Assembly (NCBI GenBank): GCA_009829735.1
Contig: CM020619.1
Location: 15,443,816-15,507,815, forward strand
Length of the DNA: 64,000 bases
Direction: 5' to 3'
DNA from: Pyropia yezoensis
Taxonomy: Eukaryota > Rhodophyta > Bangiophyceae > Bangiales > Bangiaceae
The notes beneath the pieces were generated by a model, which saw nothing but the letters and a program-made list of their open reading frames with translations, was not told the origin of the DNA and did no database searches. A program made the position numbers and the translations under genes. Shown here piece after piece: positions 1 through 64,000 of this stretch (positions are counted from its first letter, which is position 1; the number at the start of each line of letters is the position of its first letter).

Positions 1-1
1 C

Positions 2-1270
2 CCTACAGCCGGACACCCGGGGGGTTCACGTATGTTCGCAGCAATGCGAAGGTTCTTCTACTGGCCAGCAATGGCCGTCGACGTGGTCGACCACGTAAGG
101 GGATGCCACCCCTGTGCACGTAACCGCATGAGTCTACATAGGCAGGCGTCTGCCATGAAGCTATTCCCACCTGATGGGCCCAACGAACAAGTCGCTATCG
201 ACATACTCGGGCCACTTCCGATAACGGAAGAAGGGAACAGGTACATCCTGGTCATGTCTGACCGATTCACTAAGCTGTCAAGAGCGGCAGCCATCCCGAA
301 TGATACGGCATACACGATCATGAACGCAGTGGTTGACCACTGGATCAGTGCATACGGAGTCATGAAGCAACTCCTCTCCGATAACGAAGCAAACCTTACG
401 TCGGCATTCTGCACAAAGGTCCTGGGCATGTTCGGTATCGAACCACGTCGGGCATCCGACTACCACCCGCAATCCAACGGGCAGGTGGAGCGGTTCAACC
501 GCACCATCGTAAAGATGCTACAGTGCTACGTGGCCGAGCACACGAACACTTGGGACAGGCTTCTGTCCGTACTCACCCTGGCATACAATGCCAGGCCACA
601 TCGGAGCACAAACATTGCTCCGCTGGAGTGGGTCATGCCACTGGGCGTCGGTAACCTGACGCTGCCACCCGGCAGGTGCACTCGGTATGATACACCGAAG
701 GGCCGACCCGCCGAACGCATCCACCTAGCTTGGTTGGCCAAGCTATCGTGGATGATTCCTAAGCTCAAGGGTGCCCTTGACAGAACACAACTTCGATATA
801 AGAAGAACTTCGACGCCCGACGACGGGTGCGCAACGCAACCCTGGTAACAGGTGACTGGGTCTATATCAGACACCAGAAGTTCCGAGGGAACAAGCTTAT
901 GCAACCGGTCAAGGGACCGTACCAGATCCTCCACAGAGATGACCACTCTGTTATCTTACACTCCGATACGGAGATTCAACGCATCAGCATGAATGATGTG
1001 ACACCTGCTCCGAAGCCGGAACAGCCTCAGCCGGTACCGGCTGGGTTGCTACATGAAGCCCTTACAACCCACCGATCAGATGACCCGGTGGGACCGGATG
1101 GGATTCCATACCAAGTAGAGAGCGTGGTCGGACACACCGCCCCGGACCTACCAGGACCCTGGTACGTCAAGGTTATGTGGGTCGGATACGACTCACCCAC
1201 CTGGGAACAGGCGGCAAACATACCCCGCCAACTCCTCATGCCTTACATGAGGCGACGACGCCTACTGTAA
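2..1270 (+). CDS. Element A pol C-terminus: integrase and chromodomain (5' partial)
   Basis: The frame is open from base 2. It begins in the integrase zinc-binding region (GHPGG, then CHPCARNR) and continues into the DDE core: D in DILGPLP, D in LLSDNE, E in NGQVERFNR. The C-terminus carries the Gypsy integrase tail and a chromodomain (about residues 360-405, VKVMWVGYDSPTWE), the module that guides chromovirus integration to modified chromatin. No internal stop is seen. One oddity is LLSDNEANLTS, where other copies have DNGANLTS. Reverse transcriptase and RNase H would lie left of the window. The protein is closely related to element C pol (34129-38298). Confidence 0.93.
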   Translation, partial: PTAGHPGGSRMFAAMRRFFYWPAMAVDVVDHVRGCHPCARNRMSLHRQASAMKLFPPDGPNEQVAIDILGPLPITEEGNRYILVMSDRFTKLSRAAAIPNDTAYTIMNAVVDHWISAYGVMKQLLSDNEANLTSAFCTKVLGMFGIEPRRASDYHPQSNGQVERFNRTIVKMLQCYVAEHTNTWDRLLSVLTLAYNARPHRSTNIAPLEWVMPLGVGNLTLPPGRCTRYDTPKGRPAERIHLAWLAKLSWMIPKLKGALDRTQLRYKKNFDARRRVRNATLVTGDWVYIRHQKFRGNKLMQPVKGPYQILHRDDHSVILHSDTEIQRISMNDVTPAPKPEQPQPVPAGLLHEALTTHRSDDPVGPDGIPYQVESVVGHTAPDLPGPWYVKVMWVGYDSPTWEQAANIPRQLLMPYMRRRRLL

Positions 1271-1749
1271 CAACCCAACCGATACCGACTTCGGCTGTTG
1301 GGGGGTGAGGCTTATACCTACTAAGTAGGGTGTGACATGGTTACGGCAGACTTACGTTTCTAAGTCAAATCAGACTCAGGTTTCTAAGTCGAACCAAGCT
1401 TAGGTAACTAAGTAGAGCTGAGCTTAGGTAACTAAGTAAAACCTGAACCTTAATAAGTTAACTTAAAGGTAAAGGCTAACTCCGATAATATCGAAGTAAC
1501 TAGGGGGCTTACACGGGAGGATGACCTCCCCAAGCCAAGACACCAAGTGAGGGAGGATGACCTCCCCAAGCATGAACCAACCGGAAGAAGTTGGACGGGA
1601 GGCAAGGCACCACTGAGCCAGAAGGGGTGCTCCCCAGGGCAGCAAACAGAGGCAAGCAATGCCCCCAAAGGGGGATGAGTTTATGCTCACTACTACCCGG
1701 CTACCATAAGGGTTGCCGGGGCCCTCTCCCGCACAAACAATAGCACTCC
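1271..1749. other. Convergent spacer between pol and aORF of element A
   Basis: No coding sequence is seen. The 480 bp separate the pol stop (+) from the aORF stop (-), so two convergent transcripts would end here. The spacer holds the hairpin-forming CTTAG/CTAAG repeats annotated separately. Element C carries a similar spacer at 33667-34128. Confidence 0.6.
1348..1446. repeat. Four ~25 bp tandem repeats with CTTAGGTAACTAAG hairpins
   Basis: Four units of roughly 24-26 bp follow one another, each with the form AG(A/C)TTA/CNGTTTCTAAGT or AGCTTAGGTAACTAAGT. The last two contain CTTAG-GTAA-CTAAG, a perfect 5 bp stem with a 4 nt loop. They lie exactly between convergent pol and aORF. A role in transcript 3' ends is only inferred. 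Confidence 0.6.
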
Positions 1750-3377
1750 TCAGTGGGTAGACCCACTGCCCGAGGGAGGCCACTCACGCGTAAGCGCGTA
1801 TACCTCCGTGCTCCACCGGTCGGCAATGTCACGACGGTCGACCACCCGAGTTACCTCGGTGCATAGCTGGACGAGGGTGCTGCGGCCAGCCTCCACGTCC
1901 TCCAGAGCTTTCTGGAGGCGGTCCAGCACGCCACCGAAGCAACGCGCTGACCCAACCAGCGCAGCACCTGGGGGGATATCCCCCCAGCTAACAGAGAGAC
2001 CCCCACGCATTGCGCGGGTAACAAGGGCGTCAACGCCCTCATACCAGAGACGGGGACCCCCATCATGTAGGACAGGGGCGGGAGGTGACACTGACGCAGC
2101 CAGAGGAGCCACAGGAGCCGACACGGCTACCACCGGAGCCGGTGGCACCTGATACGAGGCCCGGTAGGACCCTACCGAAGAGGCTCCACCGTAACCACGG
2201 CGGTACTCCGCCCGACGACGGGACACCTCACGCTCCCCACCCACAGAGCCCCACTCTCGGGGACGACGGCCAACCGCCGCCGGCATCGGGTTACCGAACC
2301 ACGGAGCAAGGACCTGAAGAGGGTCATGGATAAACATGGGAATACCCAGGTCAGCAACAGCCTCGGTGGATGCCCACCCATGGCAACTGGGCTCACCCGG
2401 CTGAGTACGCCGGACACGCAACGAGTGACGAGGCAAGGGGGAAGCCCCAGCCTGCGGGTCCCGGTACGGGGGAAGGGCCAACACCCCAGCCCAGTTCACG
2501 GCATCGTGAACAGCCAGCAGGGCTTCGAACTCCCGGGCCAACCCGGTCTTGGCGGCTATCAGATCCACGCTCAACTGCGCGATGTGCCGACGGACACCCG
2601 TCGGAAGATGAAACAGACGACCCTGCCGGCGGACGGACAGCAAGAAGGATGAAGCCTGCCCGAGGGTAACCTCAAGGGTGAAGGTACCCTGCAACGGGTG
2701 GACCGGTCGCGAGGCCAACACACTCCCGAAGTAGCGAAGACAGGAGCCGGTGTCAAACCGGAAAGCAGGGGCGGGTTCCCACCCCTCCTGCCATAGCGGC
2801 GGGCGCACGGGAGTGTATACCGGAGCACGACCGTTGCCGGTCTGCAACGCACACGTTATATCGGTGCGGAACGCATCCGCCATGACACCATGGTTACGTC
2901 GCCAACTCGACGCCGACTTCAACCCCGCCATGGGCGGGTAGGGAGCCGTCAACGACAGATACGGGGGTACCCCCGGGTAGTAGTCAAAGTCGGGATACCG
3001 ACCGGTACTGCTCAACGTCTCCCCAAACGCAACCGGCTCCGCCGCCGCCGCAATCCCCCGAGCACTAGCCGGGTAGTCAATCTCCCGCGGCAACGCGGGG
3101 GCAATCAGGTCGCAGACCCCGAAGTTGGGGTCGAGGTAGACCTCACCCCGTCCCACCCGGGTGCGCCAGAGCTGCGCATGCCGGTCGTCCGGCTGACTCA
3201 GGATCCAATGGTGTTCCACCCGGACCGCGTTCGGCTGGTTGACCAGCCGCACCAACTCCCGCTCCCAGCTCGGGTCCACCTTGAAGCGCCTGGAGGACTC
3301 TCCACGGGGATGCACCAGGTGGAAGTCCACCCGCATGCGCCCATCGGACTCCATCGACTCTTGCACCGTGAGGCCTC
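1750..3377 (-). pseudogene. Element A antisense ORF (aORF), C-terminal part, split by element B
   Basis: This minus-strand segment encodes about 542 residues and ends with TGA at 1752-1750. It is the C-terminal two thirds of the aORF; the N-terminal part is at 13037-13856 beyond element B. Together they would make 2448 nt, 815 residues. The core includes VDPSWERELVRLVNQP and HHWILSQ, then a region rich in aromatic and proline residues. The same protein is encoded antisense in element C (31537-33666). I recognise no domain, signal peptide or membrane segment. Apart from the B insertion the frame is intact. Confidence 0.75.
3373..3377. repeat. Target-site duplication GCCTC, left copy (element B)
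   Basis: GCCTC lies immediately before the B 5' LTR (TGTAGCATCC) and recurs at 13032-13036 immediately after the 3' LTR (TATACCACA). Five bases is the normal duplication length for Gypsy integrases. Confidence 0.95.
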
Positions 3378-3950
3378 TGTAGCATCCCTGGCCCCGACTT
3401 GGCGCCGACCCGGGACTGCAACCAGAGGGCACCAGGTGCCAGAACACGACCGCCGTGTGGCGATGGTTGGCGGCCGTGGCCCGTGCCCGGCACTGGGATG
3501 CGGTGGACTACGCTATCCACACGCGAGAGAGGGATTTCTGATGTGTTTTTGCATATTTGTGAGGGACTTGATTTGAGAGAATTTGAGTGTGAGATTAGTG
3601 AGTGGGAATAGAATTAGTAGTGATAGTGGCCCCCGACCTGACGAGGTTAGACTCGGGTCGGGGCCACTCGGGGTTATGGGGGGGGCTACCGGGCCAACGT
3701 GCCGGGGTTCCCCCAGATGCACGTTAAGAGGGACAGCGAGGCGCCCTCGGCCCGCGCCCTCAGGGAAAAAGACAACTGCGCGTTTGCTTTCCTCTTCCCC
3801 GTGTGCACTACCGTGCGTATCTGTTTGCTCTGCGAGCAGGCACGTGAGGCAACAGGCATACCATTCTCGTAGTTCCCCTTTCTGCGTTACCTGTCCCTTT
3901 CCCCCGAGGGATATTGACACGTGTCTGAGAGGATCGAGTTTTATACCACA
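3378..3950 (+). repeat. Element B 5' LTR (573 bp)
   Basis: It starts TGTAGCATCC and ends TATACCACA, giving the TG..CA ends of retroviral-type LTRs. It matches 12459-13031 at every position I compared. It should carry the promoter for gag-pol. Confidence 0.95.
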
Positions 3951-3954
3951 TATT

Positions 3955-3972
3955 TGGTGGAGCAGCAGGGGA
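3955..3972 (+). promoter_or_regulatory. Primer-binding site of element B
   Basis: TGGTGGAGCAGCAGGGGA begins four bases after the LTR. Its complement has the layout of a tRNA 3' end: T-stem side, acceptor CTGCTCC, discriminator A, CCA. The matching tRNA would begin GGAGCAG; I cannot name its amino acid. The same 18-mer occurs in element D (26133-26150), with single changes in C and G. Confidence 0.8.
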
Positions 3973-4159
3973 TTGGAGTGTTTGAGAAGAGACATTTGGG
4001 AGCAGCGGTTGCGTTGTTCCTATTCTGTCTTTTTCTGTGGTTTGGGAATTATTTGCACCCGTTCACGGGAACCCCATTCCTGGCTCTCCAACCCCTCTCT
4101 TGTGGTCTTGCGATCTTTGGACACGCAGGTAACTGGACTGTGGCTGTCAAGAGACCAAC

Positions 4160-5920
4160 ATGGCTACCCTCCCTGGCACGACGGTGCCCGAAGGGGTAGA
4201 CCCCGCGTCCCTTGACGCATCCCTGGTCACCGCGGGGGACGGTGCCCAACCCGGCGTTCTCCCTACGGGTGAAGCAGACCTGGGCGTGACATCCGGTAGT
4301 GGATTGGAGTCTACAGGCGGCCAAGTACCGCCTGCTCCCGTTCCTCCGCCTGTTCCTCCTGTGGGAGCCACCCCGGGGTCAACGGCGTTTGAGTCCGTTC
4401 GCAGCAGACGTCTCCCTCCTGTCGGTTCTACTCTTCAACCTCCAGGGATAGCCCCTGGTGTGTTTACTCCTGGACCCACACATGGCAGCTGGGTGTATAC
4501 ACCTCTTCCTGTGGGCACTAGCAGTGCCAGAGGCACCGCTATGACTGGTTCTACGGGTCTTCCTGAGACTTCGACTCCTGGGACCGGCCAAGCTTTTCCT
4601 CCCCTTGCGTCCTATGGGGCGGGGAGCTCCAAGACCGGTGACCGGAGCAGCCGTAGGCGTCGGCGTCGTCGCCGCCGCTCTAGCACCAGCAAGACCAGTT
4701 CCTCCAGCTCTGAGGAGGGATATGACTGGGATGCATCTCCCGGTCCTACCCGGCGCAGGCTAGTCGAGTTCGACTTCCCTGCCCACCAAGTGGGAGATGC
4801 CACCCTGAACAAGGTCACGTATTGGGGTAACTACCGGCTGGAGAACCAAGACCAAGGTTACACCCGGAAGATGGCCAAGAAGATGGCATCCCTGAACCGG
4901 CGAATGCAGCCGAGCTTTGGGGGGCATCCTAAGTTTTCCGGGAAGAGACCGGCGCTTATCTTTGCCTTCCTGCGCCGGTTTGTCAAGGCATGCAATGACA
5001 ACGATGTGTCCGAGGGCAAGGCTCTCTATCTCCTGGTTAACTTCATGACCGGAGAAGCGGAACAGCGGTTTGCACAGGTTCTACCAGACTCTGCCGGGCA
5101 CATTGTTGGACGTACCGTCGCGAGTTATCCGGAGGCGGTCAACTGGCTCCTGTCCAACTACGCAGACGCGGACTCCCTGCGTAAGGCAGTCGGTAGGCTG
5201 AACCGGGCAACCATGGAGAGACAAGAGACTCCAGAGGCGTTCGCCCGTCGTGTCCGGGAGATGAGCGATGCTTGTGGCAACGTTTACCCTGAGGACAGGC
5301 TCAAGATGATCTTCTCGGAGGGGCTTCCTGAATATCTTCAAGTGGATGCGGAGAACTACAACCAGGAACATCAAGAACATACCTTCCAGCAGTTGATGGC
5401 CTATACCCAGGGCAAGCACCGGCAAGCCAAGGCCCTCCAGGCTCCTATGGTATCAACCCCCAAGCCGTTGTCGCGAGTTCGTCCCGGACCCGACAAGTAT
5501 AAGGGAGGTGATAACCCTGTACCGGTACTCGCAGTTGGCGAGGCCTCACCCATGGAGTCAAGGGACAAGTGGGGCGGCTTCGTTTCTAAGGAGCAACCTT
5601 CCCTGGTCGCCCCCAAGCAGATCAGGAACCAGCGGTTCCGGTCTTGCTGGCTGTGCCAGAAGGAGGATCATATGTCCTACCAGTGCCCGACCATTCCCGA
5701 GGATCTCCAGGAGAAACTCAAGCGTCAAGGACTGGTGTTTGCAAAGGCGGTCAACTGGGCTGACCGGCGGGCACCCTCCAAGATGGACAAGGCACAGGTA
5801 CATGCCATCCGAGTGGCAACCTTACAGAGCATCACGGAGGCTCTGGCAAGGGAAGCTCCTACGGACTTTGACCTGGAGACCGAATCCTCTAAGGACTCCT
5901 CGGAGCCGGGAAACGAGTAG
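4160..5920 (+). CDS. Element B gag polyprotein (586 aa)
   Basis: This is the structural capsid/nucleocapsid protein of the element. Residues 1-150 are Pro/Ser/Thr-rich and low-complexity, with an Arg run near 160-170 (RRRRRRRRR) and a Ser tract. Residues about 240-420 form the retrotransposon gag core (FSGKRPALIFAFLRRFVKAC, then EAVNWLLSNYADADSLRKAV). A CCHC zinc knuckle, CWLCQKEDHMSYQC (C-x2-C-x4-H-x4-C), lies near residues 496-509. The ATG context is CCAACATGGC. Translation ends GNE-stop directly after a slippery heptamer, so part of translation is expected to shift into the pol frame. Confidence 0.92.
   Translation: MATLPGTTVPEGVDPASLDASLVTAGDGAQPGVLPTGEADLGVTSGSGLESTGGQVPPAPVPPPVPPVGATPGSTAFESVRSRRLPPVGSTLQPPGIAPGVFTPGPTHGSWVYTPLPVGTSSARGTAMTGSTGLPETSTPGTGQAFPPLASYGAGSSKTGDRSSRRRRRRRRRSSTSKTSSSSSEEGYDWDASPGPTRRRLVEFDFPAHQVGDATLNKVTYWGNYRLENQDQGYTRKMAKKMASLNRRMQPSFGGHPKFSGKRPALIFAFLRRFVKACNDNDVSEGKALYLLVNFMTGEAEQRFAQVLPDSAGHIVGRTVASYPEAVNWLLSNYADADSLRKAVGRLNRATMERQETPEAFARRVREMSDACGNVYPEDRLKMIFSEGLPEYLQVDAENYNQEHQEHTFQQLMAYTQGKHRQAKALQAPMVSTPKPLSRVRPGPDKYKGGDNPVPVLAVGEASPMESRDKWGGFVSKEQPSLVAPKQIRNQRFRSCWLCQKEDHMSYQCPTIPEDLQEKLKRQGLVFAKAVNWADRRAPSKMDKAQVHAIRVATLQSITEALAREAPTDFDLETESSKDSSEPGNE
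5908..5914 (+). promoter_or_regulatory. -1 ribosomal frameshift heptamer G GGA AAC at the gag end
   Basis: The heptamer GGGAAAC is phased in the gag frame as G GGA AAC, followed by GAG and the gag stop TAG. This fits the X XXY YYZ rule for -1 slippage, and the -1 frame is exactly the protease-pol frame, open from 5893. The same heptamer and following codons end gag of element C (38304-38298, minus strand). No downstream pseudoknot was established by eye. Confidence 0.82.
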
Positions 5921-6846
5921 GGCAGGCGCTCTCCCCAAGTGTCTTCCCGAATCTCCAACGGCAGGGTACTTCTACCTGTTCTCCCCTTGCGTGCCGGGAG
6001 AAAGGACGGCAGTTACCTGCTCAACCGGTAGCCGCCTGGACACCCTGTTTGTTCAAGGGGACCTTGCTCGTCCTGCGTAAGGAAAACCTCAAGATTAATG
6101 CTCGTATGCGTGTGGGGGATAGCCTCCCCCAAGCTGTTACGCCGGTGGTCGACACGGGAGCCGGACCAAGCGTCATCACTGAGAACCTGTTACCTCCGGG
6201 CTGGCGTCGACATGCCTGGAGAGCGCCTACCAAGACCCGGATTGTAGACGCATCAGGTCAAACCCTACGACCGCTTGGCCGTCTTCCCGTCGCCATCTAT
6301 GTCAACAATGAACCAATGCTTTTTCCCTTTCTAGTAGTCAAGACCTTATCAGTCCCCCTCATCCTAGGCTGGGACTTCCAGAAGCAGCATATCAAGAGCA
6401 TCCTACCCGGAGAAGGAAAGGTGCAGTTCAACCATGGGTTTGTGTCACCAGTGCTGGAGCACCTGGACACCAAGGTTCGTGTGGCCAAGAACCAGAAGGA
6501 ACGCATCCCACCCTCTACCTTGACCCTCATCAAACCGGTGCTCCTACCTCCTCGCTCGGAGACCAAGGTTCAAGTCACGACCCGGACTGCAGGTCAATGC
6601 CTGATCTACGGACGCAAGGAATTTCTGGCGAAACACCGATTATACCTAGCCCACGGACACCACAAGAAGGTGGAGAGGCACACCCCGTTCTCGGTGCTGA
6701 TCGTCAACGTGAGCCGGAAGCCAATAACCCTCGCCAAGGGCACTCGAGTTGGTACAGCAGAGCCTTACCGGGGGTCCGCCCGCGCTATGAGCAAGGAAGA
6801 CCTCTTCAACCTGCAACAAGAGCTGGCATCCAACTTGACGGCCTAA
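5914..6846 (+). CDS. Element B protease domain (pol frame, expressed by -1 frameshift)
   Basis: This is the retropepsin-like aspartic protease that matures Gag-Pol. The frame continues from the slippery site; its first internal ATG is 6103 and the track of open codons runs to TAA at 6844-6846. The active-site motif is VVDTGAGPSVI, near 6146-6178. Further down, PLILGWDFQ gives the second conserved hydrophobic-Gly motif of the fold. RT lies in the same frame just past the TAA. In element C the same join is open, so the TAA is either a recent lesion or a recoding stop. Confidence 0.85.
   Translation, partial: RVGQALSPSVFPNLQRQGTSTCSPLACREKGRQLPAQPVAAWTPCLFKGTLLVLRKENLKINARMRVGDSLPQAVTPVVDTGAGPSVITENLLPPGWRRHAWRAPTKTRIVDASGQTLRPLGRLPVAIYVNNEPMLFPFLVVKTLSVPLILGWDFQKQHIKSILPGEGKVQFNHGFVSPVLEHLDTKVRVAKNQKERIPPSTLTLIKPVLLPPRSETKVQVTTRTAGQCLIYGRKEFLAKHRLYLAHGHHKKVERHTPFSVLIVNVSRKPITLAKGTRVGTAEPYRGSARAMSKEDLFNLQQELASNLTA
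6844..6846 (+). other. In-frame TAA between protease and reverse transcriptase of element B
   Basis: The only interruption in the element B pol frame is this TAA (context GCC TAA GAC). Element C reads through the equivalent region without a stop. The LTRs look identical, so the element moved recently, either with this stop present or with help in trans. Confidence 0.8.
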
Positions 6847-9800
6847 GACGTATCTCCGGAACAAGAGCAGGCTGGCCGTACTACTCCGAAGCCCGAACAA
6901 GCACCGCCCGGGATGCCGAAGGTCAACCAAGAAAACGTCCCTCTCGACTTGAAGGAGGCACTGGAGAAGCTTCTCCAGGAACATCGGCACCTGTGGTCCG
7001 GAGAGCTGGGCAAGATGGACGCCACCCTACACCGGATTCAACTCAAGCCAGATGCCAAACCAGTGCACATGCACCCATACCGGGCTGGACCTCATCGCCG
7101 GGATGAGATTGAGAAGCAGGTTAACAAGATGCTCAAGATGGATGTTATCGAGCCGTCTGATGGCGAGTGGGCTTTCCCGGTGGTAGTCGTCCCGAAACCT
7201 GGCGGTCACTTCCGTTTCTGCGTTGACTACAGACGCCTGAACGAGATGACAGTCAAGGATGTATACCCGATACCCCGGATGGATGATTGCCTCGACTTTC
7301 TTGGTGATGCCACCCTCTTCTCGACGCTGGATTGTAATGCCGGTTACTGGCAGATCCCTCTGGCTGACGAGGACAAGGACAAGACTACCTTCACGTGCCA
7401 CATGGGACTGTTCCGGTGCAAGCGTCTCCCTTTTGGTCTCACTAATGCTCCGGCAACCTTCCAGAGAGCCATCGACATCATCCTGTCGGGGCTAAGGTGG
7501 AGAACATGTTTGGTCTACCTGGACGACATCATTGTTTTCTCCAAGACCCCAGCGGAACACCTGGAGCACCTTCGAGAGGTCCTGGCCCTCCTGTCCAAGG
7601 CTGGAGTTACCCTCAAGGCCGAGAAGTGCCACCTGTTTGAGACTGAGGTGGAGTACCTGGGGCACGTGCTGAGTCCGGGGGAGCTCCGAGTCAATGAGAA
7701 GAACATCAAGGCCCTCCGGCATGCACGGCAACCTAAAACCCAGACGGAACTCAAGAGCTTCCTGGGTATGTGCAACGTCTACCGCCGGTTCGTACGAGAC
7801 TACGCTCTGATTGCCCGGCCCTTGACCAAGCTTACTAGCAAGAAGCTTCCAGCACAACTCCCGGTGTTCGACGAGAAGCAGACAGCAGCCTTCGAAGAGC
7901 TCAAGAAGCGCCTGACCACCACTCCAGTACTGGCGTTACCCAAGCGGGAGGGTCAGTTTGTTCTGGAGACTGATGCCTGTGGCGTCCAGGTGGGGTGCTC
8001 ACTACTCCAGCAGCAACCTGATGGGCACTTCCTCCCGATAGGCTACTACAGTCGCGTCTTGACTCCAGCCGAGAAGAACTATTCCACGACCGAGCGCGAG
8101 TGCTTGGCGGTCGTCTGGGCTTGCTTCCTATTACGTCCATATCTTGAAGGACAAGAGTTCCTCATCCGGACGGACCACGCCAGTCTAAGGTGGCTGCTAT
8201 GCATGGACAGCAGTCAAGGAAGGGTCGCCCGGTGGCGCCTACGCCTTTCGGAGTTCAAGTACAAGGTGTGCACCAGAGCAGGGAGGGAGCACCACTGCGC
8301 CGACACCATGTCCCGGCTGGAGACTCCTGCAGCCGATACCGGTCCTATCCCGGAGGAAATACCTTGCTTCATCCTCCCGAATGTCGGACGTGGCTGGCAC
8401 GCTCCCCTGTACGAGACACCTGACGCTCATCAACCGGTAACCATTCACCGGATGCTGGAGGCACAATTGACGGACCCTCAATGCTTGGAGCTTCGCCACC
8501 AAATGGACCTGAACCGGAACAGTCGCTTCTCCGAGTCTACAGACGGACTCCTGGTACGGGTGTCACCCTTCGATGGGGCAACTCAAGTCTACGTACCCCG
8601 GAGCCTACGGACTGACATCCTACGCCTGGAGCACTCGTCTCCCCAGGCCGGGCATCCTGGTATCAATCGGATGTATGCTTCCATGAGACGACATTATTAC
8701 TGGGAAACCATGGCCAGTGACGTCCATAAGTGCCTGGAGGCTTGTATTTCTTGTGCAAGGAACCGGTTGTCCCAGAGGAAGAAGACTTCTAAGCTACGCC
8801 TATTCCCTGCGGCGGAGCCCTTTGCAAGCTTAAGCATGGACATCCTGGGGCCCCTACCTGAGACCTCCAGTGGCAACATATACCTGCTCATCATTTGTGA
8901 CCGGTTCTCCAAGTTCACTCGAGCAATCCCGTTGAGAACCATCACGGCTCTGGATGTCACGTCGGCCTTCTGCGAGTACTGGATAGCTGCCTACGGCCCT
9001 CCAGACTCCGTCTTAACCGACAACGGTCCCCAGTTTGCATCCCTGTTCTTCCAAGGAGTCTGTGACCTGATGGGCATCAAGAACTTGTACACCACGACGT
9101 ACCACCCTCAAACGAACGGCCAGGTGGAACGATTCAACCGGACCCTAGTGGACATGCTACGGCACTACGTGGAGGAGCACCAAGAAGACTGGGACGAGCT
9201 CCTGGCTGTCCTCACTCTAGCCTACAACTCCCGAGTTCACCGGACAACGGGAGTCGCTCCACTCGACTTTGTCACCCCGAGGCGGCTGACCAACTTCTCC
9301 CTGGAAAGAATACCGGATGGTCTCCAGCCTGCACTGAAGTCAGGTCCCAAGGCAAAGGATGAGTTCCTGGAACAACTAAAGCTCCTGCTCCCAAGAGTCA
9401 AGGAGTCAATTTCAAAGACCCAGGAGCGATACAAGCGGGACTATGACAAGGGTGTCCGGGAAAAGAACAAGGAACTGGGTGGTGGCGACTGGGTTTTTGT
9501 GGACAACCATAGCAAGACCCGGGGGAAGCTGGACTCTAAGACGGATGGACCTTATGAGATTCTCAATACGGATGGCTGGACCTTCCTTCTAGACGTGGAT
9601 GGCTCTCCGTACCGGGTGAGCAGCGACCATGTCACCCGAGCTCCACCGCCAAGCCAACGGGACTTGACCCGGCGTAAGCGGACTGCGATACCCTGGCTAT
9701 CCCAAGAAGAAGGTCGGGAATTTGTCTACGTCAAGTTTGTCGACCATGCCTGGAGAGATGGACGCCTGTACCTGCGAGTACGCTGGTTCGGTTTCAACCC

Positions 9801-10008
9801 GGCAGATGATACATGGGAACCCTCAAACCGGCTACCCATCGCGGACGTCTGTGCCTACACGCGACGGAACGGGATTGAGGGCACTCCCGTGGCCAGAGCC
9901 GGCAAGATTCTGGAGTCGGACACGGAGGAGGACCAAGAGGACGGGGCCAACCAAGACCCTCGGGACGAGACGAGCTCACCCGCAACGGATGCGGAACAAG
10001 AGGATTGA
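6847..10008 (+). CDS. Element B pol: RT, RNase H, integrase, chromodomain
   Basis: Numbered from the first ATG at 6913 (1031 aa). Reverse transcriptase occupies about 60-330 with the catalytic LVYLDDIIVFS near 198-208. RNase H follows (about 340-470) with ETDACG, TERECLAV and RTDHASLRW. The integrase zinc-binding region (GHPGINRMY .. CISCARNR, about 580-625) precedes the DDE core: MDILGPLP (~641), LTDNGPQF (~700), NGQVERFNR (~735). A chromodomain at about 935-990 (YVKFVDHAW .. RVRWFGFNPADDTWEPSNRL) marks it as a chromovirus. The reading frame is intact to the TGA. It needs the -1 frameshift, and passage through the TAA at 6844, to be made as Gag-Pol. Confidence 0.95.
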   Translation, partial: DVSPEQEQAGRTTPKPEQAPPGMPKVNQENVPLDLKEALEKLLQEHRHLWSGELGKMDATLHRIQLKPDAKPVHMHPYRAGPHRRDEIEKQVNKMLKMDVIEPSDGEWAFPVVVVPKPGGHFRFCVDYRRLNEMTVKDVYPIPRMDDCLDFLGDATLFSTLDCNAGYWQIPLADEDKDKTTFTCHMGLFRCKRLPFGLTNAPATFQRAIDIILSGLRWRTCLVYLDDIIVFSKTPAEHLEHLREVLALLSKAGVTLKAEKCHLFETEVEYLGHVLSPGELRVNEKNIKALRHARQPKTQTELKSFLGMCNVYRRFVRDYALIARPLTKLTSKKLPAQLPVFDEKQTAAFEELKKRLTTTPVLALPKREGQFVLETDACGVQVGCSLLQQQPDGHFLPIGYYSRVLTPAEKNYSTTERECLAVVWACFLLRPYLEGQEFLIRTDHASLRWLLCMDSSQGRVARWRLRLSEFKYKVCTRAGREHHCADTMSRLETPAADTGPIPEEIPCFILPNVGRGWHAPLYETPDAHQPVTIHRMLEAQLTDPQCLELRHQMDLNRNSRFSESTDGLLVRVSPFDGATQVYVPRSLRTDILRLEHSSPQAGHPGINRMYASMRRHYYWETMASDVHKCLEACISCARNRLSQRKKTSKLRLFPAAEPFASLSMDILGPLPETSSGNIYLLIICDRFSKFTRAIPLRTITALDVTSAFCEYWIAAYGPPDSVLTDNGPQFASLFFQGVCDLMGIKNLYTTTYHPQTNGQVERFNRTLVDMLRHYVEEHQEDWDELLAVLTLAYNSRVHRTTGVAPLDFVTPRRLTNFSLERIPDGLQPALKSGPKAKDEFLEQLKLLLPRVKESISKTQERYKRDYDKGVREKNKELGGGDWVFVDNHSKTRGKLDSKTDGPYEILNTDGWTFLLDVDGSPYRVSSDHVTRAPPPSQRDLTRRKRTAIPWLSQEEGREFVYVKFVDHAWRDGRLYLRVRWFGFNPADDTWEPSNRLPIADVCAYTRRNGIEGTPVARAGKILESDTEEDQEDGANQDPRDETSSPATDAEQED

Positions 10009-10153
10009 GAAGAAGGGAACGGGTATATCAAGGAGAACACGCAATGCAAGCATGGAACAATCAAGGAAACCAAGCACCCGCTCGAGCAACCCTTCTCTCC
10101 GCCTCTTCCCTCCTCGCTTCTCCCAAGACCCTCACCCTCCTTGCCTCCAACTA

Positions 10154-12601
10154 CTACTCTCGGCGCGGACGCTGAGCCGAGGGAGTGTCCTCCGGCGCTG
10201 CCCCCGCGGTACGACGGGAACCGGAGGAAGACGGGATGACGTAGTGCGGTGGACGCGGCGCATCCCGGTATGACGCCATCGGAGTAGTACCAGTAGTTGC
10301 CGGTGGCTCCCGCTCATCCAGATATGTCCGTCGGCGCCGCTGGAAGCCCGTGAAGGTCTCTGACCACTGCTGGGCCAAGCCATGCCGCGTCAAAGTCGTC
10401 AGAAGTTCGCCAACCACCGGGTTGTTCGACATCTGGCCGCTGTCCGCGCAAGCAAACACCCGGTCGACCACGTCGTTCAAGACACTGGCGTAGGTGCCCA
10501 GCACCAGGGAGGACCCGACGCCTTCAACCTGCACCGGAAGACGACCCAGCTGGTCTTCAATCATGCCGACGTCGTACTGGTCGCATGTTGGACCACCTTG
10601 GTTCAGGTACCAGTCAGGCACCCGGAAGCGGGTAAGGCGCAGAGTCGGCGCCGGAATCTCGAACCGGCCCGAGGATGACACTACCGGACGGTCCACAACG
10701 GCCCCCGAGACCGGAGTACCCAACTCCAGCGGAGGCACAGCGCCGCCGGCGTTGGAAGAAGGCGTCCGGGGTAGAGCGACCGGAGTAGTCGGCGACCGCA
10801 CGGCTACTCCCAGACTCGCCGCAGACAAGCGCGGTGCCGGAGGAGCTTGAAGTACCGGCACAGCAGGAACAGGGCGCGGACGCGCCGGTGACGGTTCAGG
10901 CGAGGCAACCGGGGCGACAGGGGCAACAGGAGGAAGCGGAGCCGCCGCAGACGCCCGACCGACCGCCGCGGTCCATCCCGACTCCTGTACCGGCGGCCCA
11001 ACTGGCAGAAGATCAAGGGCGGCCGGAGCAGGAAAGCTACCTAGCTGCGGCCACGCCGGAAGCGGCGTCGCCAGCTGCACCTTAGCCGGAGAAGACTGGT
11101 AGACCACCTGCGCCCAACCGTAGCCATCCCGACGCGGGCGGTTCTGGTCGGCAATCGCGTTCAAGAAGCTCCGGTCATGCACCGGTACCAGACGCCGGAA
11201 GTCGATCATCGCCTGGAAGAGCTCCTTGTACTCCTCGTCCTCGCTGCACAGGAAGTCGACGGTCAACTTGTCGACAATCCAGACCATCAGGAGGTCGGGG
11301 AGAAACCAAAGCCGGTTGGACACCAAGACCTCGTGAAGCCAGTGGTTGGCCGCCAAGACTGTCATCTCGGACGTGTACATCATGTACGGGATTGAATGGA
11401 AGAAGCCCTTGATCGACGCCTGAGTCAAGGCGTCCAAGAAGTACCAGGTGCAAGGGATGCTGGAAGGAGCAAACCCGACCGGGATCTCGACTTCCTGCTG
11501 CTGCGGGATGACCTTGGGGTAGTATGCCGCCCGGTTGGCCTTGTCCAGCTTCCAGAACTCCTGATGATTGCAGCTCACGATGAAGTCACGCTGACGCCCG
11601 CGTCGCTCACCCTGCTCCCGTGCCGGCGACAACTTGGAGTATTTCCGGGTCAAGAAAGGCGGCTCCAGAGCGACCATGCTCGGACGGGGGTCGCAGTTCA
11701 AGCTTCCCGACCCCTTGAGCGCCTCGTCCCAGACCTTGAGCGCCCGGTGGACGTACCCTTCCTCCTCCGGCCACCGGAGAATGGACGCGGACACGCGACG
11801 CTCGGTCAAGGGTAGATCCAGTACCAGCGCGAAGGGGAGATCCTCCAGACGAGCAACCCAAGAGGAACCCGAGAAGCTCTGGGAGCGGTCTTGTGCCAGG
11901 CGCATCTGGTCCGCCGTATGAAGACGTGCCTTGTCCATCTCGGTCAAGACCCCGCGCTGGAGTTCCTTGCGCCAGAGGTCCATGCAATCCTGCTGGCACT
12001 GGGCCGCGCCGGCGTTGCCAACCACCGTGGAGTAACGCCGGGCCGCCAGAGGGTCCTGCCCAAGGAGCATCTCCGGGAGACCCTCCGGGGGGGCCTCGAC
12101 CGGGTGCATCGCGGAAGCCGGGGGAACTCGATCCGTCCCCGCCGTGGCGACCGGCGCCGGCACCGACATCCGAGGAACCGGAGGCAGGAGAGGGGCACGA
12201 CTACCCGAGTTCTCCTCCGCAACACTCGCCGCCGGAACCACGGGCCCAGCTTGGATCTCGGAACTGGACATCCCGTCCAGACTCCGGGGAACGAGAGGGC
12301 CAAGGTGAAGGAGCGGGGGGGGGGGGGGGCAGAATCGGGGCAGGTGATCGTGACCGGGGTGAAGACGCTCGACCTCGGCACCGGTGTGGACGTGCTCGAG
12401 GCTGTGCACGGTGGCACCTGGTTCGGCCCGAGGACGTGCCGGACTAGGGAGGGAGCTATGTAGCATCCCTGGCCCCGACTTGGCGCCGACCCGGGACTGC
12501 AACCAGAGGGCACCAGGTGCCAGAACACGACCGCCGTGTGGCGATGGTTGGCGGCCGTGGCCCGTGCCCGGCACTGGGATGCGGTGGACTACGCTATCCA
12601 C
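10154..12601 (-). CDS. Element B antisense ORF (aORF), unknown protein
   Basis: This uninterrupted 815-codon minus-strand ORF lies between pol and the 3' LTR, ending 145 bp from the pol stop. The longest frame begins at 12601 inside the LTR; a more natural start may be ATG 12271 (MSSSEIQAG), giving about 705 residues. The N-terminus and residues 500-620 are Pro/Ala-rich. The middle has ordinary globular composition (RPSMVALEPPFL, DFIVSCNHQEFWKLD, EMTVLAANHWLHEVLVS). Similarly placed ORFs exist in A/C, D/E and F. I recognise no known family, signal peptide or membrane span. No comparable sense ORF covers this stretch, so it is not a shadow. Confidence 0.78.
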   Translation of the reverse strand: MDSVVHRIPVPGTGHGRQPSPHGGRVLAPGALWLQSRVGAKSGPGMLHSSLPSPARPRAEPGATVHSLEHVHTGAEVERLHPGHDHLPRFCPPPPPLLHLGPLVPRSLDGMSSSEIQAGPVVPAASVAEENSGSRAPLLPPVPRMSVPAPVATAGTDRVPPASAMHPVEAPPEGLPEMLLGQDPLAARRYSTVVGNAGAAQCQQDCMDLWRKELQRGVLTEMDKARLHTADQMRLAQDRSQSFSGSSWVARLEDLPFALVLDLPLTERRVSASILRWPEEEGYVHRALKVWDEALKGSGSLNCDPRPSMVALEPPFLTRKYSKLSPAREQGERRGRQRDFIVSCNHQEFWKLDKANRAAYYPKVIPQQQEVEIPVGFAPSSIPCTWYFLDALTQASIKGFFHSIPYMMYTSEMTVLAANHWLHEVLVSNRLWFLPDLLMVWIVDKLTVDFLCSEDEEYKELFQAMIDFRRLVPVHDRSFLNAIADQNRPRRDGYGWAQVVYQSSPAKVQLATPLPAWPQLGSFPAPAALDLLPVGPPVQESGWTAAVGRASAAAPLPPVAPVAPVASPEPSPARPRPVPAVPVLQAPPAPRLSAASLGVAVRSPTTPVALPRTPSSNAGGAVPPLELGTPVSGAVVDRPVVSSSGRFEIPAPTLRLTRFRVPDWYLNQGGPTCDQYDVGMIEDQLGRLPVQVEGVGSSLVLGTYASVLNDVVDRVFACADSGQMSNNPVVGELLTTLTRHGLAQQWSETFTGFQRRRRTYLDEREPPATTGTTPMASYRDAPRPPHYVIPSSSGSRRTAGAAPEDTPSAQRPRRE
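12316..12329 (+). repeat. Poly-G tract in aORF B / near 3' LTR
   Basis: A run of about 14 G on the plus strand reads as a proline run in aORF (PPPPP). It is a slippage-prone site and a likely place for assembly error. Confidence 0.7.
12441..12458 (+). promoter_or_regulatory. Polypurine tract of element B
   Basis: GGACTAGGGAGGGAGCTA directly precedes the 3' LTR. The AGGGAGGGAG core is the expected plus-strand primer. Confidence 0.65.
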
Positions 12602-13031
12602 ACGCGAGAGAGGGATTTCTGATGTGTTTTTGCATATTTGTGAGGGACTTGATTTGAGAGAATTTGAGTGTGAGATTAGTGAGTGGGAATAGAATTAGTA
12701 GTGATAGTGGCCCCCGACCTGACGAGGTTAGACTCGGGTCGGGGCCACTCGGGGTTATGGGGGGGGCTACCGGGCCAACGTGCCGGGGTTCCCCCAGATG
12801 CACGTTAAGAGGGACAGCGAGGCGCCCTCGGCCCGCGCCCTCAGGGAAAAAGACAACTGCGCGTTTGCTTTCCTCTTCCCCGTGTGCACTACCGTGCGTA
12901 TCTGTTTGCTCTGCGAGCAGGCACGTGAGGCAACAGGCATACCATTCTCGTAGTTCCCCTTTCTGCGTTACCTGTCCCTTTCCCCCGAGGGATATTGACA
13001 CGTGTCTGAGAGGATCGAGTTTTATACCACA
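12459..13031 (+). repeat. Element B 3' LTR (573 bp)
   Basis: It is the same sequence as 3378-3950, from TGTAGCATCC to TATACCACA, followed by the GCCTC duplication. The 5' end of the longest aORF B frame lies inside it on the opposite strand. Confidence 0.95.
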
Positions 13032-13036
13032 GCCTC
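13032..13036. repeat. Target-site duplication GCCTC, right copy (element B)
   Basis: It is a direct copy of 3373-3377, placed immediately after the LTR end. Confidence 0.95.
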
Positions 13037-13856
13037 TAACCCGAGCCACCAAGTCGGACACCGACATGGCGGGTTGACCCGCCGCCACGGCGACGCCGCC
13101 ACCCAACGGGGCAACCCGGGCAGGACCAGGAAGAATCGGGGGCGCCGGGGGACGCACCACCGGCAGAGGGGCCGACGTCGGAGATGGACGAGGCCGAGGA
13201 GGAAGAAGAAGGGCGGGCGCCCGCCCGGAGTAACTCCCGGTGTCAACCGCCATGGGAGAAGGAGCGTCTTGACCGCTCGACACCCGCGGCACCGCAGGTA
13301 TGGTACCGGCGCCGGCACCACCCGTCGGCGTAGCCCCCGCCTCGGAAGGGGAAGGCACTTGGACAGCCTCCGGATCCGGAGCCCCGGCCGTGCGGGCACC
13401 CGCACCGTCTTGACCCGCCGCACCGGGTGTCGCACCGCCACCACCACCCGCGTCAACGTCGGGACCGCCTCGAGGAGTCACCGCCCGGACACCCGGACCA
13501 CCTTGACCAGCCGGAGTCGGCTGCGGGTCGCCACCTCCGCCGCAGGGCGGACCATCTTGAGGTAGCTGCGGTGAGCCGGCACCGGCACCAGGCTCCATCC
13601 GGGCAGCCGGCAGAGAGGGGGTAGAAGCCGCCACGCGCGGTTGACCGCCGGGTTGACCGCCGGCCGACGGCACCGTCGTGCCGCTGCACACGGACGACAG
13701 TCCTCCGGCCGACAGACGGACGGACACCGCAGGCCCGTCGTCGTCAGACGAGCTCACCCCGTAACGCGCGGCGTCGGGACCGACAGGCGCGTCGTCCTCC
13801 ATCTCCTCCCCGATCAGGAGGTCTTCCTCCTCTTCAAGCACCTGGGGATAGGACAT
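13037..13856 (-). pseudogene. Element A aORF, N-terminal part
   Basis: The first ATG in frame is at 13856 (MSYPQVLEEEEDLLIGEE). The segment encodes an acidic N-terminus and then a long Gly/Pro/Ala-rich, probably disordered stretch. It ends at SDLVARVRG, where element B is inserted; the protein continues at 3377 with LTVQESMES. Element C encodes the matching junction without interruption (DLVARVRGMTVQESMDS near 32020). Frames running on from here into the B LTR are artefacts of the insertion. Confidence 0.75.
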
Positions 13857-14414
13857 GATAACGGGTGCGGAGTCCCCCGCGCCCACAAGCCGTCGACGGC
13901 TACGACCCGGTACGGTGGGTTAACCGGGACGAGCCAGGGAAGCGCGGGCACCCGCGCTTATGACCACAAACGGCCACGAGAAGCGCCGCAGGCACGCGGG
14001 TCGACCCGCGCCCCACGGGGCTACGACCGCGCTCCACCCAGGCACCTGGGCGGGACGGGGCCACCCCCACACCCGGGGTAAGCAAGGGGGGTCACCCCCA
14101 ACCGACCCCACTCAATCGTCCACACGAGAGGGGCCCCCCTACCACCAGGCACCTGGTGGCGGATCCGCTTGCACCACCCCTCAGAGGGGGGTCGTGAACA
14201 GCAACCCGCATCGGGAATTTAACGGTCCGGAAAACGAATCGTGTGTGGGTACCACACAAAGGGGGGCACCCCCCTCAGACAACCTCGAAAAGGGGTGTCT
14301 GTCGCGACGGGGCGCAAAGCCCCACCCGACTGGTAAGCGGTCACGCGACCCACTTACATTCGGTAACCCGAATGCAACTCGACCCGAGGACGGGCCGAAT
14401 CTAAGGGGGGGATA
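13857..14414. other. Region between aORF A and its LTR; polypurine tract at the right end
   Basis: No gene is supported. It would be the 5' leader of an aORF transcript if one starts in or near the LTR. CTAAGGGGGGGATA at 14401-14414 directly precedes the LTR and serves as polypurine tract. The interior is full of GGGG/CCCC runs. Confidence 0.55.
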
Positions 14415-14776
14415 TGTAGCAATATGGTTGTCCGTATTGTGACCCTAATATTAGGGGGGCTACTTCTAATCCTTAACTTCAATTTGAGAGTCCGAGCTGG
14501 TCACGGTATCTATAAGTTACGTATGACCAGAGGGACTTGCATCTTGGGGTGGAGGGTAGTTAGTAGTGTCTCCGAGGGTTTATAACGAGGGGGCCGGTGG
14601 CGAATCCACCGCCGGCCAAGGTAGAACAACAAACCCCTCCCATTTGGGCTCCCATCTTGGTCCCGTGGCTTGCGCTCCAAGGACAGCAACCTTGGCCTCC
14701 CGGTGACGTTGGTGCCGATCCCCCTTGGTGAGTGTTCCCTGAGAGTGGACGTGCGACGGATTCCTATTGTGCTACA
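14415..14776 (+). repeat. Element A 3' LTR (362 bp)
   Basis: It runs from TGTAGCAATATGG to TATTGTGCTACA, with short inverted ends TGTAGCA. An inverted homologous copy at 40700-41062 (363 bp) is the 5' LTR of element C, which assigns A and C to one family. Both contain a TTTATAACGAGGGGG segment next to a GGCCGGCGG-type palindrome. Confidence 0.93.
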
Positions 14777-15368
14777 CCGCGGCCGAGGCCGCGACCGAGG
14801 CAGCCTCCCGCATGACGTACCCGCTGCGAGACACCCGCCGCCAGTCAGGCTGACAAGCCAATGACGCGCCCGCCGCCCGTGGCGAACACGGCAGCCACCT
14901 CGGCGGCGGCCGCTGCTGCCGCGGTGGCCAAGAACGCCAGCCGCGCCACCGCCACCATCGCAGGACGCCACGACGCGGGGATACGGCGCGGTGGTAACGA
15001 GCGGCGGCAGCGGGGGCGGCAACGACGTGGGGGCGACTCCACGGTGGCGGCCGCCACTTCGGAGGCGGCCTTCTCGTATGCCACCAGGAACTTCGCGGCT
15101 GCGGAAGCAAGGGGGGCAGAAAGGGGGGGGGGGGGGGGCGCCGCTCGCAGAAGCGACACGGGGGGCGACGAGCAGTGACGGTGGCGGTAGTGGCGGAGGC
15201 GGTCGCAGCGGCGGCGGCGGCAGTAGCACTTGTGGCAGCGGTGGCGGCGGTGGCGCCAGCGCAGTGCGGCTTAAAGTGGTGTCATGGAATCGTTGCTCGG
15301 GCCTGTTTTTCTTTGCTCAGACTTGCTCAGTCGCCTCGGCACGGGTGTAAGAACGAGAGAGTCAATAT
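14777..15368. other. G+C-rich spacer with GGC/GCC repeats between LTR A and the hAT element
   Basis: No supported gene. The sequence is dominated by imperfect GCG/GGC triplet repeats and a poly-G run near 15123-15138. Triplet slippage gives open frames on both strands with Ala, Gly or Arg runs; these are not credible proteins. It ends with the hAT target copy GTCAATAT (15361-15368). Confidence 0.6.
15361..15368. repeat. Target-site duplication GTCAATAT, left copy (hAT element)
   Basis: GTCAATAT directly precedes CAGGGGTTGTCAAGCG and recurs at 23536-23543 after the inverted end. Eight bases is diagnostic of hAT transposition. Confidence 0.96.
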
Positions 15369-15384
15369 CAGGGGTTGTCAAGCG
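15369..15384 (+). repeat. hAT left terminal inverted repeat
   Basis: CAGGGGTTGTCAAGCG is the exact reverse complement of 23520-23535. Confidence 0.95.
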
Positions 15385-15515
15385 TACTTTTCTCAAGCGT
15401 AGTTGCGCGTAGTTTTCAAGCGTATATACGCGGTTGCTTGACTTTCTTCGAGCCGAGAGAACTACGCTTGCCCGCCGACAGACCGGAAGATTGTACGCTT
15501 GAGGTTGAGTCTGGC
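15377..15515. repeat. Left subterminal CAAGCGTA motif cluster
   Basis: At least five copies of CAAGCGTA or its complement TACGCTTG lie within about 140 bp of the left end. A comparable cluster at 23325-23515 precedes the right end. Subterminal repeats of this kind are the usual binding sites of hAT transposases. Confidence 0.75.
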
Positions 15516-15599
15516 GCGTATATTTTTAATTACGCAATTGGCTCGCCAAAGCGCTCGACCCGAGAGAAGTACGCCTCCGCCACCAGCACTCGCCACGCA

Positions 15600-16039
15600 G
15601 AAGTCGGGGTTGCGGGGTGTTCCCCCTCCGACCTCCCCCCGGTGGCGTTGGCGGAGGTCGCGGAGGCGGCGACAACTGCGGTGGCGGCTCGACGATGGCG
15701 TGGAGTGTTCCTTTTCCCCGGTCTATCGAAGCGCCCTCCCCCTAGCCCTCCCCTTCACCCCTCTGATGTTTCCCGCGCCAGCCCAAGCTCCGCCGCAGGT
15801 GCCGTCCCGGTGCTTCCTTGGCCACTGCCGGGGGCGGCGCCAGTTCCCTTGAAGCGCCATTTGGGCTGCCACAGTCGGTGGGGCCGACCACCCGGCTGGG
15901 CGTACTTACGGTGCTGCTTTGGGAGCTGCTGTGGCGCCTTTCTCCCAGGAGCCGCTGAGGGAGCCGCGGCGCGAGCCGGCTGCGACGTCGCCACTGCCGC
16001 TGTCACCGTCGGGGGTGAGCTCGAGTTGGGCGCAGCGTG

Positions 16040-16072
<33 letters not shown>

Positions 16073-18300
16073 GCTGGGGCGGCGGCGGCTGTGGCGACGG
16101 CGGCGGCAGCGGCGGCGGCGGTGGCGGCGGGACCTTTGGCTTGAGGCCGTTTTCGCCGGCCAACTTTGCGCCGGCGGTTTGTCTGGAGCGGACCATGACG
16201 ACCACCGCCATCGGCGACCCCTTCCTCGTTCTTGCCGGAGTGACGCTGTTCCTGCCGCACGCGGTCACGGCGGATAGCGGCGCGCTGCTCGACACCCGCG
16301 GCGCGGGGTGCTCGCGGACAGGGTGCGCGGGATAGCGTGCTCCACCGAGCTGGGGGGGGGGACGTACGTGCTGATGCAGTTTTTCCGGCCGGCGGCCCAG
16401 CGTGGCGGCGGCGACGGCGGCGGCGTCGAGGGCGGCGATGGTGACGATAGCGGCGGTGGACATGGCGGCGACGTCCTTGGCGGGCTGTCCATCGAGATTG
16501 ATATTGTGGTCACCCGCCGACCGCGAGTGGCGGAGAAGGCGGCGGCGGTAGTGCTGCACAAGCGCGGCGGTGCGGAGCGGCGCGGCGGCGTCGACGACCG
16601 TCGATTTGGTGGACGTGGATGCGCCACTCCGGGCGCTCTGTGCTGACGGCCAGCACGTAGGGGCGCTGGTGGACCTGGTGGAGCCGCCGCCGCCGCCGCC
16701 GCGGTTGGTCGGGGAGGTGGTGGTCGGCCCGTCGCCGCCGCCGGTGTTACCCTACACCGTCACCAGCAGCCGCTGCAGCGTCTGTGCGACGGTGCGGCTG
16801 CGGTCGCTCGCGTTGCGGCTGGTGCCGTTGGCGGTGCCGTCCGCTCGGCCGCTGTGGGTGGGCGCGGGGGGCACGCCGCCAGTCTGCCACCGCCGGCTGC
16901 TGCCCATTGCGCCGGCCACCACCTCCCCCACGGCTGCCTCCTCGTCGGGGGGCGACACACGCATGGCCGTCAGCAGTGACGACAGCGGCGGCGACAAGGG
17001 CAGCGGCAGCGGCGGCAGCGGCAGTGGCGGCGGCAATGGCTTTGGTGGCGACCGTGGTGGCGGCCGTCGGCAGCGGCCACAGCGCGTTACGGAGCGCCCA
17101 TCACTGCCGCACCCCGCCACGGCGGTGGCGATTCCCCCCGCTGTCGACGCTGTGGGACTGGCGGCGGCGGTGGCTGCCGCCGCCGAGGCAGCTATCGAAG
17201 CTGCGCCTGCTAGGGAGGCGGCGTCTGCCAGGAAATTGGCGGCGGCGACGACTCTGTCGGCAGCGCAAGTTTGGCAAAAGCTCGGCCGCCTTTCGCCGCT
17301 CGTCCGGGACCTGGGCGCGCCGCCCCCGGTGGCGGCAGCGCAGGGGCACCGCGATGGCGCTGTGGTGGTGGCGCTGTCGCAGCGGCGCTGCGACGGCGGC
17401 GACGCTGGTGCGGGGGGTGGACGCGTCACCGACTTATTGGCCGGCTTGCGGTCGGGTGTGGGAGCTGGGCGTGCGGGATGCATGGCCGGTACCCGGGTTA
17501 GGGCAGCCGGCGAAGGCGGGAACGCCGGGTGGTGACGCGCCGGGCGCGCGATGGGGGTGGTAGGGGCGGTGGCGTCTGCGGCGGCAAGCTGGGCGCCCCG
17601 CTGCTGCCGGTGGTGTTTTTGAAGGTCGGCGGCCCGCCGTCGTTGCGGAAGCCGGGCGCGCTGCCGGCGCCGATGGCGAAGGCGTCGACAGGTGGGGGAA
17701 TGCCCCCGCAAGTGGGGCGGGAGCCCGTCCGCCGGCCGCCTGTGGTGCGGGAGCTGAGCGCGCCGCCGCCGATGGCAGCGGCCCGGGGGCGCCGCGGCGG
17801 CGCGGTAGCGGCGGCGCTGTCGCGGAGGTGCTGCGGCGGTGACGGCGCTGCGGCTGCGGCGGCACTGGTGCGGAGGCTGGACGCGTCACCGTCAGTGCGG
17901 ACGGCCTGCGGTCGGGTGTGGGAGCTGCGTATGGGGGAGGCATCGCCGGTGCCTGGGCTAGGGCGGCCGGCCGAGGGGGGAAGTGAGGGAGAGCGCGAGG
18001 AGGCGGCGTGTTGGTGAGGGGATGCTGGCCATGAGCGGGGGATGATACGAGTCGGGTAGCCGAGCAGGGTGCGGGCTCGGCGCGGGCGCCGCGTGGGCGC
18101 AGGCGTGTGGGCTGTGGGGGGGGCGGTGGAGGGGTGGGGCACCGTCGCACCGGGATTAGGGGAGAGCAAGGGATGGGACCACGCGTGTGATTCATGTCGC
18201 CCTCGCCGCGCGGACGAGAGAGTGCCAGCACGCACACACGTGGGGGAATTTTCTTCAGCCTTTCAGTCCCCATGATGTTGCCCTCACCCCCGCACGTAGT
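15600..18300. other. G+C-rich cargo of the hAT element, coding status unclear
   Basis: This block is extremely G+C-rich with long CGG/GGC tracts (for example 16035-16135), open in several frames on both strands. Predicted peptides are Ala, Gly, Pro or Arg runs and I do not accept any as a gene. An imperfect ~240 bp duplication (17290-17530 against 17735-17980) keeps some residues in one plus-strand frame (APPPVAAAQG / APPPMAAARG), the best hint of former coding. Composition differs sharply from the A+T-richer hAT ends, which suggests capture. Confidence 0.4.
17290..17980. repeat. Imperfect direct duplication, two ~240 bp units about 445 bp apart
   Basis: Units at about 17290-17530 and 17735-17980 share the order GCGCGCCGCC, CTGTCGC(A/G)G, GACGCGTCACC, GCGGTCGGGTGTGGGAGCTG and GG(G/C)TAGGGC. 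The spacer contains a GGGCGCCCC-rich stretch. Identity was judged by eye. Confidence 0.6.
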
Positions 18301-20799
18301 GCCCGACGGGCGCAGCAACCAGAGTGTGTCAACGTGAAAGGCGGGAGCGACTCCAGCAGGTTTCGCCCAGTCTCGACGTGTCGCGATCTCCATTGCCTCA
18401 CATCTCAGTCGGTCACCCCGTCCAGCACGTATCTGCCTCCACCCCGTCCTCCCGCGCCCGGCTCTTTCACGACTCGTCCCGGCAGCTGCTGCCGACACAT
18501 GGCAACACGTGAGCATGCCACTTAATAGCTTGTTGCAGTGCCCTTCGCGGACAGTGAGCTGGCGGTGTCGGTGCTTCGCGGATCGTGTCAGGCCCATCGT
18601 GGCACTCTCCACGTGGTTGCCGATCACGGGTGAGTTTGCTGTCGGTGGCCAAACGCCGACAGTCGGGCGCTGCACCTTTGCATCCGTTGGTAGGGCGTCC
18701 GCGATTAGCTGCCTTTGCCTGGAGGGACACCCATACGAGCGCGATAGCCGAGCGAGTGCTTTCACACCTGGACGCCCATCGGTATATGAGTGGGGAGCGC
18801 ACGCCTGGTAAGGTGCCCGTCTGAGTCAGACAAGCAGCTGGCCTAGTGTCTCCCTCCCCCCGCCCGACTCCTGACGGCCCCCCGACGCTCATCACACCCC
18901 TGTCACGGCTTACCAGCCAAACACGTCATCCAGAGACCGCGGCCATGGCGATGGTAACAGCCTGCGCCCGTATTTCTGTGCGCGATTGAGTCTCGATGCT
19001 CTGGTGGTACGCACCGCTGGAGCTTTCCGTGCGCTGTACAGCACCTGATGGTAACTATTTGGTACACCTTTAGGGAAGGGGAGGTGCATGAGGTAGATGT
19101 GGACGTTCTGGCCACGGTGTGACGAGGGGTCTCTGGAAAGCGGTTTGCGTGGCAATGAAGAGCTCGAGTGGCTCATTGTAGCTCACTCATACCAGGCTCT
19201 GACGCGCCTTTCATGCCTTTCCACGGTCTACCTCTCTGTTGATGACTGCCCCCTATGGCGTGCTGCACATCAGGGGTTCCACATGCTTCATTGGGGGATG
19301 GACACAAGGCCACCAGTGGATCAGCGGCAAGCCGGCCGATACCCGCAGACCATCACCGGAATTCGCACTGCGCCCTCCGACCACGACGCTCAGACGGCGA
19401 CGGGCCAGCCCTACCCGGCAGAACCTACTTGACATCACCATGACAAGATGGCCTTTCTGGTATCACCATCCACGCTCTTGAAGTGGAGGCCTCGAGTCCA
19501 GCCAGGGCATCCCAGCCGCTACACGATGACTACGCAGCAGCATCCGCGTGGCACCAATCGGTTGGTCGTGCCAGGCCTGCGGTGGTGATGAGCTTCAGCC
19601 CCACCCACACCTTCACACGGCATCTACTTTACGCGTAAGGACTCCCCACCGAAGAGACCCGGCTGGCCCACATGATTGCGGCCGCGCGGGCAGAGTCGGG
19701 GTTGCATGCCTGTGCGCAGCCCGTCGTGAAGTGCGGCGGCAAGCTTGCGACCCCGATGGCCCTCAACCGCAGCGATGGCTAACCCCTGCACCCGGTCAAC
19801 TGAGAGCGGTGTGAGTCCATGGTCCCCACTAGTGTGGAAGAGGCTGTTGCAGCGCTGCCTGGTGCCCCCATTGCACGCAGAGACAAGGTAAGTGCGCTTC
19901 CATTCCAGCACATGCTATCACTGCCGCGTCAACTGTGCCTGTCTTGTGTGCTTTACGTGCTCGCTGCGCATGTTCCCTATGCTCCTATGCCGCCACCGCT
20001 ACCTGCACATCAAGGCGGACACGTGGGGAGGCACGTGGATGGTGATAGGGCTGCTCTGTGCACACTTAATTAGGTTACTTACTGCGCGTTCCTCCGTGGC
20101 ACTCCGCGGATTGCCTACTTTTACGACTGTGTGCGCCCCTTTACTCAAGACTTGAAGTCGATGACACACGCAGGCCCAGGTACGACACCGCCTCACACTT
20201 GCCAACGCGCACCCGCGCGCCACGTGACCCCGCGCGGCTGCAGCCATTCGTGGGGCGACCTCATGCAGCCGCCACCACTGGTTACGTCACTTGGCATCTC
20301 TCCGCAAGTACGTGGCGCGCCGAGGGCAGTGGCAGACGAGTCGGCGTACGTGTCCTCTCGAGTGGCACGCCATGGCAGTCCCACCGCGGTGCTCTATGCA
20401 GCAGCCCAGCCACCACGCAACGTTGGCAAGTCGGCAGGCACTTTCGTTTGCGACGCCTGCAACGATCCAGACTGCAGCGAGTGCGTGATGGGCGCAAGCA
20501 GCTGATTCACGACGCTCGTTGCGGGCCCTTCGCGTTTTCAGCCGGGCTCTTGAGTATGATCGATGCCAACGACGTCGGTCTCGCTGCCTGCCCGCCCTCT
20601 TCACGCGCTTTCAATGCCCTCCTTGCGCTCGACTGTTGTCGTCGACCACTCTGTACCCGGCAACCCCACCTGGCCCACCCCATGGATACGGAAGAGGGCC
20701 CCATCCTGTCGTCACAGCAGGCGGACTCAGGGGGTGGCACCAGCGGGGAGGCCGTAGCTAAAAGGCAAGGCGGGCAACGGACTCCTGACCAAGAGGCGC
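18301..20799. other. hAT interior upstream of the transposase, no gene assigned
   Basis: The composition is less extreme than the preceding block. Several short open frames occur on both strands but none has recognisable motifs or a convincing length. The last part is presumably transposase promoter and 5' leader; small upstream exons cannot be excluded. Confidence 0.45.
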
Positions 20800-23268
20800 A
20801 TGGGGGAGACCGAGAGTGCGAGTGGCGCGCCCACGGAGGAGGTGGACACCATCCTGTCATTGTGCGGGCCTGTCGCAACTGCGCCCGAGACCGTTGAGCA
20901 TAAGAAGGTTCAACACGTACTTCTGGACAAGACCGCAATGCCATGGAAGGCAAAGTCGGCTGCTTGGGGCTTCCTCAAGCTGTACCAGGCGGATACCAGC
21001 CAACGGGGAAGCGGCAAAGAGAAGGACGTGGTGGCTTTGTGCCTTTTGTGCCTCCGACTTGGCAAGAAGGACACGAAGCTGATGTTGTCAGGTGGCAACG
21101 TGTCCAACGCTATCGAGCACCTCCGCCAGCTGGGGAGCCGAGACATGCCGACCATGACGCAGTTGGTGCACAGCAGAGCAGCTCTGTACGTGTCCAAGAA
21201 TGTGACGGGTGGTTCGTCGTCTGCGCGGGGGCTGGTGGAGGCCCCGTCTATCAACCGCTTTTTGACGCCCAAGACAGACCGCCGGTCGCACAACGTCGGT
21301 TTTGTGCTCATGCAGGTGATGACGTTCTCGCCGCACAGCTTTGCTTCTCACAGGCACGTGCGGGGCTTCTTTAACGACCTGGCCTCCTACACTCCCCCGG
21401 CTCCCAAAACGGTCGTGCATCACCTTGCCGAGCTGTATGACTGCCTGCTTAGCGAGGTACGCAACCGTTTGTCGCGTGTCAAGAAGCTGTTTGGAGGGCT
21501 GCCATTTGCTCATGTCGTCACGGACCTGTGGACAGTGGAGCACACGAATACGTCCTTTGGCTCGGTGGTGGTACGCTTTGTGGACCCTGAGGACATCAAG
21601 ATGGAGGTGGTGCGTCTGGGCGTTTCCCTCTTTGTGGGACTTCGTGACAACGCCACCATCAAGGCGTGGCTGCTTGGGCGTCTGGCCTACTTTGGGTTGG
21701 CCGAGACAGACATCTGCTCAACCACGACGGACTCCGGAGCCAACGTGCGGAAGGCGATGCGGCAGCTGGCCGCTCCCTGGCTTCCCTGCTTTTCTCACTC
21801 GCTCCACAACGCCGTCAAGTACGCTGTGGGGGGGCCATCTGAGGCGCGTCCTCTGCGCGGCGTGCAGCAAGCTAGCACAGCCGGCGGGATGCAGCAGCAG
21901 CGCAGCCAGAACCCGGGGGCCAGGACCCTGCTGGCGAAGCTTCGAAAGCTGTTTGGTCATTTCAACCACTCAGAGGTCAGCGTCGCCATCTACAAGGACC
22001 TCGTGGTACCCCATGCAGGCAAGTGCAGGACTCTGGTAACAGACGTTCCCACGCGGTGGAGTTCTACATACAACGCAATGGCGCGACAGTACACCTGCTT
22101 ATTCCGTCTGATGGCGTTCTTCTCGTGTCGTGACGTAGGTGCCTGTGTCCGCAGGCGACGGCTGTCCATGGATGAGTGGGACCGCATGCGACAAGTAATG
22201 GGCATACTGCGTTGCTGTTATGAGGTAACCACGAGGACCGAGAGCGCCACTCTTCCCGTCTCTTCCTTGCTCTCCCTACTGGCGTCTCTCCGGCGAGCGG
22301 TGAGTTCGGACCAAATTTTGGTACCTTGCCTCCCCGGCCAGTTATTGGCTGCGGGGGAATGTGCCATGAAGCAGTACATTGAAGACCATCCTTCCGATGC
22401 AGTGCTGGTCGTGGACAACAACTTGTACCCAGCCGAATATCTTCATGTGGGCAACCATCCCGTCGTGGATTCCCTGTGTCAAGACGCTTCCACCGCGGTG
22501 CAGGTTCTGCGGGAGCAGTTGGAACTCCGGTTTTTTAACAAGAGCGATGAAAGCCGCAACGTGTTGAGGAGCAACCCTGTCCTCGCGTCGAGTGTGCTGT
22601 CGCCCGGCGGACCGCGGTTGCTGCAGAGCACAGCGCGTCTCTTGGGCGAGACCGACCCTTTGCCTCACGCCTTGGAGCTGGTGAAGAACGTCTGCGACAA
22701 GTATTCTAACCTCTCACCGACCGCCCCCCACGTACCTGCCGCTCCCGGGCGAGCTGCAGCTACTGCTGAGAAAGCATGGAAGCGGGCGAGAAGCTGTTTG
22801 GTAGATTCGAGCGACGAGGAGGGGTCGTATGGTGGGAGTGCAGCGCAAGGGTCGCCCTCAAGGTCGGAGCTCGCCAAGGCGCAACTGGAGTCAGTCCTGC
22901 ATCTGCCGGACTTCCTGAAGAAGGGGGACGCGTTAGAGTTTTGGATGCGGAGTAAGCACAAGTTTCCGGACCTGGCTGTGGTCGCGTGCTCCCTCCTTGG
23001 CGCTGTTGGTTCCTCGGCGGCGGCGGAGAGGGACTTCTCACTGGCGGGGAACGTCATGAGTAAGAACCGGTCGACGCTGCTGCCGCAGCACCTGGAGATG
23101 CACTCTCTTATCAGGGAGAACGTGGACCTTTTGCCCAAAATGCTCAAAGACGTTCCAGTCTTGAGCGCCGAGCAGGCGGCCAAGTTGCGGAAGATGACAC
23201 CTCTGGGTGGCTGTCCGCAAGTCAATGGGGACGGGGACAACTTGTCGTCGGACGAGGATGGGGGGTAG
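20800..23268 (+). CDS. hAT-family transposase (822 aa)
   Basis: It cuts and pastes the flanking hAT element using an RNase H-fold DDE active site. The N-terminus has a short Cys-containing BED-like region (CLLCLR .. EHLRQLG, about 88-110) for DNA binding. The catalytic core includes VVTDLWT (Asp near 241) and TTTDSGANV (Asp near 310). The C-terminal hAT dimerisation region lies at about 705-770, with SSAAAERDFSLAGNVMSKNR. A Ser/Asp/Glu tail closes the protein. ATG 20800 is the first in a long open frame. A broken relative lies at 44856-47525. Length and motifs fit an active enzyme. Confidence 0.93.
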   Translation: MGETESASGAPTEEVDTILSLCGPVATAPETVEHKKVQHVLLDKTAMPWKAKSAAWGFLKLYQADTSQRGSGKEKDVVALCLLCLRLGKKDTKLMLSGGNVSNAIEHLRQLGSRDMPTMTQLVHSRAALYVSKNVTGGSSSARGLVEAPSINRFLTPKTDRRSHNVGFVLMQVMTFSPHSFASHRHVRGFFNDLASYTPPAPKTVVHHLAELYDCLLSEVRNRLSRVKKLFGGLPFAHVVTDLWTVEHTNTSFGSVVVRFVDPEDIKMEVVRLGVSLFVGLRDNATIKAWLLGRLAYFGLAETDICSTTTDSGANVRKAMRQLAAPWLPCFSHSLHNAVKYAVGGPSEARPLRGVQQASTAGGMQQQRSQNPGARTLLAKLRKLFGHFNHSEVSVAIYKDLVVPHAGKCRTLVTDVPTRWSSTYNAMARQYTCLFRLMAFFSCRDVGACVRRRRLSMDEWDRMRQVMGILRCCYEVTTRTESATLPVSSLLSLLASLRRAVSSDQILVPCLPGQLLAAGECAMKQYIEDHPSDAVLVVDNNLYPAEYLHVGNHPVVDSLCQDASTAVQVLREQLELRFFNKSDESRNVLRSNPVLASSVLSPGGPRLLQSTARLLGETDPLPHALELVKNVCDKYSNLSPTAPHVPAAPGRAAATAEKAWKRARSCLVDSSDEEGSYGGSAAQGSPSRSELAKAQLESVLHLPDFLKKGDALEFWMRSKHKFPDLAVVACSLLGAVGSSAAAERDFSLAGNVMSKNRSTLLPQHLEMHSLIRENVDLLPKMLKDVPVLSAEQAAKLRKMTPLGGCPQVNGDGDNLSSDEDGG

Positions 23269-23324
23269 CACGTTACGTGTTTGATGTTGATGTCGACGTT
23301 GAAGGAGGCGTAAGTGAAGTGATC

Positions 23325-23515
23325 TACGCTAAAAAGTACGCTTGCGTCCAGCGTTTCGCTTTTACGCTCGACTCGTTCAATAAATAAAAAAATAATCTGA
23401 AATGTACGCTCGATGACTCGTCCTGAAAAAGTACGCTTGGGTCCCGGCTCGGACTGGCATGTACGCGGTCGCTTGTTGATTTGATCACCAATCCGACCTA
23501 CGCTTGCTGAAATTA
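23325..23515. repeat. Right subterminal TACGCTTG/TACGCTCG motif cluster
   Basis: About five TACGCT(T/C)G motifs occur in 190 bp (for example near 23337, 23364, 23404, 23432 and 23500). They mirror the left cluster. Confidence 0.72.
23379..23384 (+). terminator. AATAAA polyadenylation signal for the transposase
   Basis: AATAAA lies about 110 bp past the transposase stop, followed by an A-rich stretch. Confidence 0.6.
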
Positions 23516-23519
23516 TGGT

Positions 23520-23535
23520 CGCTTGACAACCCCTG
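23520..23535 (-). repeat. hAT right terminal inverted repeat
   Basis: CGCTTGACAACCCCTG is the exact complement of the left end. Confidence 0.95.
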
Positions 23536-23543
23536 GTCAATAT
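23536..23543. repeat. Target-site duplication GTCAATAT, right copy
   Basis: It is an exact copy of 15361-15368. Confidence 0.96.
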
Positions 23544-24227
23544 GTACAAACCAGCAGAATTCTTGCCCAAACGCGCGAGAAAATCCGTTGTCCCCGCAAG
23601 AGAGTACGAGTCTCCGACGGCTTGTCACGCAATGAGATACTTAGAGGTCCTTGCACATAACGACTATGTACCGCCGTGGACGTCACACAAATTCCCAGAC
23701 AACAGATTTAACTGAGAAGGTGCCATTCGTCGTTGGACGAGTTAGGGAATGATTGGCACAGTTCGGCTGCTTCCTGAGACTCTCTCGGCTTTTTTGAGTC
23801 TCGAGAAAACAGTTTGCTGGAGGAACCCGACCCATATGGCCACCTTGTGCTTCACACTGTGATTTCTCCACGAAGAACAACCATGCCGACGCGCCGCCTC
23901 GAGGGCAAAAAGACGCCCCCATGTCCTAAGCACCCACCATCCACTGGTCTCTTCGCACAGCTCCCCCCCTTTCCCACCGCACTCCACCCATCTCCCGAAC
24001 TAACGACCCGCCCCTAAGAGTGGCACACAGAGTGCACAGAGACCATCATCGCCACGCGGCACACTCCGTTCCCTTTCATCTCAGCGATGCGCGCTCGAGG
24101 AGACGCAAGAATGAACATCACGCAACAGACCACGAGCAAGCACCTGTTTCCAGGACCGCCCCGAATCAGGTTTACGTCTGGCATGGGCACGACTCTCTGT
24201 TCCTCGGTTTATAAACGCTGTGGATAC
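23544..24227. other. Spacer without recognisable genes
   Basis: No open frame has recognisable motifs. Moderate G+C. It separates the intact hAT element from the second hAT-type end at 24228. Confidence 0.5.
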
Positions 24228-24450
24228 CAGAAGTTGTCAAGCGCACCTCTGTTGGACAAGCGTACGAGAAACAAGTTAATCTAAACATTGGCGAATGCGT
24301 ACCAGCGTGTCGTCGACTGCGAGCAAGCGACCTTCTTAAACTCGTTTGAATGAGCATACTTTCCTCACGTATTTTTACTTCATGATATCTGGCAAGTGTA
24401 CTGTCAAAAATGCAGCAAGTAGCGTACCGCGAGCGTACTTTCTGGCACAA
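24228..24450 (+). mobile_element. Orphan end of a related hAT element
   Basis: CAGAAGTTGTCAAGCG differs from the intact hAT end (CAGGGGTTGTCAAGCG) at two positions. It is followed by CAAGCGTAC, AGCGTACCGC and GAGCGTACTT motifs like the subterminal repeats of the intact copy. I found no matching right end; the other side has probably been lost or diverged. Confidence 0.6.
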
Positions 24451-24545
24451 TGGTCAGCACGAAGTCTCGCAAAGACTTCTTCAGTACTGTGAGTTCCCTC
24501 CGGTGGTCTCGGTGCGCGACCATGGAAGCTGCCGCCGCCCCACGC

Positions 24546-25253
24546 TCAGCACGGCGGCCGCAGTTTCCGCTTCAAAATGTCCTCGCGCCGATTCCGCAGC
24601 GCGTTGTACAGCACTCTCTCGTTTGCCAGCCTGTCCAGATCGAACGGCGCGCGAAGGTCGGGGTCCTTCAGCTCGAGACTCTTTTTCACGGTCGTCAGAT
24701 ACGGCGCCACCAGCTTGTTCAGCTGCCCAACCGGCTCCTCCGCGATATCCACGGTCTCTTCGTATTGCAGCACAATCTTCCGGTCCTGCTTCTCTACGAG
24801 CTCCCCGCGGCACAAAGAACTCTTCCCGTCGTGGTAGGTGAGCGGCGAGCACGGCGGCACGCGCGTCATGAACGACTCTTACGATGCGCTCCAAAGAATA
24901 CCGTAGTGCTGCAAGACCCGCGCGCGACTTCAGAGGAACGCCGACTCCCAGCGCAGTAGTCCGTCGCGGATGGCCGTAACCGCGTAGAATCGGAGGCCGC
25001 GCAGGCAGTCCAGCACTAGCCCCGACGCCTTCAGGTGGTTCAGCACGTGCTTTAGCGCGCGCTCGCCGTCGCAGATCTCCTGCGCGAGCACCGCGCACGA
25101 ACTCACGCTGCAGTTCGAGTTCGACTGCCCCAGCGTCTTCAGGTACGCCACCAGCGCCACCGTCATCGCCGAGCCCCACGTCTTCACCCGCGAATCGTTT
25201 ACATTGTAGTGTGTAGTGTGGGCAAGACTCCCCTTGCGCATCATTTCCCGCAA
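24546..25253 (-). pseudogene. Unrecognised broken gene (two blocks, same frame, two stops)
   Basis: Two minus-strand blocks of 107 codons each (25253-24930 and 24869-24546) share one frame and are separated by 60 bases carrying TGA and TAA. The peptides have ordinary globular composition (TVALVAYLKTLGQSNSN, RALKHVLNHLKASGLVLDCL; ETVDIAEEPVGQLNKLV, RANERVLYNALRNRR-like), unlike the low-complexity shadow frames here. An overlapping 313-codon frame in another phase is Arg/Glu/Gly-rich and less credible. I do not recognise the family. The gene lies between a hAT-type end and retroelement D and may be transposon cargo. Confidence 0.45.
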
Positions 25254-25661
25254 TATCTCTCGCGCCGCCCTCCGCCTCAGTCTCCTCTCTCACACCCCTT
25301 CCCGAATGGTCCACGCGCGGCGCATGACCCAGCAATACGTGCGTGTCCGGTCCCCCAGGCTCCTCCGTCTCCTCTGGCTCCTTCTGCTTCTCCCCGCCCC
25401 CGCTGAAGGCCTCCTTCGACACTTGTTCTCTATCTCTTTATCGACCGCCCATCTCGATCCCTGCGACCCTCGCGTCATGACTGGTCCGCCGCGCATCCTT
25501 CTTTGCGACAAGCAGGTACTCCCTGCGGCCGCACATGCTTCCCGCCACGCGTGGACCGCGCGAGACCGAGGTGGCGGGCGCGGCAGCAAAGACAGCAGAG
25601 ACGCGTTGGCCAACGCTCGCAACGGTGTTGTGAAAGCCGTACGAACGCAGCTCAACGCAGA
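25254..25661. other. No gene recognised between the broken gene and LTR D
   Basis: The Arg/Pro-rich open frames on both strands look like composition shadows. The five bases before the LTR are GCAGA. Confidence 0.45.
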
Positions 25662-26130
25662 TGTGGCAGTATTGACTCCCAGGTAAGGGGCAACACGTCC
25701 CATGCAAGGGGCAGCAGGCCACTAGCCTGACCCGTTCCTCCCCCTGCATTTGGGTCCATATTCCCTAAGTTTGGGATAGTTAGCTTAGTAGTAAATCCAA
25801 CTTGGATTTGAGGGTTTTCTGCATTTATCGTCTTGAATTTTCGTGTGGCCCAGTGGGCAGGTGCTGGGGTGAGAGATTTTAAGTGGCGAGATTCTGAGGG
25901 GACCCTGGGGGGAATAAGGGGAGGGACAGCGGGGCTTGGCCTTGCTTCCCCGTCCCGACCAAGAAACTGTTGGACCACACACCATCTTCTTGTTTGTCAG
26001 TGGGGGGATTGCCCCACAACAGGGATAAAGTGTGTGCGACTTGCACTTCTTCCGGTTCCCCCGACACGGGAGGCAGCCCTTGTGCACCGCCCCAACTTGG
26101 GTGTCGCGTGTGCGAGAGGTTTTTGCCACA
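25662..26130 (+). repeat. Element D 5' LTR (469 bp)
   Basis: It starts TGTGGCAG and ends TTGCCACA, with 7 bp inverted ends. Related copies are at 31068-31536 and 42545-43015. Confidence 0.92.
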
Positions 26131-26132
26131 TT

Positions 26133-26150
26133 TGGTGGAGCAGCAGGGGA
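26133..26150 (+). promoter_or_regulatory. Primer-binding site of element D
   Basis: TGGTGGAGCAGCAGGGGA lies two bases after the LTR. It is identical to the element B site although LTRs and coding regions have diverged. Confidence 0.8.
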
Positions 26151-26249
26151 CAGAGGTAAACTTTACCTCCGGGTGCACCCGGGTGTAGGGGGCCCTCTGT
26201 CTCAGAGGAACGGTGGACTTGGACCGTGTCATACGGATCGTCAGCCAAC

Positions 26250-28196
26250 ATGGCCGGTTCGGACCCCCCGTCGTCCGGGAAGTACACGGGTGACGCACGT
26301 ACTTCAGTGCCTTCGAATACTGGTGAGACACAGGTAGGTGCACCTGGGGTCGCAGAGGGACTAGAGGTCACTCAAGCCAGCAGGACTGGAAGTACGGGCG
26401 GGCATCAGGCCACCCCGACTCAGTCGGGAGTTCACTCGGGTGACACTTCTGATGTGAGTGGGCCGAAGACTGGCCACCGTGTGGTACACTCAACGGGAAC
26501 GTCCCAGGGTGAGAGGATTGTCCCCGCGAGTTCCACTCGGGTTGGAACCAACTTTGGCTCGGAGCCGTCGCAAACTAGGCTTTTGGAGGACGGCGGACCT
26601 CCGTTGGTCGGCGATGGGCTCGCGCCCATGCCCCCTGTTGAGACCCCTGAGGATCGCGGTTACCCCTCAGGTGGACTCCCGGAGGCGGACCGAGACTCAA
26701 CTGGAGTCGTCAATCCACTCCTCGCGGAAACTGTCCGTCGGGAGGCGACCAATGTGTTGCGGCAGACTTTGCCGGACCTGGTGGTCACGATGACGAATAC
26801 TATTCTGAATCAGATTGTGGCGAGTTTGCCAGATGGCCTTAATGTCCAGACAGGATTGGGGCTTTCGAGCCCGCAGTCGCACGCGGAATCCCTCCTCACG
26901 CCTGTCTCGGGTCGCCCCGAACAGGGGGCGACCCCTGTGACTACCAACGAGGCAGCCACACCATTCGCGGTGGGGCGTACGCCCCTCACGGGGGAGTTCC
27001 CCTCGGAAACGCCGGCGGCCACACTAAGCTCGCCGCAGCAGACGACAGGCGCCGCTGGTCAACTCACCCCGTTGCCTCAGCGGCTTTTCCCTCAACGTGA
27101 GGTGCCGCCCAAGATCCAGGTAGCCAACCCGGTCTACCAGAGGATCTTTGACTGTGAGACCTACGCCCTCCACAACAAGTCGGTGGCGTACGGTCCTATT
27201 CCGGCCCGAGCCATGGGCCGTGCCAAGAAGAATGCACTTCACTCTTTTGGGCACAAAGCGGAGTGGGATGGAACCCCCCCCCTCCGTGTCTTTGAGTTTC
27301 TACGTCGTTTCACAAAAGCCTGTGACGACAATGCCATAAGTGAAGGCATGGCTTTCTATATGCTACAGGAGTTTACAAAGGGCGACCTGCGGACAGAACT
27401 TATGTCCGTCATGCCCAGCTCCTCAAGTGGAGGCGCTGGTGAGGTGACGTCCTACTTGGAGCTCGTCAACTGATTTTTGAGAGCCATGGTGGATGAAGCA
27501 GCGTTGGCTTCTCAAGTCGCGGAGCTTACGCAAGCTCACCAGGAAGAGATTGAGGACGAGTTGTCCTTTGCGGAACGGGTACGTCAGCTCAACAATCTTT
27601 GTGGGTTTCGTCATTCACAAGCTGTGGTAAAGAGTCGGTTTGAGGAGGGACTCCATTGGTCAGTCCGTATGGAGACCCGGGAGCATAACATTGCCCGGGC
27701 AACACTAGCCGAGTTGGCTAGGTTCGCCTACCGCAGAGGTGAGGCCTACTGCAAGTTGCGGGAGGAAGAACGCCAGGAGCGTCAGGCCGAGTTGGCCAAG
27801 GAACGCGAGGAGGCGCGCCAGGCCATAGAGCTGCGAGAGGCATGCTAAATCCGCAAGGAGAGGGTAGTAGCTGCCGTGGGAACTTCCCAGGGTACCTCTT
27901 CGGCTTCCCAAGTCGGGAAGACCCCTTCGGGAAATGACAATCGGTGTTGGAACAGCAACTCCGATGGACACTGGGCATATGATTGCCCCAAGTTGAGTGA
28001 ACGCATCCAACAACTTGTTAGAAATGCGAGTAAGAAGTCGGCTACGAACGAAGTACGTTCGCGCCGCGAGGGTGGGCCTCGACCGGTAGTGGCGGTCGCC
28101 ACACCCTCGGCGGAGGGGGCGGACACGTCGTCCTCGGACTCGTCGTTTTCCCCTTCGCCTTCGGATTTCGACGCCAAGTCGGCGAGAAACGAATGA
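26250..28196 (+). pseudogene. Element D gag with two in-frame stops
   Basis: Start ATG 26250 (MAGSDPPSSGKYTGD) corresponds to the gag start of B. The N-terminus is low-complexity; the gag core follows (PLRVFEFLRRFTKAC). TGA at 27471-27473 replaces the Trp of the B motif EAVNWLL (here ELVN-stop), and TAA occurs at 27846-27848. All three blocks keep one frame. The zinc knuckle is damaged: CWNSNSDGHWAYDC lacks the second Cys. The end reads NE-stop as in B and C, but the slippery heptamer is changed to GAGAAAC (28184-28190). Confidence 0.85.
28184..28190 (+). promoter_or_regulatory. Degenerate -1 frameshift heptamer of element D
   Basis: It reads G AGA AAC in the gag frame, followed by GAA TGA. 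It differs by one base from G GGA AAC at the same place in B and C, and pol is again in the -1 frame. Confidence 0.6.
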
Positions 28197-29065
28197 CCAT
28201 TGGAGCTGGCCGTCCTAAGCTCACAACGGCGGCCTGGGCCAAGTGGGTCAAGAGGACGAACCAACTCTGCCGGATACTGCGCCGACCAAAGAAAGTCCGC
28301 CCATCTCGGGTAGGACTCCCCAAGAACGTAAACCCACGTCGGGTCATCGCGGTGCTGACGGGTGAGAACTTCCAGGTGGCTGGACGGATGCAACTAGCCC
28401 CCGGCCGTGCCTGTTGTGCCCGTATCGTACTTGATACCGGGTCAGAAGCCTCCTTGGTACGCAAGTCGCTATTACCAAAGGAGGTGAAGCTCCAACGCTG
28501 GAGGTCTAAGGCTGACCATATGATCGACATCAATGGTGGGGTACTTCCCATCGTTGGTGCCGTAACCCTACCAACTAGGTTGGGGACCCATGAGGTCGAC
28601 GTGACCTATGGAGTAGTTGAGAATATATCGGTACCCCTGCTTCTGGGTACCCCTTATGTTGTTACACAAGTGCCTTTGATTTGTTGCCCTGAGTATTGGG
28701 TCAAGTTGATGAATGGGGAAACCATCCCCATCCTTGGTAAGGAAAAGTCTGTGGCTCCTGTGACAGTCTCACAGTCGAAGCCTGCTTGCTCTGTGAGAGA
28801 AGAGTTTACTGCTACTCTGCGTTTAGCCCGTGAAGTCACGTTGCCCCCCAACTCGGTGGCGCACGTGGATGTTGTAACTGATTATACGGGGAACGGGTTG
28901 GTGCACCCTCACCCCCGCCTTGCTCGCAAGCACCAAGTGCATGTTGCCCTTGGCACGATGGACTCCAAAGCCGGAGTCCCGTGGCGGATCCAGGTGATGA
29001 ACCTGAGCTCTTCGCCGAAGTACTTCAAGTCGGGAGCCAAGTTCGGCTATATCGACCAACATTAG
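28193..29065 (+). pseudogene. Element D protease region
   Basis: It lies in the -1 frame relative to gag. The aspartic protease motif is VLDTGSEASLV (near 28430), with LLLGTPYVV as the second conserved segment. It ends at TAG 29063-29065, after which RT continues in the same frame, so the stop is a lesion within PR-RT. Product of this fragment alone would lack polymerase. Confidence 0.8.
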
Positions 29066-29074
29066 GGACCAGTT

Positions 29075-29917
29075 GTGGCGGTCACCCTCAACGCGGGCGC
29101 GAGTAGCGACCCGAAGTCCGGAAAGGAGAAGCACCAAGCCAAGTCGGCCGCCTCTCCTCGGCCGCATGTGAACATGGAAGGTGTCCCCCCCAGGTTGAGG
29201 GTTCAAGTTGAGCGCCTCTTGGACCAATATCACAAGTTGTGGGATGGTCAATTGGGACTCATGAGAGCCACCCAACACCGGATCGAGTTGAAGCCCGGTG
29301 CACCCCCTATACGCCAACAACCGTATAGGGGAGGACCCCGTTCAAGGGCCCTCGTCAAGGAGCAAGTTGCTCGTATGGAGGCCCTCTATGTGATCGAGGC
29401 CAGCAACGCCGAGTGCGCGAGTCCGGTGGTTATCGTCCCCAAAGTTGATGGGACCCCCCGGTTTTGTATCGACTACCGTAAGCTCAACGAGAGCACGGCG
29501 AAGGACATTGTCCCCTACCTAGGATGGACGACTGTCTGGACTCTCTGGGGGAGGCAAACGTGTTCTCTACCCTGGACTGTAACGCGGGGTATTGGCAAAT
29601 TCCCATTGCCCTGGAGGACAGGCATAAAACTACCTTTACCTGTCACTGTGGTACCTACCAGTGCAAGCGACTACCTTTTGGACTGTGTAACGCGCCGGCA
29701 ACTTTCCAGCGCGCCATGGACATGATTCTGGCCGGAGTACGGTGGCATATCTGTCTTGTGTACCTAGACGATATCATCGTGTTCTCCCGAAGTCCGGAGG
29801 AGCACATTGGCCATCTTGGCCAGGTGTTCAAGCTTCTTGCTGACGCCAGTGTGTCACTGAAGGCGAGCAAGTGCCACCTCTTTACTCAGGAGGTGGAATA
29901 CTTGGGACAAGTTCATC
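29075..29917 (+). pseudogene. Element D reverse transcriptase, frameshifted and 3'-deleted
   Basis: Block 29075-29520 encodes the RT N-terminus (RATQHRIELKPGAPP, CIDYRKLNEST). A frameshift near 29515 moves the frame to 29524, which continues with MDDCLDSLGEANVFSTLDC and the catalytic LVYLDDIIVFS. Homology stops at VEYLGQ (about 29915), where the sequence jumps directly into the aORF region. RT thumb, RNase H, integrase and chromodomain are missing. Confidence 0.85.
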
Positions 29918-30900
29918 GCCCGCCGCTGAACACAGGACACCCAGGTCGACATGACCTCGAGGAGCCACTGGGTGGCCAACATGGCCCACACCAGATGATC
30001 TGGGCTAGCCGTCATCATGAAGGAACCGAAGTGGTCGAGCAACCGTGGCAGCAACGCCGAGAGCCCGTAGGGGACCTCAACTTAAGGCCACCACTCGGGT
30101 TTCTTCGGGTAGTACTGCTCCTTACTGGCAGCGGACTACTGCGGAAACTCAAGTTGAGCCGAGGTCACCAAGTAGGGACCTCGCCGGAAGTCCTTCTCCA
30201 TCCGCACATCAAAGTGATAAGTGTGCGGATCGGCCTCGTGAAGGTACGGGGGGCGAGTTGCCACCGCGTCCCAAGTAAAGGTCGGCAAGTTGCCGGGACC
30301 CGGGATAGTTCCCCCGCGGTCCACCATGGCCTTGGCCCGCTGCACGTCCTTGACCTCCTCATCGTCCACGAAGGCAAACTGGTCCGTCCTGAAGCCGGCA
30401 GGGAACCCGACGCTACAGGGATACTTCTCCCGTAGGCGGTCCCATACCCGACCCATCGCTGGGCCAAGTCGGCCACAGCGAAGAACAGTCAACCCCTCCT
30501 CATACAGAGGCCAAGCGGGGTAAAACCACCGCCCCAAGGCCTCACGCGGGACAACGTGTCCCGCCTCCGGGGGAGATCCCGCCGTCAACCCAAAGCCGGG
30601 CGACGCGGGCGGCCCATCCCCCGGAGTAACCGCGGAGCCCCCGCCGGAAGTCCCGGCGGGCGCCGCACCGTAGGAGGTGTCCTCCATACGTTTATCGAGG
30701 GAGTCCGTCTCCACCCCCGGGGTCGCCATGGTTCTCCCCAAGTTGGGGAGAGACGCCCTGGCTACAGCGGCACGAGACCCGCCTCGAGTTGAGGGGGACT
30801 CGGATCGTGGGTAGACGGGTGGCTTCCCCAGCGTGGGGCGGCCCAGGGGAAGGTGAAGGGGATGTGGTGGTGGTGGTGAAGTGAGAACCGGGGAGAGCAA
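29918..30900 (-). pseudogene. Element D aORF, C-terminally truncated, two stops
   Basis: The minus-strand frame is nearly parallel to the aORF of E (41063-42635). The longest open block starts at 30900 (TTG); the conserved ATG 30729 (MATPGVETD) is likelier. Nonsense codons TAG (30138-30136, CAG in E) and TAA (near 30080, CAA-like) leave one frame without indels. Core motifs are RWFYPAWPLYEEGLTVLRCG, FTWDAVATRPPYL, PYLVTSAQLEFP and MLATQWLLEVMSTWVSC. The C-terminus is lost at the internal deletion near 29917. Confidence 0.7.
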
Positions 30901-31067
30901 GCTGCCAAGTGGGCAAGCTTGAGGAGAGGGGCGGTCAACGTGACCGCCTCCACATCCGCGTTACGTACTCGAGGGGGGACAGCAAGTCGCGCCCCCAACG
31001 CCGAGACGTGCGTTTACGCACCCCCTCACAGGGCCGACCGGGTCGGTCGGAACTGTGGAGAGGGGAG

Positions 31068-31536
31068 TGTGGCAGTATTGACACCCAGGTAGGGGGGCAA
31101 CACGTGCCATGCAAGGGGCAGCAGGCCACTAGCCTGATCCGTTCCTCCCCCTGCATTTGGGTCCATATTCCCTAAGTTTGGGATCGTTAGCTTAGTAGTT
31201 CATCCAACTTGGATTTGAGGGTTTTCTGCATTTATCGTCTTGAATTTTCGTGTGGCCCGGTGGGCAGGTGCTGGGGTGGGAGATTCTGAGTGGCGAGATT
31301 CTGAGGGGACCCTGGGGGGATAAGCGGAGGGACAGCGGGGCTTGGCCCTGCGTCCCCGTCCCGACCAAGAAACTGTTGGACCACACACCATCTTCTTGTT
31401 TGTCAGTGGGGGGATTGCCCCACAACAGGGATAGAGTGTGTGCGACTTGCACTTCTTCTGGTTCCCCCGACACGGGAGGCAGCCCTTGTGCACCGCCCCA
31501 ACTTGGGTGTCGCGTGTGCGAGAGGTTTTTGCCACA
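31068..31536 (+). repeat. Family D LTR at the D/C junction (469 bp)
   Basis: TGTGGCAG to TTGCCACA, preceded by the purine stretch GGAGAGGGGAG. Base 31537 continues directly into the aORF of element C. It reads open on the plus strand from ATG 31438 across the LTR end into aORF C, a fused frame created by the insertion. Confidence 0.9.
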
Positions 31537-33666
31537 GCTGCCTCTACCCCTACTCCTCCGGCGGCCCGGATGGCTCCCGTCGCCGGTGCCGGCGCGGCTC
31601 CACCTCAAGACGGCGTCGCCTGTGTATTGGACGGTCGTGGCGGCACCCCAACCGGGACGGCTGGTCAAGACGGCGCGGGTGCCCGCCCGGTTGGTGTGTC
31701 CGTGGTGGCGGGTAACGGGTCTACCCCTGCTGCCCCCGTGGTGCCCACGTCGGGCCCGGGTGGCGGCGATGCTCTGCCCGCGGTGCCGCGGGTGCTTGGT
31801 GGTCAAGAAGTGTCTACCCCGATGGCGGTGGACTCCGGGAGTTACTCCGGGCGGGCGCCCGCCCTTCTTCTTCCTCCTCGGCCCCGTGCTATTCCGATGC
31901 CGGCCCATCTGCCGGTGGGGCTCCCCCCGGCGCCCCTGATTCGTCCTGTTCCTGCCCGGGTTGCCCTGTTGGGTGGCGGCGTCGCCTCGGCGGCCGGTCA
32001 ACCCGCCATGTCGATGTCCGACTTGGTGGCTCGGGTTCGAGGCATGACTGTGCAGGAGTCGATGGACTCCGCTGGGCGCATGCGGGTGGACTTCCACGAG
32101 CCGCGTCACCCTGGAGAGTCCCCCCGGCGCGTCAAGGTGGACCCGAGTTGGGAGCGGGAGTTGGTGCGGCTGGTCAACCAGCCGAAAGCGGTCCGGGTGG
32201 AACATCATTGGATCCTGAGCCAGCTGGACGACCGGCATGCGCAGCTCTGGCGCACCCGGATGGGGCGGGGTGAAGTCTACCTCCACTCCGCCTTCGGGAT
32301 ATGCGACTTGATTGCCCCCGCGTTGCCGCGGGAGGTTGACTACCCGGCTAGTGCTCGGGGGGTTGCGGCGGCGGCGGAGCCCGTGGCTTTCGGGGAGACG
32401 GTGGGTGATACCGGCCGGTATCCCGGGTTTGAGTACTTCCCGGGGGTATCCCCGTACCTGACGTTGACGGCTCCGTACCCGCCCATGGCGGGGTTGAAGT
32501 CGGCGTCGAGTTGGCGACGCAACCATGGTGTCATGGCGGATGCGTTCCGCACCGATATAACGTTTGCGTTGCAGACCGGTAACGAACGTGCGCCGGTGTA
32601 CACTGCCGTGCGCCCGCCTCTGTGGCAGGAGGGGTGGGAACCCGCCCCTGCTTTCCGGTTTGACACCGGCTCCTGTCTCCGATACTTCGGGAGTGTGTTG
32701 GCCTCCCGGCCGGTCCACCCGTTGCAGAGGACCTTCACCCTTGAGGTTACCCTCGGGCAGGCTTCCTCCTTCTTGCTGTCCGTCCGCCGGCAGGGGCGCC
32801 TGTTTCATCTTCCGATGGGTGTCCGTCGGCACATCGGGCAGCTGGGCGTGGACATGATAGCTGCCAAGACCGGGTTGGCCCGGGAGCTCGAGGCCCTGCT
32901 GGCCGTTCACGATGCCGTGAACTGGGCGGGGGTGTTGGCCCTTCCCCCGTACCGGGACCCGCAGGCTGGGGCTTCCCCCTTGCCTCGTCACTCGTTGCGT
33001 ATCCGGCGTACTCAGCCGGGTGAGCCCAATTGCCGTGGGTGGGCGTCCACCGAGGCTGTTGCTGACCTGGGTACTCCCATGGTTATCCATGACCCTCTTC
33101 AGATTCTCGCCCCATGGTTCGGTAACCCGATACCGATGGCGGTTGGCCGTAATCCCCGAGAGTAGGGCTCTGCGGGTGGGGAGCGTGAGGTGTCCCGTCG
33201 TCGGGCGGAGCCCCGCCGGGTTAACGGTGGAGCCCCTTCAGTGGGGTCCTACCGGGCCTCGTATCAGGCGCCACCGGCTCCGGTGGTAGCCGTGTCGGCT
33301 CCTGTGGCTCCTCTGGCTGCGCCAGTGTCACCTTCCGCCCCTGTCATGCGAGACGGGGGTCCCCGTCTATGGTATGAGGGCGTTGACGCCCTCATTGCCC
33401 GCGAGATGCGGGAGGGTCTCTCTGTTAGCTGGGGGGATATTCCCCCAGGTGCTGCGCTGGTTGGGTCCGCGCGATGCTTCGGTGGCGTGCTGGACCGCCT
33501 CCAGTCCGCTCTGGCGGACGTGGAGGCTGGCCGCAGCACCCTCGTCCAGCTATGCACCGAGGTAACTCGGGTGATTGACCGTCGTGAGATTGCCGACCGG
33601 TAGAGCATGGAGGTGTTCGCGCTTACGCGTGAGTGGCCTCCCTCGGAAAGTGGGTCTACCCACTGA
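31537..33666 (+). pseudogene. Element C aORF, N-terminally truncated, two TGG-to-TAG stops
   Basis: It is antisense to element C and homologous along its length to the aORF of A. The family D LTR replaces the N-terminus just before AASTP. It runs through DLVARVRGMTVQESMDS, VDPSWERELVRLVNQP and RPPLWQEGWEPAPAFRF. TAG at 33163-33165 and 33601-33603 each replace a Trp codon present in A, and the frame otherwise continues to TGA at 33664-33666. Protein differences from A are few and many base differences look silent, which hints at past selection on this strand. Confidence 0.75.
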
Positions 33667-34128
33667 GGAGTGCTATTGTTTGTGAGGGGAAGGGACCCGG
33701 CGACCCTTATGGTGGCCGGGTGGTAGTGAGTATAAACTCATCCCCCGCTGGGGCGTTTGCATGATACCAATGCCTGCCTTTGGGGAGTACCCCGTCTGAC
33801 TTAGCCATGGCCAGCCTCGGTTCTATCCCGCGCCCCCAACCCATCCTGGTTGGTTCATACTCATAAAGGTCAACCTTCCTTGGTCCGTCACTTGCCCCAT
33901 GGATGGAGGCTTACATTGGTGTAAGCCTCAGGTCACTTTGAAATTATCTGAGTTAGACATCTCATTCAAGTAAACTTGTAAAAGTCAGTTGCTTACTTAG
34001 TTCGCCTAAGTCCGCTCCAACTTAGTGAACCTAAGTCTTGCCGAATCCATGTGACACCCTACTTAGTAGGTATACGCCTCACCCCCCAACAGCCGAAGTC
34101 GGTGTCGGTTGGGTTGTTACAGTAGGCG
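33667..34128. other. Convergent spacer between aORF C and pol C
   Basis: No gene. It is the inverted counterpart of 1271-1749 and again contains CTTAG/CTAAG-type repeats (33960-34070), more diverged than in A. Confidence 0.55.
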
Positions 34129-37100
34129 TCATCGCCTCCTGTAAGGCATGAGAAGTTGGCGGGGTACATTCGCCGCCTGTTCCCAGGTGGGTGAGTCGTA
34201 TTCGACCCACATCACCTTGACATACCAGGGTCCTGGTAGGTCCGGGTCGGTGTGTCCGACCACGCTCTCTACTTGGTATGGGATCCCATCCGGTCCCACC
34301 GGGTCATCTGACCGGTGGGTTGTAAGAGCTTCATGTAGCAACCCAGCCGGTACCGGCTGAGGCTGTTCCGGCTTCGGAGCAGGTGTCACATCATTGAGAT
34401 TGATGCGTTGTATCTCCGTATCGGAGTGCAGGATGACAGAGTGATCATCTCTGTGTAAGATCTGGTACGGTCCCTTGACCGGTTGCATAAGCTTGTTTCC
34501 TCGGAACTTCTGGTGTCTGATGTAGACCCAGTCACCTGTTACCAGGGTTTCGTTGAGTACCCGTAGCCGGGCGTCAAAGTTCTTCTTGTATCGAAGTTGT
34601 GTACGGTCAAGGGCACCCTTGAGCTTGGGTGTCATCCACGATAGCTTGGCCAACCAAGCTAAGTGGATCCGTGCGGCCGGTCGGCCCTTCGGTATGTCAT
34701 ACCGAGTGCATCTGCCCGGTGGCAGCGTCAGGTTCCCGACGCCCATGGGCATGACCCATTCTAGTGGTGCAATGCTGGTACTCCGGTGGGGCCTGGCATT
34801 GTATGCCAGGGTCAAGACGGACAGAAGCCTGTCCCACGTCTTCGTGTGCTTTGCCACATAGCATTGGAGCATCTTGACGATGGTGCGGTTGAACCGCTCC
34901 ACCTGCCCGTTGGATTGCGGGTGGTAGTTGGATGCCCGACGGGGTTCGATACCGAACATGCCCAGGACCTTAGTTCAGAATGCTGACGTAAGGTTTGCTC
35001 CGTTATCGGAGAGGAGTTGCTTCATTACTCCGTAAGCACTGATCCAGTGGTCAACCACTGCGTTCATGATCGTGTAGGCCGTATCGTTCGGGATTGCTTC
35101 TGCCCGAGACAGCTTAGAAAAGCGATCCGACATGACCAGGATGTACCTGTTTCCTTCTTCCGATACCGGAAGCGGCCCAAGTATGTCGATAGCGACTTGC
35201 TCGTAGGGCCCATCCGGGGGGAACAGTTTCATAGCGGATGCCCGCCTATGAAGCCTCATTCGATTCCGTGCACACGGGTGGCATCCCCGCACGTGGTCGA
35301 TTACATCGACGGCCATTTCTGGCTAGTAGAAGAACCTTCGCATCGCTGCGAACATGCGTGAACCCCCCGGGTGTCCGGCTGTAGGGCTCTCGTGCTCTCG
35401 TTCCATGACGGCTTGTCGTAGGGACACGGGAACTACGACCTGATGTCGTCCATCGGCGGGTGCCCGCCGGTATATGAGGCCGTCCTCATTCTCGGAGAAG
35501 ATGCCGGCCGTGCCGGCCAGGAGGTTAGCACAATGGCGTTTACAGTCATCGTCATTGGCCTGTGCCTCGCGGAAGTCCGCGAGGGTCAATGGGCACGCAA
35601 GTTGTGCCATGGTATGGTCAACCATACCCTGGGTAGCATTACCCAACACGCAAACCGGTACAACCGGGATGTCCTCGTCCACCGGTCGGGTATCCCCGCT
35701 CGGTGTATCGAGTTGCGACAGCGCGTCCCCCAGATGATGGGTTGAGCCGGCCTTATAAATGGTCCGGTAATCATGCTCGGCCATCTTCGGCCTCCACCGG
35801 GCTAGCCGACCGTGGCTGTCGGAATCCTTGTCACCAAGGTTGAGAAGCCATCGTGAAGGTTCGTGGTCGGACCTCACGATGAACCTGGAACCTTCCAGGT
35901 ATGGCCGGAGCAGTTGCACTGCCCATATGACTCCGAGGCACTCGCGCTCGGTGGCACTGTAGTTGCGCTCAGCCGGGTTGAGTGTCCGGGTAAAGTACCC
36001 TACCGGATGTAGGTCCGGGAAAGCATTATCGGTACCGATGATGGTCTCTCCCTGTAACAGGGTGCATCCCTCTTGGGTCTCGCAGGCATCGACGTCGATG
36101 ACGAAGGTCCCGCGTCTATGCGGCAACGCAAGCACGGGTGGGGCTAGCAGAGCTTGCTTGAGCAGCTCGAATGCCTCTCCCTCGCTGAACGAGGGAGGTT
36201 GAAGTACCGTTGGCAAGGCGCTGCTCGTCAGAACCGTTTACGGTTCGGCTATACGAGCGAAGTCCTTGACGAACCGTCGGTATACGTTGCACATCCCCAG
36301 GAAGCTTTTCAGCTGTGTCTGGGTGGTTGGGTATCGCGCATCCCGGAGTGCCCGGGTATTAGCTTCGAGCACTCCCAGTTTACCTTGTGTGATCTGGTGA
36401 CCCAGATACTCGACGGTCTGCTGAAAGAAGGCACACTTCTTGAGGCGCAGGGTTACCCCGGCGTTCCGCAAGAGGGTGAGTACCTCGTCGACATGTCGCA
36501 CATGGTCATCCATGTTACCCGAGAAGAGGATGACATCGTCCAGGTACACTAGGCACTTACGCCGCTTCACTCCCGACAGTATAATGTCGATGGCCCGCTA
36601 TAATGTGGCGGGGGCGTTGGACAATCCGAAGGGCATCCTTAGGAACTCGTACACTCCACTGTGACAGACGAACGCCGTCTTGGGGATATCCTCCTCCGCA
36701 ACGGGAATCTGCCAGTACCCGGCATTGCAGTCGATAATGGTACACACTGTGGCTTCCCCCAGGGAATCGATGCACTCGTCCATCCTTGGTAAAGGGTATG
36801 AGTCTTTCTTGGTAACCAAGTTGAGGCGTCGATAATCGATGCAGAACCGAGGGGTTTGATCCTTCTTCGGTACGATAACGACTGGGGCGCCCCACTCCGA
36901 CATCGAAGGTCGGATCACCTTAGCTTCGCTCATTCTCTTCACTTCTCCATCAACGATCTCTCGTTGCATAGGTCCCGCGCGATGCGGTTGCGACCGCGCT
37001 GGTCGAGCACCTGGTACCAGGACTATACGGTGTTGGGTTGCCCCAATGGTACCCAGCGCCCCGCCGGTCCACATGACGTCAGGCTTTCTTAGCATCCGTC

Positions 37101-38298
37101 GTACCCCTTCAGCTACCGAAGGGGGAAGGTGGTCGAGGTCAGCCTCGGCCAGTGCCTTCAAGGCTTCTTGGTCCTTTGGCGGCAGGTCCGCCGGAGCTGT
37201 CGATGGGTTAGGCTTCCCGTCATCGGGTTGCTGCCGCTCGGTGGTCTCGGCGACCGCCAGTACCTCAAGGGGTTCCACTTGACCTTCCTTGTCAGGGGTA
37301 AGGATGTCTCCTTCGTAGAGCTCGGCACTCCCGAGGATAGTTCCTTTCGGAAGCGTGACTGCCTTACGGCGATAGTTCGCCATCACGAGCAGTGATGACC
37401 CCCCCGCTGGGAGTTCTACGATACCGTTGGCCATGGTCAACCAATGGCGCTTGTAGGTTCGTAGGTTGGACTGGACTCTGCAGATGCCTGCGAGGTCACA
37501 GTTAACCGGGAGGACGGTCTCCGATAACGGCTCAAAGCGAGTCCGCTTGGCCAGCCGGAGTGTCTTCGGCTCTACGCTTGCGTATACCTCAGCCACGTTA
37601 ACGTGGCTCCCTTGCAGCGTCAGTTCCCTGACGATAGCTGTCTGTCCTCTCTTCGCCCCGTCGGCCTCTTGCAGCTCGACGGTCCTCCGGCCCGGCCGGA
37701 TTGCATCAACGTGAACGTTGATGAAGGTGCACCCCAGTATGCAGGGCACCGATAGAGTCTCACACACCAGGAAGTCAACTTCCGTAGTGAGCTCCCCGAT
37801 GGTGACCTGCAGCGACATCGCTGCGGTCGTACGAATGAGACGACCATTCGCATCCTTGATCGTGGGTCCTCGAGGAGCTCTGACTCGCGGGAGCCACTTG
37901 TCCGGGAGGGTATCCTTCCGGATGAGGTTAGGTCCAGCCCCTGTATCCAGTACAGGGTAATACGATCGGGTCGACTCGGGGTCAACCCCCAGTGTGGCTG
38001 ATACCTTGAAGTTCTCCAAGGTGAACAGTACGTGGCCTACACCGATATCCGGTGTAGCTCGGGCATCCTGAACAGGGCCCTTGTCTGGCTCCATGTGACG
38101 GGGCTTCCCGTCCTTTCCTCCCAACCTTGGTGGTTGGTCATCAATCCCCTGACGCCGTGTCGTCGGGGCCGGAAGGTGTACCCGGGGGTTGATGCGGCGT
38201 CGGCTCAACCGCGCTCTCCGTGGGGCTTTCCCCGCGGCAGTCCGGGGTGGCTTGCTAGGGTTACCCCAGCGACCCCGTGTCCTCCTTCCTCTTACTCG
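34129..38298 (-). pseudogene. Element C pol with four point stops and no frameshift
   Basis: One continuous frame from the slippery site (38298) to TAA at 34129 encodes protease (VLDTGAGPNLI), RT (CLVYLDDVILFS), RNase H (DVDACETQEGCTL, SDHEPSRWLL), integrase (CHPCARNRM, DILGPLPVSEEGN, LLSDNGANLTS, NGQVERFNR) and chromodomain (VKVMWVEYDSPTWEQ). Stops interrupt it at 36598-36600 (TAG), 36238-36240 (TAA), 35320-35325 (TAG in place of the Trp of FYW) and 34972-34977 (TGA). All blocks keep the same phase, so no net indel has occurred. Confidence 0.9.
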
Positions 38299-40474
38299 TT
38301 TCCCGTGCTCGGCCGGGTACTGTCTTTCGGGATATCCGGGAGAGGAGGTGCCTCCTCGACTGCCAGCACTCCTGCTGGAGCTTGCTGCCTGCCCGGTGCC
38401 GGGCCTCTGGCGGGATACCCACCAATAAATGCCTTGCGTTGCGCCGCTGCCCGTCGAGACTCCTCCGGGACGAGAGGGCATGCGGACACCCAGTGTTGGG
38501 GGTCTCCACACAACATACATCCGGACGTGCCGGCCGTCCCGGGCGTCCCCGTCGGGTTGGCTCCATAGGTCCGGTTGCCTGCCTCGGGCGTCCGAGTGCC
38601 CGCCCCTTGCTAGGCCTTGGGTCCCGGTGCCAACCGGAAAATGGACTTCCCCAGCCGGTTGGTTCTACCAGCGATGTGCGGAGGTGCCTCCGTACGCACT
38701 GCCCATGTCGGCCGGGGTTGGTGGGGGTTACCCGTAACCGGGGCATACCCCGTAGTCCGCACATACGGGACGCGCAGTCCCGCTCCCTCGTTAACCTGGA
38801 ATTTGGTCCCAGCCGGGGCGATGTACGCTTCCGTACCGTGCTCATCGATCACCGGCGTCGCCGGTAGCAACAGATGGCCCTGTTGGTCGACCAGAGGATC
38901 ATCCTCACCGGTAGGGGTATGTTCGGTCGCCACCAGTACTGGTGCGGCCTAACGTTCCACCTTCTCCTGCCTCGGTACCGGAGTAAGACTGGGCTTGCCT
39001 CCCTCACCCTTGGGCTTCGGGGCCAAGGCGCATTCCGGGTGTAGCACCCGGTAGGCGTCCCCTAGGGACTTGCACATGTGCATCAGTCGACTGAAGTTCG
39101 TCCGAGCCGTATTGGCTCCCCGTGCGGATATCCGCACATAGTTGGGTACTCCTGCGAACAAAATGGCCCGTAGTTCCCCTTCGCCGAGGAGCTTCCCCAG
39201 CTCGTAGTCGAGCTCTTGGATCCGGCGTCCAAACATGTCTTCATCCTCCCAGGACTGGGCGGTGGCGGTGCAAAGGGCCCGATAGTGGTCTTCGCACTTG
39301 TCCTCACTGAAGTAGCTGCTGAGCAGCTCCTTCAATATCCCACGGTAATCCATGGGGGTGGCTGCGACCCTCATTCCCGGCATCGGGGATGCCTGGCGGA
39401 GGATGCCTCGGACCCGTTCGTCAACAAAGAACGGGAGGATCTCCAGGGCCAGCCCCTCGTTGACGAGTGCCTTGTCCGCGGCTGCCCTGAAGCTATTCAA
39501 GAAGCCAATGACTGCCAACGGGCGTCCGTTAGGTCCCCCGAACATAGGGACACCCTTCATAAGGGTCTGCATAGAGCGGATCGCTCGGTGCGAGGTCGTA
39601 CGCATCGATTCCGATACGGTAGTGGATCGGTCTTCCAAACGATAACGTTCCGAAGTCAGTACCGACCTGAAGACTTCGTCGACAATCTCCGTGTCCGCGT
39701 CCTGGATATCCAGTCCAGTCGCTTGGCCAGTTGATGAGTAAACCCATCGGACTCCATCCGCTTCAGTAAGCTCGCAGTAACCTGCGCTGTCATCGTTTGA
39801 ACCAGTGACGCTAGAAGTTCTGGCGTCGGCGCCTCGGGTACCCGAGTTGCCTGGCTCCCTTCGTCGATGGGTTGCTGCGAGACGGTACCGCCTCCCCCCA
39901 TCGCCGACTCTGTTCCGGCGTAAGGATCCGCCGGATCATGTCCGCGGAGCCCGCTCTGGGTGCTCCGAGCGTAGAGCTCCGTATGGCTACGTTCCAACTC
40001 AGCCGACGAGTCGGATCCATAACCCGCCGTGTCCGGGGGTTGTCCAGGAGGAGCAACACCGGGGTTGACCCTGGTAGACTCCGAAAGTAGTCCGGCCGGT
40101 TAGAACCGTACCGGTGTGAAAGGGACCCGACGGGGTACCGTCGTATGGCGTGCTGACATCAGCATAGCCATTGCGTCCGCCGTACGCTCTTGACGGGCGA
40201 CGAGCCCGGTGAACCGGGCCTCGATGCGAGCCAATGATGCGATCAGGGAGTCCCCTGGTGAAGGTGGCGGCGGCGTGAGGTCGGCAGAGGACAGTTGCGG
40301 CGGTCCGCCGCCCCCGGCCGTCCGTGCCGTACCAAACGTCGATCCGGCACCGGAGAGCATCGGCGTCTCAATGTTGTCGATCGGGTTACCGATCCCGGTT
40401 CTCGGGTTCAGCTCCGGGGTCGGCGTCGACGCCGATCCGTCATCTTGAACGTTCCCCGTCTCTTGGGTAGACAT
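38292..40474 (-). pseudogene. Element C gag, broken
   Basis: Start ATG 40474 (MSTQETGNVQDDG). The N-terminus is Pro/Ser-rich; the gag core is near 39560-39200 (PLAVIGFLNSFRAAADKAL). The zinc knuckle CMLCGDPQHWVSACP (C-x2-C-x4-H-x4-C) lies near 38520. Stops occur at about 40100, 38949-38951 (TAG) and 38610, and a frameshift lies near 39650. It ends GNE-stop at 38292. Confidence 0.85.
38298..38304 (-). promoter_or_regulatory. -1 frameshift heptamer G GGA AAC, element C
   Basis: The minus strand reads ACG GGA AAC GAG TAA at the gag end, so GGGAAAC is phased as in element B and pol is in the -1 frame. The gag N-terminal parts of B and C differ widely, so retention here is notable. Confidence 0.82.
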
Positions 40475-40680
40475 AGTCACAATCAGTCAACCGACGTAAC
40501 AATCACCACGAATAAGAGAGCGAGGGGTCAGTAGGGGGAGGGTAACAGTAGATCGAAGTCAAACGCAACCACTCAACACAATCAAACAGATCGCAGCACC
40601 ACGCGTACAAGAAACGGACTGGATCCCTATCCGTGTGCCAGAGCCGAAGACGGCGTCACCACCAGGGTGACGGAATCCCG

Positions 40681-40698
40681 TCCCCTGCTGCTTCACCA
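40681..40698 (-). promoter_or_regulatory. Primer-binding site of element C
   Basis: The minus strand reads TGGTGAAGCAGCAGGGGA one base after the LTR. It differs from the B and D sites at one position. Confidence 0.78.
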
Positions 40699-40699
40699 A

Positions 40700-41062
40700 T
40701 GTAGCACAAGAGGTATCCGCTGCACATCCACTCTCAGGGAACACTCACCAAGGGGGATCGGCACCAACGTCACCGGGAGGCCAAAGTTGCTGTCCTTGGA
40801 GTGCAAGCCACGGGACCAAGATGGGAGCCCAAATGGGAGGGGTTTGTTGTTCTACCATGGCCGGCGGTGGATTCGCCGCCGGCCCCCTCGTTATAAACCC
40901 TCGGAGACACTACTAACTACCCTCGAACCCAAGATGTAAGTCCCTCTGGTCATACGTAACTTATAGATACCGTGACCAGTACGGACTCCCAAATTGAAAG
41001 TTAGGGGTTAGAAGTGGCCCCCCTAATCTTAGGGTCACAATACGGCCAACCATATTGCTACA
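40700..41062 (-). repeat. Element C 5' LTR (363 bp)
   Basis: Inverted relative to the element A LTR (14415-14776) and clearly homologous along its length, with scattered substitutions. Ends are TGTAGC and GCTACA. Confidence 0.92.
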
Positions 41063-42635
41063 CCACCACGATTGCCTTCTCCGGGGGAGGCGCAGTGTGG
41101 CGTTCCACCCCCGGGGCATATTGGTAGTCCCTGATGCCCAGCCCCTCTTGGAGTACCACACGGCCGTCGTGAAGCTCACGACCGACCCAGACGAACTGGC
41201 ATAGTGTGCCATCGTCCTTGAGCCCGCGGGAGGATCGGCGCAACTTGTGCTCAATGCTCTCTTACTCGATGAGCTTATGGAGGCGCAGCATCGCCTCAAG
41301 AAGAGTGAGCTGTCCTCATGAGCACCCCTCAGCAACTAGCTGAGGGGTGAGCTGTTCCAAACCTTGGATAAGCCGGGTGGAGAGATGCCAGTGCATCCCC
41401 CGCCGCTGGACACAAGACACCCAGGTCGACATGACCTCGAGGAGCCACTGGGTTGCCAACATGGCGAGCACCACGTGGTCCGGGCTAGCCGCCAACATGG
41501 CGGAGCCGAAGTGGTCGAGGAACCGTGGAAGAAACGCCGGAAACCCGTAAAGGACCTCGACTTGAGGCCACCACTCGGGCTTTTTGGGGTAGTGCTGCTC
41601 CTTGATAGCAGGTGACTGCTGCGGAAACTCAAGTTGAGCCGAGGTCACCAAGTAGGGACCTCGCCGGAAGTCCTTCTCCATCCGCACATCAAAGTGATGA
41701 GTGTGCGGATCGAAGTCGCGAATGTACGGGGGGCGAGTTGCCACCGCGTCCCAAGTGAAGGTTGGCACGTCGCCAGTGCCCGGGATAGTACCCCCGCGGT
41801 CCACCATGGCCTAGGCCCGCTGCACGTCCTCGACCTCGTCCTCATCCAGGAAGGCAAACTGGTCCGCCCTGAAGTCGGGAGGAAGCGCGACCTTACGGGG
41901 GACCTTCTCCCTTACGCGGTCCCATACGCGACTCATCGCTGTGCCAAGTCGGCCACAGCGGAGAACAGTCAACCCCTCCTCATACAGAGGCCAAGCGGGG
42001 TAAAACCACCGCCCCAAGGCCTTCCGTGGAACAACGCGGCCCGTCTCCGGGGGAGATCCCGCCGTCAACCCAAAGCCGGGTGACGCGGGCGTCCCATCCC
42101 CCTGAGTGATCGCGGAGCCCCCGCCGGAAGTCCCGGCGGGCGCTGCATCGTAGGACGTGTCCTCCATACGCTCGTCCAAGGAGTCAGTCTCCACCCCCGG
42201 GGTCACCATGGCTCTCCCCAAACCAGGGGGAGACGACCTGGTTGCAGTTGCACGAGACCCACCTCGAATTGAGGGGGGCTCGGACCGCGGGTAGATGGGT
42301 GGCCTCCCCAGCGTGGGGCGCCTCAGGGCAAGGTGAACAGGATGTGATGGTGGTGTTGAGGTAAGCACCGAGGAGAGCAAGCTGCCAAGTGGGCAAGCTT
42401 GAGGAGAGGGGCGGTCAACGTGACCACCTTCACGTCCACGTGACGTACCGGGGAGACAGCAAGTCGCGCCCCCAACGCCGTGATGTGCGTATCTACGCCC
42501 CATCGCAGGGCCGACCGGGTCGGTCGGAACTGAGGAGAGGGGAGTGTGGCAGTATTGACCCCCAGGTAGGGGGGGGCAACACGTGCCATGCAAGGGGCGG
42601 CAGGCCACGAGCCTGACCCGTTCCTCCCCCTGCAT
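41063..42635 (-). pseudogene. Element E aORF with point stops, cut by element C
   Basis: The frame opens at ATG 42635 inside the LTR and reads out of it. It holds MVTPGVETDSLDERMED, RWFYPAWPLYEEGLTVLRCG, YLVTSAQLEFPQ and MLATQWLLEVMSTWVSC. TAG at 41811-41809 replaces the Lys codon seen in D (QRAKAMV); TGA near 41318 and TAA near 41262 follow. Beyond these the frame continues with VWVGRELHDGRVVLQEGLG to VV at 41063, where the C LTR begins. It gives the fullest view of the D/E aORF. Function unknown. Confidence 0.72.
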
Positions 42636-43015
42636 TTGGGTCCATATTCCCTAAGTTTGGGATAGTTAGCTTAGTAGTAAATCCAACTTGGATTTGAGGG
42701 TTTTCTGCATTTATCGTCTTGAATTTTCGTGTGGCCCAGTGGGCAGGTGCTGGGGTGAGAGATTCTGAGTGGCGAGATTCTGAGGGGACCCTGGGAGGAT
42801 AAGGGGAGGGACAGCGGGGCTTGGCCTTGCTTCCGCGCCCCGACCAAGAAACTGTTGGCCCACACACCATCTTCTTGTTTGTCAGTGGGGGGCTTGCCCC
42901 ACAACAGGGACAGAGTGTGTGCGACTTGCACTTCTTCCGGTTCCCCCGACACGGGAGGCAGCCCTTGCGCACTGCCCCAACTTGGGTGTCGCATGTGCGA
43001 GTGGTATTTGCCACA
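42545..43015 (+). repeat. Element E 3' LTR (471 bp)
   Basis: TGTGGCAG to TTGCCACA, close to both LTRs of element D. CTGAG follows at 43016. Confidence 0.9.
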
Positions 43016-43404
43016 CTGAGGGCGCGGGCCAAGGGCGCCTCGCTGTCCCTCTTCACGTGCATCTGGGGGAGCCTCGGCACGTTGGCCAAGTAGCCCCCCC
43101 CCCCCAACCCCCGAGTGGCCCCGACCCGAGTCTAACCTCGTCAGGTCGGGGGCCACTATCACTACTATTTCCATTCTCACTCACTAATCTCACACTCAAG
43201 TTCTCTCAAATCAAGTCCCCCACTAATAAGCAATAACTCATCCGAAGTCCCTCTCTTGCGTATGGATGGCGTAGTACACCGCATACCAGTGCCGGGCACG
43301 GGCCACGGCCGCCAACCATCCTTACACGGCGGGCGTGTTCTGGCACCTGGTGCCTCCTAGTCGACATCCTGGGTCGGCACCAAGTCGGGGCCAGGGATGC
43401 TACA
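43016..43404 (-). repeat. Truncated family B LTR, minus orientation
   Basis: It matches about the first 386 bases of the B LTR in reverse, ending with GGATGCTACA at 43404. Numerous substitutions and a poly-C run (43097-43106) separate it from the young copies. Element E removed or displaced its other part. Confidence 0.85.
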
Positions 43405-43575
43405 GTCGACCACGAGTGGGATGAGGATACTGACCGCCTCATATTGAAGGAGCGCTGATGTGGCTAACGCGCCAAAGACGATACATGGGAGTATGTGGAG
43501 GACCTCCCCGCTGAGAATGTCCGGGCTCACTGCGCCGGGAGTAATATCGACCCTGACTGTCCTCCTTCAACGTAA
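43405..43575 (+). pseudogene. Chromodomain remnant of another pol
   Basis: With two stops the plus strand reads LILKER, then RAKDDTWEYVEDLPAENVRA. DDTWE plus the surrounding spacing is typical of Gypsy chromodomains (compare DDTWEPSNRLP in element B). It lies directly beyond the family B LTR start. A host chromodomain is a less likely source. Confidence 0.5.
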
Positions 43576-43690
43576 GGAAAGGCCAAGATTGTGCGCCGAG
43601 GGAGTGCTTCAAGTCGAAGTGGTACGCAAATTGGCTCTTAACACCAGTCATATCCCTCTCACGTTCACAACAAAGGCAGCTGCCAACTAG

Positions 43691-43756
43691 GCACGCTAGA
43701 TTTATCTAGCGTGCTGGATTCCGTCTACGCTAGATATATCTAGTATGCTAGATTCC
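43691..43756. repeat. Two tandem 30 bp palindromic repeats
   Basis: Copies at 43693-43722 and 43727-43756 share ACGCTAGAT, ATCTAG and GCTRGATTCC. The first forms a perfect 11 bp inverted repeat GCACGCTAGAT/ATCTAGCGTGC with a TT centre (43691-43714). The second is imperfect. Confidence 0.8.
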
Positions 43757-44855
43757 CCACCACCACGACCCTCGCTCTCACGCGGAGGAGAGCCGCGAGA
43801 CCCACGCCGGTCACGCTCACGGCTAGTCGGTGGTGCCGACGGCTCCAAGTCGGAGTCTTCACGGTCATCACGGCCACGGGTGTGGCGACGACCGCGGCTA
43901 CTAGCTTGCTTGGTCTTACGCGCAAGTTGGCGACGCAGACGACAGACCGACACGGTCTCGCGCGGGATGGATGACTCTGACGCGGAGTATGACAACTCGT
44001 TTTCAGATGCAGATGGAGACCGCCGCGAGTGGCGGCGAGAACGATGAGGAGGGGAGCACGCAAGGCTCGCTCAACGCTTGCCGCGCCCAATCGGGGCCGA
44101 CAACGGCATCACTGAGCCAAGGCGAGCCAACGCGGTTACCATGAACACCGCGAACGACTCCAAACTCGCAGTCGCAACCAGTCCCTACCGTAAGTATATT
44201 TTGAGTGAGTATTCTCACGGGTGTGAGTACGGGTATACCCGTACTCGTCGTTTTTCCGAGAGCTACACACGGTACTTGATCCGCTGAGAGAGTCACATAC
44301 CATGCTCGCAGATACGTCCGTGTAAGTACTGGTCATGGTCACAGCGCACAGCCGTTGTCTGTCTCAGTTCTACAGTCATCTGGAACGTCAGCCCTTCCTT
44401 TTACGATATGGATAGTTTTTGGCTCGCGTGAGAGCGTACCGATGGTGCGACGAGCGCGCCATCATTGAGACACGTCCGTCGAGGGAGCAGAATATCGGCC
44501 CAACTGGTGGGAAATAGCGCCAAGAAAGTTCTTGGCTATCTGTGGCGAGAAGTGGCGCGAGCCTGTGGTTTGTGGAACATGAGCATCAGGATACATAGAC
44601 TCCGCAGACCACCGATACAGGAGCCCATTAAATTCACTGGGAGTAGGAACAGAGCGAGTCAAGCAAAGTTTGAAAACCAATGCGCACGCCCTCTGGCTCA
44701 CTCGCGTGGGCCTGTGGGCAAGGATGTGGGCCACAGGGAAGCCCCCAAGTTCAAAACACCCTGCCTCTGCATCAAAGGCCTATTGGGCAAGCATCGATGC
44801 ACCTCGGCGACAGGAGTTGCTCCCGCACCACGTGGGATCCCCTCTGCTGCACACG
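43757..44855. other. No supported gene; palindromes at 44205-44246
   Basis: A minus-strand Arg/Ser/Asp-rich open frame (43702-43995) resembles low-complexity gag or aORF tails but cannot be assigned. GTGAG-TATT-CTCAC (44205-44218) and a perfect 22 bp palindrome GAGTACGGGTATACCCGTACTC without one gap (44225-44246) are adjacent. The segment presumably includes the lost left end of the decayed hAT copy. Confidence 0.5.
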
Positions 44856-47525
44856 ATGTCGACTACCTCGACCGAGTCGGACGCTCCGGATGGGCGCCAC
44901 CCTCGTCGCTCGCCCATCACTCGACCCCGGCCACCCCCGACTCTGCCGTCATCCCAGACCACCGACGATGGGGAGGCCCCAGTGCCGGCGACAAGCCAAC
45001 TTGGAAACCGGTCGCAACCTGAAGCGGATTCTACCTCGTCAAAGGACGACGACTTTGCTACTTTCCTTCGCACCGAGGTCGGCATTACGCGGTCTGTATC
45101 TATCGGCGACCCTCCCCCATCCGCATCTGCATGACGGAGAGAGTTGGGCTTACTCACGGGACGAATCTGGATCCGCTTCGAAGCGCTCACATCTGGGGGT
45201 CCTCCTGGACTCGTTGAAGAGATCAGGAGCGACGGACATCTGCGCTGTTTACCGCATTTGCGCTCTCGTGGGCAAGCAAAGGACCCTCTTTTCTAAAGGT
45301 GGGGCGGCAAGCAACGGGACGAAGTCCTTCGAGACTATTGGACGGGGCAAAGCCACAGCGACTGGGCGGAGCGATCGCCTACTGGCCGCGCTGTACCTGG
45401 CCAAAGAAATCAAGGGCAGGACACGGGCGTGGTCTGTCGCAGCAGATGGAGCCATGACGCAGTTCATGCGCCCTACTTAACGCCGGGAGCAGCACGTTTG
45501 ATTTACCATGATTGTTATCATGACGGGCTCGGCCCACGCATTTGCCCGGGAGGAATACGTACGCGCGCTTCTGGACGGATTCCGCATCAGCTACACACCA
45601 CTGGCGCTGGGCACGGCCGCCCAATGCCTCACTGAGCTGGTGTCCCACTTGCACACCTTTGTGGCCACTTCCTTGGGAGCGGTAAACGCTTACTACACGG
45701 GGGTTCCATGGGCACACGTATCAACGGAAATGTGGACTGCGCGTCATTCCCATGTCAGCTACGGCTCCGTTCTTCCACGGTACATCGACCCGGACACATT
45801 CTAAGCTGTGGAGAGGTAGTTGCGAGCCTGGAGGTGCGCGGTAAGGCACAACCATTTGAGCATCCGGGACTGGCTGGAGAACCGGCTTGGATACTTCGGC
45901 ATAACTGCCGGCGACATTGCGAGTCCCACGATGGATTCTGGAACTAGCGTCAGCAAGGCCATTGTCGAGATGACCGCGGGTTGGGTCCCGTGTGAGGCGC
46001 ATTTGCTGCACATCGCCGTTCGCCACGCTCTGAGCGGGTCCGATGAGTCGGCTGACGAGCGGGCAGCTCTTCCTGCGAAAGGTGGCACGAGGGCTTAACG
46101 TCAGCTGAAGGAATGCCGCAATACGCCGTTGCGAGAGACCCTCCCCCGGCTCAGAGCGACCGTGCGGTTTTTTGAGCACTCTGATGCAGAGGCCAAGCGT
46201 CTCCGCGCAGTGGCACTCGCAGATAATCCGCAGGTACGTGAGCTGCGCCAAGAGATTGCCACGCAATGGGACTCCACGCTATTTTGCTTGCAGCGCCTGT
46301 ACACCATGTTTCCCCGCGTGACGGTCTACTTCCGATACAGTGACCTAACGGTGGAGCATCGTTCGAGGCGGGTGGCGCAGGCGGATTGGGACCCTCTCCG
46401 ACATCTGCTCGGAGGTTTATCACCCGTAGCAGAGGTCGCAAAGGCGTGCGAGAGCAGCACAGCAACTCTGGACGACATATTCACCAAGCTATTCCAGCTG
46501 GGGTTGACTCTTCTGAGTGACGTCGTGGATGTGCCGAAGTTCGCCGACGTTCCCCTTGCCGTTGGCGCCGCGGCTAATGAGGCCTACCTCAAGCACTTCC
46601 CAGAAGAAGACGTTATGGAGCTGGACAACCGGCTGTACGGCAGCGAGCTGATCTACGTCGAGGCAACAGAAAGGTTCGACAGCCTTTGTACCAAGGCTCG
46701 GTTGGCGGTCTACCAACTGCACACTGGAAAGGACCGCCTGTTCTTCAGCAGCGCAGACACCACCAACACCTGGCTCCAAAACCCGGCCGTGTTAACAGCT
46801 CTACTTCTCACTCCTGGGGGCGGCAAGAAGATGCAAGAAGTCGCTGCCTGCCTGAATTGAGAGAACCCAACGGCAGACGCAGTGGCAGCCGTTGAGCGGG
46901 CGTGCGCCAAGCTTTTGACCGGTCTCAAGGGCCCAACTGGCATAGCCGCGGTGGAGCAGCCGGCTGGGGCGACTGCTGGGCGTCACTTCTTATAAGGACG
47001 TCGCGCAGCTCGCTCATCCCTTGTACAGTGGGGAGGAGGCGAGCACCTGACAGGCCCTGCTTCTGCCGCGTTGGACAAGCGTGAGGTGGTGCAAGCGAAG
47101 TTGGCTCGTCTCGCCCGCTTGTCCGCCGGGTTCGTCCGCCGCGGTGCCCATCAGTTTTGGAGGGCCCATCGTGAGCACTTTCCTACGCTTATTCTGGTAG
47201 CTGCGTCGGGGCTTAGTGAAGCGTGATCGTCTGCTGCCTGTGAGCGGGACTTCTCCGTCGCTGGTCGCTTGGTCCGAGCGGAAAGGTCCACGTTATCGTC
47301 GGCCAGCGTTGAGCTGCACTCTTTTGTCTCCGCAAACGCTGAACATGTTCTGAGTGTCACGACGGCCGTCGGCGTCCTGACCCATGCTGACGCAGCTCTG
47401 CTTCGTGCACGCATGAGCACGTTTGTTCCTGACACGTTTATTGATGTCGTCGATGAGGGCAGCGGCAGTGGGTCGGATGAGAGTGAGGGAGATACTGATG
47501 AGAGAGAGTGGGGTGTCTCTTGCTG
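44856..47525 (+). pseudogene. Decayed hAT transposase
   Basis: Fragments in several frames follow the order of the intact hAT transposase. ATG 44856 starts an acidic N-terminus (MSTTSTESDAPDG). Then come SGATDICAVYRICAL (45220), WAHVSTEMWTARHSH (45710), DSGTSVSKAIVEM (45935), EIATQWDSTLFCLQRLY (46250), DNRLYGSELIYVEA (46625) and the dimerisation motif AACERDFSVAGRL (47235). Stops and frameshifts separate nearly every block. No terminal repeats or target duplication were found. It belongs to a lineage well separated from the intact element. Confidence 0.85.
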
Positions 47526-47804
47526 AGTCGCGCGGTGATGCATGCATTTATGTCTCCTGTCGATGTTCTCGCGCGTTCATCAGGGGTCTCTAGTCCTTGT
47601 ACGTATGGCTTGATTAAAGCTCTGGAAGTTTCCATTTGGTGCGTCAGGAAAACGTGGGCGTGCTGTCCTTCCCGACCCGCCAGCGTCCTTTAAACGAGAC
47701 ACATTTTGGCGAGGGCACTGGGCGGCCAGCAACCTCAGCTTCTCTTCCAGCCAAAGACCTGCTGCACCTCCTCCCCCCCCCGCACATAAGCCATGGCCAC
47801 CACG
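47526..47804. other. Short spacer, no gene seen
   Basis: No coding evidence. A C-run lies at 47774-47783. Confidence 0.4.
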
Positions 47805-50064
47805 TCAGTACCCTCGATAATGGTGGGACGACGGGGGGTAGGTCCCATACCCGGAGGAACGGTACGGACCTGTCCAGGGCTCCCCCTCACGATCGGCGAC
47901 CGAAGAGCGACTTCCCGCTGAAGCGGGTGCCCAACCATAGGCAGGTCCCGCGGTCTCTCCATAAGGAGCGGTCGGTGACGGAGCCTGGCTCCGAGGAGGC
48001 ACCTGGGCCCGCAGTGCCTGGGTATGAAGGGCTTGCATATCCACTAGGGCCCGCGTCTCAGAAGTCGCGGCCCCCAACTCACGACGCATACGCGTCGTGA
48101 GATTCTCCGCCGACAGGTCCGCTTCAGCGGCCTGGCGCTGAGGAAGAGAGGCGCCCGCCCACACGCCGGCCATATCGTTGGCCAAGCCTTTATAGGCTCA
48201 GAGTAACGCCATGGCCAGCACTGGCTGGGTGGCGAAAGTACACTCCGCCGGGAGGTCCTCCCCAACGGAGGTCCTCATCCCGAACAGGAGTTGGGGAGAC
48301 ATAGTGCCCCCCACCTCCAGACGAAGTTCGGGGTTCCACCGAAAAGGTGGAACCCTCGGAGGGGCAACCAGACGGTTACCCCCATAACCCGCCTCGTGGG
48401 CAGCACGGCCTCGACCGGGAGGCGCCCGGGCGATACCCCCGCCTCGGCATTTCCAGGCCAAGGCCGTCGCAGGCTGTCCGGCGACAGCACCCGCACCAGC
48501 GCGGGGAGCTTCAGCTCCCGGCGGTCGGGGTGGGTCACAGGGGATCCGGTCGGACCCCCAGAGGGAAGAGCCCCCACCCGTAAGGAAGGGACGCTCCTCG
48601 AGAGGAACAACCTCTCCCAACTCGGGGAAGACCTTTGCGCCCTCCCGGCACATCTTCACCTCGGAGTTGGGTACCCGAGTAGAGGCGTCGACACCCTCAC
48701 CATAAGGTAGGGTCGCAATGTCGAGTCCCTCCATAAGGAGGAGCAGCTGATCCCCAGGGGAGAGCTCCCGGGAGTCCACAAGGAGCCCTCGGCGGCCGCC
48801 TTGATCACGGAGGCGCTCGTCTGGTACAAGCGACCTCACCTGCCGAAGGAGTTGAAGGCCCTCATCCAAGAGGCCCGCCTTTCTGAGCCCTCCTCTCGAA
48901 AGAGGAGGGAAGTGTCCAACGCCGAAACAGCCTCTATAAGGGCTCGTTCAAGAGCCATAAGTGGCCATGAAACGTAACGGCGGACAAAAATGTGTCCGCC
49001 ACTTCCACAAACCAAGCGGTGGAGGCCATGGAATTCTGCAGCCCCCCTGAAGGGGAGCGGACAAGAAGACTCCCTCGTAGGAGGAAGAAATATGGAAGAC
49101 GGCTGGCCATTCCCCGCGGGACCTCCAAGGAGGACCACCACGAGGGTACGGCCGGATAGAGCCCCCCCCTCATCAGGGTGGGGACATCATGGTACTCCTT
49201 CTGCTCCCCGTTAATGAAAAGTCCAGGAAACTGCCGCAGTCGCCACTCCGCCAGAGAGCCCTGGGTATAGTACCCGGGGTCATCCAAGCCGAGGATGGGA
49301 ATGGGCCCCGGGTAGTACCGGAGGTCGGTGCATGGCCCCTTCCCTATGAATGGGAGACCCGCCAGTATCTCCTCGACCACCTTGAGGAGGTCTATATCAG
49401 ACCGATTCCTGTAAGAGGGCAAGTCCGATGGCAATGCCTCCGACACGGTATAAACCGTGCCGTACTGCATGCGCAGGTTGCGCCAGACGCTGACCAACGG
49501 TAGAGCACCGACCGCTTGGTACCGTCGGTGGGAAATGCTAGACGACCTGGGGCCCTTGATCGAATCGTACCGATCCACGTCGATAGCGACGAGTGGTACG
49601 CCCCGGTAGACGTCGACCCCTTCAGGGGACGTGGAGGATGACCCCCCGATGAGGGGGGCCGACCCACGGTCATACTTTGGCACGTCATCGACCCCCATAG
49701 GAAGGTGATCTCCTGGAGACGACATAGTGCCCGCCCAAAAGAGCGGCCCTGCAAAAAGGAGGATGACGCCCGCCCGTAGAGGGGGCGGGTCGAAGACGAC
49801 GGCGCCCGCCCAGAAGAGCGGCGCCACAAGAAGAAAGGCGCCCGCCCACGGCGGCAACACGCCCAGCAAGAGTTTGCCCGCCCACAGCGGCGGCGCGACG
49901 ACGACGAAATCTCCCGCCCTTAGCGGCAGCGCGCTGGGAAGGAAGAGGCGCCCGCCCACAGCGGCGGCGCGCCGAAAAGGAGGCGCGCGCCCACAGCGGC
50001 AGCGCGCCGAGGAAGAGGCGCGCGCCCACAGCGCCGGCGCGCCGAGGAAGAGGCGCGCGCCCAC
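47805..50064 (-). pseudogene. Fourth antisense-ORF lineage (F), broken
   Basis: Minus-strand blocks 50064-48934, 48869-48198 and 48185-47805 form one decayed protein; a frameshift lies near 48930 and a nonsense codon at 48198-48200. The region after MSSPGDHLPMG (about 49720) has ordinary composition: PLVAIDVDRYDS, DLRYYPGPIPILGLDDPGYY, GLYPAVPSWWSSLEV, MASTAWFVEVADTF. Spacing of YP..WW..EV and the W-F/L-x-E-V motif resembles aORF of D/E and B. It is assigned to aORF by this weak similarity alone; sense pol is not found beside it. Confidence 0.5.
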
Positions 50065-50112
50065 AGCTGCTGTGCGGAAGAGACCACGGTGGCCGCCCAG
50101 AAGGGCGGCGCC
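49735..50112. repeat. Degenerate ~35 bp tandem repeat in the aORF F N-terminus
   Basis: Units such as GCGCGCGCCCACAGCGGC.. recur about every 35 bp, best conserved at 49935-50075. The period is not a multiple of three, so successive units are read in rotating frames and yield WARASSSARRRCGRAP-like peptides in all three phases. Confidence 0.7.
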
Positions 50113-51204
50113 CTCACGGCGGAGACCCCCCTTTAAAGAGGGGAAGGCGAGGGCTGCGACGGCCCAAGGTACCCCACCGGGAACAGTGGGCTAGCACAAG
50201 GAAGCCGGTGGCTCCACCGTACGGTGGCGAGGTGGACAGGGAGGGGGGGGGGAGCACTCTGTCCACCTGGAGACCCCGCGGTTGCACCCTCGTATGAGGG
50301 TGTGGTGAGCGGAAACGCCGAGGAGAACCCATGTCACACCCGGTCCGTGCAGGCCCGGCGCCCCCGTGTGGGGGCACGTGGGCAGGCCGGCCCGGGTGAA
50401 GAGCCGCAGACAGGGGGTGCTTGTGTACACCCCCCCTGCACTGCGTCTGGAGGCACCCCGCAGAAGGGGGTTGCCCAGGGCGGGGGATGGGTGCAATGGC
50501 CGTCCCAAGACGGCACCCCCTTCGAGAGGTGCGTGAAACGACCCCTTCTCCTCAGTGTCGGCAGATGCCATACGGGACGCGTGGCCTTTAGGCGTGGGGA
50601 GTGTGCGGGTTTACCGCACCCCTTGGACTAGGGGCATCCCCCTTCAGGGGGAGGCGGATCGTGGCGACCCCTGCCCCCGACCAATCGGGGGCAGGCGGGG
50701 GTCGTTCCTCACTCGGGAGGGGCACGCCGCGTCATCTTCGCTGGATCCCCCCATGAATGGGGGGAACGATACGATAATATCGGGCAGAGCGATTACGCCC
50801 GCCCGATTGGGAATTGGCCTTCTGGCCAGTGAAGGGCCGATATCTAGGGCGGGCTACTTCTGCCCGAATCTGGCCGAGACTTAGTGAGATCCCTCCACTG
50901 AGCGTATTTTGCGTGGAGAGATGTGCTGGAGGCTTCTGAGTGTTTTGTCTGGGTGTTTAGTGTAGGGAGTGTCGGCCCGCACCCCGGGGTCCCACAGCGG
51001 GCCCTGGATCGGCGGGCCAACGAAGGATATCTGCGCTTGGGGCTGTGCCCGTTGCTTCCCTCTCAGAAAATTCCAACCATGCGTTACCCTCGTGCTCCCC
51101 GTCCCGGACGCTTCCACCTTCGCTTGAAGCTTCACGTTCCGGCGGTTCTGACTCCAGGGTTTATACTACGGGTTTCCCACCATCTCCTTCAGGAGGATTA
51201 GGTA
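50113..51204. other. Region right of aORF F, no gene assigned; LTR expected but not found
   Basis: G+C-rich with many GGGG/CCCC inverted patches (for example CCCCCATGAATGGGGGG near 50748-50764). By analogy a leader and 3' LTR of element F would be here, but I could not define TG..CA ends or a duplicate copy. Confidence 0.4.
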
Positions 51205-51720
51205 CCCCGTTGGTGTGGGCTTACGCCCAGAGAAGCACCACAGCGGTGGTGTCGGCGGCGACGGGGGCAACGGCGGTCAACCTGCCGGAGGAAGGTACTA
51301 CACGTCGTCACCACTCTTCTCGGCGCGACGGCGGCGCTCGTGGTGGACGGCGCTGCCGGTGGATGGGCGGCGCGTGGCGGGATGCTTGCCGCGTACGCGG
51401 TACGTGCTGCCGTGGAAGCGGGGGTGCTGGGCGCACGGTCTTGTGTGGCGAGGCATGTGTGTGCTAGCGGCGGCACTGGGCTGGTGGTTTTTGACGATGG
51501 CCGCACTTGTCGCGTTCTTTGTGGACGACCGCGGGGCGGGGAGGGGCTGGCGACCGCGTATGTCTGGCTCTGCGTCTTGTTCGGGGTGGCGTTTGCGGAT
51601 GGGCCCGCGGTGAGTGTGGCGTTCGTGGGGCGCTGGGGGCAGGCGTTGCTGTTTTGGGTGGCCCATGTGGCCATGGCCGTAAACGGCCTTGCGGTGCTGG
51701 CCGTGCTACAGAAACGATGA
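51205..51720 (+). CDS. Possible small membrane-protein fragment, unrecognised
   Basis: A plus-strand frame open from 51205, with first ATG 51340, ends TGA at 51718-51720. It has two hydrophobic stretches, ATAYVWLCVLFGVAFADG-like (near 51545-51600) and LLFWVAHVAMAVNGLAVLAV (near 51650-51710), and no low-complexity runs. No family is recognised and no promoter or start is convincing. It could be a captured exon or chance, since the antisense strand is open too. Confidence 0.25.
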   Translation, partial: PRWCGLTPREAPQRWCRRRRGQRRSTCRRKVLHVVTTLLGATAALVVDGAAGGWAARGGMLAAYAVRAAVEAGVLGARSCVARHVCASGGTGLVVFDDGRTCRVLCGRPRGGEGLATAYVWLCVLFGVAFADGPAVSVAFVGRWGQALLFWVAHVAMAVNGLAVLAVLQKR

Positions 51721-51983
51721 TGGTGGCAGAGGCCGGGAGGCCACTGCCACCCCGTCACCAGCTGCCGCAGCTGCTTCAGCGACTCGGGCCAGCCCACCTC
51801 GATGCCGCGGCCCTGTCGTAACAAATACGTTTTGAAACTACCTTTGAGAATCAGTGCCATGAGTATCAGATAATCTTGACTTGAACGGTACTGTGTACGA
51901 AGCGAGCAGTCGATTTCAGTGGAAAGTACTATTGATACCCTTGATTTCATACCCGTGTACTACCTTTGGCCCGATACGCTTGA

Positions 51984-53027
51984 TCAGGCCTGCTTCATTG
52001 TCCCCTCCGAGTGTATGCTGCTACACAGCTCGGTCAGGGCCCGGAGTCGTAGAGCGAACGCCTCGATGGTCTCATCGGGTTCCTTGGAGGCCCGGCTAAA
52101 CTTTTCCTGGGCCAACGCAAGGGCATGGGGTTCCGCATAGATCTCAGGAAACCACGTTGTGGCCTCAGGATAACCAGTCATCGACGCCCCACCGGCGGCG
52201 CTTGTGGAATCAGGAAGGACCCGAGTGTACCGAAGCTCCGCGTCGCCCAAAAGGAAGTGAGGGATCGCATAAAGGGCCATACCCTCCGAGACCCCATTAA
52301 CATTGCTGGCCTTCACAAGCTTTCGGAGCCAAGTAAAACACCTTCAGGCCCTCCTTGCTCGTAAAATTAGGAAATCCAGCGAACGAGTATTTCATGTTGC
52401 GGGCCATACGGCCCATCTTACGTGCTTCTAGTGTCCCATGAGTGGCCTTCTTGTTCCGCAAGCGGTAGGTACGGTAATCCAGCACCCGTGCAAACCGATC
52501 ATCGGAACACCGGATTACATCTGGCCCACCGTTCGTGTCCCCAAGATTAGTCAGGTCCTCGTCGTAAAAGCTGATGACATAGTGGTCCCAGAAGAGGTCG
52601 AGGAACAAGAGGAACCACGTGAATGGTGACGACGGGCCTGGCGACGACAGGAGCTCGAACGGTTCGGACTGCTGTGATCATGTGACCTGCCCTGGCCAGC
52701 AGGGTTCTGACTCAGGGCCTGGGACACGGTGGCCGAAATCTCATCTCGAAACGTCTCCAGGGTCGAGCGAATCTCTTCGGGTCCAGTCGAAGTAGTCATC
52801 TGCTGAACCTGGGCCCCCGTCGTGGGACCCGTAACTTGACGCAAATCCTGACCCAGAAAGGCCCGAATCCCGCCCGGGGGCGCCGTACCCCCGCGAGGAA
52901 TACCAGGGGCCCCGCCTCCGCCACGGGCACCGGGCAGACTAGTCCCGCGACGATGGCCAGCAAGGGTCACGATCGTCGTGCCCGAGGGCGCACCACGGCC
53001 CCGCCCACCAGGAGAAGGGTCCGTCAT
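51984..53027 (-). pseudogene. Gag relic of a further Gypsy element (G)
   Basis: ATG 53027 (MTDPSPGGRGRG) starts a Gly/Pro-rich N-terminus with Arg/Ser tract near 52640-52700. After frameshifts the core continues: FARVLDYRTYRLRNKKATHG (52490) and GMALYAIPHFLLGDAELRY (52270), then ETIEAFALRLRALTELC (52050). Homology stops near 51985, where pol would be expected in a complete element. It compares best with the gag cores of D and B. Primer site and LTR end lie just upstream (53146-53170). Confidence 0.75.
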
Positions 53028-53145
53028 GTGGGCCTACGGCAATCGACCTAGACCAATCGGTATCCGCGACAGAGGGGTCCAAACAAGCCAAGAGCTACAA
53101 CAGAAAGAGAAGGGCTGTCCCGATACGGTAGAAGATGATGAGCCC

Positions 53146-53163
53146 TCCACTGCTGCTCCACCA
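53146..53163 (-). promoter_or_regulatory. Primer-binding site of element G
   Basis: The minus strand reads TGGTGGAGCAGCAGTGGA, one mismatch from the B/D site, four bases after an LTR end ACGCTACA (53168). Confidence 0.7.
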
Positions 53164-53167
53164 TAAA

Positions 53168-53310
53168 TGTAGCGTTCTGGCCCACGAATCCCACAACCAC
53201 ACACACACAGGAAACCATAGAAAGGACAGGAAGGAACAGGTACGAGCCCTGGCGTGGTCTGCGAGGCGAGGCGTGGGCATGACTTCGGCGTCACCTTGTT
53301 GTTGCACAGT
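53168..53310 (-). repeat. LTR fragment of element G (far boundary uncertain)
   Basis: The LTR end facing the primer site is CGCTACA, as in the A/C family. The outer boundary could not be fixed; no second copy is present in the window. Confidence 0.35.
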
Positions 53311-54135
53311 CAATAATAGAGAGCTTCGGCATGTCAGATCTCAGTGCAGATCCCAGTACTGTTTCCTGTAACGTGGCACGCCATGGCAACAAAAGTAATA
53401 TGGAGAGGTACATTGCAAGACGAGCTTCGCTCACTGACTGTACACAGCCGAAGCACGTATGGACGAACTCTCGTTATCTGCAATTGAGGCGATCAGATGG
53501 GCTGGAGTTGAAGCGCCTCTCGCTTGGTTGTCGACTTTCGTACGTCTAAGTATTCCTTTCCATCACACTTGTTAATATGTAGCTGGGTGTAAATAATCGA
53601 TCATATTGTTTGTTAAATCCTCATGTGCTTCCACTGGGACGACTCAATGCAAAATATCTCCTCATTGATCCTTCTGACCATCACGAATGTCTACGACGAT
53701 CGTCCTCCCAGAGCACGCAGCGCGACAGCCACCACGAGACCGAGAGCGCCACCGGCCAGCTGCACGCCTGGGGGGTGCAGCGATCGGGGTGTGCATCTTC
53801 GGGTCCTTTGCAGATCACATGGCCGCGCACAACGTTAGCCACACCCCCGCTCCGCGTGGCAATCACCGGTGCCCTCGAGCTGCTCACCCAAACGCTTCTC
53901 GCGGTGGGGCTGTCGCTGAGGGGAGTGTCACCTGTGAAACCGCCACCCCTATCGTTTGCCTCCCCTCCCCCCCCCCGTTCCCACGGCACCCCGCCCGTAT
54001 CGCTGGCGGTGGTTGCCGCCGTGCCCGCCCGCTGCTGGGAACGTCGCCTTGCTCCCTGCTCTTCGGTTTGCCCCCCCCCCTCGTTCCACACCTTCCCAAC
54101 CACCTTTCTGCTGCCTGCGTCACTATCTTCGAACC
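53311..54135. other. Boundary between transposon cluster and host genes; methyltransferase upstream region
   Basis: No gene recognised. C-rich pyrimidine tracts (53955-53985, 54068-54080) precede the methyltransferase ATG and are probably promoter and 5' leader. Confidence 0.45.
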
Positions 54136-55320
54136 ATGAGCCTGATGGCGGCCTTTGTTGGCGTGGCCCCCGCTTCAGCGTTTCTCAGCTCCACTGTCGG
54201 CAGATCATTGACGACGCGGCGCCATGTGAAGGCCACTCCCATGGCGCGGCGGCCCCGTCCGCCGGGGATGATGGCGGAGGACTTTGGGGAGTGGAAGAAG
54301 AAGGCGGACAAGAAGGGCTCCAAGTCCACGACCGCCGAGAAGACTAATGCGACGGTTAAGGTGGACGACGAGGTGCAATCGATTTCGGAGAACAACACTG
54401 AGTCTAATGTAACCGCGTTCCAGCCGCCAACGGTGGACACCACGGTGTTTAGGTGCGTTGGGGTTGACGGTCGATTGCCTGGCTGCAGTCGTCCGAGTGG
54501 TTGGTCTGGTTCTGGTTGGGCAGCAGGATGGGAAGTGGGATGCGAGAATCTGGGCCTGTCCTGCGTATACTTCCCTACCCTGCTGTTTGTTTTGCGGTTT
54601 CTGTGGTGCGCTTTTCTAACTGTCGCTCTGTACTGTCTGGTTTGGACGTGAGAGACTTTGGTGGTCTGCCCGGCGGCTTCCTTCCGTGTTGGTGGTGTGA
54701 CCGACGCTGACGTTCTGCCCCTGTTCTTCCCGTGTAGTGATTGGGTGGACCAGTTTGACGCCAAGCTCACGGCGGTGAAGCAAAAGGTGGCGGACGTGGA
54801 CACAGATGAAATCAAGGGCGAGACGAGCGCAGCCGCCAAGTCCTTGGTGGACAACTTTCTGGCCGGCGACTGGCTCAACCGCGGGGAGCTATGGGGCGCT
54901 CTCCAAGTCGCCTTTGTGTACATGATGCTCAAGGACCCTGGGAATCTGGACGTTGTGGTGTCCTTCTTCGTTGGCCCCGTCGTCCTCTTTGCGGGCGCAG
55001 CATTGTCGCTGAAGGGCGCCTGGGACCTCGGCCGCAAACAAATCAGCCTGTGGCCTGCACCCGTCCCCGAAGGTACTCTCCGGACTGATGGCATCTACGC
55101 GTATATCCGCCACCCGCTTTACGCGGGGCTACTGCTGGCATCCTTTGGTTATGCCTCTGCGACGATGAGTGCGGAGCGGTTTGCTCTGACCTTTGCCCTG
55201 ATGTACGCGCTGAAGAATAAGGTGGAAGTGGAGGAGAAGTTCCTGGAAGACGTGTACGGCGACGAGTTCGACGATTATGTGGAGGCGACTCCGTACAAGT
55301 TTATTCCCAAGATCTACTGA
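54136..55320 (+). CDS. ICMT/PEMT-like membrane methyltransferase, probably plastid-targeted (2 exons)
   Basis: Exons 54136-54452 and 54738-55320 give 900 nt, 299 residues; the intron (285 nt) has GTGCGT at its 5' end and GTGTAG at its 3' end, phase 2. The first ~40 residues (MSLMAAFVGVAPASAFLSS .. TRRH) look like an organelle, likely plastid, targeting peptide. A charged linker follows. The C-terminal half has three or four hydrophobic segments and the family signature: GIYAYIRHPLYAGLLL, then KVEVEEKFLEDVYGDEFDDY. These are the SAM-binding and catalytic motifs of isoprenylcysteine carboxyl / phospholipid methyltransferase-type enzymes. Substrate cannot be told from sequence. Confidence 0.85.
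54453..54737 (+). other. Intron of the methyltransferase gene
   Basis: It begins GTGCGTTGGG and ends TTCTTCCCGTGTAG, with a good pyrimidine tract. Removing it joins TTT AG to T GAT TGG and keeps the frame across both exons. Confidence 0.85.
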
Positions 55321-56059
55321 GGACTACCGCCGTGCGTGCGCCTTCTCCCTTTCATCTCTTCCCATCTCCCCCCCATCTCATCCTGGAGCTGTTGGTGTGA
55401 TCGACGAGGGCTTATTGCCCATCAGTTGCGTGGTTTGAGTGCATGCATCCTATGTGGCGAACCCATGGTGAGCCAGCGGTATGGGTAGCCGTGGCTCGTT
55501 CTGCGGCTGATGCTCGCTCGGGTTCTCGCTTTTTATTTTTTTTGGCGACTCGCTCGTCAGTCAACCATCGAGCAGCTTCTGCGAGGACTCATGCTTTGGG
55601 TGTGACGCTTTTCCTTTTTGCCAATTTGCGGGTGTGTTTCCTGTCTTGTTCCCCTAGTGTTGTGTGGGTGTGTGTACTATTTCTCCTCTCTGTTCCTGAT
55701 GCTAAATGGTCCAAGTTCACCACATGGGCGGTGGTGGTGATCCTCTCCACGCCAGCAATGTCGCTTGGGGGCTGCCTCTCAGCAAATCTCTGACCCCTGC
55801 CCCGGCGACTGTTGCCAGCATTGTCATTGTCGCCACCTAGGTGATGAGACCTTGCAGTAGAGCTTTGAAAGAAAAAAAGAACCCTGTGTCCTACTAATGT
55901 ATCGACATGAACGAAACCGGACGTGTGCGTATTAAGTCATGCACTCCACGCGCTCGCTAAAAGAGTCACTTGTCGCCGCAACCGCACTGCAAGACCAGTA
56001 AGGTCTAACCGCAAGTCGAAGCAACGTCGCCTCGAGAGGCAGCGGCAGCTGCTGGCGCA
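55321..56059. other. Convergent 3' intergenic region
   Basis: No gene seen. It lies between the methyltransferase stop (+) and the subtilase stop (-). An A-rich patch GAAAGAAAAAAAGAA (about 55868-55882) may belong to 3' end formation. Confidence 0.5.
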
Positions 56060-57403
56060 TCAGTAGTAGACATAAAATGCCGACTGAGCCCAACCATACC
56101 CCGGACGAATCGCGCCCTTGGCGTTTGTTCGCGCCCACGGGGCGTTCTTGGGGTACGTCGTGTCAGGTGTGGGCTTGGTCGTTGGCTGAGGGGTCTCGGG
56201 CGTGGGCCTCTGGGGCGCAGGTGTCGCGGTGCAGCGCTGGCCGACGAAGGACATTGGGTAGCCCGCAACCGACGGCCCCGCCTTGAGCATCGCGGCCTTC
56301 ACCTCAGGCACCGACAGGCCGGGCTGCTCCGCAAGGATGAGTGCCGCCACGCCCGCCACGTGCGGGGTGGCCATGGACGTCCCGCTCTTGATGGAATAAC
56401 TGTTGTCACCCGAAAAGTCGGAGGAGCGGATGGACGCACCTGGAGCGATGACGTCCACGCAGGTGCGTCCACGGTTGGAGAAGCTCGCAAGCCGGTCACT
56501 CGAGTCGGATGCAGCCACAGTGATGGCCTCCGCCACCCGAGCAGGGGAGGTGTTGCAGGCGTCCGTCGCCTCGTTCCCGGCGGCCACAACCGGCACAACT
56601 CCCATGCCAGCCAGGCGTTGAATGGCCACCTCCATCTGCCCTGGCCCACCCGACGCGGGCCCTCCAAAAGACATGCTCAGGATGAGGGGCGCGGCGGGGT
56701 TGGCCTGCTTACGGCCCGCCACATAGTTGAGCCCAGACGCAATGTCCACGTTGGACCCCGAGCCGGTGCTCGACAGCGCCTTGATGCACGTCAGCGTCGA
56801 TGCGGGTGCCACGCCCGCGGTGCTCCCCCCCGCAGAGCCAGCACAGTGGGTGCCGTGGCCCTGGTCATCTTCGCCCGAGGCGTACCGCGAGCCGGGCGCC
56901 GCCATGGTGCGCATGCGGCCACTGAATTCTCCGTGTGTGGAGCGGCAGCCCGTGTCAATAACAAATATCTCGGCGCCTGCGCCGCTCTTTGGGTAGCACG
57001 ACGCCGTGTTGAACTGGCCATCGAGCGGGAGGGCAGACTCGTCCACCCGGTCCAGCCCCCAAAACGAGGTGGGCGCCTGAATGACCACCGACTCGGCAGG
57101 GGCGGCACCAAGAACGCCATCGGGGAGAGAGGAAATAGATGACGCAGCGCTGCATGACGCGGTGACGTAGTTGATTGCCGCCAGGAGGACCACGTCCGTG
57201 CAGCCCGCCGCCTCGAGGGAGGCCACCACCTTGGCCCCGCACTCCGCGTCACAGTCGTCGGCCAGGGTCACGATCTTCTTCGCTGCGTCTGCGGCGGTCA
57301 CATCCGCCACAGAGGTCGTGCGGTTGGGGTTGAATTCAGCAGTCGCGACGCCAACGACGGCGGCGGTGGCGGCCAGAGCTGCCACCCGGCGGGTAAAGGC
57401 CAT
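56060..57403 (-). CDS. Secreted proteinase K-like subtilisin (447 aa)
   Basis: Serine endopeptidase of family S8. ATG 57403 has the context TACCATGG and starts a signal peptide ([20 protein letters not shown]). Residues about 30-110 form an I9-type propeptide. The catalytic triad is Asp150 (FVIDTG), His183 (QGHGTH) and Ser343 ([12 protein letters not shown]), with oxyanion Asn277 (AAGNE). The mature domain (about 112-385) has proteinase K-type spacing and several Cys. A Thr/Pro-rich linker and a short Trp/Tyr tail extend the C-terminus. The upstream open frame to 57991 is rejected as leader. Single exon. Likely zymogen secreted to wall or medium. Confidence 0.93.
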
Positions 57404-60235
57404 GGTACCGAGGGGTTTAAGAGAGGTGGACGGGAAGAGAGTCTGCCCAATGCCAGCTGCAGCCCAGAAAATCCCGCACGCGCAGTCCCGGCGACCAACT
57501 GTCGTAGCGAGGGTGGGTTGCTGTTGATGGTACCGCCGCCATGGAGGACCGCCAAGCCCCCCATTCTTTATACAACCACCCCCTCTGCCTGCGGGAACGC
57601 CCGGGGGCAGGTCCGCTTGCCAGTCCACCAGCCTCCTCCCGACCGTCTGTCCCCCCACCAGAGAGCACCGGATGCCTCTCCGACTGGCCACCTGGTAGCT
57701 CAGCCGCCCGCGGGTGCGGCTCAGCCCCTGCACGGCCAGAATCCACCAACGTGCAACCCACCGCGGCACAAGTGCAGCGGCCGGACCCCTCACGACGCCT
57801 AGTCGCCAAGGTTCCCGCGAGCACGTGCAGCCGACCCCTCTGGCCTGACACTTGTGTGGCGCGCCTCCACGTAGGGACGACGTCCGCTCCAAGGAGTGGG
57901 AGGAAGCGGGATAAAACGCAGCCCGCGCTCTCTTGCTTAATCGTGCCCACTCGCTGAGCCTTGCCGGCCGCTCACCGCAGCGGTTGTCCACAGAAAATCA
58001 CCCAGTGACCTGCTGTCCCAGAGAACCCCCACCCCCCCCCCCGCACGCCGCCCCGTCAGTCTCTTCCTCGCTGTCTCCGCAGTCCACGTCCGAGACCCAC
58101 AGGGGGCACGTGGCAGCCTCATGCTCAGGTGAATCGGCTCAACACCGCGGAGGAGGTCAAACGCATGATGTAGCTCCTCCCTCCCCTCCCTCCTCCACCC
58201 TTGCCCATCCACCCCAACGGCAGCGAAGCAGGGCACCCAGTTATATTCATTGGGTTAAAATAGCAGATGCCACGCGGTTGCCGCCTCCACCTACCCGTGA
58301 CCAGGCGCGCACGGCCGGGGGGCCGTCAACTCAACGGCCTCACGCCCACGCACCCCGCCCCCGGGAGCGGGCAAGCACCGCCAGTACCTACCACCGCTCA
58401 TGGCAGCCCAGACCGCGTTTGTCACCTACTCGCAACCACCGGGACCAACACCGTCAGAGGGCGGGAGGGGGTGACGGGGAGGGGGGGGACGCGGGGAGGG
58501 GCGTCGTGGACGAGCCACGCCAGAATACGCCCGCAGATTATCGGGCGCGTTGGGCGCAAGAACGCCGTCTCAGGTCTTGAGTGCTGCGGCGTGTTCGCCG
58601 CCCACATGATCAAATCGCAGCGGGTACGGCTGTGCTTTTGCTTTGACGGGAAGGGCTTGACTTGCACAAATTTCTGGGTAAGTCAGTCGTTAACCTCGTC
58701 ACAGAACTGACGGACTTCATGTGCAGATTAGACTCGTATGTATGAAGTAGGCGTGAGTGCCGATCGCAGCGCACAGTACAGTACCCCAAACAAGTTGAAC
58801 GCGAGAATGGGAGGCACCGCGCCCGCGTGGCACGGATCTTTGTCGCGGGCCGCGCGCCTCGTACGGGGCCGGTGCCGGTGCTCATGGGTCGCCTCCCGTC
58901 CACTCCCACGGCCCGCACCACGAGGGCGGTCAACGGTTGCCGCGGGCGTCACCATGGTATTACCAGTGGGCGTCCCCCTGTCTACCTGCACCGTCGTTCT
59001 CTCCCTCCTCCCTCCCTCCCGTGTCGTCGTCCGCCCTTGACCCGCGGCCTGCTATAGCGGCTTGCTCGTGGGGCCCACGACCCGTGGTCGTCCCCGCCCT
59101 TCCTTCCCCCCCCGGGGCACCCGTCACCGACACGGCCACCTGCGCGCACCCTCTGCCGTTGCGGCTGACCGTCGCGTGCGGCTTGCGGCCGGGGCGTCAC
59201 CGCTAACCTTTTCGGCTCGTGTTTAGCCGCCACTAGTGCCCCGCCTCAGCCGGCGGACGATGTCTATTGTACCCGACGCCGCTTTCACCCTCCTCAACCT
59301 CGCCAGCCCCTGCCTTTGAACGCACCGTTCCCCTTGCAACCCCCTCTCAGCGTCATGCCAGCCATTTTGGCTGGCTGGTAGCCCGCTGTCGCGGCGGGTC
59401 GTCTGACGCCAGTTGAGCCGAGCTGTGCTGTGCTGTGCCGCCAAGCGATCCCCGTCTCCCGCCCCTCTCGTGTGGGTGCCTCGCAGGTGGGGTTGACAGG
59501 TGCGGTGTAGCGGAGGAGGTGGGATGAGGTGACCCGCCCGTTGGCCATTGACCTACCGACACCCCCTACCCTTTTGATGGTTGCCGACGCGGCTCTCGGG
59601 GCCAAGCAACTGACAAGGGGCGCAAGATGGCCAGGGTAGTGGCGGCAAGGATGTCGGGGTTGGGGCGGGGTTGGCCTTTTCCTTGGTAGCCTTCCCGCCG
59701 TATGGCGCTTGCCTTGTTGTGGCGGGGTGGAACCACGTGCACGCCACGGGTGGGCGTCGCTGCAGCATCAACCCGGCCCCCGTCGGTTTTACGACCTGGC
59801 CAGGGTAGTGAGACGCGGAGTGGAGGGGGGCCGGGGGGCTGTCGTTGGCGTGAGTGTCCGCGTCCCGGTCTGGGAGGTCAGCCGCCGTGCGGCGTGACGA
59901 CCATTGCTCGGTGCACCCCTCGACCTTTCTCGCGCCCTGGTTTGTGTTTTGGCACCCCGCCACCAGCACGGAGAACATGTCGGGCGACTTCCCGGCTCTT
60001 AACGCCTGGAGGTAGCGTGGCTTGATCAACACACTGTCAGGACCCAAGCGCTCGCCGTTGCGCATCAGCCGAGCCTGTCAACCACTTGCTCTGCGCTTGC
60101 TTTTCTTTGTCGTCGACACCCTCCACCCTGCCCGTCCTAAATCCCCAGCTCGACGACCTCCCCTTGCCTTCCTTTTTGGCACCACGACCGTGCGCCTCCC
60201 TCCATTGCACGGCCACCACCGTCACGGACGCCACC
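57404..60235. other. Divergent upstream region between subtilase and secreted-protein genes
   Basis: No credible gene in 2.8 kb. It has C-rich and G-rich patches (58028-58043, 58477-58498, 59105-59117) and short open frames of biased composition. It presumably contains both promoters. Confidence 0.5.
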
Positions 60236-61465
60236 ATGCCGTCCCTCCGACGGCGCCGACCTGCCGCGGGACTCGCAGCGGTTTTTGCAACGGCCGCCGT
60301 GGCAGCTGGTGTCGTGACGTCTGCGCCATTGGCGCACGCGGCAACGCTACTGCCCGTCGCGTCGGCGGGCGGTGAGGAGCTGCACACCAACGCAGCAGCG
60401 CATCACTACTACAACGACCCCTACCGCCGTGGTTCATCATGCCGGTGGGTGAGAGGCGTCTATCGATGCAGTCAGACCTACGGCAACCAGAAGTCGTATG
60501 GCAACCAAAGGTCATATGGAAATCAGGCTGTCCCTGACAGAGCTGTATCATCGGGATCGGGGGGGCGTGATGATCCCGCGGTGCCCTATGAACAATCAAG
60601 CTACTCGGCCTTGACGAACTCCCCGGCAAACGACAACCAGAACCAGAGGTGGTCCAGCAACGATGGAGACCCAGTGACCGACTCGGCGGACGACGACCAG
60701 AGGTGGGCAGGCAACGATGGAGACCCAATGACCGACTCAGCGGACGATGACCAGAGGTGGGCAGGCAATGACGGAGTCCCTGATGAAGTGGCGGAGGAAG
60801 ATTCGGTCTCGAGCATTCCCCAGGCCGCGCCCGCGTCATCGCCTGCTTCTGCTGGCGCGTCACCCGGCAAGAGCGCATCGTGCTTCACCAATGCAGTCTG
60901 GGATGACTTTGTCGCCCGCTCCGACGCTGTTTTGGCGGACTACGGTGTGTCAGCGACTGGGCGGTCCTACTTTGGTGACCACGTCGCGTCCATGACGAGA
61001 CGCTACACCGATCCCGACTTGAGCTGCCTCACTGGCCACCACCCGTACCGGTCTATGGGCAGCTGGGCGGCTGTGGCGCGCTTTGTGGATGGCGGCCAAG
61101 CGGAAAGTGTGTATACGGACACTGTCGAAGACCTTTCGAAGCGCGACGGCGACTTTAGCGACAGCGACAGCGATGACGATGACTTCCGTGGCGTTGAGCG
61201 AGCAGCCGCCGCCGTGACGAAACCCGTCACCACTGCCTTTCGCCGCACACGCAGGCGCCGCAGGTCTTCCATTTCGTGCGAATCCCGTGCGCTCTCCTGC
61301 GAGTCGTCGGGGTGGACGTATGGATGCACAAGCCGAGCGTCGTGCTGCTGCCCGCAGTACTGCGACAGCTACTTTGCGTCGGTCTTTGCGCCGCTGGATA
61401 TTGCTGGTTCAGCCGTCAGGCGGAGTGTGGGAGGGTGCTGTGCGAAGAGCTTTTGTGTCGGTTAG
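60236..61465 (+). CDS. Secreted acidic repeat and Cys-rich protein, unknown function (409 aa)
   Basis: ATG 60236 (CCACCATGCC) starts an Arg-rich signal peptide, RRRRPAAGLAAVFATAAVAA, with cleavage likely after AHA near residue 35. Three near-identical YGNQ units follow (about 80-98). Two 18-residue repeats, QRWAGNDGDPMTDSADDD, plus a partial third lie at about 137-190. A middle globular part (CFTNAVWDDFVARSDAV, about 222-300) has few repeats. An Asp/Ser tract and Arg run precede a Cys-rich C-terminus (CESRALSCESSG, SCCCPQYC, GGCCAKSFC). The layout suggests an extracellular-matrix or cell-wall protein; I know no named family. Confidence 0.72.
   Translation: MPSLRRRRPAAGLAAVFATAAVAAGVVTSAPLAHAATLLPVASAGGEELHTNAAAHHYYNDPYRRGSSCRWVRGVYRCSQTYGNQKSYGNQRSYGNQAVPDRAVSSGSGGRDDPAVPYEQSSYSALTNSPANDNQNQRWSSNDGDPVTDSADDDQRWAGNDGDPMTDSADDDQRWAGNDGVPDEVAEEDSVSSIPQAAPASSPASAGASPGKSASCFTNAVWDDFVARSDAVLADYGVSATGRSYFGDHVASMTRRYTDPDLSCLTGHHPYRSMGSWAAVARFVDGGQAESVYTDTVEDLSKRDGDFSDSDSDDDDFRGVERAAAAVTKPVTTAFRRTRRRRRSSISCESRALSCESSGWTYGCTSRASCCCPQYCDSYFASVFAPLDIAGSAVRRSVGGCCAKSFCVG
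60644..60805 (+). repeat. 54 bp coding tandem repeat (18 aa units)
   Basis: Units begin at CAG 60644, 60698 and 60752, each opening CAGAGGTGG. The first two are nearly identical; the third diverges after 27 bases. The period keeps the reading frame. Confidence 0.85.
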
Positions 61466-62700
61466 CATGTTACTTGGGTATAGAGTGGGAGGGGACGGGG
61501 GGGGGACGTGCTGGTGTCGACACCCGTCGGAGGGTTTGTCGCGGCAGCAGGGGTGGCGATGACGTGGCTGCCCGCGGCGGTCGCGACGGCCATTGCCGCC
61601 GCCAGCGCCCTGGGGGGGAAAGAGTCCGGTCGAGCAGACGGTGGGGCGTTGGTGGTCCGCGGCGGCCGGTTGCGGTGGCGGAGGGCAACGGCAGTGTGGG
61701 TGGGCGAGGTGTTTGGGGAGGGGGTACGGGGAGGGGGTTGTGCCCACACTTGCGCCCCCGCGGGCGACCGCGGCGACGATGAGGGCCAAGGTCACCGTAT
61801 TGCCTGAGGGTCTGTGGGGGCGGCGGCCACCCCCCCCCTACCCGCTCCTTTCATCTCTCAACCTTTTTTTTGCGCTTCAAACCCCTCCCGCGTGGTTTGC
61901 GGTACGCCATTCCGAGACTGGCCCCGCCGCCCCCCGTCTACGACATATATGCACCGCACCGTTAGGAGGTGAGGACGCCGTTCGGGGAGCGTGACCTCGC
62001 CAGAAAAGCCAGGATTTGCGCTGTGGGCGGCGGAGGCTCCCGCGGTGCCGGTGCCCTACAGCCACGCAACACCTCTCCCACCTCCCAGGTGGTCGACCTA
62101 CTCACCGACTGGCCTCACCAGCCGCTGCTGCTGCAGGCGACCCACCCCCCCCCGGCAATGTCAATGCCGCCCGTCGCGCCATTCTCGGTTGGTCCGACGT
62201 TGGGTAGGTCTCACCAGGTTCCCGCCCCCCCCCGCCCCCTTCCCCTTCCTCCACCCACTGACGGTACCCATCCTTTCCCCCCCAACAATCCTTCCCGCCC
62301 CGCACGCCCCTCTCCCCCTGACGGTTCTTCCTCCCCTTCGTCCCGACGTCCTCCCGCCACCCCGCCCCAACCTTCTCCTCCCTCATTACCATGTACTGTA
62401 CTACATATGAGTGGGATGGACGCAGAGTGGCCTACGAGCCAGGCCGCCAGGCCGTCATGGGAAAAAACGTGAGCCTCCACTGCCCTAAACTTTAGCGGCC
62501 AGCATGGTGCGTCGGCCACTCCAGCAGGATGACCGTAGCTCGCTACTGGCCAACGAGCGAACCAGCAGGATGACCGTGCTCGAACGAGCGAACCAGTGGC
62601 GGGCCGCCACTGCCGCCCCCACTGCAACCGCTGCGGCCGCCAAGGCCACAGACGGCGGGTTGAGGGGTTGACAGGGACGCGGCGGCGGCGGTACCAGGCC
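61466..62700. other. Intergenic, no gene seen
   Basis: It covers the 3' side of the secreted-protein gene and the 3' side of cactin. It contains long pyrimidine and G-runs (61814-61830, 62221-62245) with low-complexity open frames only. Confidence 0.5.
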
Positions 62701-62945
62701 AGATCACCTCGACACTTCTCGTCACTTCTCGTCACTTCTCAACACCTCTCGGCACTCCTCACCGCTTCTAGCCACTTCTCGGCACTGGTCGACACTCCTC
62801 GACACTTCTCGGCACTTCTCGCCACCTCTCGACACTCCTCGACACTTCTCGTCACTTCTCGGCACTTCTCGGCACTTCTCGGCACTGCTCGGCACTTCTC
62901 GGCACCTCTCAGCACTCCTCACCGCTTCTCGGCACTTCTCGGCAC
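62701..62945. repeat. Decamer minisatellite, ~24 copies of GGCACTTCTC
   Basis: The 10 bp unit (G/A)(G/A/T)CAC(T/C)TCTC recurs with strict 10 bp spacing for about 245 bp. A longer-range order is visible: ACCGCTTCT occurs at 62761 and 62921, 160 bp apart. It ends two bases from the cactin stop codon, so it lies in the cactin 3' UTR, where it reads as GAGAAGTGCC units. Confidence 0.92.
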
Positions 62946-62946
62946 T

Positions 62947-64000
62947 TTACCTGCGGTACCGCAGACGCCGAAAGTTAAACCACAGATGCAGGATGCCCCG
63001 CTCAAACGAGCACCGGAAGCCCCGCCGGTGAGAGTGCTCCCACTCCCGGTTGACAATCTTGAACGCAATGTCCTCGTACGGGGGTCCCGCAGAGAAGGTC
63101 AGCACGCAAACGTCGGATGCGCCTGGCCCACTGGCACCACCGCCGCCCCCCACCGCACTGAGCTTGTAGGTGGGCGTCACGGAGGGATCCACCAGGTCTG
63201 GATAAAAGATGTTGAACTTGTAGCCCTCGACAGTCTTGGGCGGCGGGTTGTCGTGATCATAGTGCGTCCGGTTGTACTTGTTCCATTCGTAGCCGGTGTG
63301 GACGCGGTTGTAGAAGCGGGGCTTGCGGGGGCGGTACTTGTCGTTCCACGCAAAGAAGATAGGGCGGCCGTTTGCGTCGACAGCGCGGGCCGCGCGCCGG
63401 GGGGCCACCGCCACCTCGTCCGCAAACACCTCGCCGGCCTCGCCGCCACGACCGCCCGGGGCATCCGTCCAGTGGGCGCCACCGCTGCCCGCCTTTGCCT
63501 TGCCGCCCCGCCCGCCAGGGACGCGGCCGCTGCCGCTGCCGTGAATCACCTCGAGGGGTTCGGCAGCGCCACCGGCGCCACCAGCAGCTTCGTCGGCCTC
63601 GTCCGCTGATGGGGCCTCCTCCTCGTCGGGAAGTCGCTCCAGCTTGACCGTTAAAAGCTGTGCGTGGAGGCCATCGAGTGTGGTCGCCGCTCGCTTGGAC
63701 CGTAGCCGCCGCAGGGCGAGGCGCCAAAACGCCAAATCTTCTGCATTCTCGTCGGCGGCAGAGGCCACCTTTGCTCGCAGGACGGCCTCGCGCTCCGCCA
63801 GCTCCTCCCCTGTTTTGCCGTCCAGGAGACGCGCCAGCTCCGCCGCCAGCGCCGGGGGTACGCGGGTGCTGTCGCCGCCACCACGGCCGTCACTGCCCAG
63901 CTGCCCATCACGGCCGCCCCCAGCTTGCGCCTCACGCGCGCGCGCATCCTCCAGCGCATCCACCGTCAGGACCTCAAGGCAGCGCCAATAGGTCATGCGC
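62947..64000 (-). CDS. CACTIN: Cactin, C-terminal part (5' end beyond window)
   Basis: Cactin is a conserved nuclear, spliceosome-associated protein. The frame is open from the right edge and runs to TAA at 62949-62947. YWRCLEVLTVDALEDAR at the visible start resembles the end of the conserved middle domain. An Ala/Asp/Gly-rich linker follows. The C-terminal signature domain (about residues 225-349) is strong: KYRPRKPRFYNRVHTGYEWN, EGYKFNIFYPDLVD, TFSAGPPYEDIAFKIVNREW, GILHLWFNFRRLRYRR. No intron is seen in this part. The N-terminal Arg/Ser region is outside the window. Confidence 0.94.
   Translation of the reverse strand, partial: RMTYWRCLEVLTVDALEDARAREAQAGGGRDGQLGSDGRGGGDSTRVPPALAAELARLLDGKTGEELAEREAVLRAKVASAADENAEDLAFWRLALRRLRSKRAATTLDGLHAQLLTVKLERLPDEEEAPSADEADEAAGGAGGAAEPLEVIHGSGSGRVPGGRGGKAKAGSGGAHWTDAPGGRGGEAGEVFADEVAVAPRRAARAVDANGRPIFFAWNDKYRPRKPRFYNRVHTGYEWNKYNRTHYDHDNPPPKTVEGYKFNIFYPDLVDPSVTPTYKLSAVGGGGGASGPGASDVCVLTFSAGPPYEDIAFKIVNREWEHSHRRGFRCSFERGILHLWFNFRRLRYRR

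Follow-up and report, generated by a model that had tools for sequence, protein, structure and literature searches.

The Gypsy retrotransposons of the red alga Pyropia yezoensis carry a long antisense open reading frame (aORF) between pol and the 3′ long terminal repeat (LTR), which is very probably an ancient accessory protein gene of the retrotransposon. The analysis covers a window of 64,000 nucleotides (C2:15443816-15507815) together with searches of the P. yezoensis genome (107,475,971 bases), for which repeats are given as 48.0%, with LTR retrotransposons predominant (PMC7423979). This genome contains one phycobilisome match. Selection on codons, indels that respect the frame, homology across families and agreement with the integrase tree show the aORF to be an old protein-coding part of these red-algal elements.

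Element B (3378-13031) is a recent Gypsy insertion nested inside element A. Its LTRs, which an earlier note on this DNA had called seemingly identical, indeed show 0 differences over 573 positions, and the insertion is flanked by a target-site duplication, GCCTC (Table 1). The protease-RT-RNase H-integrase order is present, and the chromodomain match at the integrase end (E 0.00033, 20.9 bits) lies under the 25.1 cut-off. One in-frame stop separates protease from RT in the window’s copy; among the matches listed, 70 of 81 B pol copies have a 1371-codon pol frame, one of the 70 with an internal TGA. The pol gene and the antisense gene are convergent, with 145 bp between their stop codons.

Table 1. 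Positions in the 64,000-nucleotide window of element B and of the antisense genes and remnants of the other elements.
Feature	Position	Strand	Details
Target-site duplication of B	3373..3377	none	GCCTC, 5 bp; second copy 13032-13036
5′ LTR of B	3378..3950	+	573/573 positions identical to 12459-13031
gag of B	4160..5920	+	586 aa; zinc-knuckle match under Pfam cut-off
pol of B	6049..10008	+	protease 6049-6846; RT, RNase H, integrase, chromodomain-like tail 6913-10008 (Pfam)
Antisense gene of B	10154..12271	-	Met to stop, 705 aa
Leader of B antisense gene	12272..12458	-	94 bp at ATG variable, 93 bp at LTR conserved
3′ LTR of B	12459..13031	+	573 bp, identical to 5′ LTR
aORF of A, C-terminal two thirds	1750..3377	-	split off by B
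aORF of A, N-terminal part	13032..13856	-	ATG at 13856
Probable 3′ LTR segment of A	14415..14776	+	matches 40700-41062 beside C; assignment inferred
aORF remnant of D	29929..31067	-	three stops in translated stretch
aORF remnant of C	31537..33666	+ (element on minus strand)	two stops; ends at D’s LTR
aORF remnant of E	41370..42544	-	one stop in translated stretch
aORF-type remnant F	48934..50064	-	homologous to D/E

The B frame had been described as uninterrupted for 815 codons. The minus-strand ORF from 12601 to 10154, convergent with pol and opening with GTG, is indeed open over that length, but the gene itself is shorter. In a set of 28 B copies (8 and 20 from two genome retrievals, the window’s own included), frameshifting indels are confined to the part of the 815-codon frame before codon ~105, and the single indel downstream of it is in-frame (9 bp). 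Stops ahead of Met111 are seen in 10 of the 28 copies; the stretch from Met111 to the stop is open in 26, with one stop each in L047 and L050. Because the frame-breaking indels and the stops lie upstream of Met111, we place the start there, 188 bp from the 3′ LTR on its element-internal side, and assign the extra 110 codons to a leader; the same indels and stops rule out an 815-residue protein read from GTG. This boundary rests on indels and stops rather than on omega, since omega is low in leader codons 1-110 as well, where changes in the aORF frame are few (synonymous/replacement: shared 7/4, fixed 2/2, singletons 11/21). Genome-wide, and for the best-scoring copies only, the full 815-codon query is free of stops in 38 of 55 scored B copies, and 541 codons are free of them in 78 of 80 scored A copies.

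The antisense gene is a standing part of these elements. Among the matches listed, B is represented by 55 aORF and 81 pol places (53 of the latter without an aORF partner), and all 28 neighbouring pairs, at most 3 kb apart, converge, always with the same gap. The matches listed for A comprise 80 aORF and 101 pol places (76 of the latter without a partner), and 25 of 25 neighbouring pairs converge across gaps of 462-509 bp. In all five B copies picked by pol alone the aORF sits where expected; in two copies it is clearly uninterrupted, one has a stop and two have frameshifts. With these five, chosen without reference to the aORF, it is present in 33 of 33 B copies examined. The earlier note had called for a genome-wide search for the same layout and regarded a lack of open aORFs in most intact members as fatal to its proposal. 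The convergent pairs and the aORF in every pol-picked copy, three of them damaged, instead bear the proposal out. The 30 loci retrieved with A, E, F, G31 and G35 include 19 with opposite-strand pol at the converging side and 11 with no pol within the fetched stretch; same-strand pol downstream of the aORF was found in none of the 30. In five loci, pol fragments found upstream of the aORF are attributed to other insertions.

Within the window, the earlier attribution of a long antisense ORF to each of the elements A to E holds as a statement of ancestry and not of intact frames, since that of A is split and those of C, D and E bear stops. A’s copy had also been described as open except where B is inserted, with a length of 815 residues like that of B. 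The split by B stands, and L011, an uninterrupted relative of A’s ORF, measures 815 residues from an ATG, so the equal length of A and B is a coincidence. C is inverted and adjoins D, and E comes after C. Matches to RNase H and integrase were not found in D, though its antisense remnant is kept. A sixth remnant, F, was absent from the original list of elements.

Homologous antisense genes occur in six divergent Gypsy families (A, B, E, F, G31 and G35), of which F, G35 and G31 were reached by searches with E-type and F-type ORFs. Protein similarity between families stands at ~20% identity. Profile comparisons connect G35 with F at 5e-42, the best family pair, followed by G31-E (1e-28), G31-F (4e-16), G31-G35 (5e-14), F-E (2e-13) and G35-E (4e-12). 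B is joined by tblastn to L060, L056, L057 and L020 at 3e-7 to 2e-5, and by profile to G31 and E at 3-4e-5, with a probability of only 71-73%. A is the most distant family; its profile matches that of E at 4e-6 and reaches 1.6e-9 with the pooled profile across 246 columns, against 0.51 for the reversed control. Other single-family profile pairs were not significant (B-A 0.016, B-G35 0.004, F-A 0.017, G35-A 0.011), nor were A-B (0.012), A-F (0.17) and A-G35 (0.025) in a second profile round. Reversed controls gave at least 0.11 in the family-pair round, except for 16-column matches (E-A 6.8e-4, A-E 2.3e-3), and 0.006 at the lowest in the pooled-profile round.

The integrase and aORF trees have the same branching for five lineages, A, B, (G35,(G31,E)), and supports range between 74 and 100; family F is placed in the aORF tree only. 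Because the two trees agree, the gene is most likely older than the divergence of these Gypsy lineages and has moved along with pol. By this account it would have been acquired once, before the Gypsy lineages of P. yezoensis separated, and inherited with pol since.

The pattern of codon change shows that the aORF protein is under purifying selection. Changes common to at least two of the 28 B copies are 80 synonymous vs 28 replacement, over 548 synonymous and 1567 replacement sites, giving an omega of about 0.12, and they fall on codon positions 1/2/3 as 15/16/77. Fixed differences between two B subfamilies number 21 synonymous and 10 replacement, and mean omega between the subfamilies is 0.15; a simple binomial gives P 2e-25 for the shared changes and 1e-6 for the fixed differences. 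The two shifted frames of the same strand have omegas of 0.95-3.7. In the pol tail of 23 of these copies, synonymous/replacement counts are 23/3 for shared changes, 9/4 for fixed differences and 21/38 for singletons, and by replacement density aORF sites are less constrained than pol (P 0.025). That the aORF is protein-coding is virtually certain.

The earlier note had proposed dN/dS as a check, with a value near 1 counting against function. Besides the low value for B, the A/C pair gives 0.45 in the aORF vs 0.09 in integrase, and the D/E pair gives 0.50; this is despite the decay of C, D and E. Pairwise aORF omegas in the other families are 0.16, 0.16 and 0.41 for G35, 0.23-0.69 for E, 0.28-0.74 for F, 0.38 for G31 and, at very low divergence, 0.29-1.27 for A; all of these were computed after removal of columns from windows under 45% identity, a filter that lowers omega. 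One observation counts against the main account: for A/C, synonymous divergence is 0.153 in the aORF vs 0.367 in integrase.

The products are about 600-815 residues long across families, have no membrane span and share an order of low-complexity N-terminus, conserved core of ~250 residues, proline-rich linker and tail, the last being arginine-rich in the E family. In most families the core follows the pattern E..YYP..P.WW..VEVP.GF ... GS ... W..EV ... G.LW.LP (alignment A2); in B, the part alignable to other families is residues about 200-380. Pfam returned no family over cut-off for 10 aORF proteins, with weak RING-like, DUF6214 and spanin matches under it and no integrase or chromodomain match, and the 12 alignment members matched no family at all at E<=10, where filters drop most matches above 0.1. 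Searches for matches to the aORF protein in PDB and in IMG/VR likewise gave none. The aORF thus defines a protein family with no Pfam match over cut-off and no PDB match. The TRP28 domain (PF04195), considered as an identity, was absent among the 10 proteins at E<=1, the 12 alignment members at E<=10 and the genome at E<=10, and by eye the spacing of its conserved G21, P25, L34, P46, N47 and F55 is unlike alignment A2.

Two alternatives would deny the aORF a protein function. The frame could be without function, a consequence of high GC or the shadow of a coding sequence on the opposite strand, and stop codons are indeed rare in the pol-to-LTR interval because its GC is 64.7%. Yet none of 1000 dinucleotide shuffles reached 700 codons on either strand (maximum 470), which rules out chance or GC as the source of the ORF. 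The longest stop-free frame of the real interval is 767 codons on the minus strand and 235 on the sense strand, in line with the earlier observation that no comparable sense ORF lies opposite. On the sense strand over the aORF region, frames 0 and 2 have omegas of 0.73-5.2; frame 1 is also low (0.16-0.39), as a shadow would have it, because its third positions coincide with those of the aORF. Singletons among the B copies, expected to be near neutral, lean synonymous as well (75 synonymous, 72 replacement; omega 0.34), so part of the selection signal may be mutational bias. Against this, 77 of the 108 shared changes fall at aORF third positions and one homologous frame has been kept in six diverged families, which leaves this alternative a negligible probability. 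Alternatively, the antisense RNA itself could be the functional product, pairing with genomic RNA to regulate expression or feed RNA interference. The transcripts probably overlap, given that the convergent stop codons are so close, and such a role is among those discussed for plant elements in PMC7264820. It is nonetheless quite improbable here: protein similarity endures between families despite their low identity, and shared synonymous density is 0.146 in the aORF vs 0.117 in pol (P 0.34). Because synonymous sites are as variable in the aORF as in pol, it is probably the protein rather than the RNA that is conserved.

Other alternatives accept the protein and concern its nature. Instead of a regulator, it could be a structural partner in the particle, for instance another RNA-binding protein or one associated with the capsid. 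That, as with gag and pol, no B copy examined lacks it, and that some families have G/S/Y/R-rich low-complexity tails, would suit such a role. However, 12 of 12 gag-aORF comparisons gave E >=0.05, hence no gag relation, and antisense expression would uncouple its dose from that of gag, so that we consider a structural role unlikely. The space between pol and the 3′ LTR is also the usual site of env and captured genes, and an env-like or transduced host gene might be expected there. Such an origin is very improbable, given the antisense orientation, the lack of a Pfam family over cut-off, trees that point to old co-inheritance with pol, and 19-residue hydropathy below 1.6 in all but one of 9 proteins (L033, where the hydrophobic segment is in the N-terminal stretch upstream of the core). 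An env-like identity in particular fails on both sense orientation and membrane span.

As an accessory protein gene, the aORF must have a transcript of its own, because an antisense gene cannot be translated from the genomic RNA. The start of this transcript would lie either in the 3′ LTR or in the conserved sequence that adjoins it. In the B copies, the 94 bp nearest the ATG vary freely and hold a poly-C run, whereas the adjoining 93 bp, which reach to the LTR, show no variable site common to two or more copies; conservation is good in the LTR too. The conserved 93 bp would fit an antisense promoter located at the edge of the LTR, although the polypurine tract of the sense strand, presumed to lie within them, could explain part of the conservation. 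The protein may act in trans on the element’s transcription, RNA or chromatin, as a regulator or anti-silencing factor and probably in the nucleus. This role is favoured by comparison with Grande gene 23 and HTLV HBZ, and we regard the case for it as evenly balanced; nuclear action is a guess, since the B protein has only one basic cluster. A bolder reading, tentative and in our view doubtful, is that the aORF is an obligatory, founding gene of the bangialean Gypsy radiation, whose product would counter host silencing or switch the element on from the opposite strand.

The layout is already known from plants, a fungus and, in other form, a green alga. The plant aORF-3R of Grande (gene 23), RIRE2 and Retand are described in PMC11963269 as antisense additional ORFs, and the B aORF shares their position; like the plant type, the red-algal gene is antisense, lies between pol and the 3′ LTR and is present in all or most copies of a family. 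Retand proteins carry TRP28, which that source reports only from flowering plants and which was not found in the red-algal aORFs; Retand is, moreover, a non-chromovirus, whereas the red-algal elements have a chromodomain-like tail. REM1 of Chlamydomonas reinhardtii, a Ty3/Gypsy chromovirus, is likewise an algal element with a reverse-strand coding part, but its reverse frame is described as a truncated integrase with a GPY/F module and chromodomain (PMC2774666), while the red-algal integrase is on the sense strand and the aORF matches neither. Together with this green-algal case, Boty of Botrytis cinerea places antisense ORFs beyond plants, being described with one between pol and the 3′ LTR (PMC7264820); its host is a fungus, and its likeness to the red-algal aORF is, by that description, one of layout. 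HBZ of HTLV-1 is encoded antisense, has its antisense promoter in the 3′ LTR and gives a nuclear product (PMC7264820, PMC11963269). As a retroviral protein without shown relation to the aORF, it is comparable in expression logic only. The red-algal gene may work like Grande gene 23 or HBZ while being unrelated to them in sequence.

The earlier note knew of no antisense gene described in this type of host, and our literature search, mostly of papers outside subscription, found neither this protein family nor any antisense gene of red-algal Gypsy elements described. Antisense accessory genes had been reported case by case, mostly from flowering plants and with function unknown; the numerous near-identical recent copies in P. 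yezoensis make the role of such genes directly testable. Were the gene obligatory in bangialean elements, the antisense position would have been reached separately in plants, fungi and red algae by proteins that are unrelated or only very remotely related. This would imply a general need for an accessory gene that the genomic RNA cannot express.

Relatives also occur in a second Pyropia species and among further protein records, known here as proteins alone, so that the identities given are protein-level matches. A homologue search with B alone found one near-identical protein, and an 11-member alignment was needed to reach proteins of Pyropia vietnamensis, which belongs to the Bangiales, as does P. 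yezoensis. The alignment search found eight proteins. Four are P. vietnamensis gene models, with identities of 45-52% to the first sequence of the query; three others match at 49-58% and one at 97%. The A-type search found three, one from P. vietnamensis at 48% and the others at 76% and 96%.

The synonymous divergence separating elements A and C, two of the Gypsy elements in the window, is lower in the antisense ORF, the gene lying between pol and the 3' LTR on the strand opposite gag-pol, than in integrase. For the antisense ORF (window 1753-3377 in A, 32039-33663 in C), this divergence is 0.153, versus 0.367 for integrase in the same pair, a gap that may reflect either a mosaic origin or local constraint. 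Because gag, protease and a partial RT run into the antisense region in element D, with no match to RNase H or integrase within the element, D looks like a non-autonomous derivative.

Despite its identical LTRs, the recent insertion B carries an in-frame stop between protease and RT (6844-6846). Among the matches listed, the pol frame comprises 1371 codons in 70 of 81 B relatives, while the 1053-codon frame of B recurs in one other copy and a 1054-codon frame is present in one further relative. In the B protease ORF (6049-6846, + strand), the C-terminal part faintly resembles dUTPase, with an E-value of 0.041 that does not reach the Pfam cut-off.

Elsewhere in the P. yezoensis genome, B pol copies occur in same-strand pairs on contig C1, with 9091 bp between 41063998 and 41073089 and 9078 bp between 15801628 and 15810706. 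LTR starts in B lie 9081 bp apart, and both distances are as expected for tandem elements with one common LTR. An A pair, at C2:826720 and C2:835812, is spaced by 9092 bp.

The two hAT transposase-like genes of the window share 32% identity.

Coordinates of further features in the window
Feature	Position	Strand	Remarks
hAT transposase-like gene 1	20800-23268	+	uninterrupted 822-codon ORF with hAT dimerisation domain
Element D	25662-31536		gag, protease, part of RT, then directly antisense region and 3' LTR
hAT transposase-like gene 2	45235-47490	+	
gag-like fragment	51993-52512	-	kin of B gag, split over two frames; near F, an antisense ORF remnant
Subtilase	56060-57991	-	host gene
Short tandem repeats	62707-62947		directly after cactin C-terminal part
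Cactin (splicing factor), C-terminal part	62947-63996	-	host gene
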